From: an uncultured Collinsella sp. | Lineage (GTDB): Bacteria; Actinomycetota; Coriobacteriia; Coriobacteriales; Coriobacteriaceae | Length of the DNA: 64,000 nt | Direction of reading: 5' to 3' | Assembly: GCA_934654775.1 (NCBI GenBank) | Contig: CAKUGR010000014.1 | Location: 1-64,000, forward strand | Shown here: in pieces, positions 1-64,000 of the stretch | Numbering within the stretch: position 1 is the stretch's first letter | How the letters are laid out: the number at the start of each line of letters is the position of its first letter | Made by a program: the position numbers and the translations under genes | Notes under the pieces: model-generated | Told to the model about the DNA's origin: nothing | Seen by the model: the letters and a program-made list of their open reading frames with translations, nothing else | Database searches by the model: none

Positions 1-34
1 GAGCCCGGGGCCCGTGGGTTATACCCTAAGAGCA

Positions 35-57
35 AACCACCCTTTTTAAGGGTGGTT
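35..57. terminator. Rho-independent terminator of an upstream gene
   Basis: A perfect 9-10 bp stem (AACCACCCTT with AAGGGTGGTT) has a very short loop and is followed by a weakly T-rich stretch. It probably ends a gene lying left of the window. Confidence 0.6.
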
Positions 58-63
58 CTGATT

Positions 64-81
64 GCGGAACTCGCGATGAAC
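64..81. repeat. 18-bp repeat, inverted copy at 5014-5031
   Basis: GCGGAACTCGCGATGAAC occurs here and, exactly inverted, at 5014-5031 inside the large hairpin element. The two copies face each other across the whole surface-protein gene and its upstream repeat array. Confidence 0.6.
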
Positions 82-101
82 TTCGTGCCCCGCCGTCCGG
101 G

Positions 102-667
102 AGGACGCCTCTTTATTGATGGGAGGCCTGATAGGTCGATGGTTCCGTGCCCGGATGCGTCCAAAGTGGGACGGGCTTTCCGGATGGACAGGCTTTCGGA
201 AAGTGCGTCCCGGAATTTGCCTTTGGAATGGGACGTAGTTTCCCGTTGAGGTGCTTTGCGGAAAGTGCGTCCCACTCTGGGCGTTCGAAGTGGGACACAC
301 TTTCCCAAAGGCGCGCCAACGGGAAATTGCGTCCCATTATTCGGTCAAGAAACGGGATGCATTTTCCCAATGAGAGCAAAACCGGAAAATGCATCCCACA
401 ATCAGCCCTCAAAGTGGGACGCCGTTTCCCAATGAGGCTCAAGCGGAAAATGTGTCCCGGAATTTGCGCTCAAAGTGGGATGCGGTTTCCGGTTGAGGGT
501 CTAAGGGGAAAGTGCGTCCCAGAATCGACGCTTGAAATGGGACGCCGTTTCCCGATGAGGCGCTCGACGGAAGATACATCCCAGAAATGGCCTTTGAGCT
601 GGGATAAGATTTCGCGGCATCTCGGATTCTCAAAAATGAGACACGCCGTTGGCGAAAATGAGACACG
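102..667. repeat. 62-bp tandem hairpin-repeat array upstream of surface protein gene
   Basis: Degenerate units begin (GTGGGACGC-type motif) at about 166, 228, 290, 352, 414, 475, 537 and, partly, 599, so the period is 62 bp. A decayed unit may sit near 102. Each unit has a left arm like TGGGACGCCGTTTCCC and a right arm like GGGAAAGTGCGTCCCA, which are reverse complements. The linker between units often reads GCGCTCAAAGT. The array ends with two copies of AAAATGAGACACG (633-645 and 655-667). The unbroken reading frame through the array is a by-product of the repeat and shows no protein family. Nothing else is visible in this ~700-base stretch. Confidence 0.8.
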
Positions 668-736
668 GAATTTTGGGTGTCAGGCGTAGCATTTGAGCAA
701 ATGAGCCGACTCCACTCGAGTAAAGCGAGGTCTCCC

Positions 737-3700
737 ATGCACGTTCCATACCCCCACATTCGTCGGTTGTCGAAAATCCCGCTTGTTGGGACGGCGGCGC
801 TTGCTGCGTTGATCGCCACGAGCGTCGCCTGCTTCACGGCCACACCCCAGGTTGCTCAGGCGGCGGACACGCCCGCAATCACCGATATGACCGAGCAGGA
901 CTATAGCGACCTGGGCCTGGGCACGAACGAGGACATTCCGGCCGATACCGTTGGCCCCTATTCCACCGATACCCCCACGACGTTTGCCACGCGCAGCGAG
1001 GTCTATATGGCAGCTAACGGTAGCCATGGCAATCGCTACACTCTGCGCGACAAGCTCGAGAACGTCGAGCGCGGCGACATTGGCGGCAGCAGCAAACTCA
1101 CCGATGGCTATGGAAGTGTGTGGGGCGCCGCAAAGTTCTGGCAAAACGTCAACAACTTCGATACGAACAGCGATCTCTACAAGCATAGCGACTACGGTGG
1201 CGGCACCTGGTCGTACCTAAGCAACAATGAGTCCTCAACAGTACTCGCCAACGACAATAACGGTTTCTCGGGCATTCACGCCACGAGTGTTGAGTTCTGC
1301 AGCGACGCCAGCACGGGCAAAAAGAGCCGCGTTGCCGAGCTTCGTGCCTACGGCGACAGTTCTTCTACCACGATTGACGGCAAGTCATACGCCGGAAAGG
1401 TTGAGCTGGTCCTCTACTCGTTTAGCAACGGGCGCACGCGCACTCTCGACACACACCTGCCGGTGACGGTCAACACCAATATGATGGACGGAAGCCGTTT
1501 TAAGTATCTGAACGCCGGTTACCTGCAAGAGCACGACGCCGTCTTTGATGTCGAGGCGGGCGATGTCGATGGCGACGGCGTCGACGAGCTTTTTGTCTAC
1601 GCGGGCTGTTATGTCGACGAGAACGGCGTGCGCAAGGCTGTAGTCGACATGTATGACTTGGAGGGCGGCAACTGGAAGCAAAGCGTCGTCAAAATCGATG
1701 CCGGTAACGCCGCGGACTACACCACGCACAACAAGGGCGGGAACGACTCCTGGACGCAGCTTCAGTCATCTCCTGTCGTTTCGCTAGCGGCCGGCGACCT
1801 CGATCGCGATTTTTGCGATGACCTCGCCATCGTGGTCTCGGCACCCTACGGCAAGAAGAATATTGATAAGTCGACGCATTGCGAGCTGTTTTCGTGGGAT
1901 GCATCCAAGGGTGCGCTCGTCCATGTCGATGCTCTGGGCGACGCGGGCGCAATCTCCCTCTCCGCGAACGGCAAGACCATGGTCGCTGCGAATGCGACAT
2001 TCGGCACGTTTGCCGCCTACGATGAAGAAGGAAAGAAGACGGGCGAAACCGTCACGGGCCTTATTCTTGCGGGCTATGACTGGCAACGCAGCGCTTTTGA
2101 TTACGGCGCTAATGACGGCAGCAAGGGGCTGTACGGCGCGCTGTACCGCTACGCGTATTTTGACTCGGAGTCTGGCGAGTTCAAGCTTTCCGATTGCAAG
2201 GAATACAGAGACGGGCTCCTCGCCTCCTATGGGCTGATGCGTGTGCCCAACAGCGCGTGGAAGGATAGCGCTCAGGATAAGCGCTATCCGTGCACCTTGG
2301 CGCCTATTGCCCTTGCCACTGCCAACCTTGACGGCCTGTCCGAGCAGCTGGCGGTCGACGAGGTGCTCGTGGGCGGCGATGTGTTCCGCGACTTTGCCTG
2401 CAACACGGCGCAGAGCGGTGCCCAGGGCTTGGGGTCCATGGTCGGAACCATGAGCATGAGCGGTCAGCAATACAACAGCAGCAACAAGCATGACCACAAG
2501 GGTATAGAGCAGGTGTGGATCAGCGACGTTAAGTCGGGCAGCGTCTCGGGTTCGGATCGCTACAACGAGAGTTTTATCGCCGTGGTGGGCAAACACCGCG
2601 ACGAGGACCTGCGCAAGAACGATGACTACTATTGGATGACCGCCTCGCATCTTTCGCTCGACGAGAACGGAAGGGTGCGCCGCGGCGAGGAGCAGGTGAT
2701 TAGCGAGAGCAACCGTCGCGGCACTACCTACGGCACATTTATCTCGCTCGCGCTGCCCGATGTCGACAATGACAGCGTCAAGATCACGTACAAGGACCGC
2801 TACAAGGTCTATACCAACCCGCGCGTGCTCGCTGTGCTGCAGGATGCTCCCTATGTTGAGGATCTGGAGCAGGCATACGGCTATCTGGTGTTGGGCGGCA
2901 CGTCATACGGAGAGGGAAAGGGCACGGGGACATCCCAGGGCTATACCATTGGCGCCGAGTTGGGCGTTGCCGTCGAGGTGCAGACCGGTCCGCCCCTGGT
3001 CGCGATTAATGCTTCGGTCGATTTTGCCGCCGAGGGATGCTATGACTACCGGAGCGAACGCACAGTGAGCGCCAGCGTAAGTTATGAGTCGCATGCCGGT
3101 GAAGGCGACAAGGCCGTGCTCTACACGATTCCGATGGTCTATTACGAGTACGAGATCGAAAATGAGGAAACTGGTGGCAAGGGCGTGATGGCGGCGCCCG
3201 TGTCGCTCGGCGCGCAGACCTCGGTCGTTAATGTCGAGGCCTATGACCGCATTGCCAAACAGCACAATATGACGCCGCTCAGCTACTTTTTGACCAACCG
3301 GTCGGGAGAACCCGGAACCTATCAAACGACGCTCAACGGCGAGACTCCCGTTGGGGATTCCTTTGGCCTGGGCAAGCCTGGCGTAACGCGCGCCTACACG
3401 CACGATGGGTTTAACGGCGCCGTCGCGCAGTCGGGGGCGAGCATTGAGCAGACCATCGAAGTCGAGGAGGGCGAGGAGCAGGAGTTTGAGTACGGCTTTA
3501 CGCTGAACGGCAGCGTTGTCATGGGCGCGAAGCTCGCAAAGCACGAGTTGTTTGGCGGCCTGTGCTTTGGTGCCAACGCCGGCTTTACTACGGGTAACTC
3601 CTCGAGTGAATCGACCGAATACGGCGGCACCGTCGACAACCTGCCCGAGGCCGCGAAGGATAAGTACGGCTTTGTGTGGCGCCTGGGCGTCAACGCGGTG

Positions 3701-4825
3701 GATGTCAACAAGTTCGAGGATGGCTCGGGTGACAAGCTCGGCACCAAGGACACCGATCAGTTCTGGATTGTGGGATATGACGTCAAGGACGTCCAGGTGC
3801 CCGAGGCACCGGCCGTGACGGGCTTTACGGCAAACGCAGTCGATTCGACAAGTGTTACGTTTAGCTGGGACGATGTACTTTCAAAGAAGAGTGGCTTTAG
3901 CTACGGTGTGGGCATGCTGCAGAGCAATGCGGCGGACGCCGTCGTGAACAGCTGGAAGATTGCCGATAACACGCAGACGTCGCTTACCTGGGACGGGTTG
4001 CAGCCCAATACGGAGTATCGATTCGCCATCGCCGCTGTAAAGAACGGCTCAACGACAGAAACGGGCATTCGCTCGGCGATCATTACGGTCAAGACGATGC
4101 CCGACGGCATGACGATGACCGTGAGCGGACCTGCGGCGGATACAACGGAGAGGTCGGCCTTCGAGCATGACTCTTCGGTTGAGTGCGCGGAGGGAGACAA
4201 GCTGACGCTCTCGGCGATTGGCCATGTGACGCAGCGCAATGCCGACGGCAGTGAAACGGAGCTGGCGCCGTCATATATCTGGTACCGTAAGGGCCGTGGC
4301 GAGACCGCGTTCCAGCGCGTGGGTGCCGATGGCAACCTCCCAGCTGGAACGGCCTCGAAGCTCGAGATTGACCTGACCGCAGACGATGACGGTGCACAGT
4401 ATTACTGCCACGTGGGATACAACGACGTGGGCCTCGACACCGGCACGACGCTCGTGAATATCGAGGCCGAGGAGACGGCGCCCACAACGGTGAACGTCAC
4501 CCCGATCCGCACACGCCGCCTGTTCTCACAGGCAAGCGCGGGCGCCAAGAAGTTCCTGGACCATACGCTGGTAAACACTGCCGGCCCCATCGACTCCGAA
4601 GGCTCAAAGGACCCCGAGACTCCTGAGACCCCGACGAACCCGGACAAGCCCAAGTCCGACAACGGAGCTAAGAGCGATACCAAGGTCAAGACTACGACCA
4701 CAGCGAAGAACCTCGCAAACACCGGCGATAAGACGTTCGCCATAGCAGCCACCGCAGCAGCAGCGGGAGCAACGCTCGTAGTGATAGCCCTCATCATGCT
4801 GATCAAGCGCCGCAAGACCCACTAG
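737..4825 (+). CDS. Large secreted, sortase-anchored surface protein
   Basis: This 1362-residue protein is probably exported by Sec and attached to the cell wall. Residues 1-42 form a signal peptide: basic HIRRLSK, a hydrophobic core, then a VAQA cleavage site. The C-terminus has the classic order of a Pro/Thr/Lys linker (about 1290-1325), a sorting motif LANTG (1326-1330, an LPXTG variant), a hydrophobic helix and a basic tail KRRKTH. Between them are two FG-GAP/VCBS-like calcium motifs (DVDGDGVDE near 276 and a weaker DLDRD motif near 350), a fibronectin type III-like module (about 1023-1120) and an Ig-like module with a YYC motif (about 1122-1255). The central region is not recognised. The ATG at 737 is chosen because it starts the signal peptide directly and has AGCGAGG upstream; a GTG at 677 in the same frame would put 20 unlikely residues in front. 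A role in adhesion or glycan binding is inference only. Confidence 0.85.
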   Translation: MHVPYPHIRRLSKIPLVGTAALAALIATSVACFTATPQVAQAADTPAITDMTEQDYSDLGLGTNEDIPADTVGPYSTDTPTTFATRSEVYMAANGSHGNRYTLRDKLENVERGDIGGSSKLTDGYGSVWGAAKFWQNVNNFDTNSDLYKHSDYGGGTWSYLSNNESSTVLANDNNGFSGIHATSVEFCSDASTGKKSRVAELRAYGDSSSTTIDGKSYAGKVELVLYSFSNGRTRTLDTHLPVTVNTNMMDGSRFKYLNAGYLQEHDAVFDVEAGDVDGDGVDELFVYAGCYVDENGVRKAVVDMYDLEGGNWKQSVVKIDAGNAADYTTHNKGGNDSWTQLQSSPVVSLAAGDLDRDFCDDLAIVVSAPYGKKNIDKSTHCELFSWDASKGALVHVDALGDAGAISLSANGKTMVAANATFGTFAAYDEEGKKTGETVTGLILAGYDWQRSAFDYGANDGSKGLYGALYRYAYFDSESGEFKLSDCKEYRDGLLASYGLMRVPNSAWKDSAQDKRYPCTLAPIALATANLDGLSEQLAVDEVLVGGDVFRDFACNTAQSGAQGLGSMVGTMSMSGQQYNSSNKHDHKGIEQVWISDVKSGSVSGSDRYNESFIAVVGKHRDEDLRKNDDYYWMTASHLSLDENGRVRRGEEQVISESNRRGTTYGTFISLALPDVDNDSVKITYKDRYKVYTNPRVLAVLQDAPYVEDLEQAYGYLVLGGTSYGEGKGTGTSQGYTIGAELGVAVEVQTGPPLVAINASVDFAAEGCYDYRSERTVSASVSYESHAGEGDKAVLYTIPMVYYEYEIENEETGGKGVMAAPVSLGAQTSVVNVEAYDRIAKQHNMTPLSYFLTNRSGEPGTYQTTLNGETPVGDSFGLGKPGVTRAYTHDGFNGAVAQSGASIEQTIEVEEGEEQEFEYGFTLNGSVVMGAKLAKHELFGGLCFGANAGFTTGNSSSESTEYGGTVDNLPEAAKDKYGFVWRLGVNAVDVNKFEDGSGDKLGTKDTDQFWIVGYDVKDVQVPEAPAVTGFTANAVDSTSVTFSWDDVLSKKSGFSYGVGMLQSNAADAVVNSWKIADNTQTSLTWDGLQPNTEYRFAIAAVKNGSTTETGIRSAIITVKTMPDGMTMTVSGPAADTTERSAFEHDSSVECAEGDKLTLSAIGHVTQRNADGSETELAPSYIWYRKGRGETAFQRVGADGNLPAGTASKLEIDLTADDDGAQYYCHVGYNDVGLDTGTTLVNIEAEETAPTTVNVTPIRTRRLFSQASAGAKKFLDHTLVNTAGPIDSEGSKDPETPETPTNPDKPKSDNGAKSDTKVKTTTTAKNLANTGDKTFAIAATAAAAGATLVVIALIMLIKRRKTH

Positions 4826-4852
4826 TAGCCAGTCGAACATATCGACAACCCA

Positions 4853-4897
4853 AAAACCCGGGTAGCCAAACAACTTGGCTACCCGGGTTTTCTCTTT
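4853..4897 (+). terminator. Strong terminator of surface protein gene
   Basis: AACCCGGGTAGCCAA pairs perfectly with its complement across a 5-base loop, followed by TTTTCTCTTT. It lies about 30 bp after the stop codon. Confidence 0.9.
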
Positions 4898-4987
4898 ATT
4901 AGAAATCAGAGTCTTCAAGGCAAGAGCCCGATTCAACCAGAGACACTCCGAATACTCTCCATGACAAGCCGCACTCCAACAACAAGG

Positions 4988-5117
4988 CGTCTGTCCAGGC
5001 GGAGGCATATAAGGTTCATCGCGAGTTCCGCACGCAAAGAAGGCCACTTAATGTGGCCTTCGTCTTGCGCAGGACTGTCCGAGCAGGGAACCTTATATGC
5101 CTCCGCCTGGACAGACG
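4988..5117. repeat. Perfect 30-bp inverted repeat with inner hairpin
   Basis: The arms 4988-5017 and 5088-5117 are perfect reverse complements over 30 bp. The 70-base centre contains a second stem (AAGGCCAC/GTGGCCTT, 5040-5060, extending imperfectly outwards to about 5033-5071). The left centre also carries the 18-bp repeat shared with 64-81. It lies between convergent genes (surface protein and LtaS-like). No open frame and no target-site duplication were seen. Confidence 0.85.
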
Positions 5118-5144
5118 TTTCAGTTGTGGCTCAGCAGCTAGCAG

Positions 5145-7446
5145 CTACTTGATCTTGGTCGTACCCGGCGCCAGGTTGGGGTCGGTCTCGTTGGCCTCGG
5201 TCTGGAAGTGCTCGGTGTAGACGTTCTTGCCGTCGCGGAACATCTCGTAGTACTGCATCTTGGCGTAATCCTCGCGCGCCTTGGTGGCGGCTGCGGCAGC
5301 GGCGTCGTCACCGGTGACGTTGGAGGAGAGCGCCCAGCGCAGGCTGGCGTCCTCGTAGCCCACCGAGTTGATGGCGGGCAGCGACTCGCGCAGCGTCATG
5401 TGCGCCTTCTGGTAGTCGGAAAGCGGGGCGCCGATCAGCTGCATGAGCTGGGTGGACAGGTAGTTGGTGGACAGGTCGTCGGTCTCGCTCGTCTGGTCGC
5501 AGCCGGCGACGTCGTAGTTAGCCCAGATGATGTAGTCGGTCTGCCACAGGCGCTCCTGATGGGTGGCGTCATCCTCGTCGGTAAACCACTTGTCGTTGAA
5601 CTTGGACGGGAAGAACGGCTGATGGTCGCCCCAGAACACCACGACCACCTTGCGGTCGAGCTTGCTCAGGGCGTTGAGGAAGTAGCGCAGCGCCTGGTCG
5701 GACTGCTCGATGCACGAGACATACTCGTCGACATCGGACAGCGTGCCGTCCTCGACGGTCTTGGCGTCCAGGTCGGTCGTGTCGATGTTCAGGTGCATCT
5801 GCTTGTCGACCGGCACCAGGCCCGTGTCGTAGCCCGAGTGGTTCTGCATGGTCACGTCGAAGATAAACTGTGGGTCGGCGTTCTGGTTGAGCAGCTCCAG
5901 AATCTTGTCGTAGGTCGCCTGGTCGGTCACCATGCCGCGCAGGGTATCGGCGCCCTGGAAGTCGTTGATGGACAGGAACTGGTCAAAGCCAAAGTCCTTG
6001 TAGACGTTCTCGCGGTTCCAGTTGGTCGCGTGGTTGGGGTGCATGGCCGTGGTGGCATAGCCGAGCGACTTGAACTGCTCTGCCAGGTTCTCGGTCGTTT
6101 CCATGTTGTAGATGGTGTAGGGGTACACGCCCGAGCCCAGGTTGGCCATGGAGTTGCCGGTCAGGAACTCAAACTCGGTGTTGGCGGTACCGCCGCCGTA
6201 GGCGCTCACATAGAGCTTGCCGCGGCTGAGGCAGTTGGACAGGTTCTTAAAGTACTGCGGGCCCTCGTAGCCGGCGCGCATCTCCTGGTAGATCGACAGA
6301 TCCGAGAACGTTTCGTTCATGATGGCGATGACCGTGGGCTTCTCGCTATCGAACTGCTCCTTTGCGGCAGCGCGCTCGTCGCTCTTGGCGGCATCGGACT
6401 TGTCGTAGGCCTTGGCGTACTTTTTGAGCGTTGCCTTGGCATCGTCGACGGAGTAGTCGGCGGGTTTGGGCGGCTTGATGGACTGCGCTGCGCTAATAAA
6501 GGCGGGCAGGTAGCCCTCGCGCCAGTAGCTCTCGAGCGGGCGCCAGGTGTAGACGGTGATGCCGAGGGTGTTGTAGTAGTCGATGAGCGTGACGTGTGCG
6601 GTCACGCCACCCAGGCACAGCACGGCGACGAGCAGGTTGGTGAGCAGCATGCGCTTGGCGTTGGCGGCGCCCTTCTGTCGATGCGGCGCCACGAGGCCGG
6701 CGTACTCGCACAGTAGCATGCCGATGGCGGTAAAGCCCATCGACAGCACGCAGAACAGCGAGATCGAGAAGGTGTAGCCGTTGCCGGCGACCGCGGCAGC
6801 GGTGGAGATGGCCGAAAGGTCGCCCGGCTGGATGGGCATGGATTTAAACGTGATGACGAAGAACTCGGCAATGCCCAGGACAAAGAGGGCAAAGGCCAGG
6901 ACCGCGGGAGCTGCGCCGTGGCGCTGGAATAGGAAGAACAAGCCGGTCATGAGCACGGTGATGATGGCCCACTCGAGCAGGATGCACAGGGGGTAGACCC
7001 AGGTAAAGTCGTGGTTGGACGAGACTTCCATGCCCAGCAGCGCAAAGACGCCGGCGAGCAGCAGGCACAGGACCGCGGCGACGAGCGGTTTGCCCACAAA
7101 GGCGCCGCGCAGGCGGGCAAGCTTGCCAGTGGGGGCGGGAGCGTCGGCGGAGGCGAATGCAAAGACGCGCGGGGCGATGCGGTCGCGGGCGATGCTGGCC
7201 CAGGCGCATCCGGTAAGGATGGCATTGGTCAGGACGAGCATCACAAAGGCGAGCGGCTCGTTTTGGGCGACGAGGCCAATAGCGCCCCAGACGGTCAAAA
7301 AGAGCTGGAACAGGCCGAAGGCGACACTCCAGGCGATGGCGCCTTTGGCGACGGTGCCCGACTGTGCGCGAATGGCCTTGGCCTCGCGCAAGACAAGGTA
7401 GACGGTCGCCGCAAGACCGACGAGCGAGATGGCGGCTGCGAACATG
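5145..7446 (-). CDS. LtaS-like membrane sulfatase/phosphoglycerol transferase
   Basis: This 766-residue protein has the layout of lipoteichoic-acid synthase-type enzymes: several hydrophobic segments in the first ~310 residues, then an extracellular alkaline-phosphatase/sulfatase domain. Visible motifs are MNETFSDLSIY (metal site), GGGTANTEFEFLTGNS (holding the expected nucleophilic Thr), HPNHATNWNREN and VFWGDHQPFF (metal-binding Asp-His). Such enzymes transfer glycerol-phosphate or similar groups onto cell-surface polymers outside the membrane; the exact polymer here cannot be told. The ATG at 7446 has a GAGGAG ribosome site seven bases upstream; a GTG five codons earlier overlaps that site and was not used. 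It is transcribed alone and divergently from the nitroreductase. Confidence 0.9.
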
Positions 7447-7658
7447 CTGAGACTCCTCACAAACTAAAACCTACGAAAGCGGGCGTTTGCCCGATTGTTA
7501 CCAAGATATGCGCAGCATTTGAGGGCTGCGTACAACAATCAGCCATAATAACGCGCGCGTGTGGCGGTGTTGCGCAATGGAGTGGCGACCTGCGCGATAA
7601 TGGACGGGAATTACACGGAAACGTAAAGGCTTCTTAAAGAATTGGCGAGGGTAGAGCT

Positions 7659-8534
7659 ATGGGTGAGCAGGTTTGTACGGCGGGCGCCGAGTGCCGCAGC
7701 GGAGTTGCGGGCGTGGACGCTGGCGGCTATCCGGTCGAGACCACGGGCAATGCGGTGCTCGATATCTTGGAGCATCGCTCCTCCACACGTGCCTTCGCGC
7801 GCGATGACAACGACCGTCCCGTGGCGGTGACCGACGAACAACGTGCGGCGATCCTGCATGCGGCAAGTCGCGCGCCGTCGGCAGGCGCCATGATGATGTA
7901 CTCCATCGTGAGCATCCGCGAGCGGGCTACGCTCGACCGCCTGGCCGACCTGTGCGACCACCAGCCCATGATCGCCAAGGCCCCGTGGGCACTGATATTT
8001 GTGGTCGACTACGCCAAATGGATTGATCTGTTTGAGCATGTTGGCTGCTTTGAGCCCGAGTTTGTTGAGCGTACGGGCAAGCAACCCCGCCGCGCGCCGG
8101 GTCTGGGCGACTTTGCCATCGCGGCGCAGGACGCCGTGATCGCCGCGCAAAACGCCGTGGTCGCCGCCGAGGCCCTGGGGCTGGGGAGCTGCTACATCGG
8201 CGACATCGTGGAGAACGCCGAGGAAGTTGCCGCGCTGCTCGATCTGCCGCCCTACACCATGCCGTTGTCGATGCTCATCATCGGCACGCCTCGCAAGGAA
8301 CGCCCGGCGATCGCGCATCCCGTGGTAAATCTGGTGCACGAGGAGCGTTACTGCCGCGCCGACGCCGCGACCATGGATGCGCAGGCGGCCGAGATGGACG
8401 CGATGTTCCGTCCGCATGCCCGTGAGGTGGGGGAGCGCGTCGTCGACATCTACACGCGCAAGCATACGAGCCCCTTTATGGCCGAGATGAGCCGCTCCAT
8501 GGAGTGGTGGTTCAAGAACTGGCTCGGCAAGTAA
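7659..8534 (+). CDS. Nitroreductase family flavoprotein
   Basis: This 291-residue protein has the nitroreductase (FMN-dependent NAD(P)H oxidoreductase) pattern: an N-terminal HRSSTRAF segment that contacts FMN phosphate, AASRAPSAGAMM near residue 70, a long Ala-rich helix around residues 160-180 (DAVIAAQNAVVAAEALG) followed by GSCYIGDI, and the late IIGTPRKERP segment. The substrate is unknown; family members reduce nitro compounds, quinones or flavins. The start follows GAGGGTAG. The gene is monocistronic, ending at a dispersed palindrome that may also act as terminator. The last ~80 residues extend beyond the core fold and were not recognised. Confidence 0.85.
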   Translation: MGEQVCTAGAECRSGVAGVDAGGYPVETTGNAVLDILEHRSSTRAFARDDNDRPVAVTDEQRAAILHAASRAPSAGAMMMYSIVSIRERATLDRLADLCDHQPMIAKAPWALIFVVDYAKWIDLFEHVGCFEPEFVERTGKQPRRAPGLGDFAIAAQDAVIAAQNAVVAAEALGLGSCYIGDIVENAEEVAALLDLPPYTMPLSMLIIGTPRKERPAIAHPVVNLVHEERYCRADAATMDAQAAEMDAMFRPHAREVGERVVDIYTRKHTSPFMAEMSRSMEWWFKNWLGK

Positions 8535-8542
8535 CGAATGCG

Positions 8543-8579
8543 GCGGTGTGACAAAGGGACAGTCCCTTTGTCACACCGC
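8543..8579. repeat. Dispersed palindrome (family 1), possible terminator
   Basis: GCGGTGTGACAAAGGGAC and its exact complement are separated by one base. The core ATGTGACAAAGGGAC-type arm recurs at 21683, 33596, 38693, 49412, 51496 and 56201, always between genes or at a gene end. Confidence 0.85.
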
Positions 8580-8660
8580 ATATCGCCGCGGTGGCATAAA
8601 GGCCGCATAAATGTTTATTTAGCTGGGCAAATAGTGTCTAGCAACCAGGGGTCGATTCCC

Positions 8661-8666
8661 TATAAT
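8661..8666 (+). promoter_or_regulatory. Possible -10 element of kup
   Basis: A consensus TATAAT lies 36 bases before the kup start. No convincing -35 hexamer is seen at the usual distance. Confidence 0.35.
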
Positions 8667-8701
8667 CCCTTCGAATATTAAAGTTGGAAGGAAACCGACT
8701 C

Positions 8702-10729
8702 ATGGAACAAAAAACCAAAGACGCAGCATCGCACGCTGCGATTCCGGTGAGCATCTCGGCGATGCTCGTCACGCTGGGCGTGGTGTACGGCGATATCGGC
8801 ACCAGCCCTATGTATGTAACCAAGGCGCTCGTTGCCGGCAACGGCGGCATCGGAAGCGTGACGGAGGAGTTCGTGCTCGGCGCGCTCTCCCTTGTCGTGT
8901 GGACGGTTACGCTGCTGACGACCATCAAGTACGTGCTCATCTCGCTGCGCGCCGACAACCACGGCGAGGGCGGCATCTTCGCCCTGTACAGCCTAGTCAA
9001 GCGCTGCGGCAAGTGGCTCATCATCCCCGCCATGTTGGGTGGCGCCGCGCTGCTCGCCGACGGCATCCTGACGCCGGCCGTTACCGTTACCACGGCCATC
9101 GAGGGCCTGCGCACCATTCCCGCGGTCCATGCCGTACTGGGCGATGACCAGGGTCGCGTTGTCGCCATAACGCTTGCCATTATCATCGTGCTCTTCTTGG
9201 TGCAGCGCATCGGTACGGCCAAGATCGGTCATGCCTTTGGCCCCATCATGACGCTGTGGTTCCTGTTCTTGGGCGGCACGGGTCTGTTTTTTGTCTTCCA
9301 GCATCCCGCCGTGCTGCTGTGCCTCAACCCGGTGCGCGGCATCGCCTTTTTGCTGAGCCCCAATAACCACGCGGGCATCATGATCTTGGGCAGCTGCTTC
9401 CTCGCCACCACCGGCGCCGAGGCACTCTACTCCGACATGGGCCATGTGGGCCGCGGCAACATCTACGCCACCTGGCCGTTTGTTAAGTGCTGCCTGCTGC
9501 TGTCCTACATGGGCCAGGGCGCTTGGCTTATCAACAATGCTGCCAACTCGGAGCTCATGGGCATTGCCGACCTCAACCCGTTCTACCAGATGCTCGCTCC
9601 CGGCCTGCGCCCGTTTGCCGTCGGCCTTTCCACCATCGCGGCCATCATCGCCTCGCAGGCACTCATCACCGGCGCGTTCTCGCTGGTGTCCGAGGCCAGC
9701 CGTCTGGACCTCATGCCGCACATGCAGGTCTTCTATCCGGCCGAGACCAAGGGCCAGCTCTACATTCCCATGGTCAACAACGTCATGCTCGTGGGCTGCG
9801 TCATCGTGGTGCTGCTGTTCCAAAACTCGGCGCACATGGAGGCTGCCTACGGTCTGGCCATTACGCTCACCATGATGTGCACCACGCTGCTGCTCTTCTT
9901 CTACCTGCACGAGGAGCGCAAGCTCAAGGTTGCTCCGTGGGTCTTCGCCGCTTTCTTCCTTTTGCTCGAGGGCTTCTTCTTCGTGAGCTCGCTCACCAAG
10001 TTCTTCCACGGCGGCTACTTCACCATCCTCATGGCCGCGCTCATCATGGGCGTCATGGTGTGCTGGTACAACGGCACGGCGGTCGAGCAGCGCCAGTTTA
10101 CGCTGCTGCCGCTGCGCAGCTACCTGCCGCAGCTCAAGCGTCTGCGCGACGACGATCGCTACGAGCGCATGAGCGACAACATCGTGTACCTGACCAAGGA
10201 TACCCATACCGACTACATCGACCGCGACATTGTCTACTCGATTCTGGACAAGCATCCCAAGCGCGCCCGCGCCTGGTGGTTCGTCAACGTCGAGACCATG
10301 GACGAGCCGTACACGTTTGCCTATTCGGTCGAGACGTTCGACACCGACTACGTCTTCCGCGTGCACCTGTACCTGGGCTATAAGGTCAACCAGCGCGTTA
10401 ACGCCTACCTGCGCCAGGTCGTTCAGGATCTCGCCGCCACCGGCGAGCTGCCCGCGCAAAAGCACGACTACTCGGTCTACAAGGACCCGGGCAACATCGG
10501 CACGTTCAAGTTCGTCATGATCCGCAAGCTGCTGGCGCCCGAGAGCGACGTGGAGCCGAGCGAGCGTACGGCCATCACGCTCAAGTACATCATCCGCCGC
10601 GCCGCCGGCACGCCCGCGCGCTGGTACGGCCTGGAGAACTCCAACGTGAGCTTTGAGTATGTGCCGCTGTTCACCAAGTTCAAGGCTGTGAACAAGATGC
10701 AGCGCCTGGCGCCCAACGAGCGCCCGTAG
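8702..10729 (+). CDS. kup: Kup low-affinity potassium/proton symporter
   Basis: This 675-residue membrane protein carries the Kup/HAK/KT hallmark GVVYGDIGTSP at residues ~22-32, followed by about twelve hydrophobic segments to residue ~460 and a hydrophilic C-terminal cytoplasmic domain, the usual length for Kup. It would take up K+ with H+. The ATG at 8702 is preceded by GGAAGGA; an earlier in-frame TTG overlaps that ribosome site. It sits directly upstream of a small membrane protein and a KdpD/KdpE-type sensor pair, so a link to potassium sensing is likely although not proven. Confidence 0.95.
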   Translation: MEQKTKDAASHAAIPVSISAMLVTLGVVYGDIGTSPMYVTKALVAGNGGIGSVTEEFVLGALSLVVWTVTLLTTIKYVLISLRADNHGEGGIFALYSLVKRCGKWLIIPAMLGGAALLADGILTPAVTVTTAIEGLRTIPAVHAVLGDDQGRVVAITLAIIIVLFLVQRIGTAKIGHAFGPIMTLWFLFLGGTGLFFVFQHPAVLLCLNPVRGIAFLLSPNNHAGIMILGSCFLATTGAEALYSDMGHVGRGNIYATWPFVKCCLLLSYMGQGAWLINNAANSELMGIADLNPFYQMLAPGLRPFAVGLSTIAAIIASQALITGAFSLVSEASRLDLMPHMQVFYPAETKGQLYIPMVNNVMLVGCVIVVLLFQNSAHMEAAYGLAITLTMMCTTLLLFFYLHEERKLKVAPWVFAAFFLLLEGFFFVSSLTKFFHGGYFTILMAALIMGVMVCWYNGTAVEQRQFTLLPLRSYLPQLKRLRDDDRYERMSDNIVYLTKDTHTDYIDRDIVYSILDKHPKRARAWWFVNVETMDEPYTFAYSVETFDTDYVFRVHLYLGYKVNQRVNAYLRQVVQDLAATGELPAQKHDYSVYKDPGNIGTFKFVMIRKLLAPESDVEPSERTAITLKYIIRRAAGTPARWYGLENSNVSFEYVPLFTKFKAVNKMQRLAPNERP

Positions 10730-10790
10730 GCGTCGGCGGGCTACACGGGGTTGATTATCGATGGATGAAGTAAAAGCCGGGGAGGTAAAC

Positions 10791-10961
10791 ATGGATGCAA
10801 GGACACTCGATGTCCGCGAGGTGGGTATCGACGCCGCCGAGGACCAGTTCTTCACGAACCGAGCCAACATGGACATGGCCGATCGCGTGATCTCGGTCGT
10901 GGCGCTGGTATTTGCCGCGGCGTGCGTTTGCGCCTTGCTCGCGCACGTGCTGTTTGTCTAG
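10791..10961 (+). CDS. Small single-pass membrane protein
   Basis: This 56-residue protein has a polar, acidic N-terminal half and one hydrophobic segment (about residues 34-55, VISVVALVFAAACVCALLAHVL) here cited only by position and composition, close to the C-terminus. The ATG at 10791 has a near-perfect GGGGAGG ribosome site five bases upstream; an in-frame ATG at 10761 lacks one. It lies 61 bp after kup and before the terminator that precedes kdpD. No family is recognised. By position it could be an accessory subunit or regulator of Kup, but that is inference. Confidence 0.65.
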   Translation: MDARTLDVREVGIDAAEDQFFTNRANMDMADRVISVVALVFAAACVCALLAHVLFV

Positions 10962-11006
10962 CGACTGCCGGTAGTAAAGGCTTTACACTTAGAACCACCA
11001 CAAGGG

Positions 11007-11053
11007 AAACCACCACAAAGGTGCCTGGCCCCTTTGTGGTGGTTTTTGTTTTT
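11007..11053 (+). terminator. Terminator between kup unit and kdpD
   Basis: AAACCACCACAAAGG pairs with CCTTTGTGGTGGTTT across nine bases and runs into TTTTTGTTTTT. It lies just before kdpD, so the sensor genes probably depend on read-through or a promoter hidden nearby. Confidence 0.85.
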
Positions 11054-11072
11054 GAGGAAGGGGTCGGTGCCG

Positions 11073-12698
11073 ATGGACGTCCACTCGGATGGCGATCTTG
11101 CCGATAACTTTTGGTGGAGACGTTCGACGCAGACGCGCCGCGGGCCTCTGTACGATGCCGGTGTGTCGGCAGGGTTGTTGGTGGCGGCGACGGTTGTGGG
11201 CGCATTGCTCGACCGACCCGGTCTTGCCCCGAGCGTCATGATTGTGTACGTGCTCGCCGTGCAGCTGTGCGCGTTTTTTACCTGGAGCCGCCTGTACTGT
11301 CTGCTGAGCTCGGTTGCAGCCGTTGCGCTCTACAACTTTTTGTTCATCGAGCCGCGGTACTCCCTAACGTTTATCGACCACATTCATCCCGGCATGTTTT
11401 TCATCATGTTCGTGGTCTCACTCGTGTCGAGTTCAATCGCGCTGGCACTGCGCCGTGCCTTGGCACAGGCCGCTGCTAGCGACCGCCGTACGCAGATGGT
11501 GCTCGAAACCAACCGCATGTTGCAGCGCTGCGCCGACGAGCCGCAGATTGTGCATGCCATGGCCACGCAGCTGGCGCGCCTTTCGGGCTGCCCGGTCGTG
11601 TGGTACAGCGCCGATACCGAGGATGATGACCTGCTGCCGCGCGCGACCTATACGGCGGTGGGCGATGCCGCGCCGGTGCACCATCTGGCGCCCCAGATGC
11701 CGCCGCTGCTCTCGGCTTCGGCCTACGTGGGAACGCCGCTCGACGCCACGTTTGGCGGTTCGGCGTTCTATGGCATCTACCTGACGGTGCGCTCGGGCGA
11801 CAGCATCGTGCGCTCGAGTGACCCCGCCTCGGTGGTGGGCGTGCTGGCTGTCGTTGCCGAGCCCGATGTGCTGACGCACGAGGAACGGATGCTGGCCGAC
11901 GCCATCGTGAGCGAAGGCGAGCTCGCGCTCGATCGCGCCCGCGCCATGGAGGCACGCGAGGAGGCAGCGGTGCTCGCCAAAAACGAGCAGCTGCGTGCCA
12001 ACCTGCTGCGCTCCATCTCGCACGATTTGCGCACGCCGCTCACGAGCATCTCGGGCAATGCTGACGTGCTGCTCGACCAGGGCTCAACCGGCACGGCGGT
12101 GCTCGACGCCCAGACGCGTCGCAACATGCTGCTGTCCATTCGCTCGGATGCGCTGTGGCTCAACGCCACCGTCGAGAACCTGCTTGCCATCACCAAGCTC
12201 GAGGGCGGCGGTATGCATCTGTCGACCACGCTGGAGCTTATGGACGATATCGTTGAGGAGGCGTTGCGCCACGTGAGCCCCAGCGTGCGGGAGCACGAGC
12301 TCAAGGTGGTTGCGTGCGACGAGCCGGCACTCGTTAACGTCGACGCGCGCCTGATGGTGCAGCTCGTGGTGAATTTGGTGAATAATGCCATCACGTATAC
12401 GCCGGCGGGCTCGCATATCGTGATTTCGATTGGCGTCGACGAGGGGCGCGTGACGTGCTCGGTCGCCGATGACGGCCCTGGCATTGCGCCCGAGGACCGC
12501 GGCCGCATCTTTGAGTCGTTCTACACCGCCAACCATGGCTTGGCCGACAGCCATCGCAGCGTGGGCCTGGGACTTTCGCTCTGCCGCTCCATTGCGCTGG
12601 CGCATGGCGGTAGCATAGAAGTTGCCGCGGCGGATCCGCACGGCTCGGTCTTTACGATCGAGCTTCCCACCGCCGACGTTTCGTTTGATAAGGAGTAG
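11073..12698 (+). CDS. KdpD-type sensor histidine kinase lacking the N-terminal KdpD domain
   Basis: This 541-residue protein starts with four hydrophobic segments of the DUF4118 type (residues ~30-128, including the typical YNFLFIEPRYSLTF), a GAF-like region (~150-265), a HisKA domain with the phospho-acceptor His at ~317 (SISHDLRTPLTS), and an ATPase domain with N, G1 and G2 boxes (NLVNNAITYTP, DDGPGI, GLGLSLCRSIA). Full KdpD is ~900 residues; the N-terminal KdpD and Usp domains that sense K+ and ATP are absent. The ATG at 11073 follows AGGAAGGGG; the longer frame starts inside the terminator hairpin and is rejected. The downstream regulator begins four bases after its stop. Signal detected is unknown; K+ is suggested by kup. 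Confidence 0.85.
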   Translation: MDVHSDGDLADNFWWRRSTQTRRGPLYDAGVSAGLLVAATVVGALLDRPGLAPSVMIVYVLAVQLCAFFTWSRLYCLLSSVAAVALYNFLFIEPRYSLTFIDHIHPGMFFIMFVVSLVSSSIALALRRALAQAAASDRRTQMVLETNRMLQRCADEPQIVHAMATQLARLSGCPVVWYSADTEDDDLLPRATYTAVGDAAPVHHLAPQMPPLLSASAYVGTPLDATFGGSAFYGIYLTVRSGDSIVRSSDPASVVGVLAVVAEPDVLTHEERMLADAIVSEGELALDRARAMEAREEAAVLAKNEQLRANLLRSISHDLRTPLTSISGNADVLLDQGSTGTAVLDAQTRRNMLLSIRSDALWLNATVENLLAITKLEGGGMHLSTTLELMDDIVEEALRHVSPSVREHELKVVACDEPALVNVDARLMVQLVVNLVNNAITYTPAGSHIVISIGVDEGRVTCSVADDGPGIAPEDRGRIFESFYTANHGLADSHRSVGLGLSLCRSIALAHGGSIEVAAADPHGSVFTIELPTADVSFDKE

Positions 12699-12702
12699 CG
12701 CT

Positions 12703-13416
12703 GTGCCGAACTCTGCCGTGAAACCACTTATCTTGGTCGTTGAGGACGATCCCGCCGTCCGCAGCCTCATCGTTGCCGCACTCGAGGCGCATGGTCTGCG
12801 CCATATGGCCGTGGAGACCGCCCATGCCGCCATTGCCGCCGCCTCGTCGCAGGCACCGAGTATTGTTCTCCTTGATCTGGGCTTGCCCGATATGGACGGC
12901 GTCAAGGTAGTCGAGTCGGTGCGCGCGTGGTCGGGCATGCCGATTATCGTGGTCTCGGCGCGTAGCGAGGACGCGGACAAGATCCGCGCGCTCGATGCCG
13001 GTGCCGACGATTACCTGACCAAGCCGTTTTCGGTCGAGGAGCTGCTGGCACGCATTCGCACCACCCTCCGCCGCCTTTCGTATGCGCAAACGGGCGGCGT
13101 TGCCTCCGAGGGCTCGTTCGATACCGGTGAGCTGCATATCGACTTTGACGCCGGCATTGCCACGATGGATGGCGAGGAACTGCATCTGACGCCGATCGAG
13201 TACAAGCTCCTGTGCCTGCTGGCGCATAACGCCGACAAGGTGCTGACGCACCAGTTTATCCTGCACGAGATTTGGGGCACGGCGACCAAGAGCGACCTCG
13301 CGAGTCTGCGCGTCTTTATGGGCACGCTGCGCAAAAAGATCGAGTCCGACCCCGCGCACCCCCGCTACATCCAAACCCACGTAGGCATCGGCTACCGCCT
13401 GGTCACCCAAGGCTAG
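12703..13416 (+). CDS. kdpE: KdpE-type OmpR-family response regulator
   Basis: This 237-residue regulator has a receiver domain (acidic pocket EDD near 14-16, phospho-acceptor Asp ~58 in LLDLGLPDMDG, conserved Lys in YLTKPF) and an OmpR/PhoB winged-helix C-terminal domain (LTPIEYKLLCLLA, FMGTLRKKIE, IGYRLV). A GTG start at 12703 is chosen because AAGGAG lies seven bases before it and overlaps the kdpD stop, which indicates coupled translation. It is the natural partner of the upstream kinase. No kdpFABC operon lies in the window, so the target may be kup or genes elsewhere. Confidence 0.9.
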   Translation: MPNSAVKPLILVVEDDPAVRSLIVAALEAHGLRHMAVETAHAAIAAASSQAPSIVLLDLGLPDMDGVKVVESVRAWSGMPIIVVSARSEDADKIRALDAGADDYLTKPFSVEELLARIRTTLRRLSYAQTGGVASEGSFDTGELHIDFDAGIATMDGEELHLTPIEYKLLCLLAHNADKVLTHQFILHEIWGTATKSDLASLRVFMGTLRKKIESDPAHPRYIQTHVGIGYRLVTQG

Positions 13417-13440
13417 CCCATCGCCCACATCCCCATATGA

Positions 13441-13509
13441 GTTGCGGTGAAATACGGACGGAAATGGCCTATTTGGCGGCCAAACAGTCCATATTCCACC
13501 GCAACTTTT
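13441..13509. terminator. Bidirectional terminator hairpin between kdpE and rlmKL
   Basis: GTTGCGGTGAAATACGGAC pairs with the complement ending in ACCGCAAC at 13505 (17 of 19 positions plus G-U pairs), around an inner GGCC-rich loop, followed by TTTTCTATTT. It lies between two convergent genes. Confidence 0.7.
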
Positions 13510-16080
13510 CTATTTGCCCTTGGGCTTGCTGGCGTAGAACTTCTTCTTTTTAGGTTTGCCGGCGGGGGAGGGTTTGCCGGCAAAGTTGGACTTGCCGTCG
13601 CCGGCGTGCGCGTGGCCAAGCGCTGCCGCACGAGGCTTGCGAGCCTCGGGGTTGCGCAGCTCCTCGACGCGCTCGGCAATCTCCTCGGCGCTAAAGCCGA
13701 CCTCGGCCATGGCGTCCTCGATGGGCAGACGGCGCACGATGTAACAGTGGTGCACCTTCTGGTTGCGCGCGAAGTCCTCGGGAATGGTCTGCGCCGTGAT
13801 GTCCTCTAATACCACGCCCGCACGTGCGAGCTTGCGCGTCTCGGGACGGAAACCGCGCAGGTTGCAGCTAAAGATGGCATGGCCGCCCTGCGTGAGCAGG
13901 CGCGACACGCCGGCCAGCAGCTCAACGTGGTCGCGCTGGACATCCCAGGTACGACGGCCCATCTTGGACGAGTTCGAGAACGTGGGCGGATCGACAAAGA
14001 TCAGGTCCCAGCGGTTGCGCGTCTGGCGCTGGTCGCGAATCCAGGCGAGCACGTCGTCGCGCACAAAGTGATGCTGCGGCCCCACAAAACCGTTCTGGCG
14101 CATGTTGCGCTCGGCCCAGTCTAGGTAGGTGTTGGAGAGGTCGACCGTCACGGTCTCCTCGACGCCGCCGTCGGCCGCGTAGCAGGTGGCGGTGCCGGTG
14201 TAGGCGAACAAGTTGAGGAAGCGGCGCGCCTGCTTGGCGTGCTCGCGCACCAGGTCGCGCGTGACGCGGTGATCCAGGAAGATGCCGACGTCCAGGTAGT
14301 CGTCAAAGTTGACGGCAAAGGTGAGCCCGCCCTCTTCGATGAGCGGCAGACGACGGCGTGCGATGTTGGCACGCTCGCCCGAGCCGCCCTTGCCGGCGCC
14401 CTGCTTGCCGTACTGCGAGCCGCCGCGCGAACGCATGCGGGCCTTGGCATGCACGTGCTCGGCCGGAACATCCAGGATGCGCGGTGCGATGGCCAAGATA
14501 TCGAGCATGCGGGCCTGGGCCAGCGCGGGGTCGATGGTCTTGGGCGCAGCGTATTCGGCGATGACGAGCCAACGGCCCGGCGTCTGCGGGCAGCCCTCGT
14601 ACAGATCGATGGCGGCGGAGTAGTCGGGCAGGTCGGCATCGTAGACACGGTAGCAGCTTACGCCCTCGCGCTTAGCCCACTTGCGGCGCAGACGGGCATT
14701 CTTGCGCAGACGGTTGGCGAACTGCTCGGACTCGGGGATGAGCACGGGCAGTGGCTTGCCGTCACCCAGGTCGAGCATGGCGGCGGGCTCGGGCATGGCG
14801 GGAGCGGCGGCTTCGTCGTTGATGACGTCGTTTGCATCCGCAGTCTCGCTCTCGGCATCCGCGCTGGTCGCAGCCTCAAACGCCGCGGCAACATGGTCGA
14901 GCGAGGGCCAAACCTCAACGGTGGCCTCCTCGTTATTGGGCATGACGGCGATCGAACGTTCGGGCTCGGCATGGAGCGCGCGGGCCAGCAGCCCGTCGCG
15001 GGTAAGTGCGGCAACCGGCGCGGCGGTAAGCTCGGGCGCGCGGCGCAGCTCGCCGATGAGCGTCATGGCATCGTGCATGAGCGAAAGCGGCGTTTCGGTG
15101 GTGTCCGCGACCAGGGCGGCACCGGCGGCAGCGCCCGCGTGATCCAGCACGGTGGCAGGCTTGGTGGCGCAAAAATCGACAAAGCGCTTGTAGCCGGCGC
15201 ACTTGACCATGCGCTCGGCGGTCTTGCGGGCGGTGGGATCGATGTCCACGGCAACGATGCGCGCCTGGCGCTCGCGGGCTGCGGTTTCGCGCTCGCGCGC
15301 CTCGGCAAGCATCTGCTCCCACAGGGCGGTATCGTGCAGCTGCCAGCCCTCAAACCCCCAGTGCTCGCGGGTAGCACCCGGCGCGCGGTCGGTCAGGATA
15401 TTCACGGCCTCCAGCAGCAGGCCGCCGCCGGCGCACGAGGCGTCGATCAGCGTGGGCAGGGCCTCGTTCTCGTAATCGTCAGCCGTCAACTCGCGCTCGC
15501 ACAACGCGGTCCAACCGACCTGCGCCAGCACCAGCGCGGCGTAGTCGGGGCGCAGCACGTGTGTGCCCTCGCCGGCGCGGGTCGCGGCGGGCGGCAGGCG
15601 CTTGAACAGCGGGTCGCCCGAAAGGTCCAGGCTAATGCTCGCGCGGCGCTGACGCAGCGAAAGCAGCAGGTGAACGTCGGGGTCGGTGGCGTCGACATCG
15701 GCGCGACGGCCCGTGGTCTCGGCCAGGCGGTCGCACAGTGCGTCCTTGGCGCGCAGGGCGGAGAAACGTGTGTTGCGCAGCTGCTCGGTCACGCCGCGGG
15801 CGGTGATGGCGATGGTGGCGCCCGGGCGGACGATGCTCTCCCAGGCGATGTCGTACACGCCGTCGTACAGCTCGTCGGCATCCTGCGCCTCAAAGCGCCC
15901 GAGCACTACGAACACGCGGCTGGCCAGGCGCGACCACAGGCATGCGCGGTAGCCCTCTTCGAGCTCGCCCTCAAACGTGGCGCGGCCCTTCAGGCGGCGG
16001 ACATGCGAAAGCCCGAGCCGCTTGAGCTCGTCGGCGAGTGCGGATTCAAAGCCCTCGGGGCAGCTTGCGTAAAATTCCAT
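13510..16080 (-). CDS. rlmKL: RlmKL-type 23S rRNA methyltransferase with degraded RlmL half
   Basis: In its family this bifunctional enzyme makes m2G2445 (RlmL half) and m7G2069 (RlmK half) of 23S rRNA. The 856-residue protein opens with a THUMP region, then an RlmL-like Rossmann half, and ends with an RlmK half having GTGTATCYAADGG-like SAM contacts (FLNLFAYTGTATCYAADG) and the typical VDPPTFSNSSKM. The first half has DASCAGGGLLLEAV where DPFCGSGT is normal, and no NPPYGERL-type catalytic motif can be found; instead there is a ~120-residue low-complexity acidic stretch. It therefore probably works only as RlmK, or the RlmL half has another task. The last 40 residues are Lys/Pro-rich. Start ATG at 16080 follows AGAGAGG. 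Confidence 0.85.
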   Translation of the reverse strand: MEFYASCPEGFESALADELKRLGLSHVRRLKGRATFEGELEEGYRACLWSRLASRVFVVLGRFEAQDADELYDGVYDIAWESIVRPGATIAITARGVTEQLRNTRFSALRAKDALCDRLAETTGRRADVDATDPDVHLLLSLRQRRASISLDLSGDPLFKRLPPAATRAGEGTHVLRPDYAALVLAQVGWTALCERELTADDYENEALPTLIDASCAGGGLLLEAVNILTDRAPGATREHWGFEGWQLHDTALWEQMLAEARERETAARERQARIVAVDIDPTARKTAERMVKCAGYKRFVDFCATKPATVLDHAGAAAGAALVADTTETPLSLMHDAMTLIGELRRAPELTAAPVAALTRDGLLARALHAEPERSIAVMPNNEEATVEVWPSLDHVAAAFEAATSADAESETADANDVINDEAAAPAMPEPAAMLDLGDGKPLPVLIPESEQFANRLRKNARLRRKWAKREGVSCYRVYDADLPDYSAAIDLYEGCPQTPGRWLVIAEYAAPKTIDPALAQARMLDILAIAPRILDVPAEHVHAKARMRSRGGSQYGKQGAGKGGSGERANIARRRLPLIEEGGLTFAVNFDDYLDVGIFLDHRVTRDLVREHAKQARRFLNLFAYTGTATCYAADGGVEETVTVDLSNTYLDWAERNMRQNGFVGPQHHFVRDDVLAWIRDQRQTRNRWDLIFVDPPTFSNSSKMGRRTWDVQRDHVELLAGVSRLLTQGGHAIFSCNLRGFRPETRKLARAGVVLEDITAQTIPEDFARNQKVHHCYIVRRLPIEDAMAEVGFSAEEIAERVEELRNPEARKPRAAALGHAHAGDGKSNFAGKPSPAGKPKKKKFYASKPKGK

Positions 16081-16155
16081 GGGTGACCTCTCTGGTTGCG
16101 TCGCTCCATTATATGATGGATGCTTCGTCTGCTCTCGCCCTCGAAAGGAACCCAT

Positions 16156-16983
16156 ATGATTGATGCGTGCCCCGATTCCGCCGTGCTCTTTTTTGACGTG
16201 GACGGCACGCTGACGTTTTTTGATCCCGACGATATGACCGATAAGGACTTTTCGGCGGTTCGCCCCTCGCAGACGGTCGTCGAGGCGTTTCATCGTCTGC
16301 GCGATGCGGGGCACAAGGCGTTTATTTGCACGGGTCGTCCCCTGTGGCTCATCGCCGATAGCCTGCGCGCACTGGAGCCTGCGGGTATCGTGGCCATGGC
16401 GGGTGCCACGCTCGAGGTCGAGGGCCGCGTGGTGCATGAGGACTGCTTTGACGAGGATGTTATCGCGGAGCTCGCGCGTCGCATTTCTGTGGCGGGCGGC
16501 GAGGCGTTGTTCGAGACGAACGGTGCCACCTATTCACTTGAGCCAGTTGGTGTCGAACAGTCATTTCTACTAGGCGCCGGCGTGGTGCATAGCGTCGAGG
16601 AAATGCGCGTCGACGGTCGTTTGCGCGTAGGCAAGGTGTGCCTGAATGCACCTAACCTGGCGCGCGTGGCCAACGACGACGGCTTTATCGAACGCAACTT
16701 TGAGCTGTGCAACACCGGCGGGGAAAACCGCGAGCTGAGCCCCAAGGGCATCGATAAGGGCGTGGGCGTGGCGCGGGCACTGGAGTATCTGGGTCGCGCC
16801 GATAACGCGCGCACCTTTGGCTTTGGTGATTCGGGCAACGACCTGGGCATGCTCGCCGCCGTCGAGACGGCGGTTGCCATGGGTAACGCCATGCCCGAGG
16901 TCAAAGCGGTCGCCGACTACGTGACCGACGATGTCGCCCACGACGGTACCGTCACCGCCATGCGCCACTTTGGGTTGATTTAG
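16156..16983 (+). CDS. HAD-superfamily (Cof-type) phosphatase
   Basis: This 275-residue hydrolase shows HAD motif I FFDVDGTLTFF (nucleophile and acid Asp), motif II-like FICTGRPLW, motif III Lys in DKGVGVARAL and motif IV GFGDSGNDLGML, ending with the Cof-family DDVAHDGTVTAM. The cap position and length fit the Cof type that hydrolyses sugar phosphates or nucleotides; the true substrate is unknown. The ATG at 16156 follows GAAAGGA. It is divergent from rlmKL and followed by a weak hairpin. Confidence 0.9.
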   Translation: MIDACPDSAVLFFDVDGTLTFFDPDDMTDKDFSAVRPSQTVVEAFHRLRDAGHKAFICTGRPLWLIADSLRALEPAGIVAMAGATLEVEGRVVHEDCFDEDVIAELARRISVAGGEALFETNGATYSLEPVGVEQSFLLGAGVVHSVEEMRVDGRLRVGKVCLNAPNLARVANDDGFIERNFELCNTGGENRELSPKGIDKGVGVARALEYLGRADNARTFGFGDSGNDLGMLAAVETAVAMGNAMPEVKAVADYVTDDVAHDGTVTAMRHFGLI

Positions 16984-17012
16984 CGGGAACCGCCCAATTA
17001 CCGTTCACCCGC

Positions 17013-17037
17013 GGCGGGCGGCTCAAATCGGCCCGCC
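17013..17037 (+). terminator. Weak terminator-like hairpin after HAD gene
   Basis: GGCGGGC pairs with GCCCGCC across 11 bases, 30 bp after the stop; the T tract (CGTTTT) is displaced. Confidence 0.4.
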
Positions 17038-17077
17038 CTGCAAAATCGTTTTGCCGCTGGAGGGTGTGCTCAAAAAC

Positions 17078-17154
17078 GCTAAAGTGTTTATACCGTTCAC
17101 CGAGAAGGTAAAAACCCGCAGCTCACGCCTTGATAAACGCAGCTAAAGTGTTTA
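17078..17154. promoter_or_regulatory. Palindromic operator-like boxes upstream of the aldolase
   Basis: GCTAAAGTGTTTA occurs at 17078-17090 and 17142-17154, 64 bp apart. The second copy continues to GCTAAAGTGTTTAGC, a perfect 6+3+6 palindrome. A second repeated word, TACCGTTCACC, lies at 16999-17009 and 17091-17101. The arrangement suggests a regulator binding two helical faces before the aldolase start. Confidence 0.45.
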
Positions 17155-17194
17155 GCAGTCCAACGCTCATATGCAAACGAAAGGAATCAGGCAG

Positions 17195-17899
17195 ATGGCA
17201 ATCAAGGTGTTCGCTGACGGTGCAAACCTCGAGGGCATGCTCGACATGTACGAAAACGGCAACGTTCAGGGCTTCACGACCAACCCCTCCCTTATGAAGA
17301 AGGGCGGCGTGACGGATTACCGCGCGTTTGCCAAGGAGGTTCTGGCGCACATCACTGATGTGTCCGTGTCGTTTGAGGTCTTTGCCGACGACGTCGAGAC
17401 CATGGAGGTCGAGGCGCGCGAAATTGCCACCTGGGCAGACAACGTCTACGTCAAGATTCCGTGCGTGACCACCAAGGGCGAGTCCACCGCCGAGCTGGTC
17501 CGCAATCTTTCGGCCGACGGCATTAAGGTCAACGTCACCACCATCTTTACGCCCGAGCAGGTCGACGAGATGGTCGAGGCCGTTGACGCCGAGACGCCGT
17601 CCATCATTTCGCTCTTTGCCGGCCGCATCGCCGATACCGGCGTCGATCCCATTCCGTTTATGACGGAGTCGGTCAAGAAGGCCGCCGCTAAGCCCAACTG
17701 CGAGGTCCTGTGGGCATCCACGCGTGAGCTCATCAACATCTATCAGGCCGAAGCCTGCGGCTGCCAGATTATCACGGTGCCCAACAGCATCCTGGCCAAG
17801 CGCAAGAACATCGGCCGCGATCCGTACGAGGTCTCGCTCGACACCGTGCGCGGCTTTGCCAAGGATATTGCGGCGCTCGGCTTCCATATCCTGCCGTAG
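17195..17899 (+). CDS. Transaldolase-family, fructose-6-phosphate aldolase-like enzyme
   Basis: This 234-residue protein is a small TIM-barrel aldolase of the transaldolase/FSA group. Seen are VFADGANLEGM (Asp after the first strand), GFTTNPSLMKKGG, the Schiff-base Lys in VYVKIPC, TTIFTPEQ, SLFAGRIADTG and ASTRELINI. The family either moves dihydroxyacetone units or cleaves fructose 6-phosphate; short subunits like this are usually FSA- or TalC-like. The ATG at 17195 follows AAAGGAATCAGG; an ATG at 17171 overlaps that site. Its last 19 bases are duplicated at 18035. Confidence 0.88.
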   Translation: MAIKVFADGANLEGMLDMYENGNVQGFTTNPSLMKKGGVTDYRAFAKEVLAHITDVSVSFEVFADDVETMEVEAREIATWADNVYVKIPCVTTKGESTAELVRNLSADGIKVNVTTIFTPEQVDEMVEAVDAETPSIISLFAGRIADTGVDPIPFMTESVKKAAAKPNCEVLWASTRELINIYQAEACGCQIITVPNSILAKRKNIGRDPYEVSLDTVRGFAKDIAALGFHILP

Positions 17900-18053
17900 C
17901 GCGAACACTGACCGCGCCGCGGGCTGTTCGCCCCGGCCCTTCCTTTCCCTATCGCTCACGCGCTTCGCGAGGGTCGCGCTAGGCAAAGGAAAGGCCGGGG
18001 CTGCCGACACGAGCTTGTCGGTAGGTTGGTGATTGGCTTCCATATCCTGCCGT
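17879..18053. repeat. Direct repeat duplicating the aldolase gene end
   Basis: GGCTTCCATATCCTGCCGT at 17879-17897 (the last codons of the aldolase) recurs exactly at 18035-18053. The 137 bases between hold a GC-rich hairpin (CCCCGGCC...GGCCGGGG, about 17931-18002) and no gene. The layout is that of a small insertion or duplication at a gene end. Confidence 0.75.
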
Positions 18054-18056
18054 TGA

Positions 18057-18270
18057 CAAGGGTACCCCCTGCAGCGACGTGCAAAATCGCGAGTATTCAG
18101 CAAGGTAAAGGCTTTTACCAGCTAGCTGAAGCACGGAACAGCCCCCGTTTTTGCTCTGACGACGCTAAAACGGGGGCTGTTTTTTGCTTTTTCGCCTCTG
18201 AGGGGCATCTGGAACGGCGGAATTTGCAGAATACTCGCGATTTTGCACGTCGCTGCAGGGGGTACCCTTG
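18057..18270. repeat. Perfect 42-bp inverted repeat around a terminator
   Basis: Arms 18057-18098 and 18229-18270 are exact reverse complements over 42 bp. The 130-base centre contains a strong terminator-like hairpin (see next entry) and no open frame. It fills the junction of the convergent aldolase and tex genes. The whole 381-base gap 17900-18280 holds only these repeats. Confidence 0.9.
18137..18192. terminator. Strong terminator inside the 42-bp inverted repeat
   Basis: AACAGCCCCCGTTTT pairs with AAAACGGGGGCTGTT across 14 bases and runs into TTTTGCTTTTT. It can stop transcription from the aldolase side, and the A-rich left flank gives some activity for the tex side. Confidence 0.85.
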
Positions 18271-18280
18271 CTTTGGCGGT

Positions 18281-20428
18281 TTACTTCCCCTGCACCATGG
18301 TGAGTGAGATCTTCTTGCGGTCGCGATCGACCTTTTCGACCCATACCTTCACCGTGTCGCCGACGCGCACGACGTCGCTGGGGTGCTTGACGAAGCGGTT
18401 GGCCAGCTTGGAGATGTGCACGAGGCCGTCCTGGTGTACGCCCACGTCGACGAAGGCGCCAAAGTCGACGACGTTGCGCACCGTGCCCTTGAGCTCCATG
18501 CCGGGTTCCAGGTCGTCGATGGAAAGCGCCGAGCGGCTAAAGACCACTTCGGGCGCATCGTCGCGCGGGTCGCGGCCGGGCTTCTTGAGCTCGTTGACAA
18601 TATCGATGAGCGTCAGGGTGCCGCAGTCCAGGTCGCTTGCCAGCGCCGAGATGCTGCCCAGGCGACGCTCGATGTCGGGCACGCCGCCGCGGCTGAGCTC
18701 GCTTGTCGCAACGCCGGCACGCTCCAGGACGGTCGTTGCCACCTCGTAGCTCTCGGGGTGGACGCTTGTCGCGTCGAGCGGGTTCTTGCCGCCGCTGATG
18801 CGCAAAAAGCCTGCGGCGTTGAGATATGCCTTGGGTCCCAGCTTGGGGACCTTCTTAAGCTGGCGGCGATCGGTAAAGGCGCCGTTTTCCTCGCGGTATG
18901 CCACGATGTTCTTGGCCACGCTCGGCGTGATGCCCGATACGTATCCCAGCAGGCTCGCGCTCGCGGTGTTGACGTCGACGCCCACGCGGTTGACGACGTC
19001 CTCCACCACGTGGCCCAGGGTGCGCGAAAGCTCGGCCTGATCAAGGTCGTGCTGGTACTGTCCGACGCCGATGGACTGGGGCGGAATCTTGACGAGCTCT
19101 GCCAGCGGGTCCTGCAAACGGCGGCCCAGGCTCATGGCGCCACGTACGGTGACGTCCAGGTCCGGATACTCCTGGCTGGCGAGCTCGGAAGCGGAGTACA
19201 CCGACGCGCCGGCCTCGTTGACGATGGTGTAGCGCAAGGAGGGCGCCTGCTCGGCGATGAACTCCGAGACGACTTCCTCGGTCTCGCGGCTGGCGGTACC
19301 GTTGCCGATGACGATGGTGTTGACGCCGTCCTTCTTGACGAGGCGGGCGAGCTCGCGTTTGGTGCCGGCGACGTCGTGGCGCGGCTTGGTGGGGTAGACC
19401 ACGCCGTGGTCGAGCAGCTTGCCGGTCTCGTCCATGACGGCGACCTTGCAGCCGGTGCGGTAGCCCGGGTCGAGCGCGAGCACGCGGGCGCCGCGCACGG
19501 GGCGCGCCGAGAGCAGGCCCTCAAGATTCTTGGCAAAGACGTTGATGGCCTCGGTCTGGGCGCGGACGGTGAGCTTGGCGCGGGCCTCGCGCTCCAGCGA
19601 GGGGGCCATGAGGCGCTTGTAGCCGTCGGCGATGGCGGCGTCAAAGACCGGGGCGAAGACGCCCTGGCGACGGGGCCAGCGGTTGCCGAGACGAGCCGTC
19701 GCGGCGGCGCCGTCGACGTTCACGCGCACGCGGAGCTTGCCCTCGCGCTCGCCACGGTCGATAGCCAGCACGCGGTGGTTGGGAATGCGGCGCAGCGGCT
19801 CGTCATAGTTGTAATAGGGCTCGTACGGGGTCTTCTCGACGGGGTCGGTGGCCTCGACGACGATGTCGGCGGTGTTTTGCGTAAAGGCGCGCAGGTCGGC
19901 GACGTTCTCGGGGTCCTCGGCCACCGTCTCGGCAACGATATCGGCGGCGCCGGCGAGCGCCTTCTCGGGCGTGTCGAAGCCAGCCTCCTCGTTGACGTAT
20001 GCCGCGGCGGCGTCGAGCGCGCTGCCCTTGGCCGATGCCTGCATGATGATCATATTGGCGAGCGGCTCCAGACCGGCCTCGCGGGCCTTCTGCGCGCGGG
20101 TCATGCGCTTTTTGCGGTAGGGCTTGTAGAGGTCCTCGACGCGCTGGAGCTGCGTGGCCTCGCGAATCTGCTGCTCGAGCTCGGGCGTGAGCTTGCTCTG
20201 CGCGTCGATGAGCAGGATGACGTCCTCTTTGCGCTGCTCAAGATTGCGCAGGTAGGACAGGCGCTCGTCGAGTGCACGCAGGGCGACGTCGTCCATGCCG
20301 CCGGTGGCCTCTTTACGGTAGCGCGAGATAAAGGGGATGGTATTGCCCTCGTCGATGAGCTTGACGGCCGCCTCGACGTTGGCGACCTTAAGGTTGAGCT
20401 CGTGGGCGAGCTGGGCGATGAGGTCCAT
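18281..20428 (-). CDS. tex: Tex-family RNA-binding transcription accessory protein
   Basis: This 715-residue protein matches Tex in length and order: N-terminal helical region with IPFISRYRKEATGGMDD (residues ~30-50), a YqgF/RNase H-like domain (LALDPGYRTGCKVAVMD near 320), helix-hairpin-helix motifs (VNTASASLLGYVSGI, LGPKAYLNAAGFLRI) and a C-terminal S1 RNA-binding domain (MELKGTVRNVVDFGAFVDVGV...). Tex binds nucleic acid in the cytoplasm and affects transcription in several bacteria. Start ATG at 20428 follows GGAAG. It stands alone between two inverted-repeat regions. Confidence 0.95.
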   Translation of the reverse strand: MDLIAQLAHELNLKVANVEAAVKLIDEGNTIPFISRYRKEATGGMDDVALRALDERLSYLRNLEQRKEDVILLIDAQSKLTPELEQQIREATQLQRVEDLYKPYRKKRMTRAQKAREAGLEPLANMIIMQASAKGSALDAAAAYVNEEAGFDTPEKALAGAADIVAETVAEDPENVADLRAFTQNTADIVVEATDPVEKTPYEPYYNYDEPLRRIPNHRVLAIDRGEREGKLRVRVNVDGAAATARLGNRWPRRQGVFAPVFDAAIADGYKRLMAPSLEREARAKLTVRAQTEAINVFAKNLEGLLSARPVRGARVLALDPGYRTGCKVAVMDETGKLLDHGVVYPTKPRHDVAGTKRELARLVKKDGVNTIVIGNGTASRETEEVVSEFIAEQAPSLRYTIVNEAGASVYSASELASQEYPDLDVTVRGAMSLGRRLQDPLAELVKIPPQSIGVGQYQHDLDQAELSRTLGHVVEDVVNRVGVDVNTASASLLGYVSGITPSVAKNIVAYREENGAFTDRRQLKKVPKLGPKAYLNAAGFLRISGGKNPLDATSVHPESYEVATTVLERAGVATSELSRGGVPDIERRLGSISALASDLDCGTLTLIDIVNELKKPGRDPRDDAPEVVFSRSALSIDDLEPGMELKGTVRNVVDFGAFVDVGVHQDGLVHISKLANRFVKHPSDVVRVGDTVKVWVEKVDRDRKKISLTMVQGK

Positions 20429-20511
20429 GAGACTTCCTGTCTATGAGTACGTTACAGGTGCATGAGCCACCCAGTCTACCACCCACCCGCGCGTCGCGGC
20501 TGCAAAGAAAA

Positions 20512-20541
20512 GCCCCGCGGGCAGGAGGCTGCTCGCGGGGC
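20512..20541 (-). terminator. Terminator of the dehydrogenase/transporter operon
   Basis: GCCCCGCG...CGCGGGGC with a matched inner GCA(G)/CTGC; on the minus strand it is followed by TTTTCTTT. It closes the unit reading from 23927 down to 20613. Confidence 0.8.
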
Positions 20542-20612
20542 AAAGAAGAGGGGCATATTGATGGCGGACCGAGGGGCCCGGCGTGGGGCTTCTGCCGCGG
20601 CCCACTCGGGCT

Positions 20613-21653
20613 TTACAGCTCGACGAGGTTGCCGGTCTCGGCGGCCTCCTTGACGGCGTTGAGAAGCGTGAGCGTCTTGACGTTGTCGGCGGGGGTCACG
20701 ACGGGCTCGACCTCGCGGCGGACGACCTTCACAAAGTGCTTGAGCTGCATCTTGTGCGGCAGCGCCGGATCCACAGCCGGGATCTCCATCTGCAGCGGCT
20801 TGTGCCAGTTGGAGGCGCCGTCATAGGAGAACTGGTGCAGGCGGGGCAGCGACAGGGCGCCCTTGGTGCCGCCGATAAAGTAGGCGTCGGCGTCGAAGGG
20901 ACGGTACTGCGGGTCCTCGCGAGCGGTGGCCTCCCAGTTCCAGGGGCTGGCGGTGGCGTCGGAGATGGTCATGCTCGCAAGCGCGCCGTCGGCAAAGCGG
21001 ACGTTGACCACGGCGGAGTCCTCGGTCTCAAAACCGCGGGCGGCGCTGGACTGCATGCCCTGAACGGCAACGGGCTCGCCCAGCAGGTAGCGGAGCAGGT
21101 CGACGTCGTGCACCAGGTTGACTAGGATCGGGCCGGCACCCTTCTTGCGGCGCCACTCGACGTCGAAGTACTCGTCGTTCTTATAGATCATGTAGTGGAA
21201 GCTCGAGACAGTGAGCTTGCCCAGCTCGCCGGACTCGATGATCTCCTTGGCCTTGTTGACGAAGGGGTTGTGACGACGGTGCTGACCCACGAGCACGGGC
21301 ACGCCGGCGGTCTCGGCCTCGGCGGCGAAGGCCTGGGCGTCCTCGAGGTCGTTGGAGATCGGCTTTTCGACCAGCGGCACGATGTTGCGCTTGACGGCCT
21401 CGCGGGCGACGCCCAGGTGCAGGTCGTTGGGCGTGGCGATGATGACGGCCTCGGGCTTGACCTCGTCCATCATCTGGGCGGGATCGGTAAAGAACGGCAC
21501 GCCGGCGGCCTCGGCCGTGGCGCGGGCGCCCTCAAAGGCGTCGGCGATGGCGACGAGCTCGGCCTCGGGCTCCTCGGTGACAAAGCGGATGTGGTTGCGG
21601 CCCATGGCGCCGGCGCCGATGACGGCAATGCGGACGGGGTTGAGCTCAGACAT
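20613..21653 (-). CDS. Gfo/Idh/MocA-family NAD(P)-dependent dehydrogenase
   Basis: This 346-residue oxidoreductase begins with a Rossmann fold (VIGAGAMGRNH), has the signature EKPIS near residue 118 and the following long helix, and a C-terminal alpha/beta domain typical of Gfo/Idh/MocA. Such enzymes oxidise or reduce sugars, inositols or amino-sugars with NAD(P). The start follows AAGGAG. It is the last gene of a likely operon with an SDR enzyme and an MFS carrier, which points to a sugar-derivative pathway whose substrate cannot be named. A dispersed palindrome separates it from the MFS gene, which may reduce its expression. Confidence 0.9.
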   Translation of the reverse strand: MSELNPVRIAVIGAGAMGRNHIRFVTEEPEAELVAIADAFEGARATAEAAGVPFFTDPAQMMDEVKPEAVIIATPNDLHLGVAREAVKRNIVPLVEKPISNDLEDAQAFAAEAETAGVPVLVGQHRRHNPFVNKAKEIIESGELGKLTVSSFHYMIYKNDEYFDVEWRRKKGAGPILVNLVHDVDLLRYLLGEPVAVQGMQSSAARGFETEDSAVVNVRFADGALASMTISDATASPWNWEATAREDPQYRPFDADAYFIGGTKGALSLPRLHQFSYDGASNWHKPLQMEIPAVDPALPHKMQLKHFVKVVRREVEPVVTPADNVKTLTLLNAVKEAAETGNLVEL

Positions 21654-21682
21654 TTCGACTCCTTAATGGTGGTGGCGGTGGA

Positions 21683-21713
21683 ATGTGACAAAGGGACAGT
21701 CCCTTTTTCACAT
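21683..21713. repeat. Dispersed palindrome (family 1)
   Basis: ATGTGACAAAGGGAC with nearly perfect complement (one T in place of G), between the MFS stop and the next gene start. Confidence 0.8.
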
Positions 21714-21722
21714 CGGCAATTA

Positions 21723-22979
21723 CTAGGCGGACTTCTTCTTGCTGTCGGAGACCATCATGTAGACGGTGAGCACGACGGCGATGGCGGCGATCACGATGGC
21801 GCCGTAGAAGGACTGCTGGTAGGCGGCACTGCCGGCCTCGGCGTGATACAGCACGGCGGTGATGGGCTGGCTGATCCAGGTGGAAGCGGCGTAGCCCAGG
21901 AACATGATGCCGTAGTTGACGCCGATGTTGCTGGTGCCGAAGGCGCCACCGGTGAGCGGCGGGTAGATGACGAGCAGGGCGCCAAAGCTAAAGCCGAGCA
22001 GGGCGAGCGCCACGAAGAACATGCTCTGCGTAAAGCTCATCGACATGATGACGAGCGCGACGATGGTGACGACAAGGCTGATGAGCAGCGACTTGTAGGC
22101 GCCGATCTTGTCGATGATCTGGCCAAAGGACAGGCGGCCGACCAGGTTGGCGCAGGTGTTGACGGAGACGACCACACCGCCGAGGGCGACGGCTGCGGCG
22201 CTCGTGGGGTCGGCGAAGAGCTGGACGGCGGCGATGGAGGCAACCTTGCCGACGAGCAGGGTGCCGGCGGTGGCGGCGAAGGCGAAGGTGATGATGAGGA
22301 CCCAGAAGCGCGGGGTCTTGACCATCTCGCCCGGGGTGAGGTCGCCGAAGGTGCCGGCGTGCGCGCCGCCCTTGGGGGCCTCGAAGCCCTCGGGCAGCCA
22401 ACCGGCCTCGGGGGCCTTCAGGAACAGGGCGGAGGCTGCGATCATCACAAAGAAGATGACGCCGAGCGCCTTCAACGCGCCGAAGATGCCAAGGCTCGGG
22501 ATGAATAGCGAGGCGAGCACCGGGGACAACACGGCGGGGCCGGCGGTCGAGGCGGCTAGCGTGATGCCGGAGGCGAGGCCCTTCTTGTCGATGAACCACT
22601 TCTGGCCCGTGGTGAGCGCCGGGTTGTAGCCCAGACCGTTGCCGACGGCGGCGACGAGCGAGAACCACAGGTAGAACTGCCACGGCTCGGTGACGGTGCC
22701 GGACATGAACCAGCCCACGCCGTAGCACACGGCGGCGGCGATCACAACATTGCGGGGGCCGATCTTATCGGAGATGCGGCCGGCGAAGATGCCCGTCACG
22801 GCCATGATGGTCTGGAAGACCGGGAAAGCCCAGGTGAGGGCGCTGGACCACTCGGGGTAGACGGCGAGCAGGTTTTTGCTCACGACGGAATACAGCGCGA
22901 TGGAGCTGATGAAGAACATGGCGACGCACGCGGCGGAAAGCACGACGGCGCGACCCTTGTTGGAGTTGGTGGAAGCCAT
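21723..22979 (-). CDS. MFS transporter, oxalate/formate antiporter-like (OFA)
   Basis: This 418-residue carrier has twelve hydrophobic segments. After helix 2 comes AGRISDKIGPRNV, the MFS loop motif, and the first half has GLGYNPALTTGQKWF followed by KKGLASGITLAAS, the pattern of the OFA family. OFA members move small organic anions. The tail KKKSA is basic. It lies between SDR and Gfo/Idh/MocA genes on the same strand, so it probably imports or exports the compound they process. Confidence 0.88.
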   Translation of the reverse strand: MASTNSNKGRAVVLSAACVAMFFISSIALYSVVSKNLLAVYPEWSSALTWAFPVFQTIMAVTGIFAGRISDKIGPRNVVIAAAVCYGVGWFMSGTVTEPWQFYLWFSLVAAVGNGLGYNPALTTGQKWFIDKKGLASGITLAASTAGPAVLSPVLASLFIPSLGIFGALKALGVIFFVMIAASALFLKAPEAGWLPEGFEAPKGGAHAGTFGDLTPGEMVKTPRFWVLIITFAFAATAGTLLVGKVASIAAVQLFADPTSAAAVALGGVVVSVNTCANLVGRLSFGQIIDKIGAYKSLLISLVVTIVALVIMSMSFTQSMFFVALALLGFSFGALLVIYPPLTGGAFGTSNIGVNYGIMFLGYAASTWISQPITAVLYHAEAGSAAYQQSFYGAIVIAAIAVVLTVYMMVSDSKKKSA

Positions 22980-23045
22980 TGGACTCTTTCTAATCGATGC
23001 GGGGAGGGGAGGGACTTATCCCGCGCCCCTCTCTACCGGGCTGGT

Positions 23046-23927
23046 TTACTGGTCGGTCGGCTTAGCGACGCCGGACTCGTCGGACCAGAGCTCGACACCC
23101 TTGTTCTTAAGGTAGTTGTCGGCGTATGCGCGACGGCCGCCGGGCTTGGCGGTGAGGTCGCCCATCATGTTGGAGAAGCCGCCGTCGACCTTGATGGCAT
23201 CGCCGGTGGTAAAGTCCGAGCGCTTGGACGCCAGGAACATGACGGCGTTGGCGATATCGCTGACCTCGCCGATGCGGCGCGTGGCGATCAGGCGGCTGCG
23301 GCTCTTCTCGACCTCGGGGTCGGCGTAGAAGTTGGCCGACATGGGGGTCTTAACGAAGCAGGGCTCGACGCAGTTGGAGCGAACGCCATACGGGCCCCAC
23401 TCGGCAGCGAGCATCTTGGACATCATGTTGACGCCGGCCTTGGTGGAGCTGTACACGCCCGAGAACGTCTCGGGGGAGTGGCTGGCGACGGTGGAGATGT
23501 GCACCAGACGGCCCTGGCCGGCCTTGATCATCTCGCGACCAAAGCGCTGCGAGGTGATGAAATAGCCGGTGAGGTTGACGTTGAGCACCTGCTCCCAGTC
23601 GCTCAGCGGCAGGTCCTCCATAGCGGCGAAGCGCAGGATGCCGGCGGTGTTGACGAGGACGTCGACGCGGCCGAAGTTGGCGATGGTAGCGTCGACGGCG
23701 GCCTGAACCTCGGCCTCGTCGGTGGCGTTCATCTTGTAGCCCTCGGCGTGGATGCCAAACTCGGCAGCGAGGTCGGCGGCAGCGGCCTTGACCTTCTCCT
23801 CATCCAGGTCGAGCATGACGACGTTGGCGCCATTGCGGGCGAACTCGCGGCAGATCTCGGCGCCCATACCGCCGAGTGCGCCGGTCACGGCGCAGACATC
23901 GCCCTCGAGCTTAAGCCAATTGCTCAT
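23046..23927 (-). CDS. Short-chain dehydrogenase/reductase (SDR)
   Basis: This 293-residue enzyme is a classical SDR: nucleotide site TGALGGMG (residues ~15-22), Asp after the second strand (VVMLDLDEE, suggests NAD), NTAG, catalytic Ser in HISTVAS and Tyr/Lys in YSSTK. The length is about 40 residues more than a minimal SDR, mostly as a C-terminal tail with KPGGRRAYADNYLKNKGVE. It is the first gene of the unit with MFS and Gfo/Idh/MocA genes and is divergent from a LysR regulator that probably controls it. Start follows AAGGGAAG. Confidence 0.9.
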   Translation of the reverse strand: MSNWLKLEGDVCAVTGALGGMGAEICREFARNGANVVMLDLDEEKVKAAAADLAAEFGIHAEGYKMNATDEAEVQAAVDATIANFGRVDVLVNTAGILRFAAMEDLPLSDWEQVLNVNLTGYFITSQRFGREMIKAGQGRLVHISTVASHSPETFSGVYSSTKAGVNMMSKMLAAEWGPYGVRSNCVEPCFVKTPMSANFYADPEVEKSRSRLIATRRIGEVSDIANAVMFLASKRSDFTTGDAIKVDGGFSNMMGDLTAKPGGRRAYADNYLKNKGVELWSDESGVAKPTDQ

Positions 23928-23965
23928 AGGAACTTCCCTTCTTGTGCCTCCCAGTGGGCCGCTCC

Positions 23966-23998
23966 CATTAACCGACCCACGTGGTTTTCGCTGGTTAT
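23966..23998. promoter_or_regulatory. Candidate LysR-type operator in the divergent region
   Basis: Between the SDR and lysR genes, AACC (23970-23973) faces GGTT (23983-23986) and GGTTA (23993-23997). The dyad is weak and the assignment rests mainly on position. Confidence 0.3.
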
Positions 23999-24160
23999 CG
24001 TATGCTTTGCGTTTGCGCAGGTGAATTGCATATTTGTTAGAATGGCGTTAACCGTAGGTTCATACCGCTTGATGCGATTTGTATCCGATTGAGCGCGTGA
24101 CCTGCGAAAACGACCCCCTGCGGCACCGTGTGGCCGTGCGTGCGAAAACGGAGAGATGAC

Positions 24161-25039
24161 GTGTACGATCGACGACTTGAGGCTATTTCGGCCGCCGCGG
24201 AGCTGGGAAGTTTCTCGCGTGCCGCGGCAAAGCTGCGCGTGTCGACGCCGGCGCTCGTCAAACAGGTGTCGGGGTTCGAGGCCGAGTTCGGTATTACGCT
24301 GTTCGAGCGCTCGCATTCGGGCGTCAAGGTGACGCCAGCGGGCGCGCTGTTAGTGGACGACGCGCGCTCGATCATGCGCCAGTCCGAGGATGCCCTGCGC
24401 CGTGCCCGACGCGCGGCGGGCGATGGCGGTGCGGTGCGCTTAGGCGTATCGATGATGTGCCCGGGGCGTCAGACGCTTTCAATGTGGACGGGCGTGCACG
24501 AGCTGGAGCCGTCGCTGCGTTTTGAGATCGTGCCGGTGAGTGACCTCTACGACGAGCGCGAGACCGTCATGCGCAGCTTGGGCCGCGAGGTCGACGTGGT
24601 GCAGTCGAGTTTTTCGACCCCACGCTGGGGTGACGCCTGCCAAAAGCTCCTTATCGTCAACGTACCGTTTTATATTGATGTGCCGCGCACGAGCTCGCTT
24701 GCGCGCAAGAGCCGCATCACGGTTGCCGACTTGGAAGGCATGCGCCTGCGCGTGCTTCGCCACGGCAACGACGCCATGGACAGTCTGCGCATCGACCTTT
24801 TGGCCGACGGCGGCGTGGACGTGATCGACGTGGACAGCTTCGACTTCGCACTCTTTAACGAGGCCGAGGAAAAGGGCGACGCGGTGCTCACCTGCGGCGC
24901 GTGGTCGGGCGTGCACCCTGCCTTTGTGGGCGTGCCGTTCCTATGCGGCCGCGAGGTGCCGGTCTATCTGCATTACCCGCTCGAGCCCACCTTACAAGTG
25001 CAAAAATTCGTCAACGCCATGGCCCAACTCCTCAAGTAG
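24161..25039 (+). CDS. LysR-family transcriptional regulator
   Basis: This 292-residue regulator has a LysR-type winged helix at the N-terminus (LEAISAAAELGSFSRAAAKLRVSTPALVKQ cited by position 5-34; FGITLFERSHSGVKVTPAG follows) and a type 2 periplasmic-binding-fold effector domain from ~90. A GTG start at 24161 is preferred: GGAGAG lies just upstream and the protein then begins right at the helix-turn-helix. A GTG at 24128 would add eleven basic residues. Transcribed divergently from the SDR-MFS-Gfo unit, it is the likely regulator of that unit; the inducer is unknown. Confidence 0.9.
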   Translation: MYDRRLEAISAAAELGSFSRAAAKLRVSTPALVKQVSGFEAEFGITLFERSHSGVKVTPAGALLVDDARSIMRQSEDALRRARRAAGDGGAVRLGVSMMCPGRQTLSMWTGVHELEPSLRFEIVPVSDLYDERETVMRSLGREVDVVQSSFSTPRWGDACQKLLIVNVPFYIDVPRTSSLARKSRITVADLEGMRLRVLRHGNDAMDSLRIDLLADGGVDVIDVDSFDFALFNEAEEKGDAVLTCGAWSGVHPAFVGVPFLCGREVPVYLHYPLEPTLQVQKFVNAMAQLLK

Positions 25040-25048
25040 CGACCTTGG

Positions 25049-25128
25049 CGATGATTTTTTAATCCCCGTCCCAGAAAAATCATCGGCACCAAAAAGCCCC
25101 CGCAGCTCGTGTGAGCTGCGGGGGCTTT
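25049..25128. terminator. Two stacked hairpins after lysR
   Basis: CGATGATTTTT/AAAAATCATCG (25049-25083) is followed by AAAAAGCCCCCGCAGCTC with its complement (25091-25128), the second ending in GGGGGCTTT. The second is a strong, two-way terminator. Confidence 0.8.
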
Positions 25129-25147
25129 GTTCGCTATGGCGCTTCGT

Positions 25148-25253
25148 GTCTGGGTCGCTGAGATGAGTCGATTTGCCCCGAAAGAGGAGGGCATTGACCT
25201 TGGGGTCATGCCCGACGAATGAGCGGCAAATCGGCCATCTCAGTGAGCCAGAC
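25148..25253. repeat. Imperfect 30-bp inverted repeat with inner hairpin
   Basis: Outer arms 25148-25177 and 25225-25253 match at about 25 of 30 positions (GTCTGG, CTGAGATG and CGATTTGCC are common). Inside, GGGCATTGACC (25189-25199) faces GGGTCATGCCC (25203-25213). It lies at the convergent lysR/ABC junction and touches the ABC stop codon. Confidence 0.75.
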
Positions 25254-27172
25254 TACTCCAGCTCAAACGCTCCGGTGTAGAGCTGATAGTAATACCCGCG
25301 CTTGGCGATGAGCTCGTCGTGGTTGCCGCGCTCGATGATGCGGCCGTGGTCCAGGCAGATGATCGCGTCGGAGTTGCGCACGGTGGAGAGGCGGTGTGCG
25401 ATGACAAACGTCGTGCGGCCCTCCATGAGCTTGTCCATGCCGGCCTGCACGATAGCCTCGGTGCGGGTGTCGATGGAGCTCGTGGCCTCGTCCAGAATCA
25501 TCGCCGGCGGATCGGCGACGGCGGCGCGCGCGATCGAGATCAGCTGGCGCTGGCCCTGCGACAGCTGCGCACCGTTGCCGGTGAGCATGGTGTCGTAGCC
25601 GTCGGGCAGGCGGGTGATAAAGTCATCCGCGCCCGCGAGCTTGGCCGCCGCGATGCACTCCTCGTCGGTGGCGTCCAGGTTGCCGTAGCGGATGTTGTCC
25701 ATCACGGTGCCGGTGAACAGGTTCACGTCCTGCAGCACCACGCCCAGCGAGCGACGCAGGTCGGACTTGCGAATCTTGTTGACGTTGATGCCGTCGTAGC
25801 GGATCTTGCCGTCGGCAATGTCGTAGAAGCGGTTGATGAGGTTGGTGATGGTCGTCTTGCCGGCACCGGTGGCGCCGACAAACGCGACCTTCTGGCCCGG
25901 CTTGGCGTACACAGACACGCCGTGCAGCACCTCGTGGTCGGGCGTATAGCCAAAGTCCACGTTGTCCATGACCAGGTCGCCACGCAGCGGCACGTACTCG
26001 ATCTCGCCAGTTGCACGGTGCGGGTGCTTCCAGGCCCACATGCCGGTGCGGTGGTCGGCCTCCTCGAGCTGCCAGGTGTCGGGATTCACCTGTGCGTTGA
26101 CGAGCGTCACGTAGCCCTCGTCGGCCTCGGGCTCCTCGTCGAGTAGCTCAAAGATACGCTCGGCGCCGGCAAGGCCCATGACCACGGCGTTGATCTGCTG
26201 CGAGATCTGGCCGATCTGGCCGCAGAACTGCTTGGTCATGTTGAGGAACGGCACCACGACGGCGATGGAGAGTGCCATGCCCGAGAGGCTCAGGTTGGGC
26301 ACGCCCAGCGCCAGGAAGATGCCGCCGGTCAGCGCGACCAGCACGTAGAGCAAGTCGCCCAGGTTCCCGAGGATCGGCATGAGGATGTTGGCGTACATGT
26401 TGGCCTTCTGCGAGACCTCGAAGAGCTTCTCGTTGCGCTCGTCAAAATCGGCCTCGGCGGCGGACTCGTGACAGAACGCCTTGACGACTTTCTGGCCGTT
26501 CATGACTTCCTCGATATGGCCCTCGACCACGCCGAGCTCGGTCTGCTGCGCGATAAAGAAACGCGCGGAGTTGGAGCCGAGCAGCTTGGTCATAAAGGTC
26601 ATAAAGGCGACGCCGGCAATGATGACCAGGCACATCCACGCGCTGTAGTACAGCATGATGAAGAACACGGTGACGATGACGATGATCGTCATGAGCAGGT
26701 TGGGCAGCGACTGGCTGATCATCTGGCGCAGCGTGTCGATGTCGTTGGTGTAGTGGCTCATGATGTCGCCGCGCTGGTGCGTGTCGAAGTAGCGGATCGG
26801 CAGGTCCTGCATGCGGTTGAACATCTTCTCGCGCAGCTTCTCGAGCGAGCCCTGCGTGATGACGGCCATGGCGCGGTTCCAGAAGAGCGACGAGGCGACG
26901 CCCACGGCATAGATGCAGCCGAGGGTGGTCACAAGCTTCAAGATCTTGGGCTGCGCGGCCGTCCAGTCGCCCGACTGCCACGATTCGCTAATGACCTGCA
27001 GCGCGCTCTGGAGAAACGTCGCGCCGATGGAATTGATGATGGCGCAGAGCACCACGCCGGCGACGACGAGGGGCAAAAGCACTGGGTAGAAGCCAAAGAG
27101 CATCTTGATGAGGCGCGTCATGGTGCCGCCCTTGCGGTTGCGTGCGCGCTCGGCGGTCATTGCCTTACTCAT
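25253..27172 (-). CDS. ABC exporter half-transporter, catalytically complete subunit
   Basis: This 639-residue protein has a six-helix ABC exporter membrane domain and a C-terminal ATPase. Walker A is GATGAGKTT, the signature is LSQGQRQLISIARA, and Walker B is AMILDEATSSID with the catalytic Glu present. An ~50-residue insert rich in charged residues lies before the ATPase domain. Its partner, encoded just upstream with an 8-base overlap, lacks that Glu, so the two form an asymmetric heterodimer as in other multidrug/lipid exporters. The ATG at 27172 follows GGAAGGAGG; a longer frame to 27262 is antisense-like Arg/Pro sequence and was rejected. Confidence 0.92.
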   Translation of the reverse strand: MSKAMTAERARNRKGGTMTRLIKMLFGFYPVLLPLVVAGVVLCAIINSIGATFLQSALQVISESWQSGDWTAAQPKILKLVTTLGCIYAVGVASSLFWNRAMAVITQGSLEKLREKMFNRMQDLPIRYFDTHQRGDIMSHYTNDIDTLRQMISQSLPNLLMTIIVIVTVFFIMLYYSAWMCLVIIAGVAFMTFMTKLLGSNSARFFIAQQTELGVVEGHIEEVMNGQKVVKAFCHESAAEADFDERNEKLFEVSQKANMYANILMPILGNLGDLLYVLVALTGGIFLALGVPNLSLSGMALSIAVVVPFLNMTKQFCGQIGQISQQINAVVMGLAGAERIFELLDEEPEADEGYVTLVNAQVNPDTWQLEEADHRTGMWAWKHPHRATGEIEYVPLRGDLVMDNVDFGYTPDHEVLHGVSVYAKPGQKVAFVGATGAGKTTITNLINRFYDIADGKIRYDGINVNKIRKSDLRRSLGVVLQDVNLFTGTVMDNIRYGNLDATDEECIAAAKLAGADDFITRLPDGYDTMLTGNGAQLSQGQRQLISIARAAVADPPAMILDEATSSIDTRTEAIVQAGMDKLMEGRTTFVIAHRLSTVRNSDAIICLDHGRIIERGNHDELIAKRGYYYQLYTGAFELE

Positions 27173-28988
27173 GTGCCTCGCCTCCTTCCTGGGTCTGAGC
27201 TTGCGGTGAGGATGCCTCGGTGTCGGCTGCGGCGGTCTCGGCCGCCTCCTCGCCTTCGGCACTCAACTTGTTTTGCGAGGTAAAGGTCTCGCGGTAGATC
27301 TCGCTCGTCTTCAGCAGCTCGTCGTGGTTGCCGATGTCCTTGATGCGGCCGCCCTCCATGACGATGATGCGGTCGGCGTCCTGCACGGAGCTGATGCGCT
27401 GGGCGATGATGAGCTTGGTCGTGTTGGGCAGGTAGCTCGCCAGGCCCTCGCGGATCTTGGCGTCGGTCTTGGTGTCGACGGCGCTCGTGGAGTCGTCCAG
27501 GATCAGAATCTTGGGGCGACGCAGCAGGGCGCGCGCGATGCACAGGCGCTGCTTCTGGCCGCCGGAGACGTTGGAGCCGCCCTGCTCAATCCAAGTGTCG
27601 TAGCCCTTGGGGAAGCCGTCGACAAACTCGTCGGCGCAGGCCAGATGTGCGGCCTCGCGGACCTCCTCGTCGGTGGCGTTTGGGTCGCCCCAGCGCAGGT
27701 TCTCGGCGATGGTGCCGCTAAACAGCACGTTTTTCTGCAGGACCATGGCTACCTGGTGGCGCAGCGCGTCCAGGTCGTAGTCGCGCACGTCCACGCCGCC
27801 GACGCGCACGGTGCCCTCGGTGACATCGTACAGGCGGGCGATCAGGTTCACGAGCGTCGACTTGGCCGAGCCGGTGCCGCCGATAATACCGATGGTCTCG
27901 CCGCTCTTAATGTGCAGGTCGATATCGTCGAGCGCCTGGCGCTTCGCGTGCTCGGAATACTTAAAGCTCACGTGGTCAAAGTCGATGGAACCGTCGGCAA
28001 CCTCGAGCACGGGCTCGGCGGGATCGGCGATCGTGGGCTCGGCAGCCAGCACCTCGGTAATGCGGTGTGCCGATTCGTCGGCCATGGTCACCATGACAAA
28101 GATCATCGACAGCTGCATCAGACTCATCAGAATCTGGAAGCCGTAGGTAAAGATGGAGGAGAGCTGGCCCACGTCGAACAGGGTGCCCTGGCTCGTGATG
28201 ATGAGCTCGGAACCCAGGTAGATGATGACGACGAACGCGCCGTTGACGCAGATGTTCATCATGGGGTTGTTGAAGGCGAGCAGCTTCTCGGCGCGGGTGA
28301 AGTCCATCTGGACGTCGCGCGCGGCGGTGGCGAACTTCTCCTTCTCGTAGTCCTGGCGCACGTAACTCTTGACCACGCGCATGCCGGTGACGTTTTCCTC
28401 AACGGATTCGTTGAGCGCGTCGTACTTGTGGAAGACGCGGGCAAAGATCGGGCGCACCTTATGGATGATGAAGAACAGGCCAAAGCCCAGCAGCGGAATG
28501 ATGACCAGGTAGACCATGGCGACGCTGCCGCCCATGGCGTATGCCATGGTAAAGGCAAAGACCAGCACCAGCGGCGAGCGCACGGCGATGCGAATGAGCA
28601 TCATAAAGGCCTGCTGCACGTTGTTGATGTCGGTGGTGAGGCGGGTGACGAGCGAGGAGCTCGAGAACTCGTCGATGTTGGCGAAGCTGAACGTCTGGAT
28701 TTTGTAGAACAGGTCGCGACGCAGGTTCTTGGCAAAGCCGCAGCTGGCATGGCTGCAGGTGATGCCCGCGGCGGCGCCAAAGGCGAGTGACGTCAGCGCG
28801 ATGAGTATGAGAAGGCCGGCGGTGGGCAGCATCTCGGTAACGGCGGTGCCGTCCTTGATGGCGTCGATCATGTCGGCGGTGATAAACGGGATCATCATCT
28901 GGCAGATTACCTCGCCAAGCACCAGCAGCGGCGTGGCGATCGTGACCTTCATGTAATCGCGGATGCTGCCCATAAGGGTTTTAATCAT
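27165..28988 (-). CDS. ABC exporter half-transporter, degenerate-site subunit
   Basis: This 607-residue exporter subunit has six membrane helices, then an ATPase domain with Walker A GGTGSAKST, signature VSGGQKQRLCIARA and Walker B LILDDSTSAVD, where Asp replaces the catalytic Glu. This change marks the non-hydrolysing site of heterodimeric exporters. It starts with ATG at 28988 after GGGAGGAAC and overlaps the MarR gene by 8 bases; its own end overlaps the next ABC gene by 8 bases. The three genes are thus one tightly coupled operon. Substrate is unknown; MarR control suggests a drug, bile compound or similar. Confidence 0.92.
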   Translation of the reverse strand: MIKTLMGSIRDYMKVTIATPLLVLGEVICQMMIPFITADMIDAIKDGTAVTEMLPTAGLLILIALTSLAFGAAAGITCSHASCGFAKNLRRDLFYKIQTFSFANIDEFSSSSLVTRLTTDINNVQQAFMMLIRIAVRSPLVLVFAFTMAYAMGGSVAMVYLVIIPLLGFGLFFIIHKVRPIFARVFHKYDALNESVEENVTGMRVVKSYVRQDYEKEKFATAARDVQMDFTRAEKLLAFNNPMMNICVNGAFVVIIYLGSELIITSQGTLFDVGQLSSIFTYGFQILMSLMQLSMIFVMVTMADESAHRITEVLAAEPTIADPAEPVLEVADGSIDFDHVSFKYSEHAKRQALDDIDLHIKSGETIGIIGGTGSAKSTLVNLIARLYDVTEGTVRVGGVDVRDYDLDALRHQVAMVLQKNVLFSGTIAENLRWGDPNATDEEVREAAHLACADEFVDGFPKGYDTWIEQGGSNVSGGQKQRLCIARALLRRPKILILDDSTSAVDTKTDAKIREGLASYLPNTTKLIIAQRISSVQDADRIIVMEGGRIKDIGNHDELLKTSEIYRETFTSQNKLSAEGEEAAETAAADTEASSPQAQTQEGGEAHE

Positions 28989-29487
28989 CCAGTTCCTCCC
29001 AGGTTACGCGGATTTTATCGAGCATTTCGGCGAGGTCCTCGCGCTCGTCGTGGGTGAGCGCGCTAAAGGCCTGCTCTCTAAAGCGAATGCGGGCAGCCTG
29101 CTCTACGTGGGCCTTTTCCCATCCCGCTTCGGTCAGGCGAATGGTGAGCTGCCGCCGGTCTTTGGGATTGCGGCTGCGCTCGATAAGGCCGGCGCATTCG
29201 ATCTTGGAGAGAATCTCGGAAAGCGAACCGGGCTTAAGATCAAAGTGCAGGCCTAGTTCCTGCTGTGACATCTCGCCGTTTGGCTGCTTGGCGAGCAGGC
29301 AGACGATGGGGGCCTTTCCCGAGGCGCCGCCGCCGTGAAAGTGCAGAAAGTGGCCGCAGAAGCCCAGCCCGTTTAGGATGTGCTTGGCGAGCGCGTCTGA
29401 TTGGGACTGTGCCGCGGGCGCATCTGCGGGTTCATGAGGGTCGCCGCCCGGCGTGTGGGGGCAGAGGCCGATGTGGTCATCGCACAT
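28981..29487 (-). CDS. MarR-family repressor of the ABC exporter operon
   Basis: This 168-residue regulator has a MarR winged helix: MSQQELGLHFDLKPGSLSEIL (recognition region, cited by its ends), IERSRNPKDRRQLTIRLTE (wing). The N-terminal 35 residues are rich in Cys, His and Asp (MCDDHIGLCPH) and a second HFLHFHGGG stretch follows, which might bind metal; that is inference. The ATG at 29487 follows AAGGAG by seven bases; a TTG at 29520 inside the operator is rejected. It probably represses its own operon through the dyad just upstream. Confidence 0.9.
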   Translation of the reverse strand: MCDDHIGLCPHTPGGDPHEPADAPAAQSQSDALAKHILNGLGFCGHFLHFHGGGASGKAPIVCLLAKQPNGEMSQQELGLHFDLKPGSLSEILSKIECAGLIERSRNPKDRRQLTIRLTEAGWEKAHVEQAARIRFREQAFSALTHDEREDLAEMLDKIRVTWEELDD

Positions 29488-29503
29488 GGTGTCGCTCCTT
29501 TCT

Positions 29504-29566
29504 TTAGTTAGGTAGTGCAATTGTTTTGTGCCTAACTAATCTAGGAGTGCAAGAAATAAATGTCAA
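29504..29566 (-). promoter_or_regulatory. Promoter and dyad operator of the marR-ABC operon
   Basis: On the minus strand TTGACA (29561-29566) and TAGATT (29538-29543) are 17 bp apart. Starting at the -10 box, TTAGTTAGG (29504-29512) and CCTAACTAA (29531-29539) form a perfect 9-bp dyad with an 18-bp centre. A repressor there would block the start site. Confidence 0.85.
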
Positions 29567-29583
29567 GGTACCAAACTTATTAA

Positions 29584-29612
29584 GTTACGGCGTTTTACCA
29601 AACGCCGTAACC
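29584..29612. repeat. Dispersed hairpin (family 3), copy 1
   Basis: GTTACGGCGTTT faces AAACGCCGTAAC across five bases. The same ~30 bases, followed by CGACGCTGC after a short variable step, occur at 57500. Confidence 0.8.
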
Positions 29613-29818
29613 GCTCGACGCTGCAAACGCTCCTAAGCGGCAATCTGATCCCTTGGGGACGAAGGAAAAGGTATCGTTTTGGGCTGCGATGATGCCTTTC
29701 GAAGCGGCCTTGCCAAAAACTATGCCTAATTACTACGATGAATCCAGCAACGCTGACCACAACAGCTGCTTCTGAAAAAACGCAAGCTATCTACCTGCGG
29801 TTTTGTTGGAGAGAAATT

Positions 29819-29981
29819 CGTTGTGGTTGGAGGCGGGCGGTTAAACGTAGTAAATAGGCATAGTTTTGAAATGGCGCTATATGAGTAGCATCAACTAGGC
29901 CGCTATGGAGCAAACAGCCCCCATTTCCGAAACCTTTCCGCAACAATTTGCCCTTCGTACCGCTCGCCTCCGCCCACAACG
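29819..29981. repeat. Imperfect ~25-bp inverted repeat upstream of kinase gene
   Basis: CGTTGTGGTTGGAGGCGGGC (29819-29838) and following bases pair with 29956-29981 with few mismatches. CCAAAAACTATGCC (about 29713-29726) and GGCATAGTTTTG (29857) form another pair overlapping it. The 560-base gap 29488-30047 holds only the operon promoter, the family 3 hairpin and this structure; no gene is seen. Confidence 0.6.
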
Positions 29982-30047
29982 CCTCCTGCGCTACACTTAG
30001 TCGCACTGTGGCGCTGCCGCGCCGCGCCCGAAACAAGGGAGACCCTT

Positions 30048-30872
30048 ATGAAGAACACTCAGCTGCTGCTGATCAACGATATGTGCGGTTACGGCAAGGT
30101 CGCGCTTTCCGCCATGCTGCCGGTGCTGTCGCACATGGGCTACCGTATCCATAACCTGCCGACGGCGCTCGTGTCCGACACGCTCAACTACCCCAAGTTC
30201 TACATCCACGACACCACGGAGTACGTGCGTCAGAGTCTTGCCATCTGGGAAGAACTCGGCTTTGAGTTCGACGCCATCTCGACCGGCTTTATCGTGACCG
30301 AGGAAGAGACGCGTATCATCTCGGACTTTTGCCACCGTCGCGCGCAAAAGGGCACCAAGGTGTTCGTCGACCCCATCATGGGCGACAACGGCAAGCTCTA
30401 TGCCGGTGTGCCCGAGTCCACGATCGGCCTCATGAGGCATCTGCTCGAGTGCGCCGACTACGCGGTTCCTAACTATACCGAGGCCTGCCTGCTCACCGAT
30501 ACGCCCATCGCCGAGCAAATCACGCCTGACGAGGCTCGCGTCCTTGTGGACGCTATGCGCGCGCTGGGCGCCAAGTCGGTGGTCATTACGAGTGCCGTGG
30601 TCAATGGCACGAACGCCGTTATCGGTTACGCCCATGTGACGGGGGAGTACTTTACGATTCCCTTTGAGCTCATTCCGGTCTATTTCCCGGGCACGGGCGA
30701 CACGTTCTCAGCGGTGCTCGTCGGCCGCGTGATGGCTGGTTGGAGTCTGCAGCGCGCAACGGCCGATGCCATGCGCGTGGTGGCGGAGCTTATCGAGCGC
30801 AACGCCGACCAGGAGGACAAGTCCGCCGGCCTTCCCATCGAGGCCTGCCTGGATGTGATCGACCATGAGTAA
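30048..30872 (+). CDS. Pyridoxamine kinase-like (PfkB/ThiD-type) enzyme
   Basis: This 274-residue kinase begins with NDMCGYGKVALSAMLPVLS (an active-site stretch typical of bacterial pyridoxal/pyridoxamine kinases), contains VDPIMGDNGKLY, PNYTEACLLT and the anion-hole motif GTGDTFSAVL near residue 223. It would phosphorylate pyridoxal or pyridoxamine for PLP salvage. The ATG at 30048 follows AGGGAG. Its last 8 bases overlap the next gene (ATGAGTAA), suggesting co-translation. Confidence 0.9.
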   Translation: MKNTQLLLINDMCGYGKVALSAMLPVLSHMGYRIHNLPTALVSDTLNYPKFYIHDTTEYVRQSLAIWEELGFEFDAISTGFIVTEEETRIISDFCHRRAQKGTKVFVDPIMGDNGKLYAGVPESTIGLMRHLLECADYAVPNYTEACLLTDTPIAEQITPDEARVLVDAMRALGAKSVVITSAVVNGTNAVIGYAHVTGEYFTIPFELIPVYFPGTGDTFSAVLVGRVMAGWSLQRATADAMRVVAELIERNADQEDKSAGLPIEACLDVIDHE

Positions 30873-31194
30873 CGCCGGCGAGAGTGGCCCCGAGCCCGCG
30901 AGCGAGAACAAGCCGCTCGGTGCGCCACGCGGCAAGCGCCCACGTATCCGCATTAGCTGCGTGGACCAGCTGGGTACGTGTCGTTGCCACCATGGCCACA
31001 AGCCGGGCGACGTGTTCGACTTCGACCGCGACCGCGGCAAGATGTGCTCCATGGCCTGCCATGTGGGCTTTCCCTATATCGATATCCTGCGCTACGGCGG
31101 CACCGTGCCCGGTAACGAGCCCGGCACGGCAAAGTTCTGCTGCCCCGAGGTCGATACGTTGAACGTCTGGCTCGCCGAGATCGTCGACGAGTAA
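30865..31194 (+). CDS. Small TIGR04076-type cysteine-rich protein
   Basis: This 109-residue protein has a Pro/Glu-rich N-terminus, then RISCVDQLGTCRCHHGHKPGD and FDFDRDRGKMCSMACHVGFP, DILRYGGTVPGN, KFCCPEVDT. The order Cys...GHKxGD...GKMC...LRYGG...CP fits the uncharacterised TIGR04076 family; the Cys/His set suggests a metal or redox role, unproven. It overlaps the kinase gene by 8 bases. Its last 87 bases are duplicated at 32881-32967 on the far side of the ATPase gene. Confidence 0.75.
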   Translation: MSNAGESGPEPASENKPLGAPRGKRPRIRISCVDQLGTCRCHHGHKPGDVFDFDRDRGKMCSMACHVGFPYIDILRYGGTVPGNEPGTAKFCCPEVDTLNVWLAEIVDE

Positions 31195-31325
31195 TCGAGC
31201 GTGGATTTTCTCCCACCGAGATAATGAGCGTGGATTTTCTCCCGTTTTGGATGCCATTTAGCGCTCAAAGTGGGAGATAGTCCTCGCTCGATTTGTATGG
31301 GGGAGAAAAACCACGCTCGATTTGT
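31108..31325. repeat. Left ~215-bp direct repeat flanking the ATPase gene
   Basis: This copy contains the last 87 bases of the TIGR04076-type gene and the nested hairpin after it. The right copy starts 1773 bp later at 32881. The coding part differs at only a few positions; the hairpin part has drifted more. Confidence 0.85.
31196..31319. repeat. Nested hairpin with GGATTTTCTCCC arms, copy A
   Basis: Outer arms 31196-31214 and 31301-31319, inner arms 31225-31243 and 31272-31290, all built from the same word (AGCGTGGATTTTCTCCC or complement). The central loop ends in GCGCTCAAAGTGGGA, the same 15 bases as at 466-480 in the 62-bp array. Confidence 0.8.
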
Positions 31326-31402
31326 ATATGGGAATTCCGACTTCGCTTATGCCTATGCTTAGGCGTTGTCGTCGTTGTTCTGTGCGCGAGTAAGGTCAAA
31401 TT

Positions 31403-31480
31403 TCTGCATTTCATCCGATTTCGGTACTAAAAATCTCTGCATTTCATCGATAATAGTCGATATAAATATCTGCATTTCAT
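31403..31480. repeat. Three 33-bp-spaced TCTGCATTTCAT repeats
   Basis: TCTGCATTTCAT occurs at 31403-31414, 31436-31447 and 31469-31480, exactly 33 bp apart, ending 24 bp before the ATPase start. The spacing equals about three helical turns and also eleven codons. It may be a binding array controlling the gene. The surrounding 309-base gap holds otherwise only the nested hairpin. Confidence 0.75.
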
Positions 31481-31503
31481 TTATCGAGGCGATGGGAGAG
31501 CTT

Positions 31504-32865
31504 ATGTTGCGCAGGAAAATCGCTGATGAGCTTGATTGTTGGCAGAGATCCATTGAACGAAAGGCGTTGTTCGTCACGGGTTCTCGCCAAATCGGTAAGA
31601 GCTACTCGATTCGCGAGTTCGGGAAGTCAAACTACGCAACCTATATCGAGCTCAATCTCGCGGAAAACCGCCAGGCAAAAGACGCCCTTCTCGGGGCGAG
31701 GGATGCTGATGACTTCATCAGCAGGGTGACGCTTCTCACGGGCAAGTCGATAGCGCCGGGCAAAACTCTCGTATTTATCGATGAGGTGCAGGAGGCGCCG
31801 GACATCATGACGATGGCCAAGTTCCTTGTCGAGGACGGCCGTTGTCGCTGGGCGTTCTCGGGGTCCATGCTTGGGACCCAATTCAAGGGCGTCAGGTCTT
31901 ATCCCGTGGGGTACGTCCATGAGCTCAGGATGTTCCCGCTGGATTTTGAGGAGTTCAGCTGGGCGATTGAGGTGAGCGAAGAGGCGAGGCGCTCGATTCG
32001 CGATGCGTGCCGCAACGAGACGCCGGTTCCTGGTTATATTCACGACGCAATGATGGCTAACTTCAGGACCTATATCGTCGTTGGCGGTATGCCGGAGGTC
32101 GTGCAGCGATTCCTCGACACGCAGGGTGATCTGGCGTCCGTCCACCAGCTTCAGTCCGATCTGAACGGGCAATACCGTCGGGATATCTCAAAATACGCGA
32201 ACGGACGCGCGCTCCAGGTGCAGAGCATTTTCGACCAGCTGCCCGTCATGCTGGAGGGCGAGAACAAGCGTTTCGTGCTCAACTCCATAGATCCCAAGGC
32301 GCATTACGAGAAATACCAGCGAGATTTTGTCTGGCTTGTCGATGCCGGCGTCGCTCTCAAGACCGACATCGTGACCGAGCCCAAGTCCCCGCTGCTTAAG
32401 ACGGCACGGCCGTCCCAGTTCAAGCTGTACCAGTCCGATACCGGGATGCTGATGGCCCGTTATCCTATCGGGGTCGCCCAGGCGGCGTACCTCGACAGCA
32501 AGGAGCCCAACCTCGGCGGCGTGTACGAAAACGTGGTGGCTCAGCAGCTGGCTGCCCAAAATCGCCAGCTTTACTACTATCAGACAAAAAAGCGCGGTGA
32601 AGTGGACTTTGTGGTTGACGGACCGGATGGAACGGCTGTTCCGATCGAGGTTAAATCGGGCTCCTACTACCATGCGCACGCCGCACTCGGCCATGTGCTT
32701 GAAACGGCCGAGTATGGCGTAAAACGCGGGATTGTTTTCTCGAGAGGCAACGTTGAGCGTGACGGGGGCGTTCTCTATCTGCCTCTGTATGCGATCTGGA
32801 CCCTTTCGGATGTTTTTGGTGACTCCCGTGCCGAGGGGATAAAGCTGGAGGTCAAACCCGTCTAG
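31504..32865 (+). CDS. DUF4143-type ATPase with C-terminal nuclease-like domain
   Basis: This ~453-residue protein has an AAA-type ATPase domain: Walker A GSRQIGKSYS, Walker B LVFIDEVQEAP, and an arginine region GSMLGTQFKG. The C-terminal half is a DUF4143 domain with a PD-(D/E)XK-like core (GEVDFVVDG...IEVKSG). Such proteins are common, often mobile, and their task is unclear. The ATG at 31504 has GGGAG five bases upstream; ATG 31492 is an alternative. The gene lies between ~215-bp direct repeats that copy the end of the previous gene, so it looks like an inserted cassette. Three spaced repeats precede it. Confidence 0.85.
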   Translation: MLRRKIADELDCWQRSIERKALFVTGSRQIGKSYSIREFGKSNYATYIELNLAENRQAKDALLGARDADDFISRVTLLTGKSIAPGKTLVFIDEVQEAPDIMTMAKFLVEDGRCRWAFSGSMLGTQFKGVRSYPVGYVHELRMFPLDFEEFSWAIEVSEEARRSIRDACRNETPVPGYIHDAMMANFRTYIVVGGMPEVVQRFLDTQGDLASVHQLQSDLNGQYRRDISKYANGRALQVQSIFDQLPVMLEGENKRFVLNSIDPKAHYEKYQRDFVWLVDAGVALKTDIVTEPKSPLLKTARPSQFKLYQSDTGMLMARYPIGVAQAAYLDSKEPNLGGVYENVVAQQLAAQNRQLYYYQTKKRGEVDFVVDGPDGTAVPIEVKSGSYYHAHAALGHVLETAEYGVKRGIVFSRGNVERDGGVLYLPLYAIWTLSDVFGDSRAEGIKLEVKPV

Positions 32866-32877
32866 GGCCAGTTCCGA

Positions 32878-32967
32878 ATGCCCGGCAACGAGCCCGGTAC
32901 GGCCAAGTTCTGCTGCCCCGAGGTCGATACGTTAAACGTCTGGCTCGCCGAGATCGTCAACGAGTAA
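32878..32967 (+). pseudogene. Duplicated 3' fragment of the TIGR04076-type gene
   Basis: 29 codons from ATG to TAA encode PGNEPGTAKFCCPEVDT... and match the last part of the gene at 30865-31194, with one or two changes (Asp to Asn near the end). It lacks the first 80 residues. Confidence 0.85.
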
Positions 32968-33092
32968 TCGAGCGAGGATTTTCTCCCGCCTAGGTGACGA
33001 GGGTGGATTATCTCCCGTTTTGGATGCAGTTTCGCGCTCAAAGTGGGAGATAATCCACCCTCGATTTGCATATGGGAGAAAATCCTCCCTCG
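32881..33092. repeat. Right ~215-bp direct repeat flanking the ATPase gene
   Basis: Counterpart of 31108-31325. Recombination between the two copies would remove 1773 bp including the whole ATPase gene and restore an intact upstream gene. Confidence 0.85.
32969..33092. repeat. Nested hairpin with GGATTTTCTCCC arms, copy B
   Basis: Outer arms 32969-32987/33074-33092; inner arms 32998-33016/33045-33063 are perfect over 19 bp. GCGCTCAAAGTGGGA is at 33034-33048. It separates the convergent ATPase and phosphatase genes and could act as a two-way terminator. Confidence 0.85.
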
Positions 33093-33128
33093 GTGTATGC
33101 CGATGGCGCGGTTCGCGCGCTCGATAAC

Positions 33129-33575
33129 CTATAGTTGCTCGAGCATGGCGGTACAACCGTCGAGCACGTCGCGGTAGGTGGCATCGAAGTTGCCGGTGTA
33201 CCAGGGATCGGCCACGTCGCCGGGGCGCTCGGTCCAATCGAGCAAGCGCGTAATCTTGTCTGTGGGGTCGTCGCCAAAGATGCGACGCAGGCCACGCGCG
33301 TTCTCAGCATCCATATAGACAATATGATCCCAGTCGCCATACTCCGCGCGACGCACCTGACGCGCGCGATGTGCTACGACGGGAATCCCGACCTCGCGCA
33401 GCTTGGCAACGGTGCCGCGATGTGGCGTGTTGCCGATCTCCTCGGTCGAGGTCGCAGCAGAATCGATAACGAACTCCGCCTCGCGTCCGGCACGGCGCAC
33501 CAGCTCAGTAAACACCGACTCAGCCATCGTCGAGCGACAAATGTTCCCATGGCAGATAAACAGGATTTTATGCAC
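33129..33575 (-). CDS. Low-molecular-weight protein-tyrosine phosphatase
   Basis: This 148-residue enzyme has the P-loop CHGNICRS at residues ~8-15 immediately after the first strand, a DSAATSTEEIGN segment, VYMDAENARGL and the catalytic-acid loop DVADPWYTG. It dephosphorylates Tyr-phosphorylated proteins in the cytoplasm or acts on small aryl phosphates. A GTG start at 33575 follows GGAG by seven bases. An ATG frame to 33647 runs through a dispersed palindrome and is rejected. A decayed copy of the P-loop region is at 37721-37762. Confidence 0.92.
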   Translation of the reverse strand: MHKILFICHGNICRSTMAESVFTELVRRAGREAEFVIDSAATSTEEIGNTPHRGTVAKLREVGIPVVAHRARQVRRAEYGDWDHIVYMDAENARGLRRIFGDDPTDKITRLLDWTERPGDVADPWYTGNFDATYRDVLDGCTAMLEQL

Positions 33576-33595
33576 GGAAGATCTCCTATCTAAGG

Positions 33596-33657
33596 ATGTG
33601 ACAAAGGGACCGCTCACAATGTGACAAAGAGACAGTCCCTTAGTCACATTGTGAGCG
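33596..33657. repeat. Dispersed palindrome (family 1), compound copy
   Basis: A half copy ATGTGACAAAGGGAC (33596-33610) is followed by a long hairpin, CGCTCACAATGTGAC with its complement at 33643-33657, which encloses another degenerate copy. Confidence 0.8.
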
Positions 33658-33895
33658 CTAAACGGGTCTGCTGCCTTTCTTTATGGCCATCGCTGGCTCG
33701 TTTCTAATGAACAGGGCCCCGACGCGATACGTGTTTATTATCGCTACCAGGGCTGGAGGTTGTCCGCGTTGCGCCATGGGAACCCGCCAGATATTTCGAT
33801 ACGCGGCCTTCTCATCATGGGCGCGATACGAGGAAGCTGTTCACTTTTGGGAACAGCCCCGCGTAGTCAGCTGTAAACTTAGGAGGTCTTTGCTA

Positions 33896-34256
33896 TGGAT
33901 GCCGCCGTCATCAGCAACGTGACTTAGGTAATCGAAATATTCCTTAATCGCCGCAGCCACACCGTCCTTGCAGCAGGTTGGGCTCAAGGCAACGAGCGTA
34001 TCGGCCTCATAATCGAAGACCAAGCCGATGACATCGCATTCGCTACCACCAGCATCACCGAAAACACCGGCGGTAGCTTTCTCGAGGAACACCTCGATTG
34101 CGACTCCTCGAGCGCGTGGCGATCGCCTGGCTGGTGACCGATCTCGCAATGATCGACCGCGCAGTCAGATTTGACTACCTTAAAATGCTCGTCATCAATG
34201 AAAGGAGCGCGATGATTCGCCGTCACATCGGCTGCATGACCTGCGAGCTCGCCTAG
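33896..34256 (+). pseudogene. Broken YraN/UPF0102-like gene
   Basis: A perfect AGGAGG lies eight bases before ATG 33896, but codon 11 is TAG (33926-33928). The frame then reads VIEIFLNRRSHTVLAAGW, GLIIEDQADDIAFATTSI and SFLEEHL, resembling the YraN order (RRGxxILAxNW, IDLIAxDxxxLVFVEVK, SPEEA). After DCDSS a one-base shift is needed to continue with ERVAIAWL, RAVRFDYL and HIGCM up to TAG 34254. Two lesions make it a pseudogene. The reverse-strand frame over this stretch lacks a ribosome site. The ~320-base gap before it (33576-33895) holds the palindrome, a small GCTGTTC/GAACAGC hairpin at 33837-33858, and no gene. Confidence 0.6.
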
Positions 34257-34338
34257 GCTCAACACGGGCGGTGCCGCAAATTTCCCTTCGAGCTATCCCC
34301 CGCGATGCATATCCCTGGTGCCCGGGAAAAGGATCCGC

Positions 34339-36630
34339 CTACAGAGTCATGATGTCCAATGACTGAATCTTGTCATAGTAGTCGCATATAAGCTCATACT
34401 GATCGTGGCTCACGCTATAGTTTTTTGTGCTAAGCAACTGCTTCCTGACCGTACTCAAAGCCGACATCCACTCAGTAGAATCGGTCTTGTTATGCGCCTT
34501 CCCGTCATCAATAAGGCGCTCGAAATAGCTCTTAAACAGTTTACTCCAATTCTGAGACCAGGTGGCAACTTTTCGGCATTCTTCCAGTGTTACCTCGCGC
34601 CATGGCTCTTGTTTGGCTCCCGTTTCGAATTCCCGATCAGATGCACGTTTGTTAAGCGTGCTAAAAACTGGTCTGTCGACGCCGACACGCAACCAATCAG
34701 TGCCGTATTCCTGGCTTAAAAGCTTCTCAAAATCGTTGGCGATGCGTTCTTCAATTGCAGTCAATTTTGAAAGCGAATCTTCGTTATATTGCATGCTGTT
34801 GTCTCTGATCCAGTCGCTTAGCCCTTCAGGAGCAAATTCCTTATGGGCCTCATGCACGATTTGTCTGAATTTAAAATGGCAATCTCTGGTAGCATTTCCT
34901 CCATATTTTTTCGTAAACGAATCTCGCTGTCCGCGGTCAAGCTGTTCTATATGATTTACCAATGGAAGCAAATAAAATGATGCATCCTCGACCAAATCAT
35001 CTATTTCGGCATTTCTGATATCAATTGCGTTGGAATCGCGAAGATGCTGCAGAATGTCTGCAAAGATGCATATGAGGGCATATATACCTACGTTAACGGT
35101 GAAGATGGCTCCTTCTTTGTTCGAACGCTCCCATTCATCGGGGCTAGCGCTTCTTACATACGCTAGGCAACCAATCAGATATTTGCGAATTTTCTCATAA
35201 GACGTGTCGATATTTCCATACTCGAAAAGACCATCTTGGACCATGGATCCTTTTTTGTATTTGCCCAGATAGCCAGCTTTATCAATAGCGCTATCAATAA
35301 ACGGAAGCGTTATCGAACGGCAGGGTCCCTTTGTGTTTTCTCCAACAATAACCCGATCGTATAACGGAGAACGCTTAATTTCCCCAAGGTCTTGCGCAAT
35401 TCTCGAGCGCAGGGCTTTTTGTCTATCGGAAACATCCTTTGCATCCCAAAGCAAGTCGGCATTCAGCGTGGTGCGCAATGTTTGGGGAACGGCCTTCTGC
35501 TTTTCATTGATATCCATGAACATCTTTATTTGCTCGATATTGTCCATATCGTAGAAGGCGACAACAGGAATGGTGTCGGATTCAGCGTGGTCGCTATCGG
35601 CGTATCCATACAGCCTGTGCTGCCCATCAATAACGTAAATCGAGCGATACTTTTTAGGAAGCTCCAGTATTCCGATTCTCGAATCAGAGTCGTTTGGCTG
35701 GTTCTTTTTCGGTGCTTGCTCGAAACGCGGTGATTCGTTTGCAACATTGACAATGATGGAGTTCGGGAAAAATCCCCCATCATTAACAAATTTTTGAATA
35801 TCCTTCAGGCGGTTCTTTTTGATAAGCCTTTGATATGTTGGCAAGACCTCATCAGGCTGGGCGCTATTTCGATGAAGGATGTACGACATCTTAAGAAGCT
35901 TGGAGGGTTCAATAGAGAATGAGTAGTAGGCGCGCCCTCCCATTTTCCCCTTGATTGCAGCGACCCTTGTGTCCATCCCGGCTATCTCTTGATTGGCAAA
36001 CAGGTTACCTAGCAGCTGATATCTCGTTGCTTTTCCTAGCGTTTTCCCAAGGGCCTCATAATAGTCGATAGTGGTTTCATCAAAATGCTTAATATTTTTT
36101 GCCGCTAGCAAATCTTTATTTTTGTCACCAAGGTCGTAGTTGTTCGTTGCGAATACGCAGACCATTTTTTGAGTCGGAAACTTTTGCTTGAGCTGGTTAA
36201 ACACATGCCTTCTATAGTCGGCGATTGCTTCGATATCGGTCTTAAAGTTGCTTTGGGTGCCTGGCCTGTTTGCGCACTTGCATTCAATTAGCAGCAAGAT
36301 TTCGTTGTCCGCAGCAAGGACGTCAATCTGCTTGCTCGAAGACTTCCCATTTTGGCAATAGTCAACAGAGAAGGATCTGTCTCTGTTCATGTGGGAAAAA
36401 CCAAGTTTGTACAGCATCGTCCACACACGATTCTCGAAAATCTCGTCAGTGGGTTTTTTCTTCTTTAGCTTGACTCGCCTTCTTGCAAGCGTTCGGTCAA
36501 ACTCCCAACCGTCCGACTCATAGCGCGCTTGAGCTTCTTCAACCTGCGTTGTGAAGATGTAGTCCTTTGTTCGCTCGCGTTTGGCAGAGTCCAGCTCTTT
36601 CCCAGAGACAATTTCGCTAAGCCAGTCCAT
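34339..36630 (-). CDS. PD-(D/E)XK nuclease-like plus DGQHR-domain protein
   Basis: This 763-residue protein joins two recognisable parts. Residues ~62-160 look like a restriction-endonuclease fold: Glu66 in EIFENRVW, Asp103 in QIDVLAAD, and Glu115-Cys-Lys117 in LLIECK. Residues ~225-460 form a DGQHR domain: YVIDGQHRLYGY (DGQHR at 335-339) and FMDINEKQKAV. DGQHR proteins include DndB of the phosphorothioation system; the motif resembles ParB-type nucleotide sites. The last 300 residues, largely helical, are unknown. It is translated after a Dam-type methylase with a 14-base overlap. AT content is far above that of neighbours (sampled lines 30-43% GC), so it was probably acquired. A restriction or self-regulating modification role is inference. 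Confidence 0.8.
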   Translation of the reverse strand: MDWLSEIVSGKELDSAKRERTKDYIFTTQVEEAQARYESDGWEFDRTLARRRVKLKKKKPTDEIFENRVWTMLYKLGFSHMNRDRSFSVDYCQNGKSSSKQIDVLAADNEILLLIECKCANRPGTQSNFKTDIEAIADYRRHVFNQLKQKFPTQKMVCVFATNNYDLGDKNKDLLAAKNIKHFDETTIDYYEALGKTLGKATRYQLLGNLFANQEIAGMDTRVAAIKGKMGGRAYYSFSIEPSKLLKMSYILHRNSAQPDEVLPTYQRLIKKNRLKDIQKFVNDGGFFPNSIIVNVANESPRFEQAPKKNQPNDSDSRIGILELPKKYRSIYVIDGQHRLYGYADSDHAESDTIPVVAFYDMDNIEQIKMFMDINEKQKAVPQTLRTTLNADLLWDAKDVSDRQKALRSRIAQDLGEIKRSPLYDRVIVGENTKGPCRSITLPFIDSAIDKAGYLGKYKKGSMVQDGLFEYGNIDTSYEKIRKYLIGCLAYVRSASPDEWERSNKEGAIFTVNVGIYALICIFADILQHLRDSNAIDIRNAEIDDLVEDASFYLLPLVNHIEQLDRGQRDSFTKKYGGNATRDCHFKFRQIVHEAHKEFAPEGLSDWIRDNSMQYNEDSLSKLTAIEERIANDFEKLLSQEYGTDWLRVGVDRPVFSTLNKRASDREFETGAKQEPWREVTLEECRKVATWSQNWSKLFKSYFERLIDDGKAHNKTDSTEWMSALSTVRKQLLSTKNYSVSHDQYELICDYYDKIQSLDIMTL

Positions 36631-37471
36631 CGATATCCCCTATCCTCGCTTGAGGAATATTAGTAAATATATATTCCTGAGTGTTTCCTCGACGTGCATT
36701 GCGACCACCTAAAGTGCTGCTGCGAGAAACATCTAGTTTGATACTGCCAGGAGAGAACAAGTCATCAATTACTTCATGATGAGCGTTCGTAAGAATATAG
36801 AAGGCGCCAAGTTCGGAAATGGCGTCGATGCAACTCTTCAATTCAAATTGGTCATCGAGAGAGAAAAGCTTCTTGTTGTATTCGATAAAACCATTGTTGT
36901 TGTGCGCGACCGTATACGGTGGGTCGAGAAAAACAAGATCTCCGGCCTTTACGTCTTTTAGTGATTCTTCAAAAGAACGAGCGAGTAGCGTTGCCCCCTG
37001 CAAGGCTTCGCTTGCATGGCGAATTCGCTGAAAATTAAATTTATAGCTGTCTTTTTTCCCGTAAGGCACATTGTATTGGCCTTTTCGATTAACCCTATAA
37101 ATGCCGTTGAACGATGTTCTGTTCAAGTAAATAAACCGAGCGGCTCTTCGTATCGAATCATCCGGTTCCTCTGACCGTATGGCGTAATACTGATCTTCAT
37201 TTACGGCCCACTCGTCAATAATCTTGATTACGCTCTCGACGTTATCGCGAACTTCAACGTAAGTGTTAATGAGTTCTTCGTTGATGTCCGAGAGGATCGC
37301 TCCGTCTGGAGACAAAGCAAAGAACACGGAGCCTCCGCCGAAAAATGGCTCGTGGTAATTATTGAAATCGAGGTCTTTAATCAAGCCCGGTAGGTATTTT
37401 ATCAGCCAGTTCTTTCCTCCAGCCCACCGCAAGAACGGCTTTGAGCTTCTATTAAGGGAATGATCCGACAT
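36617..37471 (-). CDS. Dam-type (D12 class) adenine-N6 DNA methyltransferase
   Basis: This 284-residue methylase has the alpha-class order: FLRWAGGKNWL (motif X), EPFFGGGSVFF (motif I, SAM site), LSDINEELINTY, YLNRTSFNGIYRVNRKGQYN, VPYGKK, and catalytic DPPY in LVFLDPPYTVAHNNNGF. The NRTSFNGxYRxNxxGxFNVPxG block is that of Dam/DpnM relatives, but GATC specificity is not certain. ATG 37471 has only GAGAG upstream. It is the first gene of a two-gene, AT-rich unit with the nuclease/DGQHR protein and would supply the self-marking activity in a restriction-like system. Confidence 0.9.
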   Translation of the reverse strand: MSDHSLNRSSKPFLRWAGGKNWLIKYLPGLIKDLDFNNYHEPFFGGGSVFFALSPDGAILSDINEELINTYVEVRDNVESVIKIIDEWAVNEDQYYAIRSEEPDDSIRRAARFIYLNRTSFNGIYRVNRKGQYNVPYGKKDSYKFNFQRIRHASEALQGATLLARSFEESLKDVKAGDLVFLDPPYTVAHNNNGFIEYNKKLFSLDDQFELKSCIDAISELGAFYILTNAHHEVIDDLFSPGSIKLDVSRSSTLGGRNARRGNTQEYIFTNIPQARIGDIDGLA

Positions 37472-37979
37472 CTAAACTCTCGCGTTCAATTCTTTGTCAA
37501 GGCCGATAATTACGCAATTGATGAACATTATATATTTCCTTGAGCTTCTTTCGAGAAGTAACTGAAGAACTATTAATGGTCTTGACGAACCTGGTTTTGA
37601 CGAACGGTTCATGCGACTTATTTGAAACACCCCGTCGGCGGGACTCCATTAGCGTAAAAATGGCGTAGACCTCACTCAAATCAGAGCTGGAAACCTAAAT
37701 TACATGCTGCCTCGACCTCACCTGCAAATGTTTCCGTGGCAGATAAACGTGAGTTTTATCACGTTCCGAAACTCTTCATTTATGAACTCTTTTCGACCGC
37801 CTGCCTCTTGATATGCAATCGGTCAAAACTTGTCGTTTTCCTCATCTCCTCATGCGACATGGTTGAGCATATCGAATTCGACGGGATCCTTTTCATCGGA
37901 ATTGCCACATGCGCGATCAGACGTTCATTAACGCTGAGTGGAGATGCCATCTCTGTTGCTCTGAGCGATAAATAATCAT
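37472..37979. other. 508-base accessory gap with phosphatase relic and possible promoter
   Basis: No intact gene is supported. On the minus strand a TATAAT (37527-37532) and a TTGACA (about 37495-37500) could serve the methylase. The only homologous coding trace is the phosphatase P-loop fragment at 37721-37762. Short open frames on both strands (37497-37679, 37736-37975) show no family. Confidence 0.5.
37721..37762 (-). pseudogene. Relic of a low-molecular-weight tyrosine phosphatase N-terminus
   Basis: Reading leftwards from 37762, GTG starts VIKLTFICHGNICR and then meets TGA. This is the start and P-loop of the phosphatase encoded at 33575 (VHKILFICHGNICRS), with strong base identity around TTTATCTGCCA. 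The rest has decayed. Confidence 0.7.
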
Positions 37980-38270
37980 TTAGCGAAACAGCTCATCGTG
38001 GGGACCGGTTCTCTGGAAGACCGCAAGACCGTTGCCCGTTCTCCAGATGACAAGCCAGTCGCCGGCATTGGCAACGTGGCACTCGTTGCTGCCGGACCAG
38101 TTTCCTTTGAGCATGTGCATCTTGTGCCGTTGCCTCAAAATGCTCCTGGATTCATCGGTGTCTTCCGCAACGAGGCCGATAACCTCCTTGAGCAGGTCAA
38201 GGCTGTAGTGCTTCTTGGACAGCCTCTTCGAATCCTTCTGGAGCTGCGGGGTGAACTGAATCTCCAGCAT
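37980..38270 (-). CDS. YafQ/RelE-family mRNA interferase toxin
   Basis: This 96-residue protein fits the YafQ branch of RelE toxins: IQFTPQLQKDSKRLSKKHYSL at the start, a helix with LLKEVIGLVAE, HKMHMLKGNWSGSNECHV (the typical DHxLxGxWxGxRECH pattern, slightly altered) and the end LVIWRTGNGLAVFQRTGPHDELF with the conserved catalytic-region His. Such toxins cut mRNA on the ribosome. It follows its antitoxin by two bases on the same strand. Confidence 0.9.
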   Translation of the reverse strand: MLEIQFTPQLQKDSKRLSKKHYSLDLLKEVIGLVAEDTDESRSILRQRHKMHMLKGNWSGSNECHVANAGDWLVIWRTGNGLAVFQRTGPHDELFR

Positions 38271-38272
38271 CG

Positions 38273-38536
38273 CTAGAGTCCCATTGCGGAGAACATCTCG
38301 TCAGCGTTCTTGTAGCCATGCCCGCCTTTTGCGATGATCTCGTCGGCTTCGCGGATGCTTCGCAGACTCTCCTCGTTGGGCTCCGGATAGGCTAGGTTCA
38401 AGGGTATGCGGCGCTCGCGCACGATCTGGCGGTAGAAAGCTCGGGTGACGGAAGACAGGTCGAAGCCAAAGTCCTCGACGATGCGGGAGGCGTCGAGCTT
38501 GGTCTGCTCGTCAACGCGTACGGTAACAGAACTCAT
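38273..38536 (-). CDS. RelB/DinJ-family antitoxin
   Basis: This 87-residue antitoxin has the ribbon-helix-helix start SVTVRVDEQTKLDASRIVEDFGFDL (cited by ends), then the DinJ-like VTRAFYRQIVRERRIPLNL and a C-terminal toxin-binding tail. The ATG at 38536 is chosen since AAAGGAG lies six bases before it; another ATG two codons earlier abuts the site. It should bind the dyad upstream and repress the pair. Confidence 0.9.
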   Translation of the reverse strand: MSSVTVRVDEQTKLDASRIVEDFGFDLSSVTRAFYRQIVRERRIPLNLAYPEPNEESLRSIREADEIIAKGGHGYKNADEMFSAMGL

Positions 38537-38549
38537 GGCCATCTCCTTT

Positions 38550-38592
38550 CGTAAGACAATTACATAATAACGTCTTACGACATATATTTCAA
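38550..38592 (-). promoter_or_regulatory. Promoter and operator of the toxin-antitoxin pair
   Basis: On the minus strand TTGAAA (38587-38592) and TATTAT (38564-38569) are 17 bp apart. CGTAAGAC (38550-38557) and GTCTTACG (38572-38579) form a perfect 8-bp dyad bracketing the -10 box, suited to a ribbon-helix-helix repressor. Confidence 0.8.
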
Positions 38593-38692
38593 AGAAAACA
38601 GGATCGAGGAGAGGGCATGGACGAGAAACTAGCGTCCGATCGTTTTACTCGACAATTTCGTGTACTTCGAATACATGAAACATGGCCGGACA

Positions 38693-38723
38693 ATGTGGCA
38701 AAAGGACAGCCCCTTTGTCACAT
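38693..38723. repeat. Dispersed palindrome (family 1)
   Basis: ATGTGGCAAAAGGAC with near-complement, between the RpiR gene end and the antitoxin promoter. Confidence 0.75.
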
Positions 38724-38815
38724 CAGGAAGCGCTGCTATCCCCTCGCCTGTTTGCGCTCTCGGCGGGCGAATCATTTTGCGAAAGGACCTAGACGGCAGC
38801 GATTTGTACCTAGCC

Positions 38816-39565
38816 TTATTTCCTAGCCAGTTTGAAATAGCGCTCAAATATCAATTCAAACACGTAATAAAACATCAGGCGACTGTCGAGGTCCATGCTG
38901 CCCAAGCGGATTTCTTTTTGCACGGTGTAGATGGGGTAGTCGGCTAGTTTCGAGAGAGAATTCCGAGAAAAGCCGGTGAGCGTGACGATCTTGCATCCGC
39001 GCGTTTTGGCTATCGATGTGGCGTCAATAGACACCTGCGTCTCGCCGCTTACGGAAACGCTGAAGACCAGGTCGTTTTTGCCGAGGAGTTCTGCGTAGTG
39101 CCTCATGACATGGCGCTCACTGAGCGTATCGGTGTTCTTGCCCATGATCTTGAGCTTCTCCGCCATTTCTAGGCATGGGTATTTCGAAAAGCCCGAGCAG
39201 AAGAACACGATATGCGAGGCGTCCTGGATAAGACTCACGACGGAATCGATGACCCGATCGTTAAGTAAGTCTTTGGTCTGTACGAGCTGGGTGTCGAGCG
39301 GAAGTGCCTCGATAGTGAATCGATTGCGGTCAAGTGAGGCAGAATACGATCGTTTGAGCTCGGTGAACCCCGAGAAGCCAAGTTTATGAGCAAGCCTGAC
39401 GATTGTATTGGGAGCGACGAAGAACCGCTCGGCAACGCTCTTAAGCGTGACGTCGTCAACATCATCACGCAGCTCGATGATGTAGCGCATGATCTCGCTT
39501 TCGAGATCGTTGAGCTTGCTCTCGCCAGCTCGCACATGATCATAAAAAGATTCTTGATCTTTCAT
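38816..39565 (-). CDS. RpiR/MurR-family transcriptional regulator 1
   Basis: This ~249-residue regulator has an N-terminal RpiR helix-turn-helix (VTLKSVAERFFVAPNTIVRLAHKL cited by ends, then GFSGFTELK) and a C-terminal SIS sugar-phosphate domain (HIVFFCSGFSKYPCLEMAEKL, VFSVSVSGETQV, GCKIVTLTG). It is divergent from the first GH4/PTS locus and likely senses a phosphorylated disaccharide. ATG 39565 is chosen by homology of the start; GAGGGG is 12 bases upstream, so ATG 39595 remains possible. Confidence 0.88.
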   Translation of the reverse strand: MKDQESFYDHVRAGESKLNDLESEIMRYIIELRDDVDDVTLKSVAERFFVAPNTIVRLAHKLGFSGFTELKRSYSASLDRNRFTIEALPLDTQLVQTKDLLNDRVIDSVVSLIQDASHIVFFCSGFSKYPCLEMAEKLKIMGKNTDTLSERHVMRHYAELLGKNDLVFSVSVSGETQVSIDATSIAKTRGCKIVTLTGFSRNSLSKLADYPIYTVQKEIRLGSMDLDSRLMFYYVFELIFERYFKLARK

Positions 39566-39689
39566 AAGATGTTTCAGCCCCTCGCACCTCGCCATACATA
39601 TGGTACCGCTTTGTGTAGCCAGGTGAGAAATCGGCAACCGGCCACGATTGCCTATCGCTCCTGAACTGGGCAAACGTGCGTGTCCGTCT

Positions 39690-39703
39690 ACACATATCTG
39701 TGT
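39690..39703. promoter_or_regulatory. Candidate operator in the rpiR1/GH4 divergent region
   Basis: ACACATATCTGTGT is a 5+4+5 palindrome in the 298-base divergent gap. RpiR-type regulators bind such dyads, but the link is by position only. Confidence 0.3.
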
Positions 39704-39863
39704 TGTGAGCGAAATCATGTGTCCCCGTTTCGCATTGGCCAACACGGGGGTTCGCAAATGATCTCAGGTCGCAAAATAGCAATCGAAACGAAGCAAGCCG
39801 AGGACAACCGCGGAGCCCAAGGTCTTCGAGAACACCGATCAGCCAACCCTGGAGGGACGGAAC

Positions 39864-41189
39864 ATGAAGGATAAGCTCAATATTGTGATCGTTGGCGGCG
39901 GCTCCACGTGGTGCCCCGGCATTCTTAAAGCTCTGACTAAGCACATGGATATTCTGCCGCTGAACCGCGTAATGCTCTATGACATCGATGCCGAGCGCCA
40001 GCGTCCAATCGGCGAGTTTGGCAAGATCCTCTTCGCCGAGGAGGAGCCCGGTGTGGAGTTTGGTTACACCACCGATAAGGACGAGGCTTACACCGACGTC
40101 GACTTTGTGCTCTGCCAGATTCGTACCGGCGGCTACGAGATGCGTAGCAAGGACGAGAAGATTCCGCTGCATATGGGAATCATCGGCCAGGAAACGGTGG
40201 GCCCTGGCGGTATGGCTTACGGTATGCGCTCCATGCATGACATGGTTGAGATCGTCAACGACGTGCGCGCCCACAGCCCCGAGGCATGGATTATCAACTA
40301 CACCAACCCTGCGGCTATCGTGGCATACGGCTTGGAGCGCGTCCTGCCCGATGAGCATCGCGTCCTCAATATCTGCGACCAGCCTGTCAACCTCATGCGC
40401 TCTTACGGACGCCTGCTCGGTCGCGATATGAGCAAGACGGAGCCCGTGTACTTCGGCCTCAATCACTTCGGTTGGTTCAAGCACATCTACGATGAAGAGG
40501 GTCATGACCTCGTCCCGCAGATTAAGGAGTACACGGAGAAGAACGGCTTCCTTCCTGCCGATGCCGAGCAGCGTGATCAGTCCTGGCTTGATACCTACGC
40601 AATGGTCAAGGACATGCTCGAGGACTTCCCCGACTATCTGCCCAACACGTATCTGCAGTACTATCTGTATCCCGAGTACAAGGTCGCTCACCTCGACCCC
40701 GACTACACTCGCTCCGACGAGGTTATCAACGGTCGTGAGAAGCGCGTGTTCGCCGAGTGCGAGCGTGTTGCCAAAGTCGGCACCGCAAAGAACTCCTCGG
40801 TTGTGCAGAACGATGCTCATGGCGATATGATCGTGGAAATCACCTCGGCCATTTATCGCAACACCAACAAGACCTTCATTGTCATCGTGCCCAACAACGG
40901 CATTATCGAGGGCATGCCCGATGACGCCATGGTCGAGGTCGCGGCAAGCGTGGGCGCCAATGGCCCGCAGCCCTATGCTGTTGGCAAGATCGGTACCTTC
41001 TATCGCGGCCTTATGGAGAACCAGTACGCCTATGAGCGCCTGACTGTTGAGGCTTGGATGGAGGGTTCCTACGAGAAGGCTCTGCAGGCACTCACGCTTA
41101 ATCGTCTGGTCGGTGACGCAAAGAAGGCTCGCAAAGTGCTCGACAAGCTCATCGAGGCCAATAAGGATTACTGGCCGGAGCTTAAGTAG
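39864..41189 (+). CDS. GH4 6-phospho-alpha-glucosidase (locus 1)
   Basis: This 441-residue GH4 enzyme has the NAD-binding start IVIVGGGSTWCPGIL, the NTNPAAIV-like INYTNPAAIVAYG, the metal/substrate motif CDQP near residue 173 and FGLNHFGWF. GH4 hydrolases use NAD and Mn and cleave 6-phospho-glucosides by an oxidation-elimination route. A CD(M/Q)P rather than CNVP motif points to the alpha type, acting on maltose-6-phosphate-like products of the next gene's PTS. Start follows GGAGGGACGG. The paralogue at 45510-46835 is equally long. Confidence 0.88.
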   Translation: MKDKLNIVIVGGGSTWCPGILKALTKHMDILPLNRVMLYDIDAERQRPIGEFGKILFAEEEPGVEFGYTTDKDEAYTDVDFVLCQIRTGGYEMRSKDEKIPLHMGIIGQETVGPGGMAYGMRSMHDMVEIVNDVRAHSPEAWIINYTNPAAIVAYGLERVLPDEHRVLNICDQPVNLMRSYGRLLGRDMSKTEPVYFGLNHFGWFKHIYDEEGHDLVPQIKEYTEKNGFLPADAEQRDQSWLDTYAMVKDMLEDFPDYLPNTYLQYYLYPEYKVAHLDPDYTRSDEVINGREKRVFAECERVAKVGTAKNSSVVQNDAHGDMIVEITSAIYRNTNKTFIVIVPNNGIIEGMPDDAMVEVAASVGANGPQPYAVGKIGTFYRGLMENQYAYERLTVEAWMEGSYEKALQALTLNRLVGDAKKARKVLDKLIEANKDYWPELK

Positions 41190-41271
41190 CTAGTTCCATA
41201 GCGCTTGATAACTGTTATGGGGCGTGTGGGCTGTAGAGCTGCACGCCCCGTTTCTTTAAGAGGGGTATCCC

Positions 41272-42834
41272 ATGAACAAAGATGAGCTGCTGGCAAAGTT
41301 CCAGCGCCTGGGCAAAGTCCTCATGACGCCTGTCTTGATCCTGCCAATCGCCGGCATCCTTCAGGGCTTTGGCAATGCCTTTACCAGCCCCACCCTTACG
41401 GCAGCTGTTCCCTGGCTTGCTGCTCCGGGCTTTGCGATTTTCTTTTCGATTCTCAAGGCCGCTGCCGGCATCGTTATGAACAACATCCCGGTTATCTTCT
41501 CGATTTGTCTCGCCTATGGCTTCGCCAAGTCCGAGAAGGCTACCGCGGCGCTTTGTGGCTTTTTGGGCTACATGTGCATGAATTCCGTGATGGGCACGTT
41601 CCTTACGGCGACTGGCGTTATCGATCCCGCGAATCTTACGACGGGCCAGAGCACGATCCTCGGTATCACCACGCTCGACACTGGCGTTATCGGCGGTCTT
41701 CTGGTGGGCGCAATCGTCGCATGGTTGCATAACCGTTACTACAAGATTGAGCTGCCTGCCGTGTTCTCCATCTTCAACGGCACGCGCTTTATCCCGGCGG
41801 TGACGCTGCTCTCATGCAGCATCCTCGCATTGGTCATGTCCTTTGTTTTCCCGTTTATTCAGAACGCTCTCGGTGCGCTGTCCGAGTTCATCAAGACTAC
41901 GGGTGCCTTTGGTGCATTTGTCTACGGCGCCGGCGAGCGCATGCTCCTGCCTTTTGGCCTGCATCACTTTGTCTATTTGCCGTTCTTCTTCACGTCGCTC
42001 GGTGGCGTCGAGACCATCGACGGCCAGACTGTTCAGGGCGCTATCAATATCTACAACGCGATCCTGGGCTCTCCCAGCACGCCGTTTAACATCGAGGTCA
42101 GCCGTTTTGTCATGAACGGCAAGGTTATCTTCGCCATGTTCGGCCTGCCCGGCGCTGCACTCGCCTTCTACAAGACGGCGCTTCCCAAAAACAAGAAGAA
42201 GACCGCAGCACTCATGATCGCCATCGTGGTGCCTTGCATCCTCTCCGGCATTACCGAGCCGCTCGAGTACTCCTTCCTGTTTATCGCGCCCATCCTCTAC
42301 GTGTTCCACGCTCTCATGGCTGGTCTTGCCTATGCGCTGACCTATATCCTGCAGTTCAACGTGGCCGGTTCCGCGTCCTTCGGCGGCCCGCTCCTGTCGT
42401 TGATCTTTAACGGCATTATGGGTGCAGCCAAGGGCTCCAACTGGCAGGTTATCCTGTTCCTCGGCCCCATCTACTTCGTGGCGTACTACTTCGTCTTCAA
42501 GTTCATCATTCTTAAGAAGGACCTAAAGACCCCTGGCCGTGAGGAAGAGTCTGACGATGAGGCCGCAAAGGCTCCCAAGACCGTGATCAGCGATCTCATT
42601 CCCGCCATCGTTGAGGCAGTGGGCGGCGACAACAATATTAAGTCTGTCGAGGCCTGCTTCACCCGTCTGCGAATCCAGCTCAATGACTGTGACAAGGTGG
42701 TTGACGACGCCGAGTTTACCGAAAAGCTCGAAGCGCGTGGCATCGTGCATGTCAACGGCGGCGTGCAGATTGTCTACGGTAACATGGCTTCTAACTACGC
42801 AACCCAGATGCGCGAGCTGCTGGGCATGGAGTAA
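41272..42834 (+). CDS. PTS EIICB transporter, alpha-glucoside type (locus 1)
   Basis: This 520-residue protein has a glucose-family EIIC membrane domain (GERMLLPFGLHHFVYLPFF, GITEPLEYSFLF with the conserved Glu, NGTRFIPA) and a C-terminal EIIB domain with the phospho-Cys in VEACFTRLRIQL. No EIIA domain is fused, so it must share one. It imports and phosphorylates an alpha-glucoside that the upstream GH4 enzyme cleaves. Start follows AAGAGGGG. Confidence 0.92.
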   Translation: MNKDELLAKFQRLGKVLMTPVLILPIAGILQGFGNAFTSPTLTAAVPWLAAPGFAIFFSILKAAAGIVMNNIPVIFSICLAYGFAKSEKATAALCGFLGYMCMNSVMGTFLTATGVIDPANLTTGQSTILGITTLDTGVIGGLLVGAIVAWLHNRYYKIELPAVFSIFNGTRFIPAVTLLSCSILALVMSFVFPFIQNALGALSEFIKTTGAFGAFVYGAGERMLLPFGLHHFVYLPFFFTSLGGVETIDGQTVQGAINIYNAILGSPSTPFNIEVSRFVMNGKVIFAMFGLPGAALAFYKTALPKNKKKTAALMIAIVVPCILSGITEPLEYSFLFIAPILYVFHALMAGLAYALTYILQFNVAGSASFGGPLLSLIFNGIMGAAKGSNWQVILFLGPIYFVAYYFVFKFIILKKDLKTPGREEESDDEAAKAPKTVISDLIPAIVEAVGGDNNIKSVEACFTRLRIQLNDCDKVVDDAEFTEKLEARGIVHVNGGVQIVYGNMASNYATQMRELLGME

Positions 42835-42862
42835 ACGACTCAAACGCACAATCAAGATTAAT

Positions 42863-42902
42863 ACAGGTTGGCGTCCGATTCTTCAATCGGGCGCCAACCT
42901 GT
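42863..42902. terminator. Bidirectional terminator between the two glucoside loci
   Basis: ACAGGTTGGCGTCCGATT pairs with its complement (one mismatch) around CTTC, followed by GCTGTTTTGGGG. It lies after the locus 1 PTS gene and before convergent rpiR2. The remaining ~125 bases to 43026 hold nothing recognisable. Confidence 0.75.
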
Positions 42903-43026
42903 GCTGTTTTGGGGTGAATGGGCAAGTACATGACGTGCTCGCTGCTCTCTTTTGGCGCTGCCTATCGTGTATTCGGACGCCTTGCGACGGTGAGGTGCGT
43001 TCTTTTCGGTTCTAGCGTGTTTGCGG

Positions 43027-43827
43027 CTAGCGCTGCGCCCGAAGTCGATTTGCACAGCTGATATACAGAGCGTTAACCGCGCTTTGTAGGCTCATGCCCT
43101 CAACCAAGGCGGTCGAGTACTCGCTGAGTGACTCCGCGCTCACGGGTAGCAAGAGCTCGCGCGCCCCGTTGTTATCGAATGCCATGTTGCTCGATATCCA
43201 AATAACGCGGCAACCTCGCCGCTTGGCCTCAACGTAAAGATTGAAGATGTGGCTCGTCTTCCCTGAGAACGATACAAAGATGGTTAGATCGTCGGGTTGG
43301 AGCAGGCAGAGCGACGTCTCCTGTCCCTTGACGGAGCCAAATGAGAAGCACAGTCGGTTTACGCGGCTCAGCTTTTCGCAGAGTGAGCGGGCGGCGAGAT
43401 TGGAGAATGAGCTTCCGTATACGTAGACATTTTGCGCATCGAGAAGCCAGTCAACGGCCTGCTCGAGTCGATCCTCAGTGAGCAGGTGTTTTGTTTCAAG
43501 CAAAGAGGTCTCTACGATATCGAAATACCAGGGTATATCGATTTGCTTATGCGCCCTTGCCTCGGTTGTCTCACGCTGGAGCCAAGCGTTGAAGTCGTCA
43601 ACTTGCTCTTTGAACGATCGAAAGCTCGAGCCGTTTACGCGCCTGCAGAAGCGCGAGATGGTCGCGGGCGATGTATTGCACGCGCGGGCAAGTTCTTCTA
43701 TTGAGAGCTCTGGGATCTCGTCGTGATGGGAAAGGGCGTAGAGTGCGATGTGGGCGTCAAGGCTGCCGCCCTTCTCGACGTCTTCGATACAAGACCTGAG
43801 GTTCGAATAGACCTCGTACATCGACAT
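43027..43827 (-). CDS. RpiR/MurR-family transcriptional regulator 2
   Basis: This 266-residue regulator has the RpiR-type helix-turn-helix (LSIEELARACNTSPATISRFCRRV by ends) and a SIS domain (VYVYGSSFSNLAARSL, IFVSFSGKTSHIF, GCRVIWISS). It is the last gene of the locus 2 unit (GH4, PTS, rpiR2, all leftward). A hairpin before it may lower its level. Sequence similarity to RpiR1 is limited to family motifs, so the two loci probably respond to different sugars. Confidence 0.88.
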   Translation of the reverse strand: MSMYEVYSNLRSCIEDVEKGGSLDAHIALYALSHHDEIPELSIEELARACNTSPATISRFCRRVNGSSFRSFKEQVDDFNAWLQRETTEARAHKQIDIPWYFDIVETSLLETKHLLTEDRLEQAVDWLLDAQNVYVYGSSFSNLAARSLCEKLSRVNRLCFSFGSVKGQETSLCLLQPDDLTIFVSFSGKTSHIFNLYVEAKRRGCRVIWISSNMAFDNNGARELLLPVSAESLSEYSTALVEGMSLQSAVNALYISCANRLRAQR

Positions 43828-43846
43828 TCAAATCACTCCAAACAAT

Positions 43847-43882
43847 AATGCCCCGGAGCGGATATGCCATCTCCGGAGCATT
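43847..43882 (-). terminator. Hairpin between PTS 2 and rpiR2
   Basis: AATGCCCCGGAG faces CTCCGGAGCATT; on the minus strand ATTATTGTTT follows. It may be a partial terminator. Confidence 0.55.
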
Positions 43883-43904
43883 GTGGTGAAGCTATGGGAC
43901 GGAT

Positions 43905-45485
43905 TTATTCCATGCCCAAGTATTCTCTCATTTCGACTTTGTAGACAGAAGCTTTATTGCCGTAAACGATCTGAACACCGCCGCCAACGTGCACGATGGC
44001 GCTGGCGCCGAGGTCTTTGGTGAAGACGCTATCGTCCTTGACCAGGGCGGTGTCTTTGAGGCTGAGCCTCAGGCGAGTGAAGCAGGCGTTGACACCCGAG
44101 ATGTTATCGGCTCCGCCCACGGCTTCCACGATCTGCGGGATGAACTCGCTTACCTGAACAGGTGCTTTGGAGTCGATGGTCGACGTGTCATCCGCTGCCT
44201 GCGTGTCATCATCCTCGCGGCCCGGGGTTTTGAGGTCAAATTTCTTGATAAAGGTGCGGAACAGCACGTAATAGATCCCGAAGTAAGCGACGCCGAGCGG
44301 AATAAGCCAGAACCAGTTGGAGCCCTTATCGGCGTTCATGATGCCGTTGAAGATCCACGAGAGGAGCGGTCCGCCGAAGGCGGAAGGCCCGGGCACATTG
44401 AACTGTACCAGGTAGGTGAGTACATACGCGATGCCGCACAGCAGGGCGTGGACCACATAGAGTACGGGCGCTACAAAGAGGAAGGAGTACTCGAGCGGTT
44501 CGGTTATGCCCATGATGGCGGCCGGGATAACGGCGGCGATCATGAGGGAGCCGACCTTCTTTTTATTCTCGGGACGGGCACAGTGGTAGATGGCGAGCGC
44601 CGCCGCGGGCAGGCCGCACATGGCGAACAGCACCTTGCCGTTCATGACGTATTTTGAGATGTCGATGTCGTACATCATGCCGGGCGTGTTGAGCATGGCG
44701 TTGTAGATGTTGACAGCACCCTCGACGGTCTGGCCGTCAACCTGGATGCTACCGCCCAGAGAAGTGAAGAAAAACGGCAGGTAGATGAAATGATGCAGGC
44801 CGAAGGGCAGAAGCATGCGCTCGGAGAAGCCATAGATGAACGCGCCAAACACCCCGGTGGAATCGATGAGTGTCGAGGCGGCCTTTAGGCCGGTTTGCAC
44901 AAACGGAAACACGAAGGCGAGCGCAACGCCCACTAGGCTTGCGAAAACGACGGTGAGGGCGGGGACGCAGCGCGTGCCGTTGAAGATGCCGAGCACCGGC
45001 GGAAGCTGCACCTTATAGAATCGGTTGTGGATCCACGCGACTACCAAGCCGATGATGATGCCGCCGAATACGCCGGTGTCGAGTGTGGTTACGCCCAGGA
45101 TGGCGTTCTGACCGGTCTGTAGGTTGGCGGGATCGATGGTGCCCAGCAGGATAAGCAGCTGGCCCATGATCGTGTTCATGGTCATGTAGCCGATGAAGCC
45201 TGAGAGTGCGGCGGTCGCCTTCTCGGCCTTGGCGTAACCGTAGGCGATGCAGATCGCAAAGAGAACCGAGATGTTACCATTGATAACGTTGCCGGCTGCT
45301 TTGATGAGCGTGCTAAAGATCACCATCGGCTCGGTGCCCAAAAGCGGGCAGAGCGAGATGAGGTTAGCATTGGAAAGGGCGGAGCCCAGACCGACCAAAA
45401 TGCCGGAAACGGGCAGGAGGAGGACCGGCGCCATGAGCACCTTGCCGAGTCTCTGGAACTCGCTGTAGAGCTTGCTTTCTTTCAT
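43905..45485 (-). CDS. PTS EIICB transporter, alpha-glucoside type (locus 2)
   Basis: This 526-residue protein is a clear paralogue of the locus 1 transporter: FGAFIYGFSERMLLPFG (cited by its middle), GITEPLEYSFLF, NGTRCVPAL and an EIIB Cys in VNACFTRLRLSL. No EIIA is present. The ATG at 45485 follows AAGGA; it starts 24 bases after the GH4 gene stop. It supplies phosphorylated disaccharide to the upstream GH4 enzyme. Confidence 0.92.
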   Translation of the reverse strand: MKESKLYSEFQRLGKVLMAPVLLLPVSGILVGLGSALSNANLISLCPLLGTEPMVIFSTLIKAAGNVINGNISVLFAICIAYGYAKAEKATAALSGFIGYMTMNTIMGQLLILLGTIDPANLQTGQNAILGVTTLDTGVFGGIIIGLVVAWIHNRFYKVQLPPVLGIFNGTRCVPALTVVFASLVGVALAFVFPFVQTGLKAASTLIDSTGVFGAFIYGFSERMLLPFGLHHFIYLPFFFTSLGGSIQVDGQTVEGAVNIYNAMLNTPGMMYDIDISKYVMNGKVLFAMCGLPAAALAIYHCARPENKKKVGSLMIAAVIPAAIMGITEPLEYSFLFVAPVLYVVHALLCGIAYVLTYLVQFNVPGPSAFGGPLLSWIFNGIMNADKGSNWFWLIPLGVAYFGIYYVLFRTFIKKFDLKTPGREDDDTQAADDTSTIDSKAPVQVSEFIPQIVEAVGGADNISGVNACFTRLRLSLKDTALVKDDSVFTKDLGASAIVHVGGGVQIVYGNKASVYKVEMREYLGME

Positions 45486-45509
45486 GATGTTCCTTCGATG
45501 CGCGGGGAG

Positions 45510-46835
45510 TTAGGACAGGGTCGGCCAATAATCGCCGTTCGCTTCGATCAGGTCGTCGAGGATTTGGCGCGCGACGGTAGTCGAAGGGACGGTCTTGTTG
45601 ATTGCGATGGCTTCGAGCGCCTTCTGGTAGGAATGCTCGTAATATGCGTCGACGGCGAGCTTCTCACTGGCATTCTGCTCTTCGATAAGCCCCTTGTAAA
45701 AGGTGGGGATAGCAGGCTGGCTGATGGGTTCGGGGCCCCAAGAGCGCAGGTAAGCGGGGACCTCGACCATGGCGTCGTCGGGCAGATTGGGGATGGCGCC
45801 GTTATTCTCGACGATTACGAGATAACGTTCGCACTTGTTGTAGGCGATAGAGGCGGCTGCGTCGACGATAAAGTCGCCAAAGACCGTGAAGCTCTGTACG
45901 GGGCTCTTGTAATTGGCGGGATCTGCCAGGTACTTGTCGTGCTCGGCAAACATCTCCTTCTCGCGTCCGTTGATGACGTTGTCGGCGCGCGTCCAGTTGG
46001 GGTCCATGTCATCTGCCATGTCTTTGGAGTACAGGTAGTACTGCAGGTAGCTGTTGGGCAGATACTCGGGATAGTCCTTCACAATCTTGACGTATTGACC
46101 CCAGGTGTGCATCCAGTCCTTGTCCTTGTGATGCTTGTCGCTCACGGCCATGCCGTGCTCGAGAATCATCTGACGGAGCTCCGGCAGACGATCGCGCCCC
46201 TGCTTGTCGTAGATTTTGGTAAACCAGCCAAAGTGATTGAGTCCAAAATACATGGGGTCGATATCGCGCCAACTGGGAAGTCCGAGCATCTTAGAGTACG
46301 AGAGCAAGATAGCCGTGGGCATATCGCAGATGTTAAGGATATGGTCGTTGCCAAACTCGCGACGCGTGGCCTCGGCGACAACTGCGGCGGGGTTGGAATA
46401 GTTGAGGATCCAGGCGTCTGGACTGTATTTCTTGGTGTAGCGTACGAGGTCGAAGACGCCGGGGATGGACCTGATGCCATAGGAGATCGAACCGCCGGCG
46501 CCGCAGGTTTCCTGTCCCACGCAACCGTACTTGAGAGGGATGCGCTCGTCCTGGCGACGCATCTGAAGGCCACCCTGGCGGATTTGCGCGAAGACGAAGT
46601 CGACATCGGTGAATGCCTTTTCGGGATCGGTCGTCACGACAACTTCGATGTCAGGAGCTTCCTGCTCGATGAACTGCTTCATGATGTCGTAGACGAGATG
46701 CATGCGCTTCTCGTCGATGTCGTACAGGGCGAGTTTGCGCAGCGGCAATTCGTTTTTCTTTTGCAACAGGCTTTGGATGATGCCGGGAGTGTGGGTGCTG
46801 CCGGCTCCGGCGATTACAACTGCTTTCTTGTCCAT
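45510..46835 (-). CDS. GH4 6-phospho-alpha-glucosidase (locus 2)
   Basis: This 441-residue GH4 enzyme has VVIAGAGSTHTPGII (NAD site), NYSNPAAVVAEA, CDMP near residue 172 and FGLNHFGWFTKI. CDMP is the form known from maltose-6-phosphate hydrolases of the GlvA/MalH group, so alpha-glucoside phosphates are the likely substrate. It needs NAD and a divalent metal. It is the first gene of the leftward unit and is preceded by two repeated boxes. Start follows AAAGGGG. Confidence 0.9.
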   Translation of the reverse strand: MDKKAVVIAGAGSTHTPGIIQSLLQKKNELPLRKLALYDIDEKRMHLVYDIMKQFIEQEAPDIEVVVTTDPEKAFTDVDFVFAQIRQGGLQMRRQDERIPLKYGCVGQETCGAGGSISYGIRSIPGVFDLVRYTKKYSPDAWILNYSNPAAVVAEATRREFGNDHILNICDMPTAILLSYSKMLGLPSWRDIDPMYFGLNHFGWFTKIYDKQGRDRLPELRQMILEHGMAVSDKHHKDKDWMHTWGQYVKIVKDYPEYLPNSYLQYYLYSKDMADDMDPNWTRADNVINGREKEMFAEHDKYLADPANYKSPVQSFTVFGDFIVDAAASIAYNKCERYLVIVENNGAIPNLPDDAMVEVPAYLRSWGPEPISQPAIPTFYKGLIEEQNASEKLAVDAYYEHSYQKALEAIAINKTVPSTTVARQILDDLIEANGDYWPTLS

Positions 46836-46864
46836 GTGGTAAACCCCTTTCGTGTGGATTGACC

Positions 46865-46921
46865 ATTTCAGACTACGAAAGCTTTACCTGCGATTCTATC
46901 GATTTTCAGATTGCGAAAAAC
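46865..46921. promoter_or_regulatory. Repeated TTTCAGAYTRCGAAA boxes before GH4 gene 2
   Basis: TTTCAGACTACGAAAG (about 46866) and TTTCAGATTGCGAAAA (about 46905) are two copies of a TTTC-N7-GAAA dyad about 39 bp apart, upstream of the locus 2 unit. RpiR2 is the natural candidate to bind. The rest of the 46836-47078 gap shows nothing else. Confidence 0.5.
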
Positions 46922-47078
46922 GATAGCGATAATCTTAACAGGATGCGTTTTGCGTGGTTAAATAGCGCCGGGAAAGATGCTGACCTGGGCGGCAGACGAC
47001 GTGTTGCATGGCTGCAGGAGCGAACGCCAGACGGTCAAAAGATGGTGGGCGGTGCTGGGGCTTTTGACTGCAATTGCG

Positions 47079-48308
47079 CTACCCGCGGTGGCGCTCCCAG
47101 CGAGCCAACTTAATCGTCACCAGCGTGAGCGCCCAGGCCACAAGCGAGAACGCGGCGCCCACGGCGCCCACGTACGCAATGCCAACGCTGCTCACCACGG
47201 CGCCGCCCACCGCGGTGCCAAACGAGATGCCGACGTTAAACGCCATGGGCTCAACCGAACTCGCGAGTACCATCGACTTGGGATGGCGGCTGCGTGCCAC
47301 GTCCATAAAGTGCGTGATACACGACACCGAGAACAGGTACATGAGCAGCGCCAAGCTAAAGACAAAGACCAGCGCGAGCGGCATGGTGCCGCCCACGGCA
47401 AACAGCCCGAGCAGCGCCGCAGCCTGCAGCACAAACGTCACCAGCAGCGCCTTCATGCCAAAGCGCGCATCGATCCATCCGCCCAGGATGTTCGAGATCA
47501 GGCAGAACACGCCGTAGGCCATAAGCGTGGTACTGGCTTCTACCGTGCCCATACCCAACACCTGCTCCAGATAGGGCGTCACGTAGCCGTAGAACACATA
47601 GACCGACCCCACACCAAACAAAAAGATGAGCATGCCGGTGATGATGCTCGGCTCGCGCAGCAGACCCGCCTGCTCGCGAAAGGTGGCGGGCTCGTCGGTT
47701 TGTCCAGCGCGCGGCATAAACGCCACGAGCGCGCCGCAGATCAAAACGGCAAAGGTCAGCGTACCGTACATGGCCACGTGCCAGTCGAGCGTGTCGGCCA
47801 CGAACTTGCCGATCGAAGTGACAAAGACCATTGCCACGGAAAACGCACCATATACCACCGAGATGGCAAGCGAAGTTTGCTGCGGGGACAGCAGCTCGGG
47901 GATGTACGTTACACCCACGGCGAGCAGTGCGCCCGAGACGGAACCCAGGATGATGCGCGAGATAAAGAGCACCTGGAAGTTGGGCGCCAGTGCCATGACC
48001 AGGTTGCCGAGCACAAAGACGATGCTATAGCACACGAGCAGCTGGTAGCGGCGAAAACGCCCCGTGCTGAGCGCGAGCACCGGCGTCGCGATGGCGTAGA
48101 CGAGCGCGAATACGCTGATGAGCTGGCCCGCAGTGGCAAGCGAGATGCCGAGCTCCGTTGCCAAGTCGCTCTCGATACCGATGACCACGAACTCGGAGCA
48201 GCCGAGCGAGAATCCCAACAGCACGAGCAGCGCCAGGCAGAGCTTGGTGCGCGCGGGGGAGAGCGCGGCGGCGGTTGACTTACTTATAGGCGTGGTTGCG
48301 GCGGTCAA
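47079..48308 (-). CDS. MFS transporter, drug/arabinose-efflux type (DHA1)
   Basis: About 409 residues with twelve hydrophobic segments; helix 1 reads LLGFSLGCSEFVVIGI, then DLATELGISLATAGQLIS and VYAIATPVLALSTGRFRRYQLL (cited by parts), as in DHA1-family exporters (AraJ/YdhP-like). Export of small molecules is expected; substrate unknown. TTG 48308 has GGAG eight bases upstream, GTG 48317 is an alternative; the longer frame to 48737 runs antisense through the next gene and is rejected. It is divergent from the LpdD-Idi fusion gene. Confidence 0.85.
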   Translation of the reverse strand: MTAATTPISKSTAAALSPARTKLCLALLVLLGFSLGCSEFVVIGIESDLATELGISLATAGQLISVFALVYAIATPVLALSTGRFRRYQLLVCYSIVFVLGNLVMALAPNFQVLFISRIILGSVSGALLAVGVTYIPELLSPQQTSLAISVVYGAFSVAMVFVTSIGKFVADTLDWHVAMYGTLTFAVLICGALVAFMPRAGQTDEPATFREQAGLLREPSIITGMLIFLFGVGSVYVFYGYVTPYLEQVLGMGTVEASTTLMAYGVFCLISNILGGWIDARFGMKALLVTFVLQAAALLGLFAVGGTMPLALVFVFSLALLMYLFSVSCITHFMDVARSRHPKSMVLASSVEPMAFNVGISFGTAVGGAVVSSVGIAYVGAVGAAFSLVAWALTLVTIKLARWERHRG

Positions 48309-48469
48309 GGTTGTCACTCCAATGTCGCATGAATAAGCGGGATTCAATCCCTGCAACTCTAACAGAATGTGTCGGGTGCCTGCCCCCTTTGTCGCAGGCT
48401 GCGCTTGCCTGTATAGTCGCAATACAGGCGAAGATGGTCTCAGGTACATCGCGGGCGACAGGAGATCCC

Positions 48470-49417
48470 ATGGGTATGCACACGACAAAGGTTGCAGTGG
48501 GCGAGGGCAAGTTTGTGCTCGAGGCCCAGTTGACGGTGACGCCGCGAGGCATGGCGGTGTACGCCTGCTCGCCGGAGTTCGCGCACCTGGGCGCCACGGC
48601 GCAGGCCATCCCGCGCCCCGAGCCCGGCCGTACGGCGACGGTGAGCATCCTGGCCGTTCCGTGTCATCGAGACGAGATCCCGGCGCACGATATCGCGGCG
48701 GCGCTGGCCACGCGCTTTGGCGTGCCGGTCGTTGCAAGTACGGGTTTTCATGTTGAACAGGCGAGCGGGGACGACCTGCAGCGCGTGCTCGACACCACCA
48801 AAGAGCTCATCGCCGCGCTCGAGGAGGCCGCAGCCCGTATTCTGCGTGCCGGCTGGGATGAGGGCGGCGCAGGCGCCGAGGTCGTGGCGGTCGATGCTGC
48901 GACCGGCGAGGCGCTTGGCCCCGTCGACCGCATCGAGGCCCATACCGGCGAGGGCATCCTGCATCAGGCATTTCTGACGCTTCTGGTCGAGGGCCAGGGC
49001 GAGGACGCGCGCCTGCTGCTCTGCCGCCGCAGTCCGCTCAAACGGCTGTGGGGTGGGGTGCTGGCCGATAGCTGCGCCGGCCATCCACTCCCGGGGGAGG
49101 CCGTCGCCGCTGCGACGGCGCGCCGCATCAACGAAGAGCTCGGCATCATGCGCGAGCCCGGCGAGCTCAAGCACCTGGGTCACGTGGTCTACCGCGAGGA
49201 TCACGGCGACGGCCGCTGCGAGTGCGAATGGTGCGAGGTGTTCGCAGCCCATGTCGAGCCGGGCGAGCTACGCATCAACCAAGAGGAGATCTCGGAGGTG
49301 CGCCGCGTGGCCCCGTCCGAGCTCAAAGGCTACCTGCAGGGTCGCCCCGAGCAGCTGGCCCCCTGGCTCCGCGAGGCCCTCAGCGACCCATCCATCCGTA
49401 CGGCCCTCGCTATGTAA
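48470..49417 (+). CDS. idi: LpdD-like domain fused to isopentenyl-diphosphate isomerase
   Basis: This 315-residue protein has two parts. Residues ~1-130 (VGEGKFVLEAQL, AHLGATAQAIPRPEPGR, HRDEIPAHDIAAAL, VASTGFHVEQAS) resemble LpdD-type proteins, annotated as prenylated-flavin chaperones beside UbiD-type decarboxylases. Residues ~165-300 are a Nudix isopentenyl-diphosphate isomerase: KRLWGGVLADSCAGHPLPGE, ARRINEELGI and CECEWCEVF. Type 1 IDI makes dimethylallyl diphosphate, the source of the prenyl group of prenyl-FMN, so the fusion is chemically sensible. The Idi call is firm; the N-terminal call is by pattern only. ATG 48470 follows AGGAG. The stop lies in a dispersed palindrome. Confidence 0.8.
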   Translation: MGMHTTKVAVGEGKFVLEAQLTVTPRGMAVYACSPEFAHLGATAQAIPRPEPGRTATVSILAVPCHRDEIPAHDIAAALATRFGVPVVASTGFHVEQASGDDLQRVLDTTKELIAALEEAAARILRAGWDEGGAGAEVVAVDAATGEALGPVDRIEAHTGEGILHQAFLTLLVEGQGEDARLLLCRRSPLKRLWGGVLADSCAGHPLPGEAVAAATARRINEELGIMREPGELKHLGHVVYREDHGDGRCECEWCEVFAAHVEPGELRINQEEISEVRRVAPSELKGYLQGRPEQLAPWLREALSDPSIRTALAM

Positions 49418-49442
49418 CAAAGGGACTGTCCCTTTGTCACAT
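49412..49442. repeat. Dispersed palindrome (family 1) overlapping the idi stop
   Basis: ATGTAACAAAGGGAC with complement GTCCCTTTGTCACAT. The last Met codon and TAA of the fusion gene belong to the repeat. Confidence 0.85.
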
Positions 49443-49613
49443 CTGCGGCATGACCGCTGCCCAAACCGTCCCAACATTCGATGAAAATCTCGAAATCGAG
49501 GAAAACCGTCGAATGTTGTGACGGTTTTCGTGTCCGGCGTGGGCGAGCTCCGGTGCTGTTTGGGGGTATAAGGCTGGCAAGTGTTTACTTGCGAGGCTTA
49601 AGGGGCGCCCCGT

Positions 49614-50522
49614 ATGGATATCGATAACTTTGAATGGTGGTATAGCGAAGGCGAGGCTCCGGACGAGGAGTGGGACGAGCCTTTGCCGCATGACGAGTCG
49701 AGCGACGGGGCGGATGCCGTGGGCGCGGCGAGCGTCGATGCCGAGGCGGGCAACGATGCCGATGCCGTGGCCGAATCCGATGACGCCATTGACGACTCTG
49801 CCGAGCCTTTGACCTTCGAACAGGCATGGGCCCAGGCCGAGGCTGACGAGGCAAAGGCCGATGCCACGGCAACGCTGGGTGAGCCGGCCGACATGTCGAT
49901 CTCGCCGGCAAAGACCCCACAGCCGCGCCACACCATCGATCCCGACAGCACGGCGTCTTTCAGCATCCTCGACGTGCCCTCGCAGGGTGCCCAGGCGCCC
50001 GCCCCCACGCATCGCCCCAACCTGGCTCGTGAGGAAGACGCAGGTCGCCGCTCACCACTCGGCCCCATCCTCATCGCCTTCATGGCCGGTGTCATCGCTT
50101 GCTCGGCGATCGGAAATGTCTGGAGCCACGTGGAGCAACAGCGCAAAGACGCCGCCAAGGTCGAGATGTCTGTCGAGCAATCGCTCAGCCGTACGCGCTC
50201 GGTGCATGTGTCGGTCGAGGTCAAGGACGGTGCGACATGGGACACCGCCCGCGGCGACAGCCAGATGCTCATCCATATCGTGGGCCGCACACTCAGGGGG
50301 CAGGCGATTGACGAGTATCAATATGTCAACTCCGCTGGCGACGGCATCGAACTCAAACCCGGCGACTACGAGCTTACGGTCGACGAGCCGCCCGTCGCCA
50401 CCGATGGCACGCGCTTCCGTGCCTCAAAGCGCATGGTTCCCGTGAGCTTTAACTCGCAGGCGCCCGATACGGTCGACAGCACGCCGCAGGGCGGGTTCGA
50501 CCTTTACGCAATCGCTCAATAA
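49614..50522 (+). CDS. Single-pass membrane protein with acidic N-terminus
   Basis: This 302-residue protein is not recognised. Residues 1-~100 are very rich in Asp, Glu and Ala; one hydrophobic helix lies at 148-168 (PILIAFMAGVIACSAIG) after RRSPLG; the C-terminal 130 residues are probably outside and contain a beta-rich stretch (SVHVSVEVKDGATWD, YELTVDEPP). The arrangement recalls lipoprotein- or surface-associated proteins with a cytosolic tail. It stands alone between palindromes and the epimerase gene. Codon use is like the neighbours, so it is a real gene. Confidence 0.75.
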   Translation: MDIDNFEWWYSEGEAPDEEWDEPLPHDESSDGADAVGAASVDAEAGNDADAVAESDDAIDDSAEPLTFEQAWAQAEADEAKADATATLGEPADMSISPAKTPQPRHTIDPDSTASFSILDVPSQGAQAPAPTHRPNLAREEDAGRRSPLGPILIAFMAGVIACSAIGNVWSHVEQQRKDAAKVEMSVEQSLSRTRSVHVSVEVKDGATWDTARGDSQMLIHIVGRTLRGQAIDEYQYVNSAGDGIELKPGDYELTVDEPPVATDGTRFRASKRMVPVSFNSQAPDTVDSTPQGGFDLYAIAQ

Positions 50523-50601
50523 CTGCGCCTGCCGCTTCTCCTTGCCGCCAAGAGTGGGACAATAGCCCTCGACACTGTTGTTTACTTTTGGAGGAAGTAG
50601 C

Positions 50602-51495
50602 ATGTCCACCGTCACCACCATCAAGCGCGGCGGCCTTACCGCGGCCATCGATTCCATGGGCGCCCAGCTCACGAGCCTTGCCCTCAACGGCAACGAGTAT
50701 CTGTGGCAGGGCGACCCGGCCTTTTGGGGCAAGCACGCGCCCATTCTGTTCCCCATCGTGGGCTCGCTGCGCAACAACACGGCGACGTCTGCGGCCGGCA
50801 CCTGCGAGATGCCGCGCCACGGCCTCGCGCGCATCGTCGAGCACAAGCTGGTCGAGGTCTCCGAGGACGGCTCGTCCGTCACCTACGAGATCACCGACAC
50901 GCCCGAGTCGCTCAAGGCTTTCCCCTTCCACTTTAAGCTCAACATGACCTATGCCCTAACCGGCGATGCCACGTTTACCCAGACCTTTGCCGTCACCAAC
51001 ACCGACGACGTGGACCTGCCGTTCTCGGTGGGCGGGCATCCTGCATTTAACGTGCCCGCCCCCGGTGCCGAGGACGAGACGTTCGAGGATTACGAGCTGG
51101 CATTTACCGAGGCTTGGACCAACGAGGCACCCATCATCACGCCCGACGGCCTCATGACGTTCGAGGGCAGCTACAAGGCTCCCGATAACTCTGACGTGCT
51201 GCCCATCACGCACCGTAGCTTCGATAACGATGCCATCATGTTCACCGATACCCCGTGCTCCACGCTCACGCTGCGCGGTCGCAAGTCGGGCCACGGCGTC
51301 AAGATCGACTTTGAGGGCTTTAAGTACATTGGCGTGTGGTCTGCCGCCAACGACGCCCCGTTTGTGGCGCTCGAGCCTTGGACCGGCCACACCACGATGG
51401 ACACCGAGGACGACGTCTTCGAGCACAAGGTCAACACCGTTACGCTGGCGCCGGGCGCTACCGACAAGCGCACCTTTAGTGTCACGTTGCTCTAG
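50602..51495 (+). CDS. Aldose 1-epimerase (galactose mutarotase)-like protein
   Basis: This 297-residue beta-sandwich protein has MGAQLTSLALNGNEYLWQGDP (cited by its ends), PILFPIVGSL, MPRHGLAR with the expected first His, SVGGHPAFNVP with the second His, and a late Glu in FVALEPWTGHT. The pattern fits LacX/YphB-like mutarotases that act on aldoses or sugar phosphates. GGAGG lies before ATG 50602. Physiological sugar unknown. Confidence 0.88.
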   Translation: MSTVTTIKRGGLTAAIDSMGAQLTSLALNGNEYLWQGDPAFWGKHAPILFPIVGSLRNNTATSAAGTCEMPRHGLARIVEHKLVEVSEDGSSVTYEITDTPESLKAFPFHFKLNMTYALTGDATFTQTFAVTNTDDVDLPFSVGGHPAFNVPAPGAEDETFEDYELAFTEAWTNEAPIITPDGLMTFEGSYKAPDNSDVLPITHRSFDNDAIMFTDTPCSTLTLRGRKSGHGVKIDFEGFKYIGVWSAANDAPFVALEPWTGHTTMDTEDDVFEHKVNTVTLAPGATDKRTFSVTLL

Positions 51496-51524
51496 ATGTG
51501 ACAAAGGGTCAGTCCCTTTGTCCC
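51496..51524. repeat. Dispersed palindrome (family 1)
   Basis: ATGTGACAAAGGGTC with a complementary right half ending in TTTGTCCC; directly after the epimerase stop. Confidence 0.75.
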
Positions 51525-51536
51525 TTCCCGCCCGCT

Positions 51537-51573
51537 AAGCCTCCCTGCCACATCCGGCAGGGAGGCTTTTTGG
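51537..51573. terminator. Terminator after epimerase gene
   Basis: AAGCCTCCCTGCC pairs with GGCAGGGAGGCTT, followed by TTTTT. Confidence 0.85.
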
Positions 51574-51577
51574 TAGG

Positions 51578-51731
51578 TAGTCATTGGGGACAGACTTAAA
51601 TGAGTGCCGCCAGGGACAGTCCCTGCCAACCCGGCCGGCGAGCCGGCGAATCGGCAAAGACTGTCCCCAACGACCAGTCGTTTAAGAACGTCCCCAACGA
51701 CTAGCCCGCCACACCGGGCAGGGGGCTTTTT
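51578..51731. repeat. GGGGACGTTCTT-type repeat block (family 2), copy 1
   Basis: TAGTCATTGGGGACAGACTT (51578) and GTTTAAGAACGTCCCCAACG (51680 region) form an outer inverted repeat with CAGGGACAGTCCCTG and a GCCGGCGAGCCGGC hairpin inside. A second terminator (GCCCGCC/GGGC plus TTTTT) follows at 51704-51731. The 323-base gap 51496-51818 holds only repeats and terminators. Confidence 0.7.
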
Positions 51732-51818
51732 ACTCCGTTAAACTTTTGCACGCCCCATCGGTTCCGCCGCTGCGCTATCCTGTCCTGTTGTCAGCAAAGC
51801 AAAACAGGAAGGCATCAG

Positions 51819-52745
51819 ATGCAACCTCGACTACAGCGCGACGCGCATCCACAGCCGGTATGCAGCCGTCGCATCTTTTTGGGTAGCGCTCTCGCTGCGA
51901 GCGCTTCCGTCGTCGCCGGCGCGCTTGCCGGCTGTCAGCGCCCCTCCACGCTGGAAGTAGTTCAGCCCACGACGGGCGGCGGCCGCGACGACCTGTCCGA
52001 TTCCGTGATTGGCAAGGACAAGATCCGCATTGGCATGGAGGCGGCCTACGCACCGTATAACTGGCAGGTCTCCGAGGCCAGCGAGTTCACGATCCCCATC
52101 GATAACGTGCAGGGCGCCTATGCCGACGGCTACGACGTGCAGATCGCCAAGATCGTCTGCAAGGCCCTCGGCGGCGAGCCCGTTGCCGTCAAGCAGAGCT
52201 TCTCGGGCCTCATTGATTCTCTCAACAACGGCCAGATCGACCTCATCATCGCCGGCATGAGCGCCACGCCCGAGCGCGAGGAGTCCGTCGGCTTTTCCGA
52301 GCCGTACTTCATTGGCTACTTTGGTCTGTTCGTAAAAGAGGGCTCTCCCTACCAAAACGCGACCAAACTCAGCGACTTTAGCGGTGCCACGGTGCTCGGC
52401 CAAAAGGACACCATGCTCGATACCGTCATCGACGAGATCCCGGGCGTCGTTCACAAGAACCCGGTCGATTCGGTGCCTACGGTGTTTTCGAACCTGCTGC
52501 AGGGCACGTGCGACGCCGTGACCTACAACACCGAGAACGAGAAGGGCTATATGGCCCAAAATCCCGGTATCGTCCCCATCCAGTTTGCCGAGGGCGAGGG
52601 CTTTAAGCAGGAGGTCACGGCAAACGTCGGTTGCCGCAAGGGCTCGGACAAGCTGCTCAAGCTCATCGACAAGACGCTCAAGGGCGTCAGCCAGGAGGAG
52701 CGCGACCAAATGTGGGACGCGTGCCTCGACCGTCAGCCGGCATAG
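51819..52745 (+). CDS. Polar amino acid ABC transporter, substrate-binding lipoprotein
   Basis: This 308-residue protein has a signal with twin arginines (SRRIFLGSALAASASVV) and a lipobox LAGC at ~36-39, so it is probably exported folded by Tat and lipidated. The mature part is a family 3 solute-binding protein: IRIGMEAAYAPYNW, GYDVQIAKIVCKALG, IDLIIAGMSATPER, FSEPYF. It captures a polar amino acid outside the membrane. Start follows AGGAAGG. It opens a three-gene operon with permease and ATPase. Confidence 0.92.
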   Translation: MQPRLQRDAHPQPVCSRRIFLGSALAASASVVAGALAGCQRPSTLEVVQPTTGGGRDDLSDSVIGKDKIRIGMEAAYAPYNWQVSEASEFTIPIDNVQGAYADGYDVQIAKIVCKALGGEPVAVKQSFSGLIDSLNNGQIDLIIAGMSATPEREESVGFSEPYFIGYFGLFVKEGSPYQNATKLSDFSGATVLGQKDTMLDTVIDEIPGVVHKNPVDSVPTVFSNLLQGTCDAVTYNTENEKGYMAQNPGIVPIQFAEGEGFKQEVTANVGCRKGSDKLLKLIDKTLKGVSQEERDQMWDACLDRQPA

Positions 52746-52754
52746 GGAGGCAGC

Positions 52755-53903
52755 ATGAAAACCATCAATCGTCTGGCCTCCTTTATCAAGGCCGACCATC
52801 GCTACGTATATCTGGGCACGAGCGTTATCGCGGCGCTCGGCCTGGCGTTTAGCCAGCGCAACCCCACGCCGCTGAGCTTCTTGGCACCCACGGGCGTCTT
52901 CCAGGATTGCCTTTGGGCGATCCTGTGGGCCTGGGTCGTCGTGTCGGCGGCGGCACTCGTCACCAAGCTCATGCACTGGAACGACTATCGCGAAAAGTCG
53001 CCGTTTGCTTCCGAGCGCATCCGTCGCGGCGCGCGCCTGGGCAGCTATGTCGTCGTTGCTATTGCGGCGATCTTCTTTATCGACCGTTGTGTCATGTCGT
53101 TTATCGACCTGGTGCAGGTGAGCATTGTCTCGGACTCCAACCCCAGCGACTTTTTGTCGAGCCTGGTCTACATGACCTATAAGAGCGGTGACTTCTTTAT
53201 TCGTGGCATCGAAATCACCATCGCGCTTGCGACCCTTGGTACCGTTATTGCCTTCTTCCTGGCGCTGCTGCTGGTGTTCCTGCGCACTCAGACGTTCGAC
53301 CGCGTGGACAATGACCTCACGCGTTTCTTCAAGAGCATTGGCCGCGGCTTTGCGACCGTCTACTCCACCGTCGTGCGCGGCACGCCCATGATGGTCCAGG
53401 GCCTGCTTATCTATTACGCGGGCTTTACCGTTCTGCGTGGCATGGGCTTCGAGACCGCCCAGGCCAACCAGATCTGGAGCACCTTTACCGCCGGCCTCGT
53501 CACCATCTCGCTCAACTCCACCGCTTACATGATGGAAGTCCTGCGCGGCGGCATCGAGTCCATCGACGCCGGCCAGGCCGAAGCGGCGCGCTCGCTGGGT
53601 CTGTCGCAGTGGCAGGCCATGCGCAAGGTCGTGTTCCCCCAGGGCATTAAAAACGCGATCCCCGCGCTCACCAACGAGCTCATCATCAACATCAAGGACT
53701 CGTCGGTGCTTTCGGTCATCGGCGTGTTCGACCTCATGTACGCCACCACTACCGTCGCCGGCGTGTACTACCGCCAGATGGAGGTCTACTGCGTGGCGCT
53801 CGTGGTCTACCTGCTCCTGACGCTCGTGGCGAGCCGCCTGCTCGAGGCCTTTGGCAAAAAGCTCGGCGCCGAGGCTCCGGCAACGCTGCCCAGCTCCAAC
53901 TAG
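52755..53903 (+). CDS. Polar amino acid ABC transporter permease, N-extended
   Basis: This 382-residue permease has an unusual first part with two or three extra hydrophobic segments (residues ~15-115), then the normal His/Glu/Gln/Arg/opine permease domain: [26 protein letters not shown], and the EAA loop [14 protein letters not shown]...[10 protein letters not shown]. Normal members are ~220 residues. The start lies nine bases after the binding-protein stop with GGGAGG upstream. The pair forms a homodimeric pore with the ATPase downstream. Confidence 0.92.
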
Positions 53904-53925
53904 GCTCAAGACGAGGAGAATCATC

Positions 53926-54711
53926 ATGGCAGATACCGCCACTACCGGCGCCGCGGCCGCCGCACAAAACCAAGAGCCGCTCATCCGCGTCGAGGGCCTG
54001 CGCAAGAGCTTCGGCTCGCTCGAGGTGCTCAAGGGCATCGACCTGGCCGTCAATCCCGGCGAGGTCGTCACCATCATCGGCGCCTCGGGCTCGGGCAAGT
54101 CGACCTTCCTGCGCTGCCTCAACCTGCTCGAGACCCCGGACGCGGGCCACATCTGGTTCCATGGCCAGGACCTCACGGCCGAGCGCTGCAACATCAATAA
54201 ACTGCGCGAGGACATCGGCATGGTGTTCCAGGGCTTCAACCTGTTCAACAACATGGATGTGCTCGACAACTGCACGCTCGCGCCCGTCACGCTCAAAAAG
54301 ATGAGCAAGGCCGAGGCCGAAAAGGTCGCGCTAGAGCACCTGACGAGCGTGGGGCTTGAAAAGTTCGCGCACGCCGCCGTGGGTCGCCTGTCCGGTGGCC
54401 AAAAGCAGCGCGTGGCCATCGCCCGCGCCCTGTGCATGAACCCACAGATCATGTTGTTCGACGAGCCGACCTCCGCGCTCGACCCTGAGATTGTGGGCGA
54501 GGTGCTCGAGGTCATGCGCAAGCTCGCGGCCGACGGCATGACCATGGTCGTCGTCACGCACGAGATGGCCTTTGCCCGCACCGTGTCCGACCGCGTGGTC
54601 TTTATGGACAAGGGCGTGGTGCTCGAGGACGCCGCGCCGGCCGAACTTTTCGGCAACCCCAAACACCAGCGCACTCGCGAGTTCCTCTCTCGCTATCTCG
54701 AGGACAAATAA
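53926..54711 (+). CDS. Polar amino acid ABC transporter ATP-binding protein
   Basis: This 261-residue ATPase resembles GlnQ: Walker [11 protein letters not shown]-loop [11 protein letters not shown], signature [15 protein letters not shown], Walker [15 protein letters not shown], switch VVVTHEM. Residues 1-18 are an Ala-rich extension. Start follows GAGGAG and lies 23 bases after the permease. It powers import of the amino acid bound by the lipoprotein at 51819. Confidence 0.95.
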
Positions 54712-54783
54712 CCGACCGCAAACGCTTATGTGGCAGGGCCGCTCCGGTGGGGCGGCCTTTATCGTCATAATCGAAAGGATGTC

Positions 54784-56199
54784 ATGGCCGAGGTTTGGCG
54801 CTTTTTTGCGCATGAGGACGATTTTGCCGATCTGGATGAGGCCGGTGCGTGCGGGCGCCTGGGCCGCGTGCTGTCGTTTCCGACGATTTCGAGCATGGAT
54901 GCCGAGGCGGTGGACTGGCAGCCGTTTGATGATCTGCGCACCTATATGCAACAGGCCTGGCCGCGCGTGTTCGCGGCGGGCGAGGTCGAGCGCATCGACC
55001 ATTCTCTGTTGGTGACGCTTGCCGGCTCCGACCCTGCGCTCAAGCCCGTCATGCTCATGGGCCACATGGACGTGGTCCCCGTGGTGCCGGGCACCGAGGA
55101 AGATTGGACGCACGCTCCCTTTAGCGGGCACGTGGACGACACCTACATCTGGGGTCGCGGCGCGATCGATATGAAGGACCAGGTTGCGGGCATTCTCGAG
55201 GCGGTTGAATATGCGCTCGCGCACGGTTGGCAGCATGAGCGCACATTGCTGTTGGCCTTTGGCCAGGACGAGGAGACCACGCAGTACGGCGCGGGTGCCA
55301 TCGGCCGCGCGCTCGAGGAGCGCGGTATTGAGCTTGAGTACCTGATCGACGAGGGCGACTACCGCATCGTCTCTGCCGCCGAGTACGCCGCGGGCGAGGG
55401 TTGGCTCATACACGCCGACCTGGCCGAGAAAGGCTATGCCGATATCGTGCTCAAGACAAAGAGCGCGGGCGGGCATTCTTCCAACCCCTACGGCGGCACG
55501 TCGCTCGAGGTGCTCAGCCGCGCTATCGCGGCAATCTGCGATATCGAGTGGCCGACGCGCGTGACCGACCTGCTTGCCGCGCAGCTCATCGAGCTGGGGC
55601 TCTACACGGCCGATGAAATTGCCGCCAACAAGGACGCCATCGTGCGCGATTGCCTTGCCAGCAAAAAACTCTATCCGCTTGTGACCACCACCTGTGCGCC
55701 CACCCAGATCGAGGGCGGCAGCGCCGGCGCCAACGTGATGCCGCAGGATATGTGGGCCAACATCAACTTCCGCATGCTCGAGGGCACGAGCGTGGCCGAC
55801 GTCGTGGCACGTTGCCGTGAGGCGGTTGCCGCGGCAGGGCTTGCCGGCCGTGTCGAAGTGGAGCTCGGCCCCGGCAGCTCCGAACCCTCGCCGTCCCCGC
55901 GCATTGGCGGCCCCGGCCTCGAAGCGGTTCGCTCCATCGCCGCCCGCTATTTCCGTGATCCAAAGGGGACGGAGGAAAACGGATCATCCGAGCCGCTGGC
56001 GATTGTCCCCTCGACCGTGATCGGCGCGACTGACGCTGCCAACTACCAGCGCATTTGCCCGGAGTGTATTCGCTTCTCGGCCTTTGTGGTCGATGACGAC
56101 GAGTGCGACCGCGGCGTCCACGGCACCAACGAGCGTATCACCCGCCGCGCCTACCTTCAGGGCATCCGCTTCCTCATCGCCCTGCTCCAAACGCTCTAG
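54784..56199 (+). CDS. M20-family metallopeptidase/deacylase
   Basis: This 471-residue enzyme has M20 motifs: MLMGHMDVVPV (metal His and Asp), WGRGAIDMKDQ (bridging Asp), FGQDEET (catalytic and metal Glu), and HSSNPYGG in the dimerisation domain, then a C-terminal His in VHGTNERI. The layout resembles human carboxypeptidase PM20D1/CPS1-like enzymes, which hydrolyse N-acyl amino acids or dipeptides. ATG 54784 follows AAAGGA. It may be expressed with the amino acid transporter just upstream, so a dipeptide or acyl-amino acid could be linked to uptake. Confidence 0.88.
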   Translation: MAEVWRFFAHEDDFADLDEAGACGRLGRVLSFPTISSMDAEAVDWQPFDDLRTYMQQAWPRVFAAGEVERIDHSLLVTLAGSDPALKPVMLMGHMDVVPVVPGTEEDWTHAPFSGHVDDTYIWGRGAIDMKDQVAGILEAVEYALAHGWQHERTLLLAFGQDEETTQYGAGAIGRALEERGIELEYLIDEGDYRIVSAAEYAAGEGWLIHADLAEKGYADIVLKTKSAGGHSSNPYGGTSLEVLSRAIAAICDIEWPTRVTDLLAAQLIELGLYTADEIAANKDAIVRDCLASKKLYPLVTTTCAPTQIEGGSAGANVMPQDMWANINFRMLEGTSVADVVARCREAVAAAGLAGRVEVELGPGSSEPSPSPRIGGPGLEAVRSIAARYFRDPKGTEENGSSEPLAIVPSTVIGATDAANYQRICPECIRFSAFVVDDDECDRGVHGTNERITRRAYLQGIRFLIALLQTL

Positions 56200-56200
56200 C

Positions 56201-56231
56201 ATGTGACAAAGGGACTGTCCCTTTGTCACAT
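56201..56231. repeat. Dispersed palindrome (family 1), perfect copy
   Basis: ATGTGACAAAGGGAC and its exact complement around one base; immediately after the peptidase stop. Confidence 0.9.
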
Positions 56232-56314
56232 TCCGTGCGGGTTATATGCAGGTTTGCCTGCGCACGCTATCATGTATGGGTTAGACCGCAACTATGTACC
56301 CCATACGTGAAGGG

Positions 56315-56347
56315 ATGCGCATGTATCTGAAGATCGACATGTTCTAG
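56315..56347 (+). CDS. Possible 10-residue leader peptide before prfA
   Basis: ATG 56315 encodes MRMYLKIDMF and ends with TAG; GAAGGG lies just upstream of its two Met codons. RF1, the product of the next gene, reads TAG. It could be a control peptide or chance; only position and the ribosome site support it. Confidence 0.3.
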   Translation: MRMYLKIDMF

Positions 56348-56428
56348 CCGGGCTTACCCCCGCAGTGGCGCCGCGCGCCCCATCAATTCTGCCGATTTTC
56401 ACCTTCACGCATATAAAGGAGTCCCGCC

Positions 56429-57496
56429 ATGCGCGACAAGCTCGAAAAGATCATCAAGGCCTACGAGGAGCTCGAGAAGAAGCTCTCCGACCCGGCCGTC
56501 GCCTCCGATATTAAGGAGTTCACGCGTCTCAACAAGGAGTACGCGCACCAGTCCGACCTCATCGCCGCCTCGCGCGAGTACATCGGCGCGCTCGATGACA
56601 TCGAGGCCGCCAAGGAGATGCTCCGCGACGCGACCGACGCGGACGAGAAGGAGATGCTCCAGATGGACATCTCCGAGAACGAGGAGAAGCTCCCCCAGCT
56701 CGAGGAAGACATCAAGTACATGCTCATCCCGAGCGACCCGAACGACGACAAGAACACCATCGTCGAGATCCGCTCCGCCGCCGGTGGCGACGAGGCCGCC
56801 ATCTTTGCCGGCGACCTCTACAAGATGTACCAGCGTTTCTGCGAGTCGCGCGGCTGGAAGACCACCGTGCTCGACTCCAGCCCCAGCGAGGCCGGCGGCT
56901 TTAAGTCCATCGAGTTCAAGGTCGAGGGCGACCGCGTCTACTCCGTCATGAAGTTCGAGTCCGGCGTCCACCGCGTCCAGCGCGTCCCCAAGACCGAGTC
57001 CCAGGGCCGCATCCAGACCTCCACGGCTACCGTCGCCGTGCTTCCCGAGGCCGAGGAGATTGACGTCCAGATTAACCAGTCCGACCTGCGCATCGACACC
57101 TACTGCGCCTCCGGCCCTGGTGGTCAGTGCGTTAACACCACCTACTCCGCCGTGCGCATCACCCACCTGCCCACCAACACCGTGGTGCAGTCGCAGGAAC
57201 AGCGCTCCCAAATCCAGAACCGCGAGGTCTGCATGCAGATGCTGCGCGCCCGTCTGTACGAGATGGAGCTCGAGAAGCAGCAGGCCGAGCTTGGTGCCGA
57301 GCGTCAAAGCCAGATCGGCCACGGCAACCGTTCCGAGAAGATTCGCACCTACAACCAGCCTCAGGACCGCGTGACTGATCACCGCATCGGTTTTAACTCC
57401 ACCTATAACGGTGTCCTTCTGGGCGACCAGCTCGGCACCGTCATCGAGGCGCTCGCCGCCGCCGAGCGAGCCGAGAAGCTGGCGCAGGCTGTGTAG
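56429..57496 (+). CDS. prfA: Peptide chain release factor 1
   Basis: This 355-residue factor has the PxT codon-reading motif as PKT (VQRVPKTESQGRIQTS), the GGQ motif GPGGQCVNTTYSAVRITHLPT (by parts), and the usual end RVTDHRIGFNSTYNGVL. It frees the finished protein at UAG and UAA. The ATG at 56429 follows AAAGGAG. prmC, which methylates the Gln of GGQ, follows after a 670-base repeat-filled gap. Confidence 0.97.
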   Translation: MRDKLEKIIKAYEELEKKLSDPAVASDIKEFTRLNKEYAHQSDLIAASREYIGALDDIEAAKEMLRDATDADEKEMLQMDISENEEKLPQLEEDIKYMLIPSDPNDDKNTIVEIRSAAGGDEAAIFAGDLYKMYQRFCESRGWKTTVLDSSPSEAGGFKSIEFKVEGDRVYSVMKFESGVHRVQRVPKTESQGRIQTSTATVAVLPEAEEIDVQINQSDLRIDTYCASGPGGQCVNTTYSAVRITHLPTNTVVQSQEQRSQIQNREVCMQMLRARLYEMELEKQQAELGAERQSQIGHGNRSEKIRTYNQPQDRVTDHRIGFNSTYNGVLLGDQLGTVIEALAAAERAEKLAQAV

Positions 57497-57498
57497 TG

Positions 57499-57640
57499 GG
57501 TTACGGCGTTTTACCAAACGCCGTAACCGGCCGACGCTGCGCGCCGCCCAGAGCGACAATTTGTCATTCAAAAGGCAAGGCATGACCAGAAGGTCTATGC
57601 CTCGTCTTTTTCATGCCAACTTGTTCGCTCTGGGCGGCGC
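57499..57640. repeat. Family 3 hairpin (copy 2) and nested inverted repeat
   Basis: GGTTACGGCGTTTTACCAAA begins the copy of the 29584 hairpin (57499-57528). Next, GCGCCGCCCAGAGCGA (57541-57556) pairs exactly with 57625-57640, enclosing AGGCATGACC/GGTCTATGCCT (57578-57602). It is the same outer-stem plus inner-hairpin layout as at other junctions. Confidence 0.8.
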
Positions 57641-57695
57641 TCGCTGTCCGTCCTCTACCTGCGGCGTTGTCTTGCCCCAGATGCGGCAGTTTGGG

Positions 57696-57778
57696 TAGTC
57701 ATTGGGGACGTTCTTAAACGACTAGTCGTTGGGGACGTTCTTGTTTGACTAGTCGTTTAAGAACGTCCCCAATGACTA
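57696..57778. repeat. GGGGACGTTCTT repeat (family 2), copy 2, perfect 30-bp inverted repeat
   Basis: Arms 57696-57725 and 57749-57778 are exact reverse complements over 30 bp (TAGTCATTGGGGACGTTCTT at the left end). The centre has one more GTTGGGGACGTTCTTG, so the unit occurs three times. Confidence 0.9.
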
Positions 57779-58168
57779 GGTTGGGCATATTGCTTTGCGA
57801 GTTTATTCAATTTGCTTTGACGGCCATTAAGCGGTTTACCTGCTTAAAGTAATTATTGTTATACATCTGCCATTAAAAATAATGCTCAAATTATCGTCCG
57901 AGAAGTCGCATTGCATTTTTCGATGCGTCGTGCGTCAAGCGATTCGGCAAGTATTTGGTTAGATATTGGTCAGTTTTGGGCAACCTTGCCAAAAGCTTGA
58001 CGGATGCAAATCTAGACGTCGACGAATGAGCACTTTGAGCGAGCCCGTCTCAAAAATCTTGGCTGATTCTCGATAATCGCATTCAATCGTCCCTTGCCAA
58101 GCGCTGGCCTCGCGTACAATCTGCTCCGACATTCGCGCGCCGCCCGGCGCTTAAGAGGGGAGGGCCCC
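57779..58168. other. AT-rich gap before prmC
   Basis: About 390 bases, clearly richer in A and T than the surroundings (for example the stretch around 57840-57900). No gene or homologous frame is seen. TTATAC-like boxes near 57860 could be a promoter for prmC but are not convincing. Confidence 0.4.
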
Positions 58169-59428
58169 ATGGCAAACGAGATCTGGACCATCAAGCGTTG
58201 TCTCGAGTGGACCAAGGAGTACCTGGCCGAGCGCGGCGAGGAGCATCCCCGTCTTTCTGCCGAGTGGCTGCTGTGCGCGGCCACGGGCCTGGCGCGTATC
58301 GACTTGTATATGCGCATGGACGAGACGCTTAACGCGGCCCAGCTCGAGACCATGCACGCGGCCGTCGTTCGTCGCGCCAAAGGCGAGCCGCTGCAGTACA
58401 TCACCGGCAGCACGCAGTTTCGCATGATCGACGTCGCGTGCGCCCCCGGCGTGCTCATCCCGCGTCCCGAGACCGAGATGCTCGTCGAGGAAGTCCTGAA
58501 CTATCTGGATGCCGAGGTGCTGAGCCCCGAGGCCGCCGCCCGCCAGCGCGTGGAGCTACCCTGGAACGATGAGGTCGAGCAGGCCCGCAAAGCCGAGGCG
58601 GCGCTGGCCGACGAACGCGCGACCGCCGAGCGCCGTGCTGCTAACCTGACGGCCGCCGATGAGGCTGCGCTGGGTAGCGACGTGCTCGGCAGCCGCGCCT
58701 ATGCCGAGGAGCTTGCCGATCGCGAGGCCGAGGAAGCCGCCGCGCAGGCGGCAGAAGCAGAGGCCATGGAAACCCCTGAGCCCGAGCTCGACGAATACGG
58801 CATCGCCATTGAGGGCAACGACCAACAGGCGACTCCCGCGCAAGATGCCGCCGAGGCCAGCGTACTTGTTCCAGCCGAGCCCCGCATCGCCCGCGTTCTC
58901 GAGGTCGGCTGCGGCACGGGCTGCATCTCGCTCTCGCTTGCCTGGGAGCGTCGCGGCCACGTCACCTGCACTGCTACCGATATCGAGCCGCGCGCCATCG
59001 ACCTGGCCACCAAAAACCGCGACGCGCTCGGGCTCACGTCCGATGAGGTCGCCTTCAGCCTTACAAACCTGGTGAGCTCCATTCCCCACGACGAGTGGGG
59101 CACCTTTGACGTGCTCGTCTCCAACCCGCCCTACATCCCCACCGACGTCATGCGCTCGCTGCCGCACGAGGTCAAGGACTTTGAGCCCGATCTGGCGCTT
59201 GAGGGTGGCGCCGACGGCCTCGATATCTTCCGCCGCCTGCTCAATGCGGCACCCTACATGCTGCGCGCCGGCGGCCTGTTTGCCTGCGAGCTCTACGAGG
59301 GCGCGCTCGACGCTGCGGCCGAGCTCTGTCGTCAAGCGGGTCTGTCGGACGTGCGCATCGTCCGCGACCTCACCGATCGTCCCCGTATCGTCCGAGCCAT
59401 CGTCACCGAGCCCAAACAGCGCCAGTAA
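58169..59428 (+). CDS. prmC: Release factor glutamine methyltransferase with acidic insertion
   Basis: PrmC methylates the Gln of GGQ in RF1 and RF2. This protein is 419 residues against ~280 normally. The N-terminal helical domain (1-~95, QYITGSTQFRMIDV) and IPRPETEMLVE (97-107) are standard, then residues ~116-238 form an Ala/Glu/Asp-rich insertion, then the methylase core with VLEVGCGTGCISLSLA (246-251 core) and SNPPYIP (319-322). The catalytic set is intact, so the enzyme should work. ATG 58169 follows GGGAGGG. Confidence 0.93.
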   Translation: MANEIWTIKRCLEWTKEYLAERGEEHPRLSAEWLLCAATGLARIDLYMRMDETLNAAQLETMHAAVVRRAKGEPLQYITGSTQFRMIDVACAPGVLIPRPETEMLVEEVLNYLDAEVLSPEAAARQRVELPWNDEVEQARKAEAALADERATAERRAANLTAADEAALGSDVLGSRAYAEELADREAEEAAAQAAEAEAMETPEPELDEYGIAIEGNDQQATPAQDAAEASVLVPAEPRIARVLEVGCGTGCISLSLAWERRGHVTCTATDIEPRAIDLATKNRDALGLTSDEVAFSLTNLVSSIPHDEWGTFDVLVSNPPYIPTDVMRSLPHEVKDFEPDLALEGGADGLDIFRRLLNAAPYMLRAGGLFACELYEGALDAAAELCRQAGLSDVRIVRDLTDRPRIVRAIVTEPKQRQ

Positions 59429-59443
59429 TATTTATTAACTGAT

Positions 59444-59472
59444 TTATCAAAAACTATAAACTAGTTTATAAT
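59444..59472 (+). promoter_or_regulatory. Promoter with palindromic operator of hicB-like gene
   Basis: TTATCA (59444-59449) and TATAAT (59467-59472) are 17 bp apart; the perfect 16-bp palindrome TATAAACTAGTTTATA (59455-59470) covers the spacer and part of the -10 box. This is a good site for autorepression. Confidence 0.75.
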
Positions 59473-59496
59473 TATTCCAGTTGACAGCTGGGGGTC

Positions 59497-59946
59497 ATGA
59501 TGAAGCAACGATTTACCTATGACTGCGTTCTCATAAAAGAAGACGACGGTTACTGCGCCAGCTTCCCGCAGATTCCCGGCGCCTTTGCCGATGGCGATAC
59601 GCGCGAAGAAGCGATTGCCCATGCCACCGAGGCACTGATGGCGTTTTTGGCCGATGACCTCAACAACGGTTTGACTCCGGCAGGGTACGAACGCTCGGCC
59701 GAGGTCGTGGCCCTTTCAGTCGAAATCGACCACGAGGACGCTCGGGAAGCGGCGTGCCGAACATTTAAAGACGCAGCGCTGGACCTCAAAGTCTCCGCTC
59801 CGCGGATTACCGCGCTGGTCAAAGCCGGAAAGCTCGATGTTGAACTCGTCGACGGCCGTCGGATGATAACGATAGAAAGCATCGAGCGCTACGCCGCCCA
59901 AGAACGCCACGCCGGCAGGCCAAAGAAGTTCGTGGCCGTCCAATAA
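59497..59946 (+). CDS. HicB-like protein with C-terminal DNA-binding region, no HicA
   Basis: This 149-residue protein starts with a HicB antitoxin fold (FTYDCVLIKEDDGYCASFPQIPGAFADGDTREEA by ends; a typical GYxAxxPxxPGxxxxGxTxEEA run) and ends with a possible helix-turn-helix (LDLKVSAPRITALVKAGKLD, RRMITIESIERYAAQ). HicB antitoxins normally sit beside a HicA toxin; no HicA-size frame is seen on either side. It may be an orphan regulator. The promoter palindrome suggests self-control. Met codons 59497 and 59500 both follow GGGGG. Confidence 0.8.
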   Translation: MMKQRFTYDCVLIKEDDGYCASFPQIPGAFADGDTREEAIAHATEALMAFLADDLNNGLTPAGYERSAEVVALSVEIDHEDAREAACRTFKDAALDLKVSAPRITALVKAGKLDVELVDGRRMITIESIERYAAQERHAGRPKKFVAVQ

Positions 59947-60080
59947 CCCCCTCACTTTCACCGACTACTAGAGCCGCTCACCAAACCAACATGCGCTCTG
60001 GGCAAATAGATTGAACGTTTCGTGCGAGAATGCCCCACAGTAAACAAACTTGCACCAGAGCGTAAGGGGCTGGCATACAC

Positions 60081-60821
60081 ATGCAGACGGTCTATCGGGT
60101 ATACGAGGGAGCGCGCGAGCCGCATCGGCTTGCCGTCGAGCGTACGGCCGAGGTGCTCGGCTGTGGCGGTCTGGCCCTGATTCCGACCGAGACCGTCTAT
60201 GGTGTCGCTGTGGCAGTTAACGCCTTTTCGGACGCCGTGCCTCAAGATACAAGCGAATTCCCATCGTGGCCGCGAGATCCGCAGGCTACCGTCAACGGCG
60301 CCGCGGTCCCCACACTCGGTACCGGCTATCGTCGTATTTTTACTCTCAAGCAGCGCGAGCTCACCCAAACGGTTGCCTGGCTGGTCGATGATGCCGAGGC
60401 ACTCGACCGCTATGGCGTGGATATCCCTAACGAGGCCCGCGTGCTCGCCCGAAGATGTTGGCCAGGTGCGTTGACCATCGTGGTCAAGGCGGCCCCCTGC
60501 GTGCCGACCTTTATGCGCGCCGCCGACGACACGGTGGCACTTCGCGCTTCGGCCTCGCCCGTGGTGCAGGCGCTCATCCGCGCCTGTGGCAGCCCCCTTG
60601 CCTGCACCAGCGCCAACACGCATGGCGCGCCCGCGCCGGCAAGCTTTGTCACGGTGGAGGAGCGCATCCTGGAGGGGGTCGATGTGGCCGTCGACGCCGG
60701 TGAAACCCCGTGTCGCGACGCCTCGACCATCGTGTCGTTTCAGCACGGCGAACTCCAGATCCTGCGCCAAGGCGCACTTCCCGCATCAGAGATCGAGCGG
60801 GTCCTGTCCGACCCGATGTAA
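60081..60821 (+). CDS. Sua5/YciO/YrdC-type L-threonylcarbamoyladenylate synthase
   Basis: This 246-residue enzyme makes threonylcarbamoyl-AMP for the t6A tRNA modification. Seen are LIPTETVYGVAVAV near residue 34, IFTLKQREL (Lys-x-Arg), RRCWPGALTIV, RASASPVVQAL and CTSANTHGAPAP. A short insertion of ~35 residues (NAFSDAV...AAVPTLG) after the first motif is unusual. ATG 60081 lies after AAGGGG. Next gene glpK begins 16 bases after its stop. Confidence 0.9.
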   Translation: MQTVYRVYEGAREPHRLAVERTAEVLGCGGLALIPTETVYGVAVAVNAFSDAVPQDTSEFPSWPRDPQATVNGAAVPTLGTGYRRIFTLKQRELTQTVAWLVDDAEALDRYGVDIPNEARVLARRCWPGALTIVVKAAPCVPTFMRAADDTVALRASASPVVQALIRACGSPLACTSANTHGAPAPASFVTVEERILEGVDVAVDAGETPCRDASTIVSFQHGELQILRQGALPASEIERVLSDPM

Positions 60822-60837
60822 TGGAAAGGTGTAAGCG

Positions 60838-62379
60838 ATGTCGTTGAACCTGGGCAGCCTGGGCATGGAAGATGCCTCGTTTAACTTTGGCGGTTCCTAC
60901 ATCATGGCGCTCGACTGCGGCACCACCTCGGTACTTGCGACCATCGTCGACGAGTACGGATGCATCGTCGCGCAGGCACGTCGCAGCGTCAAAACCAGCT
61001 TCCCGCGCCCCGGCTGGGTGGAGCAGGATCCCACGGAGGTGCTTGCCAGCCAGATCGGCGTGATGATGGAGGTCCAGTTTAAGAGCGGTATCCATTCTGA
61101 CCGCATTGCCGCCATCGGTATCTCCAACCAGCGCGAGACCACGGTGGTGTGGGACCGCATAAGCGGCCAACCCATCTATAACGCCATCGTGTGGCAATGC
61201 CGTCGCACCGCACCTCTGATTGACGAGCTGGTCGAGCAGGGCGCAGAAGAGCTGGTGCGCTCCCGCACGGGGCTTACGCTCGACCCGTATTTCTCGGCCT
61301 CCAAGGTGCAGTGGATTCTCGATAACGTCGACGGTGCGCGTGAGAGCGCGGCGGCGGGCGACCTCATGTTCGGCACCATCGACACCTGGCTCATCTACAA
61401 CCTCACCGGCGGTCAGGTCTTTGCCACCGACTACACCAATGCCAGCCGCACCGCGCTCTTTAATATCCATGCGCTCGATTGGGACGACGATCTGTTGGCG
61501 CTTTTCGACGTCCCGCGTTCCATGATGCCCGAGGTTCGTTGGAGCTCGGGCGACTACGGCCGCGTCGCGAGCGACATCATGACCAACATGCCACCCATCA
61601 TGGGCGTGGCGGGCGATCAGCAGGCGTCGCTATTCGGCCACTGCTGCTTCCATCCCGGCCAGACCAAAAACACCTATGGCACGGGTTGCTTTATGCTCAT
61701 GAATACCGGCGACGAGATCGTCGAATCCAAGAACGGTCTGGTCTCCACGATCGGTATCGCCGCGGACGGCAAGATCAGCTATGCGCTCGAGGGTTCTATC
61801 TTTGCCGCCGGCTCCACCATGAACTGGCTGCGCAACAACATGGGCATCATCTCGAGCGTGAGCGAGTCCGCGCAACTCGCCGCTTCGATCAACGACAACG
61901 AGGGCTGCTACTTCGTCCCCGCCTTCGCGGGCCTGGGCGCTCCCTGGTGGGACCCGCGTGCTCGCGGTATCGTGTGCGGCCTGACCGGTGCCTCGAGTCG
62001 CGCGACCATTGTGCGTGCGGCCTGCGAGTCCATGGCCTACCAGAGTTATGACGTGCTGCGCGCCATGGAGCAGGACGTGGGACTTTCGATTGAGCGCCTG
62101 TCCGTCGATGGCGGCGCCTCGCGCAACGAGTTCATCATGCAATTCCAGGCCGATCTGCTGGATATTCCCGTGCTGCAGTGCGAGACGGTGGAGACCACGG
62201 CGATTGGCGCCGCGTACTTGGCGGGCCTTGCCGTTGGCTATTGGGAGGATTTGGAGGAGCTGGAGCAAAACGCTCAGATCGTCAAAATCTTCCATCCTCA
62301 CATGTCCGCCGAGCGCCGTGAGAGCAACCTCGCTGGTTGGCGTGATGCCGTCAAGCGCTCGCTCAGCACCGCTCAGTAG
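60838..62379 (+). CDS. glpK: Glycerol kinase
   Basis: This 513-residue kinase phosphorylates glycerol to sn-glycerol 3-phosphate. It shows MALDCGTTSVLATI (phosphate 1), SNQRETTVVWD, WQCRRTA, GTIDTWLIYNLTGG, GVAGDQQASLFG, TKNTYGTGCFML and VDGGASRNEFIMQFQADLL (cited by ends), with FGGY features. It has an ~18-residue N-terminal extension. Start ATG 60838 has AAGGTG upstream. It lies in a row with the tRNA-modification gene and upp, but with different roles. Confidence 0.96.
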   Translation: MSLNLGSLGMEDASFNFGGSYIMALDCGTTSVLATIVDEYGCIVAQARRSVKTSFPRPGWVEQDPTEVLASQIGVMMEVQFKSGIHSDRIAAIGISNQRETTVVWDRISGQPIYNAIVWQCRRTAPLIDELVEQGAEELVRSRTGLTLDPYFSASKVQWILDNVDGARESAAAGDLMFGTIDTWLIYNLTGGQVFATDYTNASRTALFNIHALDWDDDLLALFDVPRSMMPEVRWSSGDYGRVASDIMTNMPPIMGVAGDQQASLFGHCCFHPGQTKNTYGTGCFMLMNTGDEIVESKNGLVSTIGIAADGKISYALEGSIFAAGSTMNWLRNNMGIISSVSESAQLAASINDNEGCYFVPAFAGLGAPWWDPRARGIVCGLTGASSRATIVRAACESMAYQSYDVLRAMEQDVGLSIERLSVDGGASRNEFIMQFQADLLDIPVLQCETVETTAIGAAYLAGLAVGYWEDLEELEQNAQIVKIFHPHMSAERRESNLAGWRDAVKRSLSTAQ

Positions 62380-62502
62380 GGTTGCGACGGGGCACTCGAT
62401 ACAGCAAACCGTTAAACTTATGCACGGCGCGCGGCAACAACATCGCCATGCGCCGTGCCAGCAAGGCCGTCTTCCGGCCGCAACGAAAGGGGCAACCAAC
62501 CC

Positions 62503-63150
62503 ATGACCGTCACCTACGATACGTCCCGTGTGACCCTTGTCGATCACCCGCTCGTCCAGCACAAGCTATCGATTCTGCGCGACAAGAACACCGGCACCAA
62601 CCAGTTCCGCCAGCTCGTGCGTGAGCTTGCGCTTTTTGACGGCTACGAGGCCATGCGCGATCTGCCCATGGAAGACGTCGAGGTCGAGACTCCTATCACC
62701 ACCGCAACGTTTAAGCAGCTTGCCGGCAAAAAGCTCGCTATCGTTCCCATTCTGCGTGCAGGCCTTGGCATGGTCGATGGCATCCTCGATTTGGTGCCTT
62801 CCGCTCGCGTGGGCCATATCGGCATGGAGCGCGACGAGGTTACCCACGAGCCGCACGAGTACTACTGCAAGATGCCCAAGGACATCGACCAGCGCATCTG
62901 CTTGGTTGTCGACCCCATGCTCGCCACGGGCGGCTCGGCCGAGATGGCCATCAGCTACCTGCGCGAGCGCGGTGTCAAGGATATCCGCATGCTGTGCATC
63001 GTCGCCGCGCCCGAGGGCCTCAAGTCGCTGACCGAGAAGGATCCCGACGTGCACATTTACACCTGTGCCATCGACGACCATCTCAACGAGGCCGCCTACA
63101 TCGTTCCCGGCCTGGGCGACGCCGGCGACCGCATCTACGGCACGCTCTAG
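62503..63150 (+). CDS. upp: Uracil phosphoribosyltransferase
   Basis: This 215-residue enzyme turns uracil and PRPP into UMP. Motifs: [20 protein letters not shown] (by ends), [23 protein letters not shown], the PRPP loop [12 protein letters not shown], and [19 protein letters not shown] with the C-terminal [16 protein letters not shown] block. ATG 62503 follows GAAAGGGG. In this group of bacteria upp commonly lies just before the ATP synthase operon. Confidence 0.97.
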
Positions 63151-63341
63151 TCGCGGCGCCAAGACGGCCGTTGCCGTAAATACGAAGAAATGGTGCGCGC
63201 GGGCGAGCAAAAGGCGTCCACACGCACTCCTGTTAATGGACGTTTTGCTCTGCAGGGTTCGAAAAAACGTATTACCGCAACTGCGGCATAAAGAAGGTCT
63301 TAAGAAAACGTACAGGTGCGTATTAACCGTTTGTTTTTCGG

Positions 63342-63369
63342 TTGTACTTTGGCGATTGGCTCGTACAAT
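63342..63369 (+). promoter_or_regulatory. Candidate promoter of the ATP synthase operon
   Basis: TTGTAC (63342-63347) and TACAAT (63364-63369) with a 16-bp spacer lie 57 bases before the first gene. The rest of the 276-base gap after upp shows no gene. Confidence 0.45.
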
Positions 63370-63426
63370 AGTCACCAATGTTTGGCTGGGACTGTGCTGT
63401 GAAGCGTTTAAACAAGGAAAGCGAGG

Positions 63427-63744
63427 ATGCCAGTGTTTCAGATAGCCGATCTGCTCGCTATCGTTGCAGGCGCCATCGCGGGTGCGATTGCCTTCCTTCC
63501 CTTTGTCTTTACGCTCAAGCCGGTTCTTGACGATAAACAGAATGCGGACATGCTCAAGGGCATGGTGAGTCTGGCGGTCTCGGCAATCGCCCTGCTCGTC
63601 TTTACCTTGGTTGTGTTTGCGTTGTTCGGAGAGGCGTTTCGCATGTTCCTCCTGGGCGAGGCGATCGGCTTCGTGGCCTTTATGGCCGCCTGCACGGTTC
63701 GTGTCGCCAAGGCGCTGCGAGATCCTCATGAGGTCGAAAGGTAA
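63427..63744 (+). CDS. ATP synthase protein I-like membrane protein
   Basis: This 105-residue protein has three hydrophobic segments (IADLLAIVAGAIAGAIAF, MVSLAVSAIALLVFTLVV and FVAFMAACTV), with short charged loops. By position before subunit a it should be the AtpI-type accessory protein, which in other bacteria helps c-ring assembly. Sequence alone is only weakly diagnostic. GAAAGCGAGG lies before ATG 63427. Confidence 0.6.
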   Translation: MPVFQIADLLAIVAGAIAGAIAFLPFVFTLKPVLDDKQNADMLKGMVSLAVSAIALLVFTLVVFALFGEAFRMFLLGEAIGFVAFMAACTVRVAKALRDPHEVER

Positions 63745-63747
63745 GTC

Positions 63748-64000
63748 GTGGAAATTTTTGAAAAGCTGCCTGATGAGATTAATCATCTGGTCAGCGAGTT
63801 CAGCTCCACCCCTGTCGTGGGCGATCTGAGCTGCGGCATCACGCAGTACTCGTTTTGGCTGATCGTCTCCACGATCGTGCTCCTGATCGTCCTGGCCGTG
63901 TTCAAGAAGAAGCAGACCCTGGTTCCCAAGGGCTTCTTCGTCAACGGTTTCGAGTACATCATCGAGTACGTCGAGAACGATATCGGCAAGGGCGTCGTGG
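63748..64000 (+). CDS. atpB: F0F1 ATP synthase subunit a (5' part)
   Basis: A GTG start at 63748 follows GAAAGG and lies four bases after the previous stop. The visible 84 residues read VEIFEKLPDEINHLVSEF, a first membrane helix (FWLIVSTIVLLIVLAVF), then LVPKGFFVNGFEYIIEYVEND, typical of subunit a. Subunit a forms the proton path in F0. The gene is cut by the window end. Confidence 0.85.
   Translation, partial: MEIFEKLPDEINHLVSEFSSTPVVGDLSCGITQYSFWLIVSTIVLLIVLAVFKKKQTLVPKGFFVNGFEYIIEYVENDIGKGVV

Follow-up and report, generated by a model that had tools for sequence, protein, structure and literature searches.

A methylase and nuclease-like effector gene pair on a small foreign island of a Collinsella genome, most likely an undescribed restriction system

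The gene pair and its island

The window analysed in this work is the whole stretch of 64,000 nucleotides at positions 1 to 64,000 of contig CAKUGR010000014.1, from an uncultured Collinsella sp. On its minus strand lie two complete ORFs with no internal stops, at the coordinates reported in a preliminary description made from the sequence alone, together with the following features:

36617..37471, minus strand: Dam/DpnM-type N6-adenine DNA methylase, 284 aa, first gene of the pair (TIGR00571, PF02086, DpnM 2dpm)
34339..36630, minus strand: effector, 763 aa, with predicted PD-(D/E)XK nuclease, DGQHR/ParB-fold domain and helical HEPN-like C-terminus (TIGR03187, AlphaFold2)
36617..36630, minus strand: overlap of the methylase and effector genes, 14 bases, as already noted in the preliminary description (ORF coordinates)
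34243..37747, no strand: stretch common with Senegalimassilia anaerobia (L001), 84.8% DNA identity, both genes and short flanks
37725..37763, minus strand: relict 5' end of a low-molecular-weight protein-tyrosine phosphatase gene, upstream edge (match to the intact copy)
33129..33647, minus strand: intact gene, other island edge, whose product we take to be a low-molecular-weight protein-tyrosine phosphatase (homologue in 39 of 43 genomes of the genus)

The first gene had been described as a complete adenine methylase with a DPPY motif, and it is a member of the Dam family: it matched TIGR00571 (dam) with 213 bits, the cut-off being 114.85, and PF02086 with 165 bits, and DPPY is found at residues 183-186. 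Its nearest solved structure is DpnM (2dpm, E = 1e-50). DPPY and the Dam-like hairpin NG[IL]YR.N are kept in all 13 methylases compared and, since the enzyme closely matches DpnM and Dam, which its hairpin also resembles, the methylase probably targets GATC.

The base composition of the pair, unlike that of its neighbours as had been remarked, defines an island of 45% GC in a 60% GC window (45.3% and 44.6% for the two genes and 59.9% for the whole window), and third-position GC is 51% and 47%, compared with 68-88% in three other window genes measured. The phosphatase relict gives an 85% match across 40 columns to the intact copy, at 33538-33576; the pair lies on an inserted island, and the insertion is in the phosphatase gene. 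A literature search on phosphatase-gene integration sites returned no matching paper. Two ORFs in the 0.7-kb gap between the effector and phosphatase genes had no Pfam match at E ≤ 0.1, and promoter and terminator scans gave nothing exceeding shuffled sequences. A PADLOC scan of 12 neighbouring proteins revealed no dnd, dpd, BREX or classical REase match, in agreement with the preliminary description; the three matches found were an ABC transporter (mad3/mad8), a MarR-like regulator (CARF model, weak, E = 7e-4) and an AAA_14/DUF4143 ATPase (candidate PDC-S01).

The three modules of the effector

The AlphaFold2 model of the effector, with a mean pLDDT of 87.5, suggests three modules:

36001..36630, minus strand: predicted PD-(D/E)XK nuclease domain, Card1/Can2-like, residues 1-210 (fold model)
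36277..36324, minus strand: predicted catalytic residues D103 to E116-x-K118 (conservation in 134 sequences)
35491..35967, minus strand: DGQHR domain, predicted ParB/Noc NTPase fold, residues 222-380 (fold model)
35614..35628, minus strand: DGQHR motif, residues 335-339 (invariant residues)
34342..34800, minus strand: HEPN-like (Swt1-type) domain, residues 611-763, R-x4-H motif lost here (relatives)

An N-terminus not folding as a nuclease would have spoken against the PD-(D/E)XK-like region proposed earlier; instead, the model gives it, with high confidence, a PD-(D/E)XK fold carrying the D...E-x-K signature. After AF1548, the nearest fold family to residues 1-210 is Card1/Can2; the Card1 matches in PADLOC and Pfam were weak, and a PDB sequence search found no match at E ≤ 10. 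Across 134 sequences the predicted triad is nearly universal (D103 in 134, E116 in 132 and K118 in 131), and all 120 relatives of the window subfamily among the matches listed retain D103, E/D116 and K118. This conservation argues against a regulatory or housekeeping Dam pair, in which the DGQHR protein would be a DndB-like transcription regulator and its nuclease domain functionally vestigial. Such a role, for which DndB, described as regulating dnd gene transcription in an ATP-dependent way (PMC10853773, PMC4507180), offers a precedent, is very improbable, as the equivalog scores also lie far under the cut-offs (38 against 328 bits for DndB, 77 against 300 for DpdB).

The presence of a DGQHR domain, proposed earlier, is borne out by the match to TIGR03187 (183.2 bits, cut-off 58.85), which places the protein in that family, and the effector also matched PF14072 (DndB) with 65 bits (cut-off 29.1). 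The domain is predicted to adopt the ParB-CTPase fold. All five residues of the motif are unchanged in each of 134 sequences, and in 120 of 120 relatives of a sister subfamily among the matches listed. We infer that the domain senses nucleotide or DNA state. In a plain type II-like pair, a methylated site would be protected from cleavage, and the DGQHR domain would only help to bind DNA or to dimerise, without being switched by nucleotide. The pairing and overlap of the genes are as in ordinary restriction-modification operons, and proteins of the ParB fold are able to clamp onto DNA, which would suit this reading. We consider it rather doubtful, because none of the 134 sequences departs from Q267/R268 or from the DGQHR residues, because in nine of nine pairs compared conservation is higher in the ParB part than in either the nuclease or the C-terminal part, and because a DndB-like ParB-fold protein is described as binding both ATP and GTP (PMC12704722).

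The C-terminus had been called long and unknown; long it is, but in relatives it can in part be identified as HEPN-like. In the window effector it was modelled as all-helical, this part of the model alone had no Foldseek match at E ≤ 0.001, the HEPN profile PF18731 found no match at E ≤ 5, and the catalytic motif R-x4-6-H is absent. In relatives the profile matched 23 of 25 sequences at E ≤ 1 and 16 of 48 at E ≤ 5, and the relative P0326 scored 28.6, above the cut-off of 27.5. Among the matches listed, the motif occurs in 46 of 120 members of the window subfamily and in 119 of 120 of the sister subfamily, as counted with a sequence pattern that takes the tryptophan ahead of the motif as its anchor; this was chosen because gaps misplace the HEPN columns of the window subfamily (alignment scoring gave 0/120). 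A looser pattern, which also matches off-position stretches, for example in L047, gave 49/120. A Swt1-type HEPN tail with intact R-x4-H probably adds an RNase in many relatives.

Homologues, partner genes and mobility

The search for effector homologues, which scored 7997 candidates sharing most words with the query, yielded 2975 at E ≤ 0.001, the 120 listed covering 92-100% of the query; at this level of sequence similarity, chance is ruled out. Homologous proteins thus number thousands and, by the names of the matches, belong to several phyla.

Gene context was tallied at 18 distinct loci, leaving out short DGQHR matches (L007, L010, L017-L045, L118) and counting repeat loci once (L002/L106, L048, L049/L102, L050/L104, L101, L103, L105, L112-L114, L116, L117 and the near-identical L108). 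The methylase adjoins the effector gene in 14 of the loci, adjacent or overlapping and in both gene orders; in the other four it is replaced by a radical-SAM-type gene nearby, and no locus has both. Homologues mostly without the methylase, which the preliminary description had named as evidence against its reading, are therefore not what the sampled loci present. Moreover, the nuclease triad is intact in 13/14 methylase loci versus 1/4 radical-SAM-type loci so that, seen from the other side, 13 of 14 intact-triad loci have a methylase alongside, the gene pairing expected of restriction-modification. The exception, L046, could have been a lone effector, but this was rejected, its neighbour being a relative of the radical-SAM-type protein; as it retains K118, loss of this lysine is not strict with such a partner. 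Pairwise identities of methylases and effectors correlate (Mantel r = 0.78, p = 0.0002, n = 13, with L005 in and L047 out), also when near-duplicates are removed (r = 0.59, p = 0.0024, n = 11): the two proteins evolved jointly.

In the sister subfamily K118 is lost in all 120 matches listed, 113 of which have Thr, while D103 is kept in 117 and E116 in 119. Among the 240 relatives listed, 71-74 have the DNase lysine only, 46-49 have both lysine and RNase motif, 119 have the RNase motif only, and one has neither. In the tree of 44 rows, 26 of them hand-picked from these 240 homologues, L111 and L046 are long branches of unsure placement, and three changes could be gains or losses.

Lysine loss in most methylase-less loci would also result from decay of an unlicensed nuclease, as expected if methylated self DNA activated the effector, the DGQHR domain reading 6mA, hydrolysing nucleotide and licensing the nuclease to attack unmethylated DNA; in a cell lacking the methylase, it would be harmless. 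The DGQQR NTPase domain of SspE is described as sensing the host mark and licensing the nuclease in this manner (PMC13251355). We regard this arrangement as unlikely here, since the almost uniform sister change, with D103 and E116 kept, looks like selection and not decay, and no methyl-reading pocket was identified.

The pair is rare in its order (3/395 genomes at E ≤ 1e-40). It also occurs in virus-classified contigs; scanned with P0015 and P0012, these yielded a single locus per query, the second on the contig of L011. Of the matching records, none of four from phages and five of 32 from plasmids cover at least 80% of the window effector; a sister-form query against phages gave none at E ≤ 1e-30, and sister forms are found on plasmids, some conjugative. 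The inserted island, the virus-classified contigs, this rarity and the plasmid-borne sister forms would all suit a selfish addiction module or a weapon between mobile elements, in which restriction serves its own maintenance and not host defence. We would give this explanation only about one chance in four: restriction-modification systems often do both, and addiction by methylation does not easily account for a branch whose nuclease is mutated and whose HEPN motif is conserved.

Proposed mechanism and comparison with known systems

The gene pair on this small foreign island is most likely an undescribed restriction system. The earlier idea of a restriction-like pair is supported by the nuclease-fold model, the methylase adjoining the effector in 14/18 loci and the co-variation of the two proteins; the HEPN-like module, the radical-SAM-type partner and the insertion in the phosphatase gene were not part of it. 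More specifically, we think it fairly probable that the two genes make up a restriction-modification system, compact and mobile, whose nuclease is NTPase-gated and which works in the manner of DndI/SspE with other parts. The Dam-type enzyme would methylate adenines of the host DNA, marking self; the ParB-fold DGQHR domain would bind, and probably hydrolyse, nucleotide and, by analogy with DndI/SspE, link the recognition of DNA, and of whether it is methylated, to the N-terminal PD-(D/E)XK nuclease, which would cut unmethylated invading DNA. In relatives with intact R-x4-H the HEPN RNase could perhaps be a suicidal backup; as the motif is gone in the window copy, DNA cleavage should be its sole output.

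If true, this would be a widespread restriction system in which one simple methylase stands in for the multi-gene machinery of phosphorothioate or deazaguanine systems, so that an NTPase-gated, mark-sensing nuclease would be open to an ordinary GATC methylation assay, and the DGQHR domain, known mainly from DndB/DpdB accessory proteins, would become the switch of a nuclease effector. A broader proposal, which we advance tentatively and with less than even confidence, is that the DGQHR NTPase is one switch arming two warheads, the N-terminal DNase and the C-terminal HEPN RNase, with exchangeable marking partners of Dam or radical-SAM type. With a methylase, the DNase would be kept and the RNase optional; with the radical-SAM-type protein, which may write a protective mark, the DNase would usually be disarmed and the RNase retained, so that restriction would give way to abortive infection by RNA cutting. 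The exchange of partners would point to a second marking system, and branches that have repeatedly lost the DNase lysine but keep the RNase motif would offer a natural experiment on how immunity aimed at DNA and immunity aimed at self replace each other on one protein.

A search of the open-licence PMC literature found no description of the pair and, by sequence criteria, it is not a member of DndB, DpdB or GmrSD. Membership was rejected for DndB (TIGR03233, 38.4 bits against an equivalog cut-off of 328) and DpdB (NF041060, 76.5 against 300), and a DndB beside dnd modification genes was discarded, as none matched among the 12 neighbouring proteins scanned. GmrSD was rejected on domains, and the effector likewise lacks those of SspE and DndI: DUF262 (GmrSD_N) had no Pfam match in the window effector at E ≤ 5 and, in the alignment, matched four of 48 members (best E 0.39), nor was a C-terminal DUF1524 HNH nuclease matched by Pfam. 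PD-Lambda-5, a methylase plus partner considered because the methylase matches its B profile (55.6 bits), was excluded since the effector had no PD-Lambda-5 A match at E ≤ 1.

The effector has the DGQHR domain in common with DndB and DpdB, but it has extra nuclease and HEPN-like domains and no dnd/dpd genes among the neighbours scanned. The type IV enzymes GmrSD and BrxU also join a ParB/Srx-type NTPase to a nuclease, but they cut modified DNA and need no methylase, whereas this effector is paired with its own. GmrS is described as resembling the DGQHR domain (PMC4619093). As in DpnII-type GATC restriction-modification, the methylase is close to DpnM (E = 1e-50), but the restriction partner here is a 763-aa protein of three modules. 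The tag Saro_3948, whose prefix fits Novosphingobium aromaticivorans, very probably corresponds, we presume, to the sister form L008. It was tabulated by Anantharaman et al. 2013 as a Swt1-family HEPN fused to ParB (PMC3710099), and the passages of that paper on this fusion say nothing of a PD-(D/E)XK region, a Dam partner, a radical-SAM-type alternative or a two-warhead trade-off. The predicted fold of residues 1-210 resembles Card1/Can2, the CRISPR-activated PD-(D/E)XK nucleases, but no CARF domain was found in the effector, and a ParB-fold domain stands in that place. Finally, DndI and SspE, described as DUF262 plus HNH effectors of phosphorothioate systems (PMC11662687, PMC13251355), are alike in having a ParB-superfamily NTPase with a DGQ[QH]R motif that is tied both to a nuclease and to a mark on the host DNA. 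They differ in that the NTPase domain here is of the DGQHR/PF14072 type, the predicted nuclease is an N-terminal PD-(D/E)XK instead of a C-terminal HNH, a single gene would supply the mark, Dam-type adenine methylation, and the protein has a HEPN-like tail.

The gene pair and the edges of the island

The preliminary description had proposed, in this part of the window, an overlapping pair of a Dam-type methylase and a DGQHR protein of deviant base composition, and the pair is real:

34339-36630, minus strand: effector gene, 763 aa (DGQHR family score, 183 bits)
36617-37471, minus strand: complete Dam-type methylase gene, 284 aa (TIGR00571, 213 bits)

The two genes share 14 bases; the methylase shows DPPY at residues 183-186, with DpnM as its closest PDB match (E 1e-50), and the GC content of both genes is 45%, if compared to 60% in the window (at third positions 47-51%, whereas three further genes of the window have 68-88%).

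The stretch 34243-37747, which includes both genes and short flanks, is 84.8% identical at DNA level to a stretch of Senegalimassilia anaerobia (L001). In both genomes the shared DNA starts inside a truncated 5' copy of a gene that, judging from its sequence, belongs to the low-molecular-weight protein-tyrosine phosphatases, and the opposite side carries an intact copy:

33129-33647: phosphatase gene, intact copy
37725-37763: phosphatase gene, truncated 5' copy

In L001 the duplicated flank spans 6758-6926 and 12112-12280 (169 bp, 96%). No clear truncated copy was found in 20 same-genus loci, three of them short stretches; one of the loci (L092) contained a weak 28-base match that does not resemble such a copy. 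Since about 70 bp separate the phosphatase gene of L091 (genome G151) from DNA equivalent to window 38816 onward, the window has about 5.25 kb extra at this site. The bracketing by this gene, seen in two families within the order (placed by nearest genome), suggests a conserved insertion site, and this recurrence points to a putative site-specific insertion. No integrase was recognised at the bracketed island, and the effector is rare, being found in 3 of 395 genomes of the order at E <= 1e-40.

Other features were observed nearby. An AAA_14/DUF4143 ATPase (31366-32865) strongly matches the PADLOC single-gene defence candidate PDC-S01 (626 bits), and a YafQ/RelB-type toxin-antitoxin pair (37980-38542) lies within the extra DNA relative to G151. 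Comparison with L091 and L081 revealed, at the same phosphatase-gene flank, a second variable block (38816-47090) of sugar phosphotransferase and regulator genes, as judged from sequence; in several relatives this flank joins window 47091 instead. Several same-genus loci share a short repeat, at 33612-33653 in the window, that contains a CACATTGTGA-type palindrome.

Partner genes of the effector

Eighteen loci with a full-length effector were counted once each (window, L001, L003-L006, L008, L009, L011-L016, L046, L047, L111 and L115). In 14 of them a methylase gene overlaps the effector gene or sits within a few bases of it, either upstream (window, L001, L003, L011-L013, L047) or downstream (L004-L006, L014-L016, L115), seven loci each. 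The methylase gene reaches the contig end in L015 and L115 and is interrupted in L047; L015 has an additional, weaker methylase upstream. The remaining four (L008, L009, L111 and L046) have a relative of a radical-SAM-type protein, a name taken from plasmid records. By tblastn no methylase was found in these four, where the sequence is short for L046 (a 4.4-kb contig) and downstream of L111 (2.4 kb), and none of the 18 loci has both partners.

Methylase and effector identities correlate over 13 pairs, with L005 included and L047 left out (r 0.78, p 0.0002), and also after removal of near-duplicates (r 0.59, p 0.0024, n=11 pairs). Moreover, among the best 120 clusters per protein, 15 effector clusters, Paenibacillus- and Sporolactobacillus-named ones among them, match a methylase cluster in size of the longest contig, where 0.6 would be expected and 400 shifted controls gave no more than 4. 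All 13 methylases compared retain DPPY and a hairpin like that of Dam, from which we infer GATC as the probable target.

To the radical-SAM-type protein of L008 (Novosphingobium aromaticivorans pNL1), those of L111 and L046 both show 41% identity, and that of L009 shows 74%. Pfam radical-SAM scores were under the cut-off (20.8 and 17.0 vs 29.5), and the L046 piece gave none. The gene adjoins the effector gene in L111 (8896-12421) and L046 (543-4266), one virus-classified contig and one actinobacterial genome, both far from the plasmid clade. A cluster with a short DGQHR protein, the radical-SAM-type protein and a GHKL-type ATPase recurs on alphaproteobacterial plasmids (L008 10350-18220, L009 4320-14708, L109 7983-15792, L110 7947-12224), some adding a PIN-like protein, a helicase and a ParB-domain protein. 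Twelve plasmid records match the radical-SAM-type gene and five have a full-length effector.

Nuclease triad and RNase motif

The triad D103/E116/K118 goes with partner type, not strictly: 13 of the 14 methylase loci (all but L005) have it intact, as does one of the four radical-SAM loci, L046. The difference gives a Fisher p of 0.019, uncorrected for kinship. K118 occurs in none of the 120 clusters listed by the search with L008, where residue 118 is Thr in 113, Arg in 5, Ala in 1 and Val in 1, while D103 is kept in 117 and E116 in 119; L111, distant from the L008 clade, carries N and R at positions 103 and 118, respectively. In a tree of 44 sequences the lysine must have changed three times or more; as it is the catalytic state, we read these changes as three losses, though L111 and L046 are long branches. 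This frequent loss where the methylase is missing fits an enzyme that is dangerous when the protecting mark is absent. L046, with an intact nuclease, suggests that the radical-SAM-type partner might provide another mark.

The strict R-x4-H RNase motif, lost in the window copy, is kept in all loci with a mutated nuclease (L005, L008, L009 with its near-copy L108, and L111). With a looser pattern, the 240 relatives listed comprise 71 with K118 only, 49 with both, 119 with the RNase motif only and one with neither (P0296, whose C-terminal end is aberrant); the strict pattern gives 74 with K118 only and 46 with both. This distribution is confounded by ancestry.

Proposed mechanism and relation to known families

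Read most economically, the two genes would form a restriction-modification pair in which the ParB-fold NTPase of the effector would gate its nuclease; ATP and GTP are bound by a DndB-like ParB-fold protein, according to the available text of PMC12704722. Where a HEPN domain is fused to a restriction enzyme, a role as suicidal backup has been proposed (PMC3710099, accessible part); this may hold for the relatives, not for the window copy. The same part of that 2013 paper lists a HEPN-ParB fusion, Saro_3948, very probably the L008 protein. Searches of open-licence PMC papers, covering passages and listings, turned up no account of a Dam-type methylase paired with a PD-(D/E)XK-DGQHR-HEPN protein. 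A different arrangement, with a Dam-type methylase and another methylase close to a short DGQHR protein, was seen in genome G114 (L107 4096-9164), and Inovirus PfAC19 has a 334-aa DGQHR protein adjoining its repressor (L010 4956-5960).

The effector is a DGQHR-domain protein, yet it scores below the equivalog cut-offs of DndB, DpdB and Dnd-DGQHR1 and, unlike GmrSD, SspE and DndI, is devoid of DUF262 and HNH domains. The nearest working models are DndI, whose ATPase is stimulated by the host mark, the enzyme then being released from self DNA (PMC11662687, accessible portion), and SspE, whose nuclease is licensed by the mark (PMC13251355, accessible portion).
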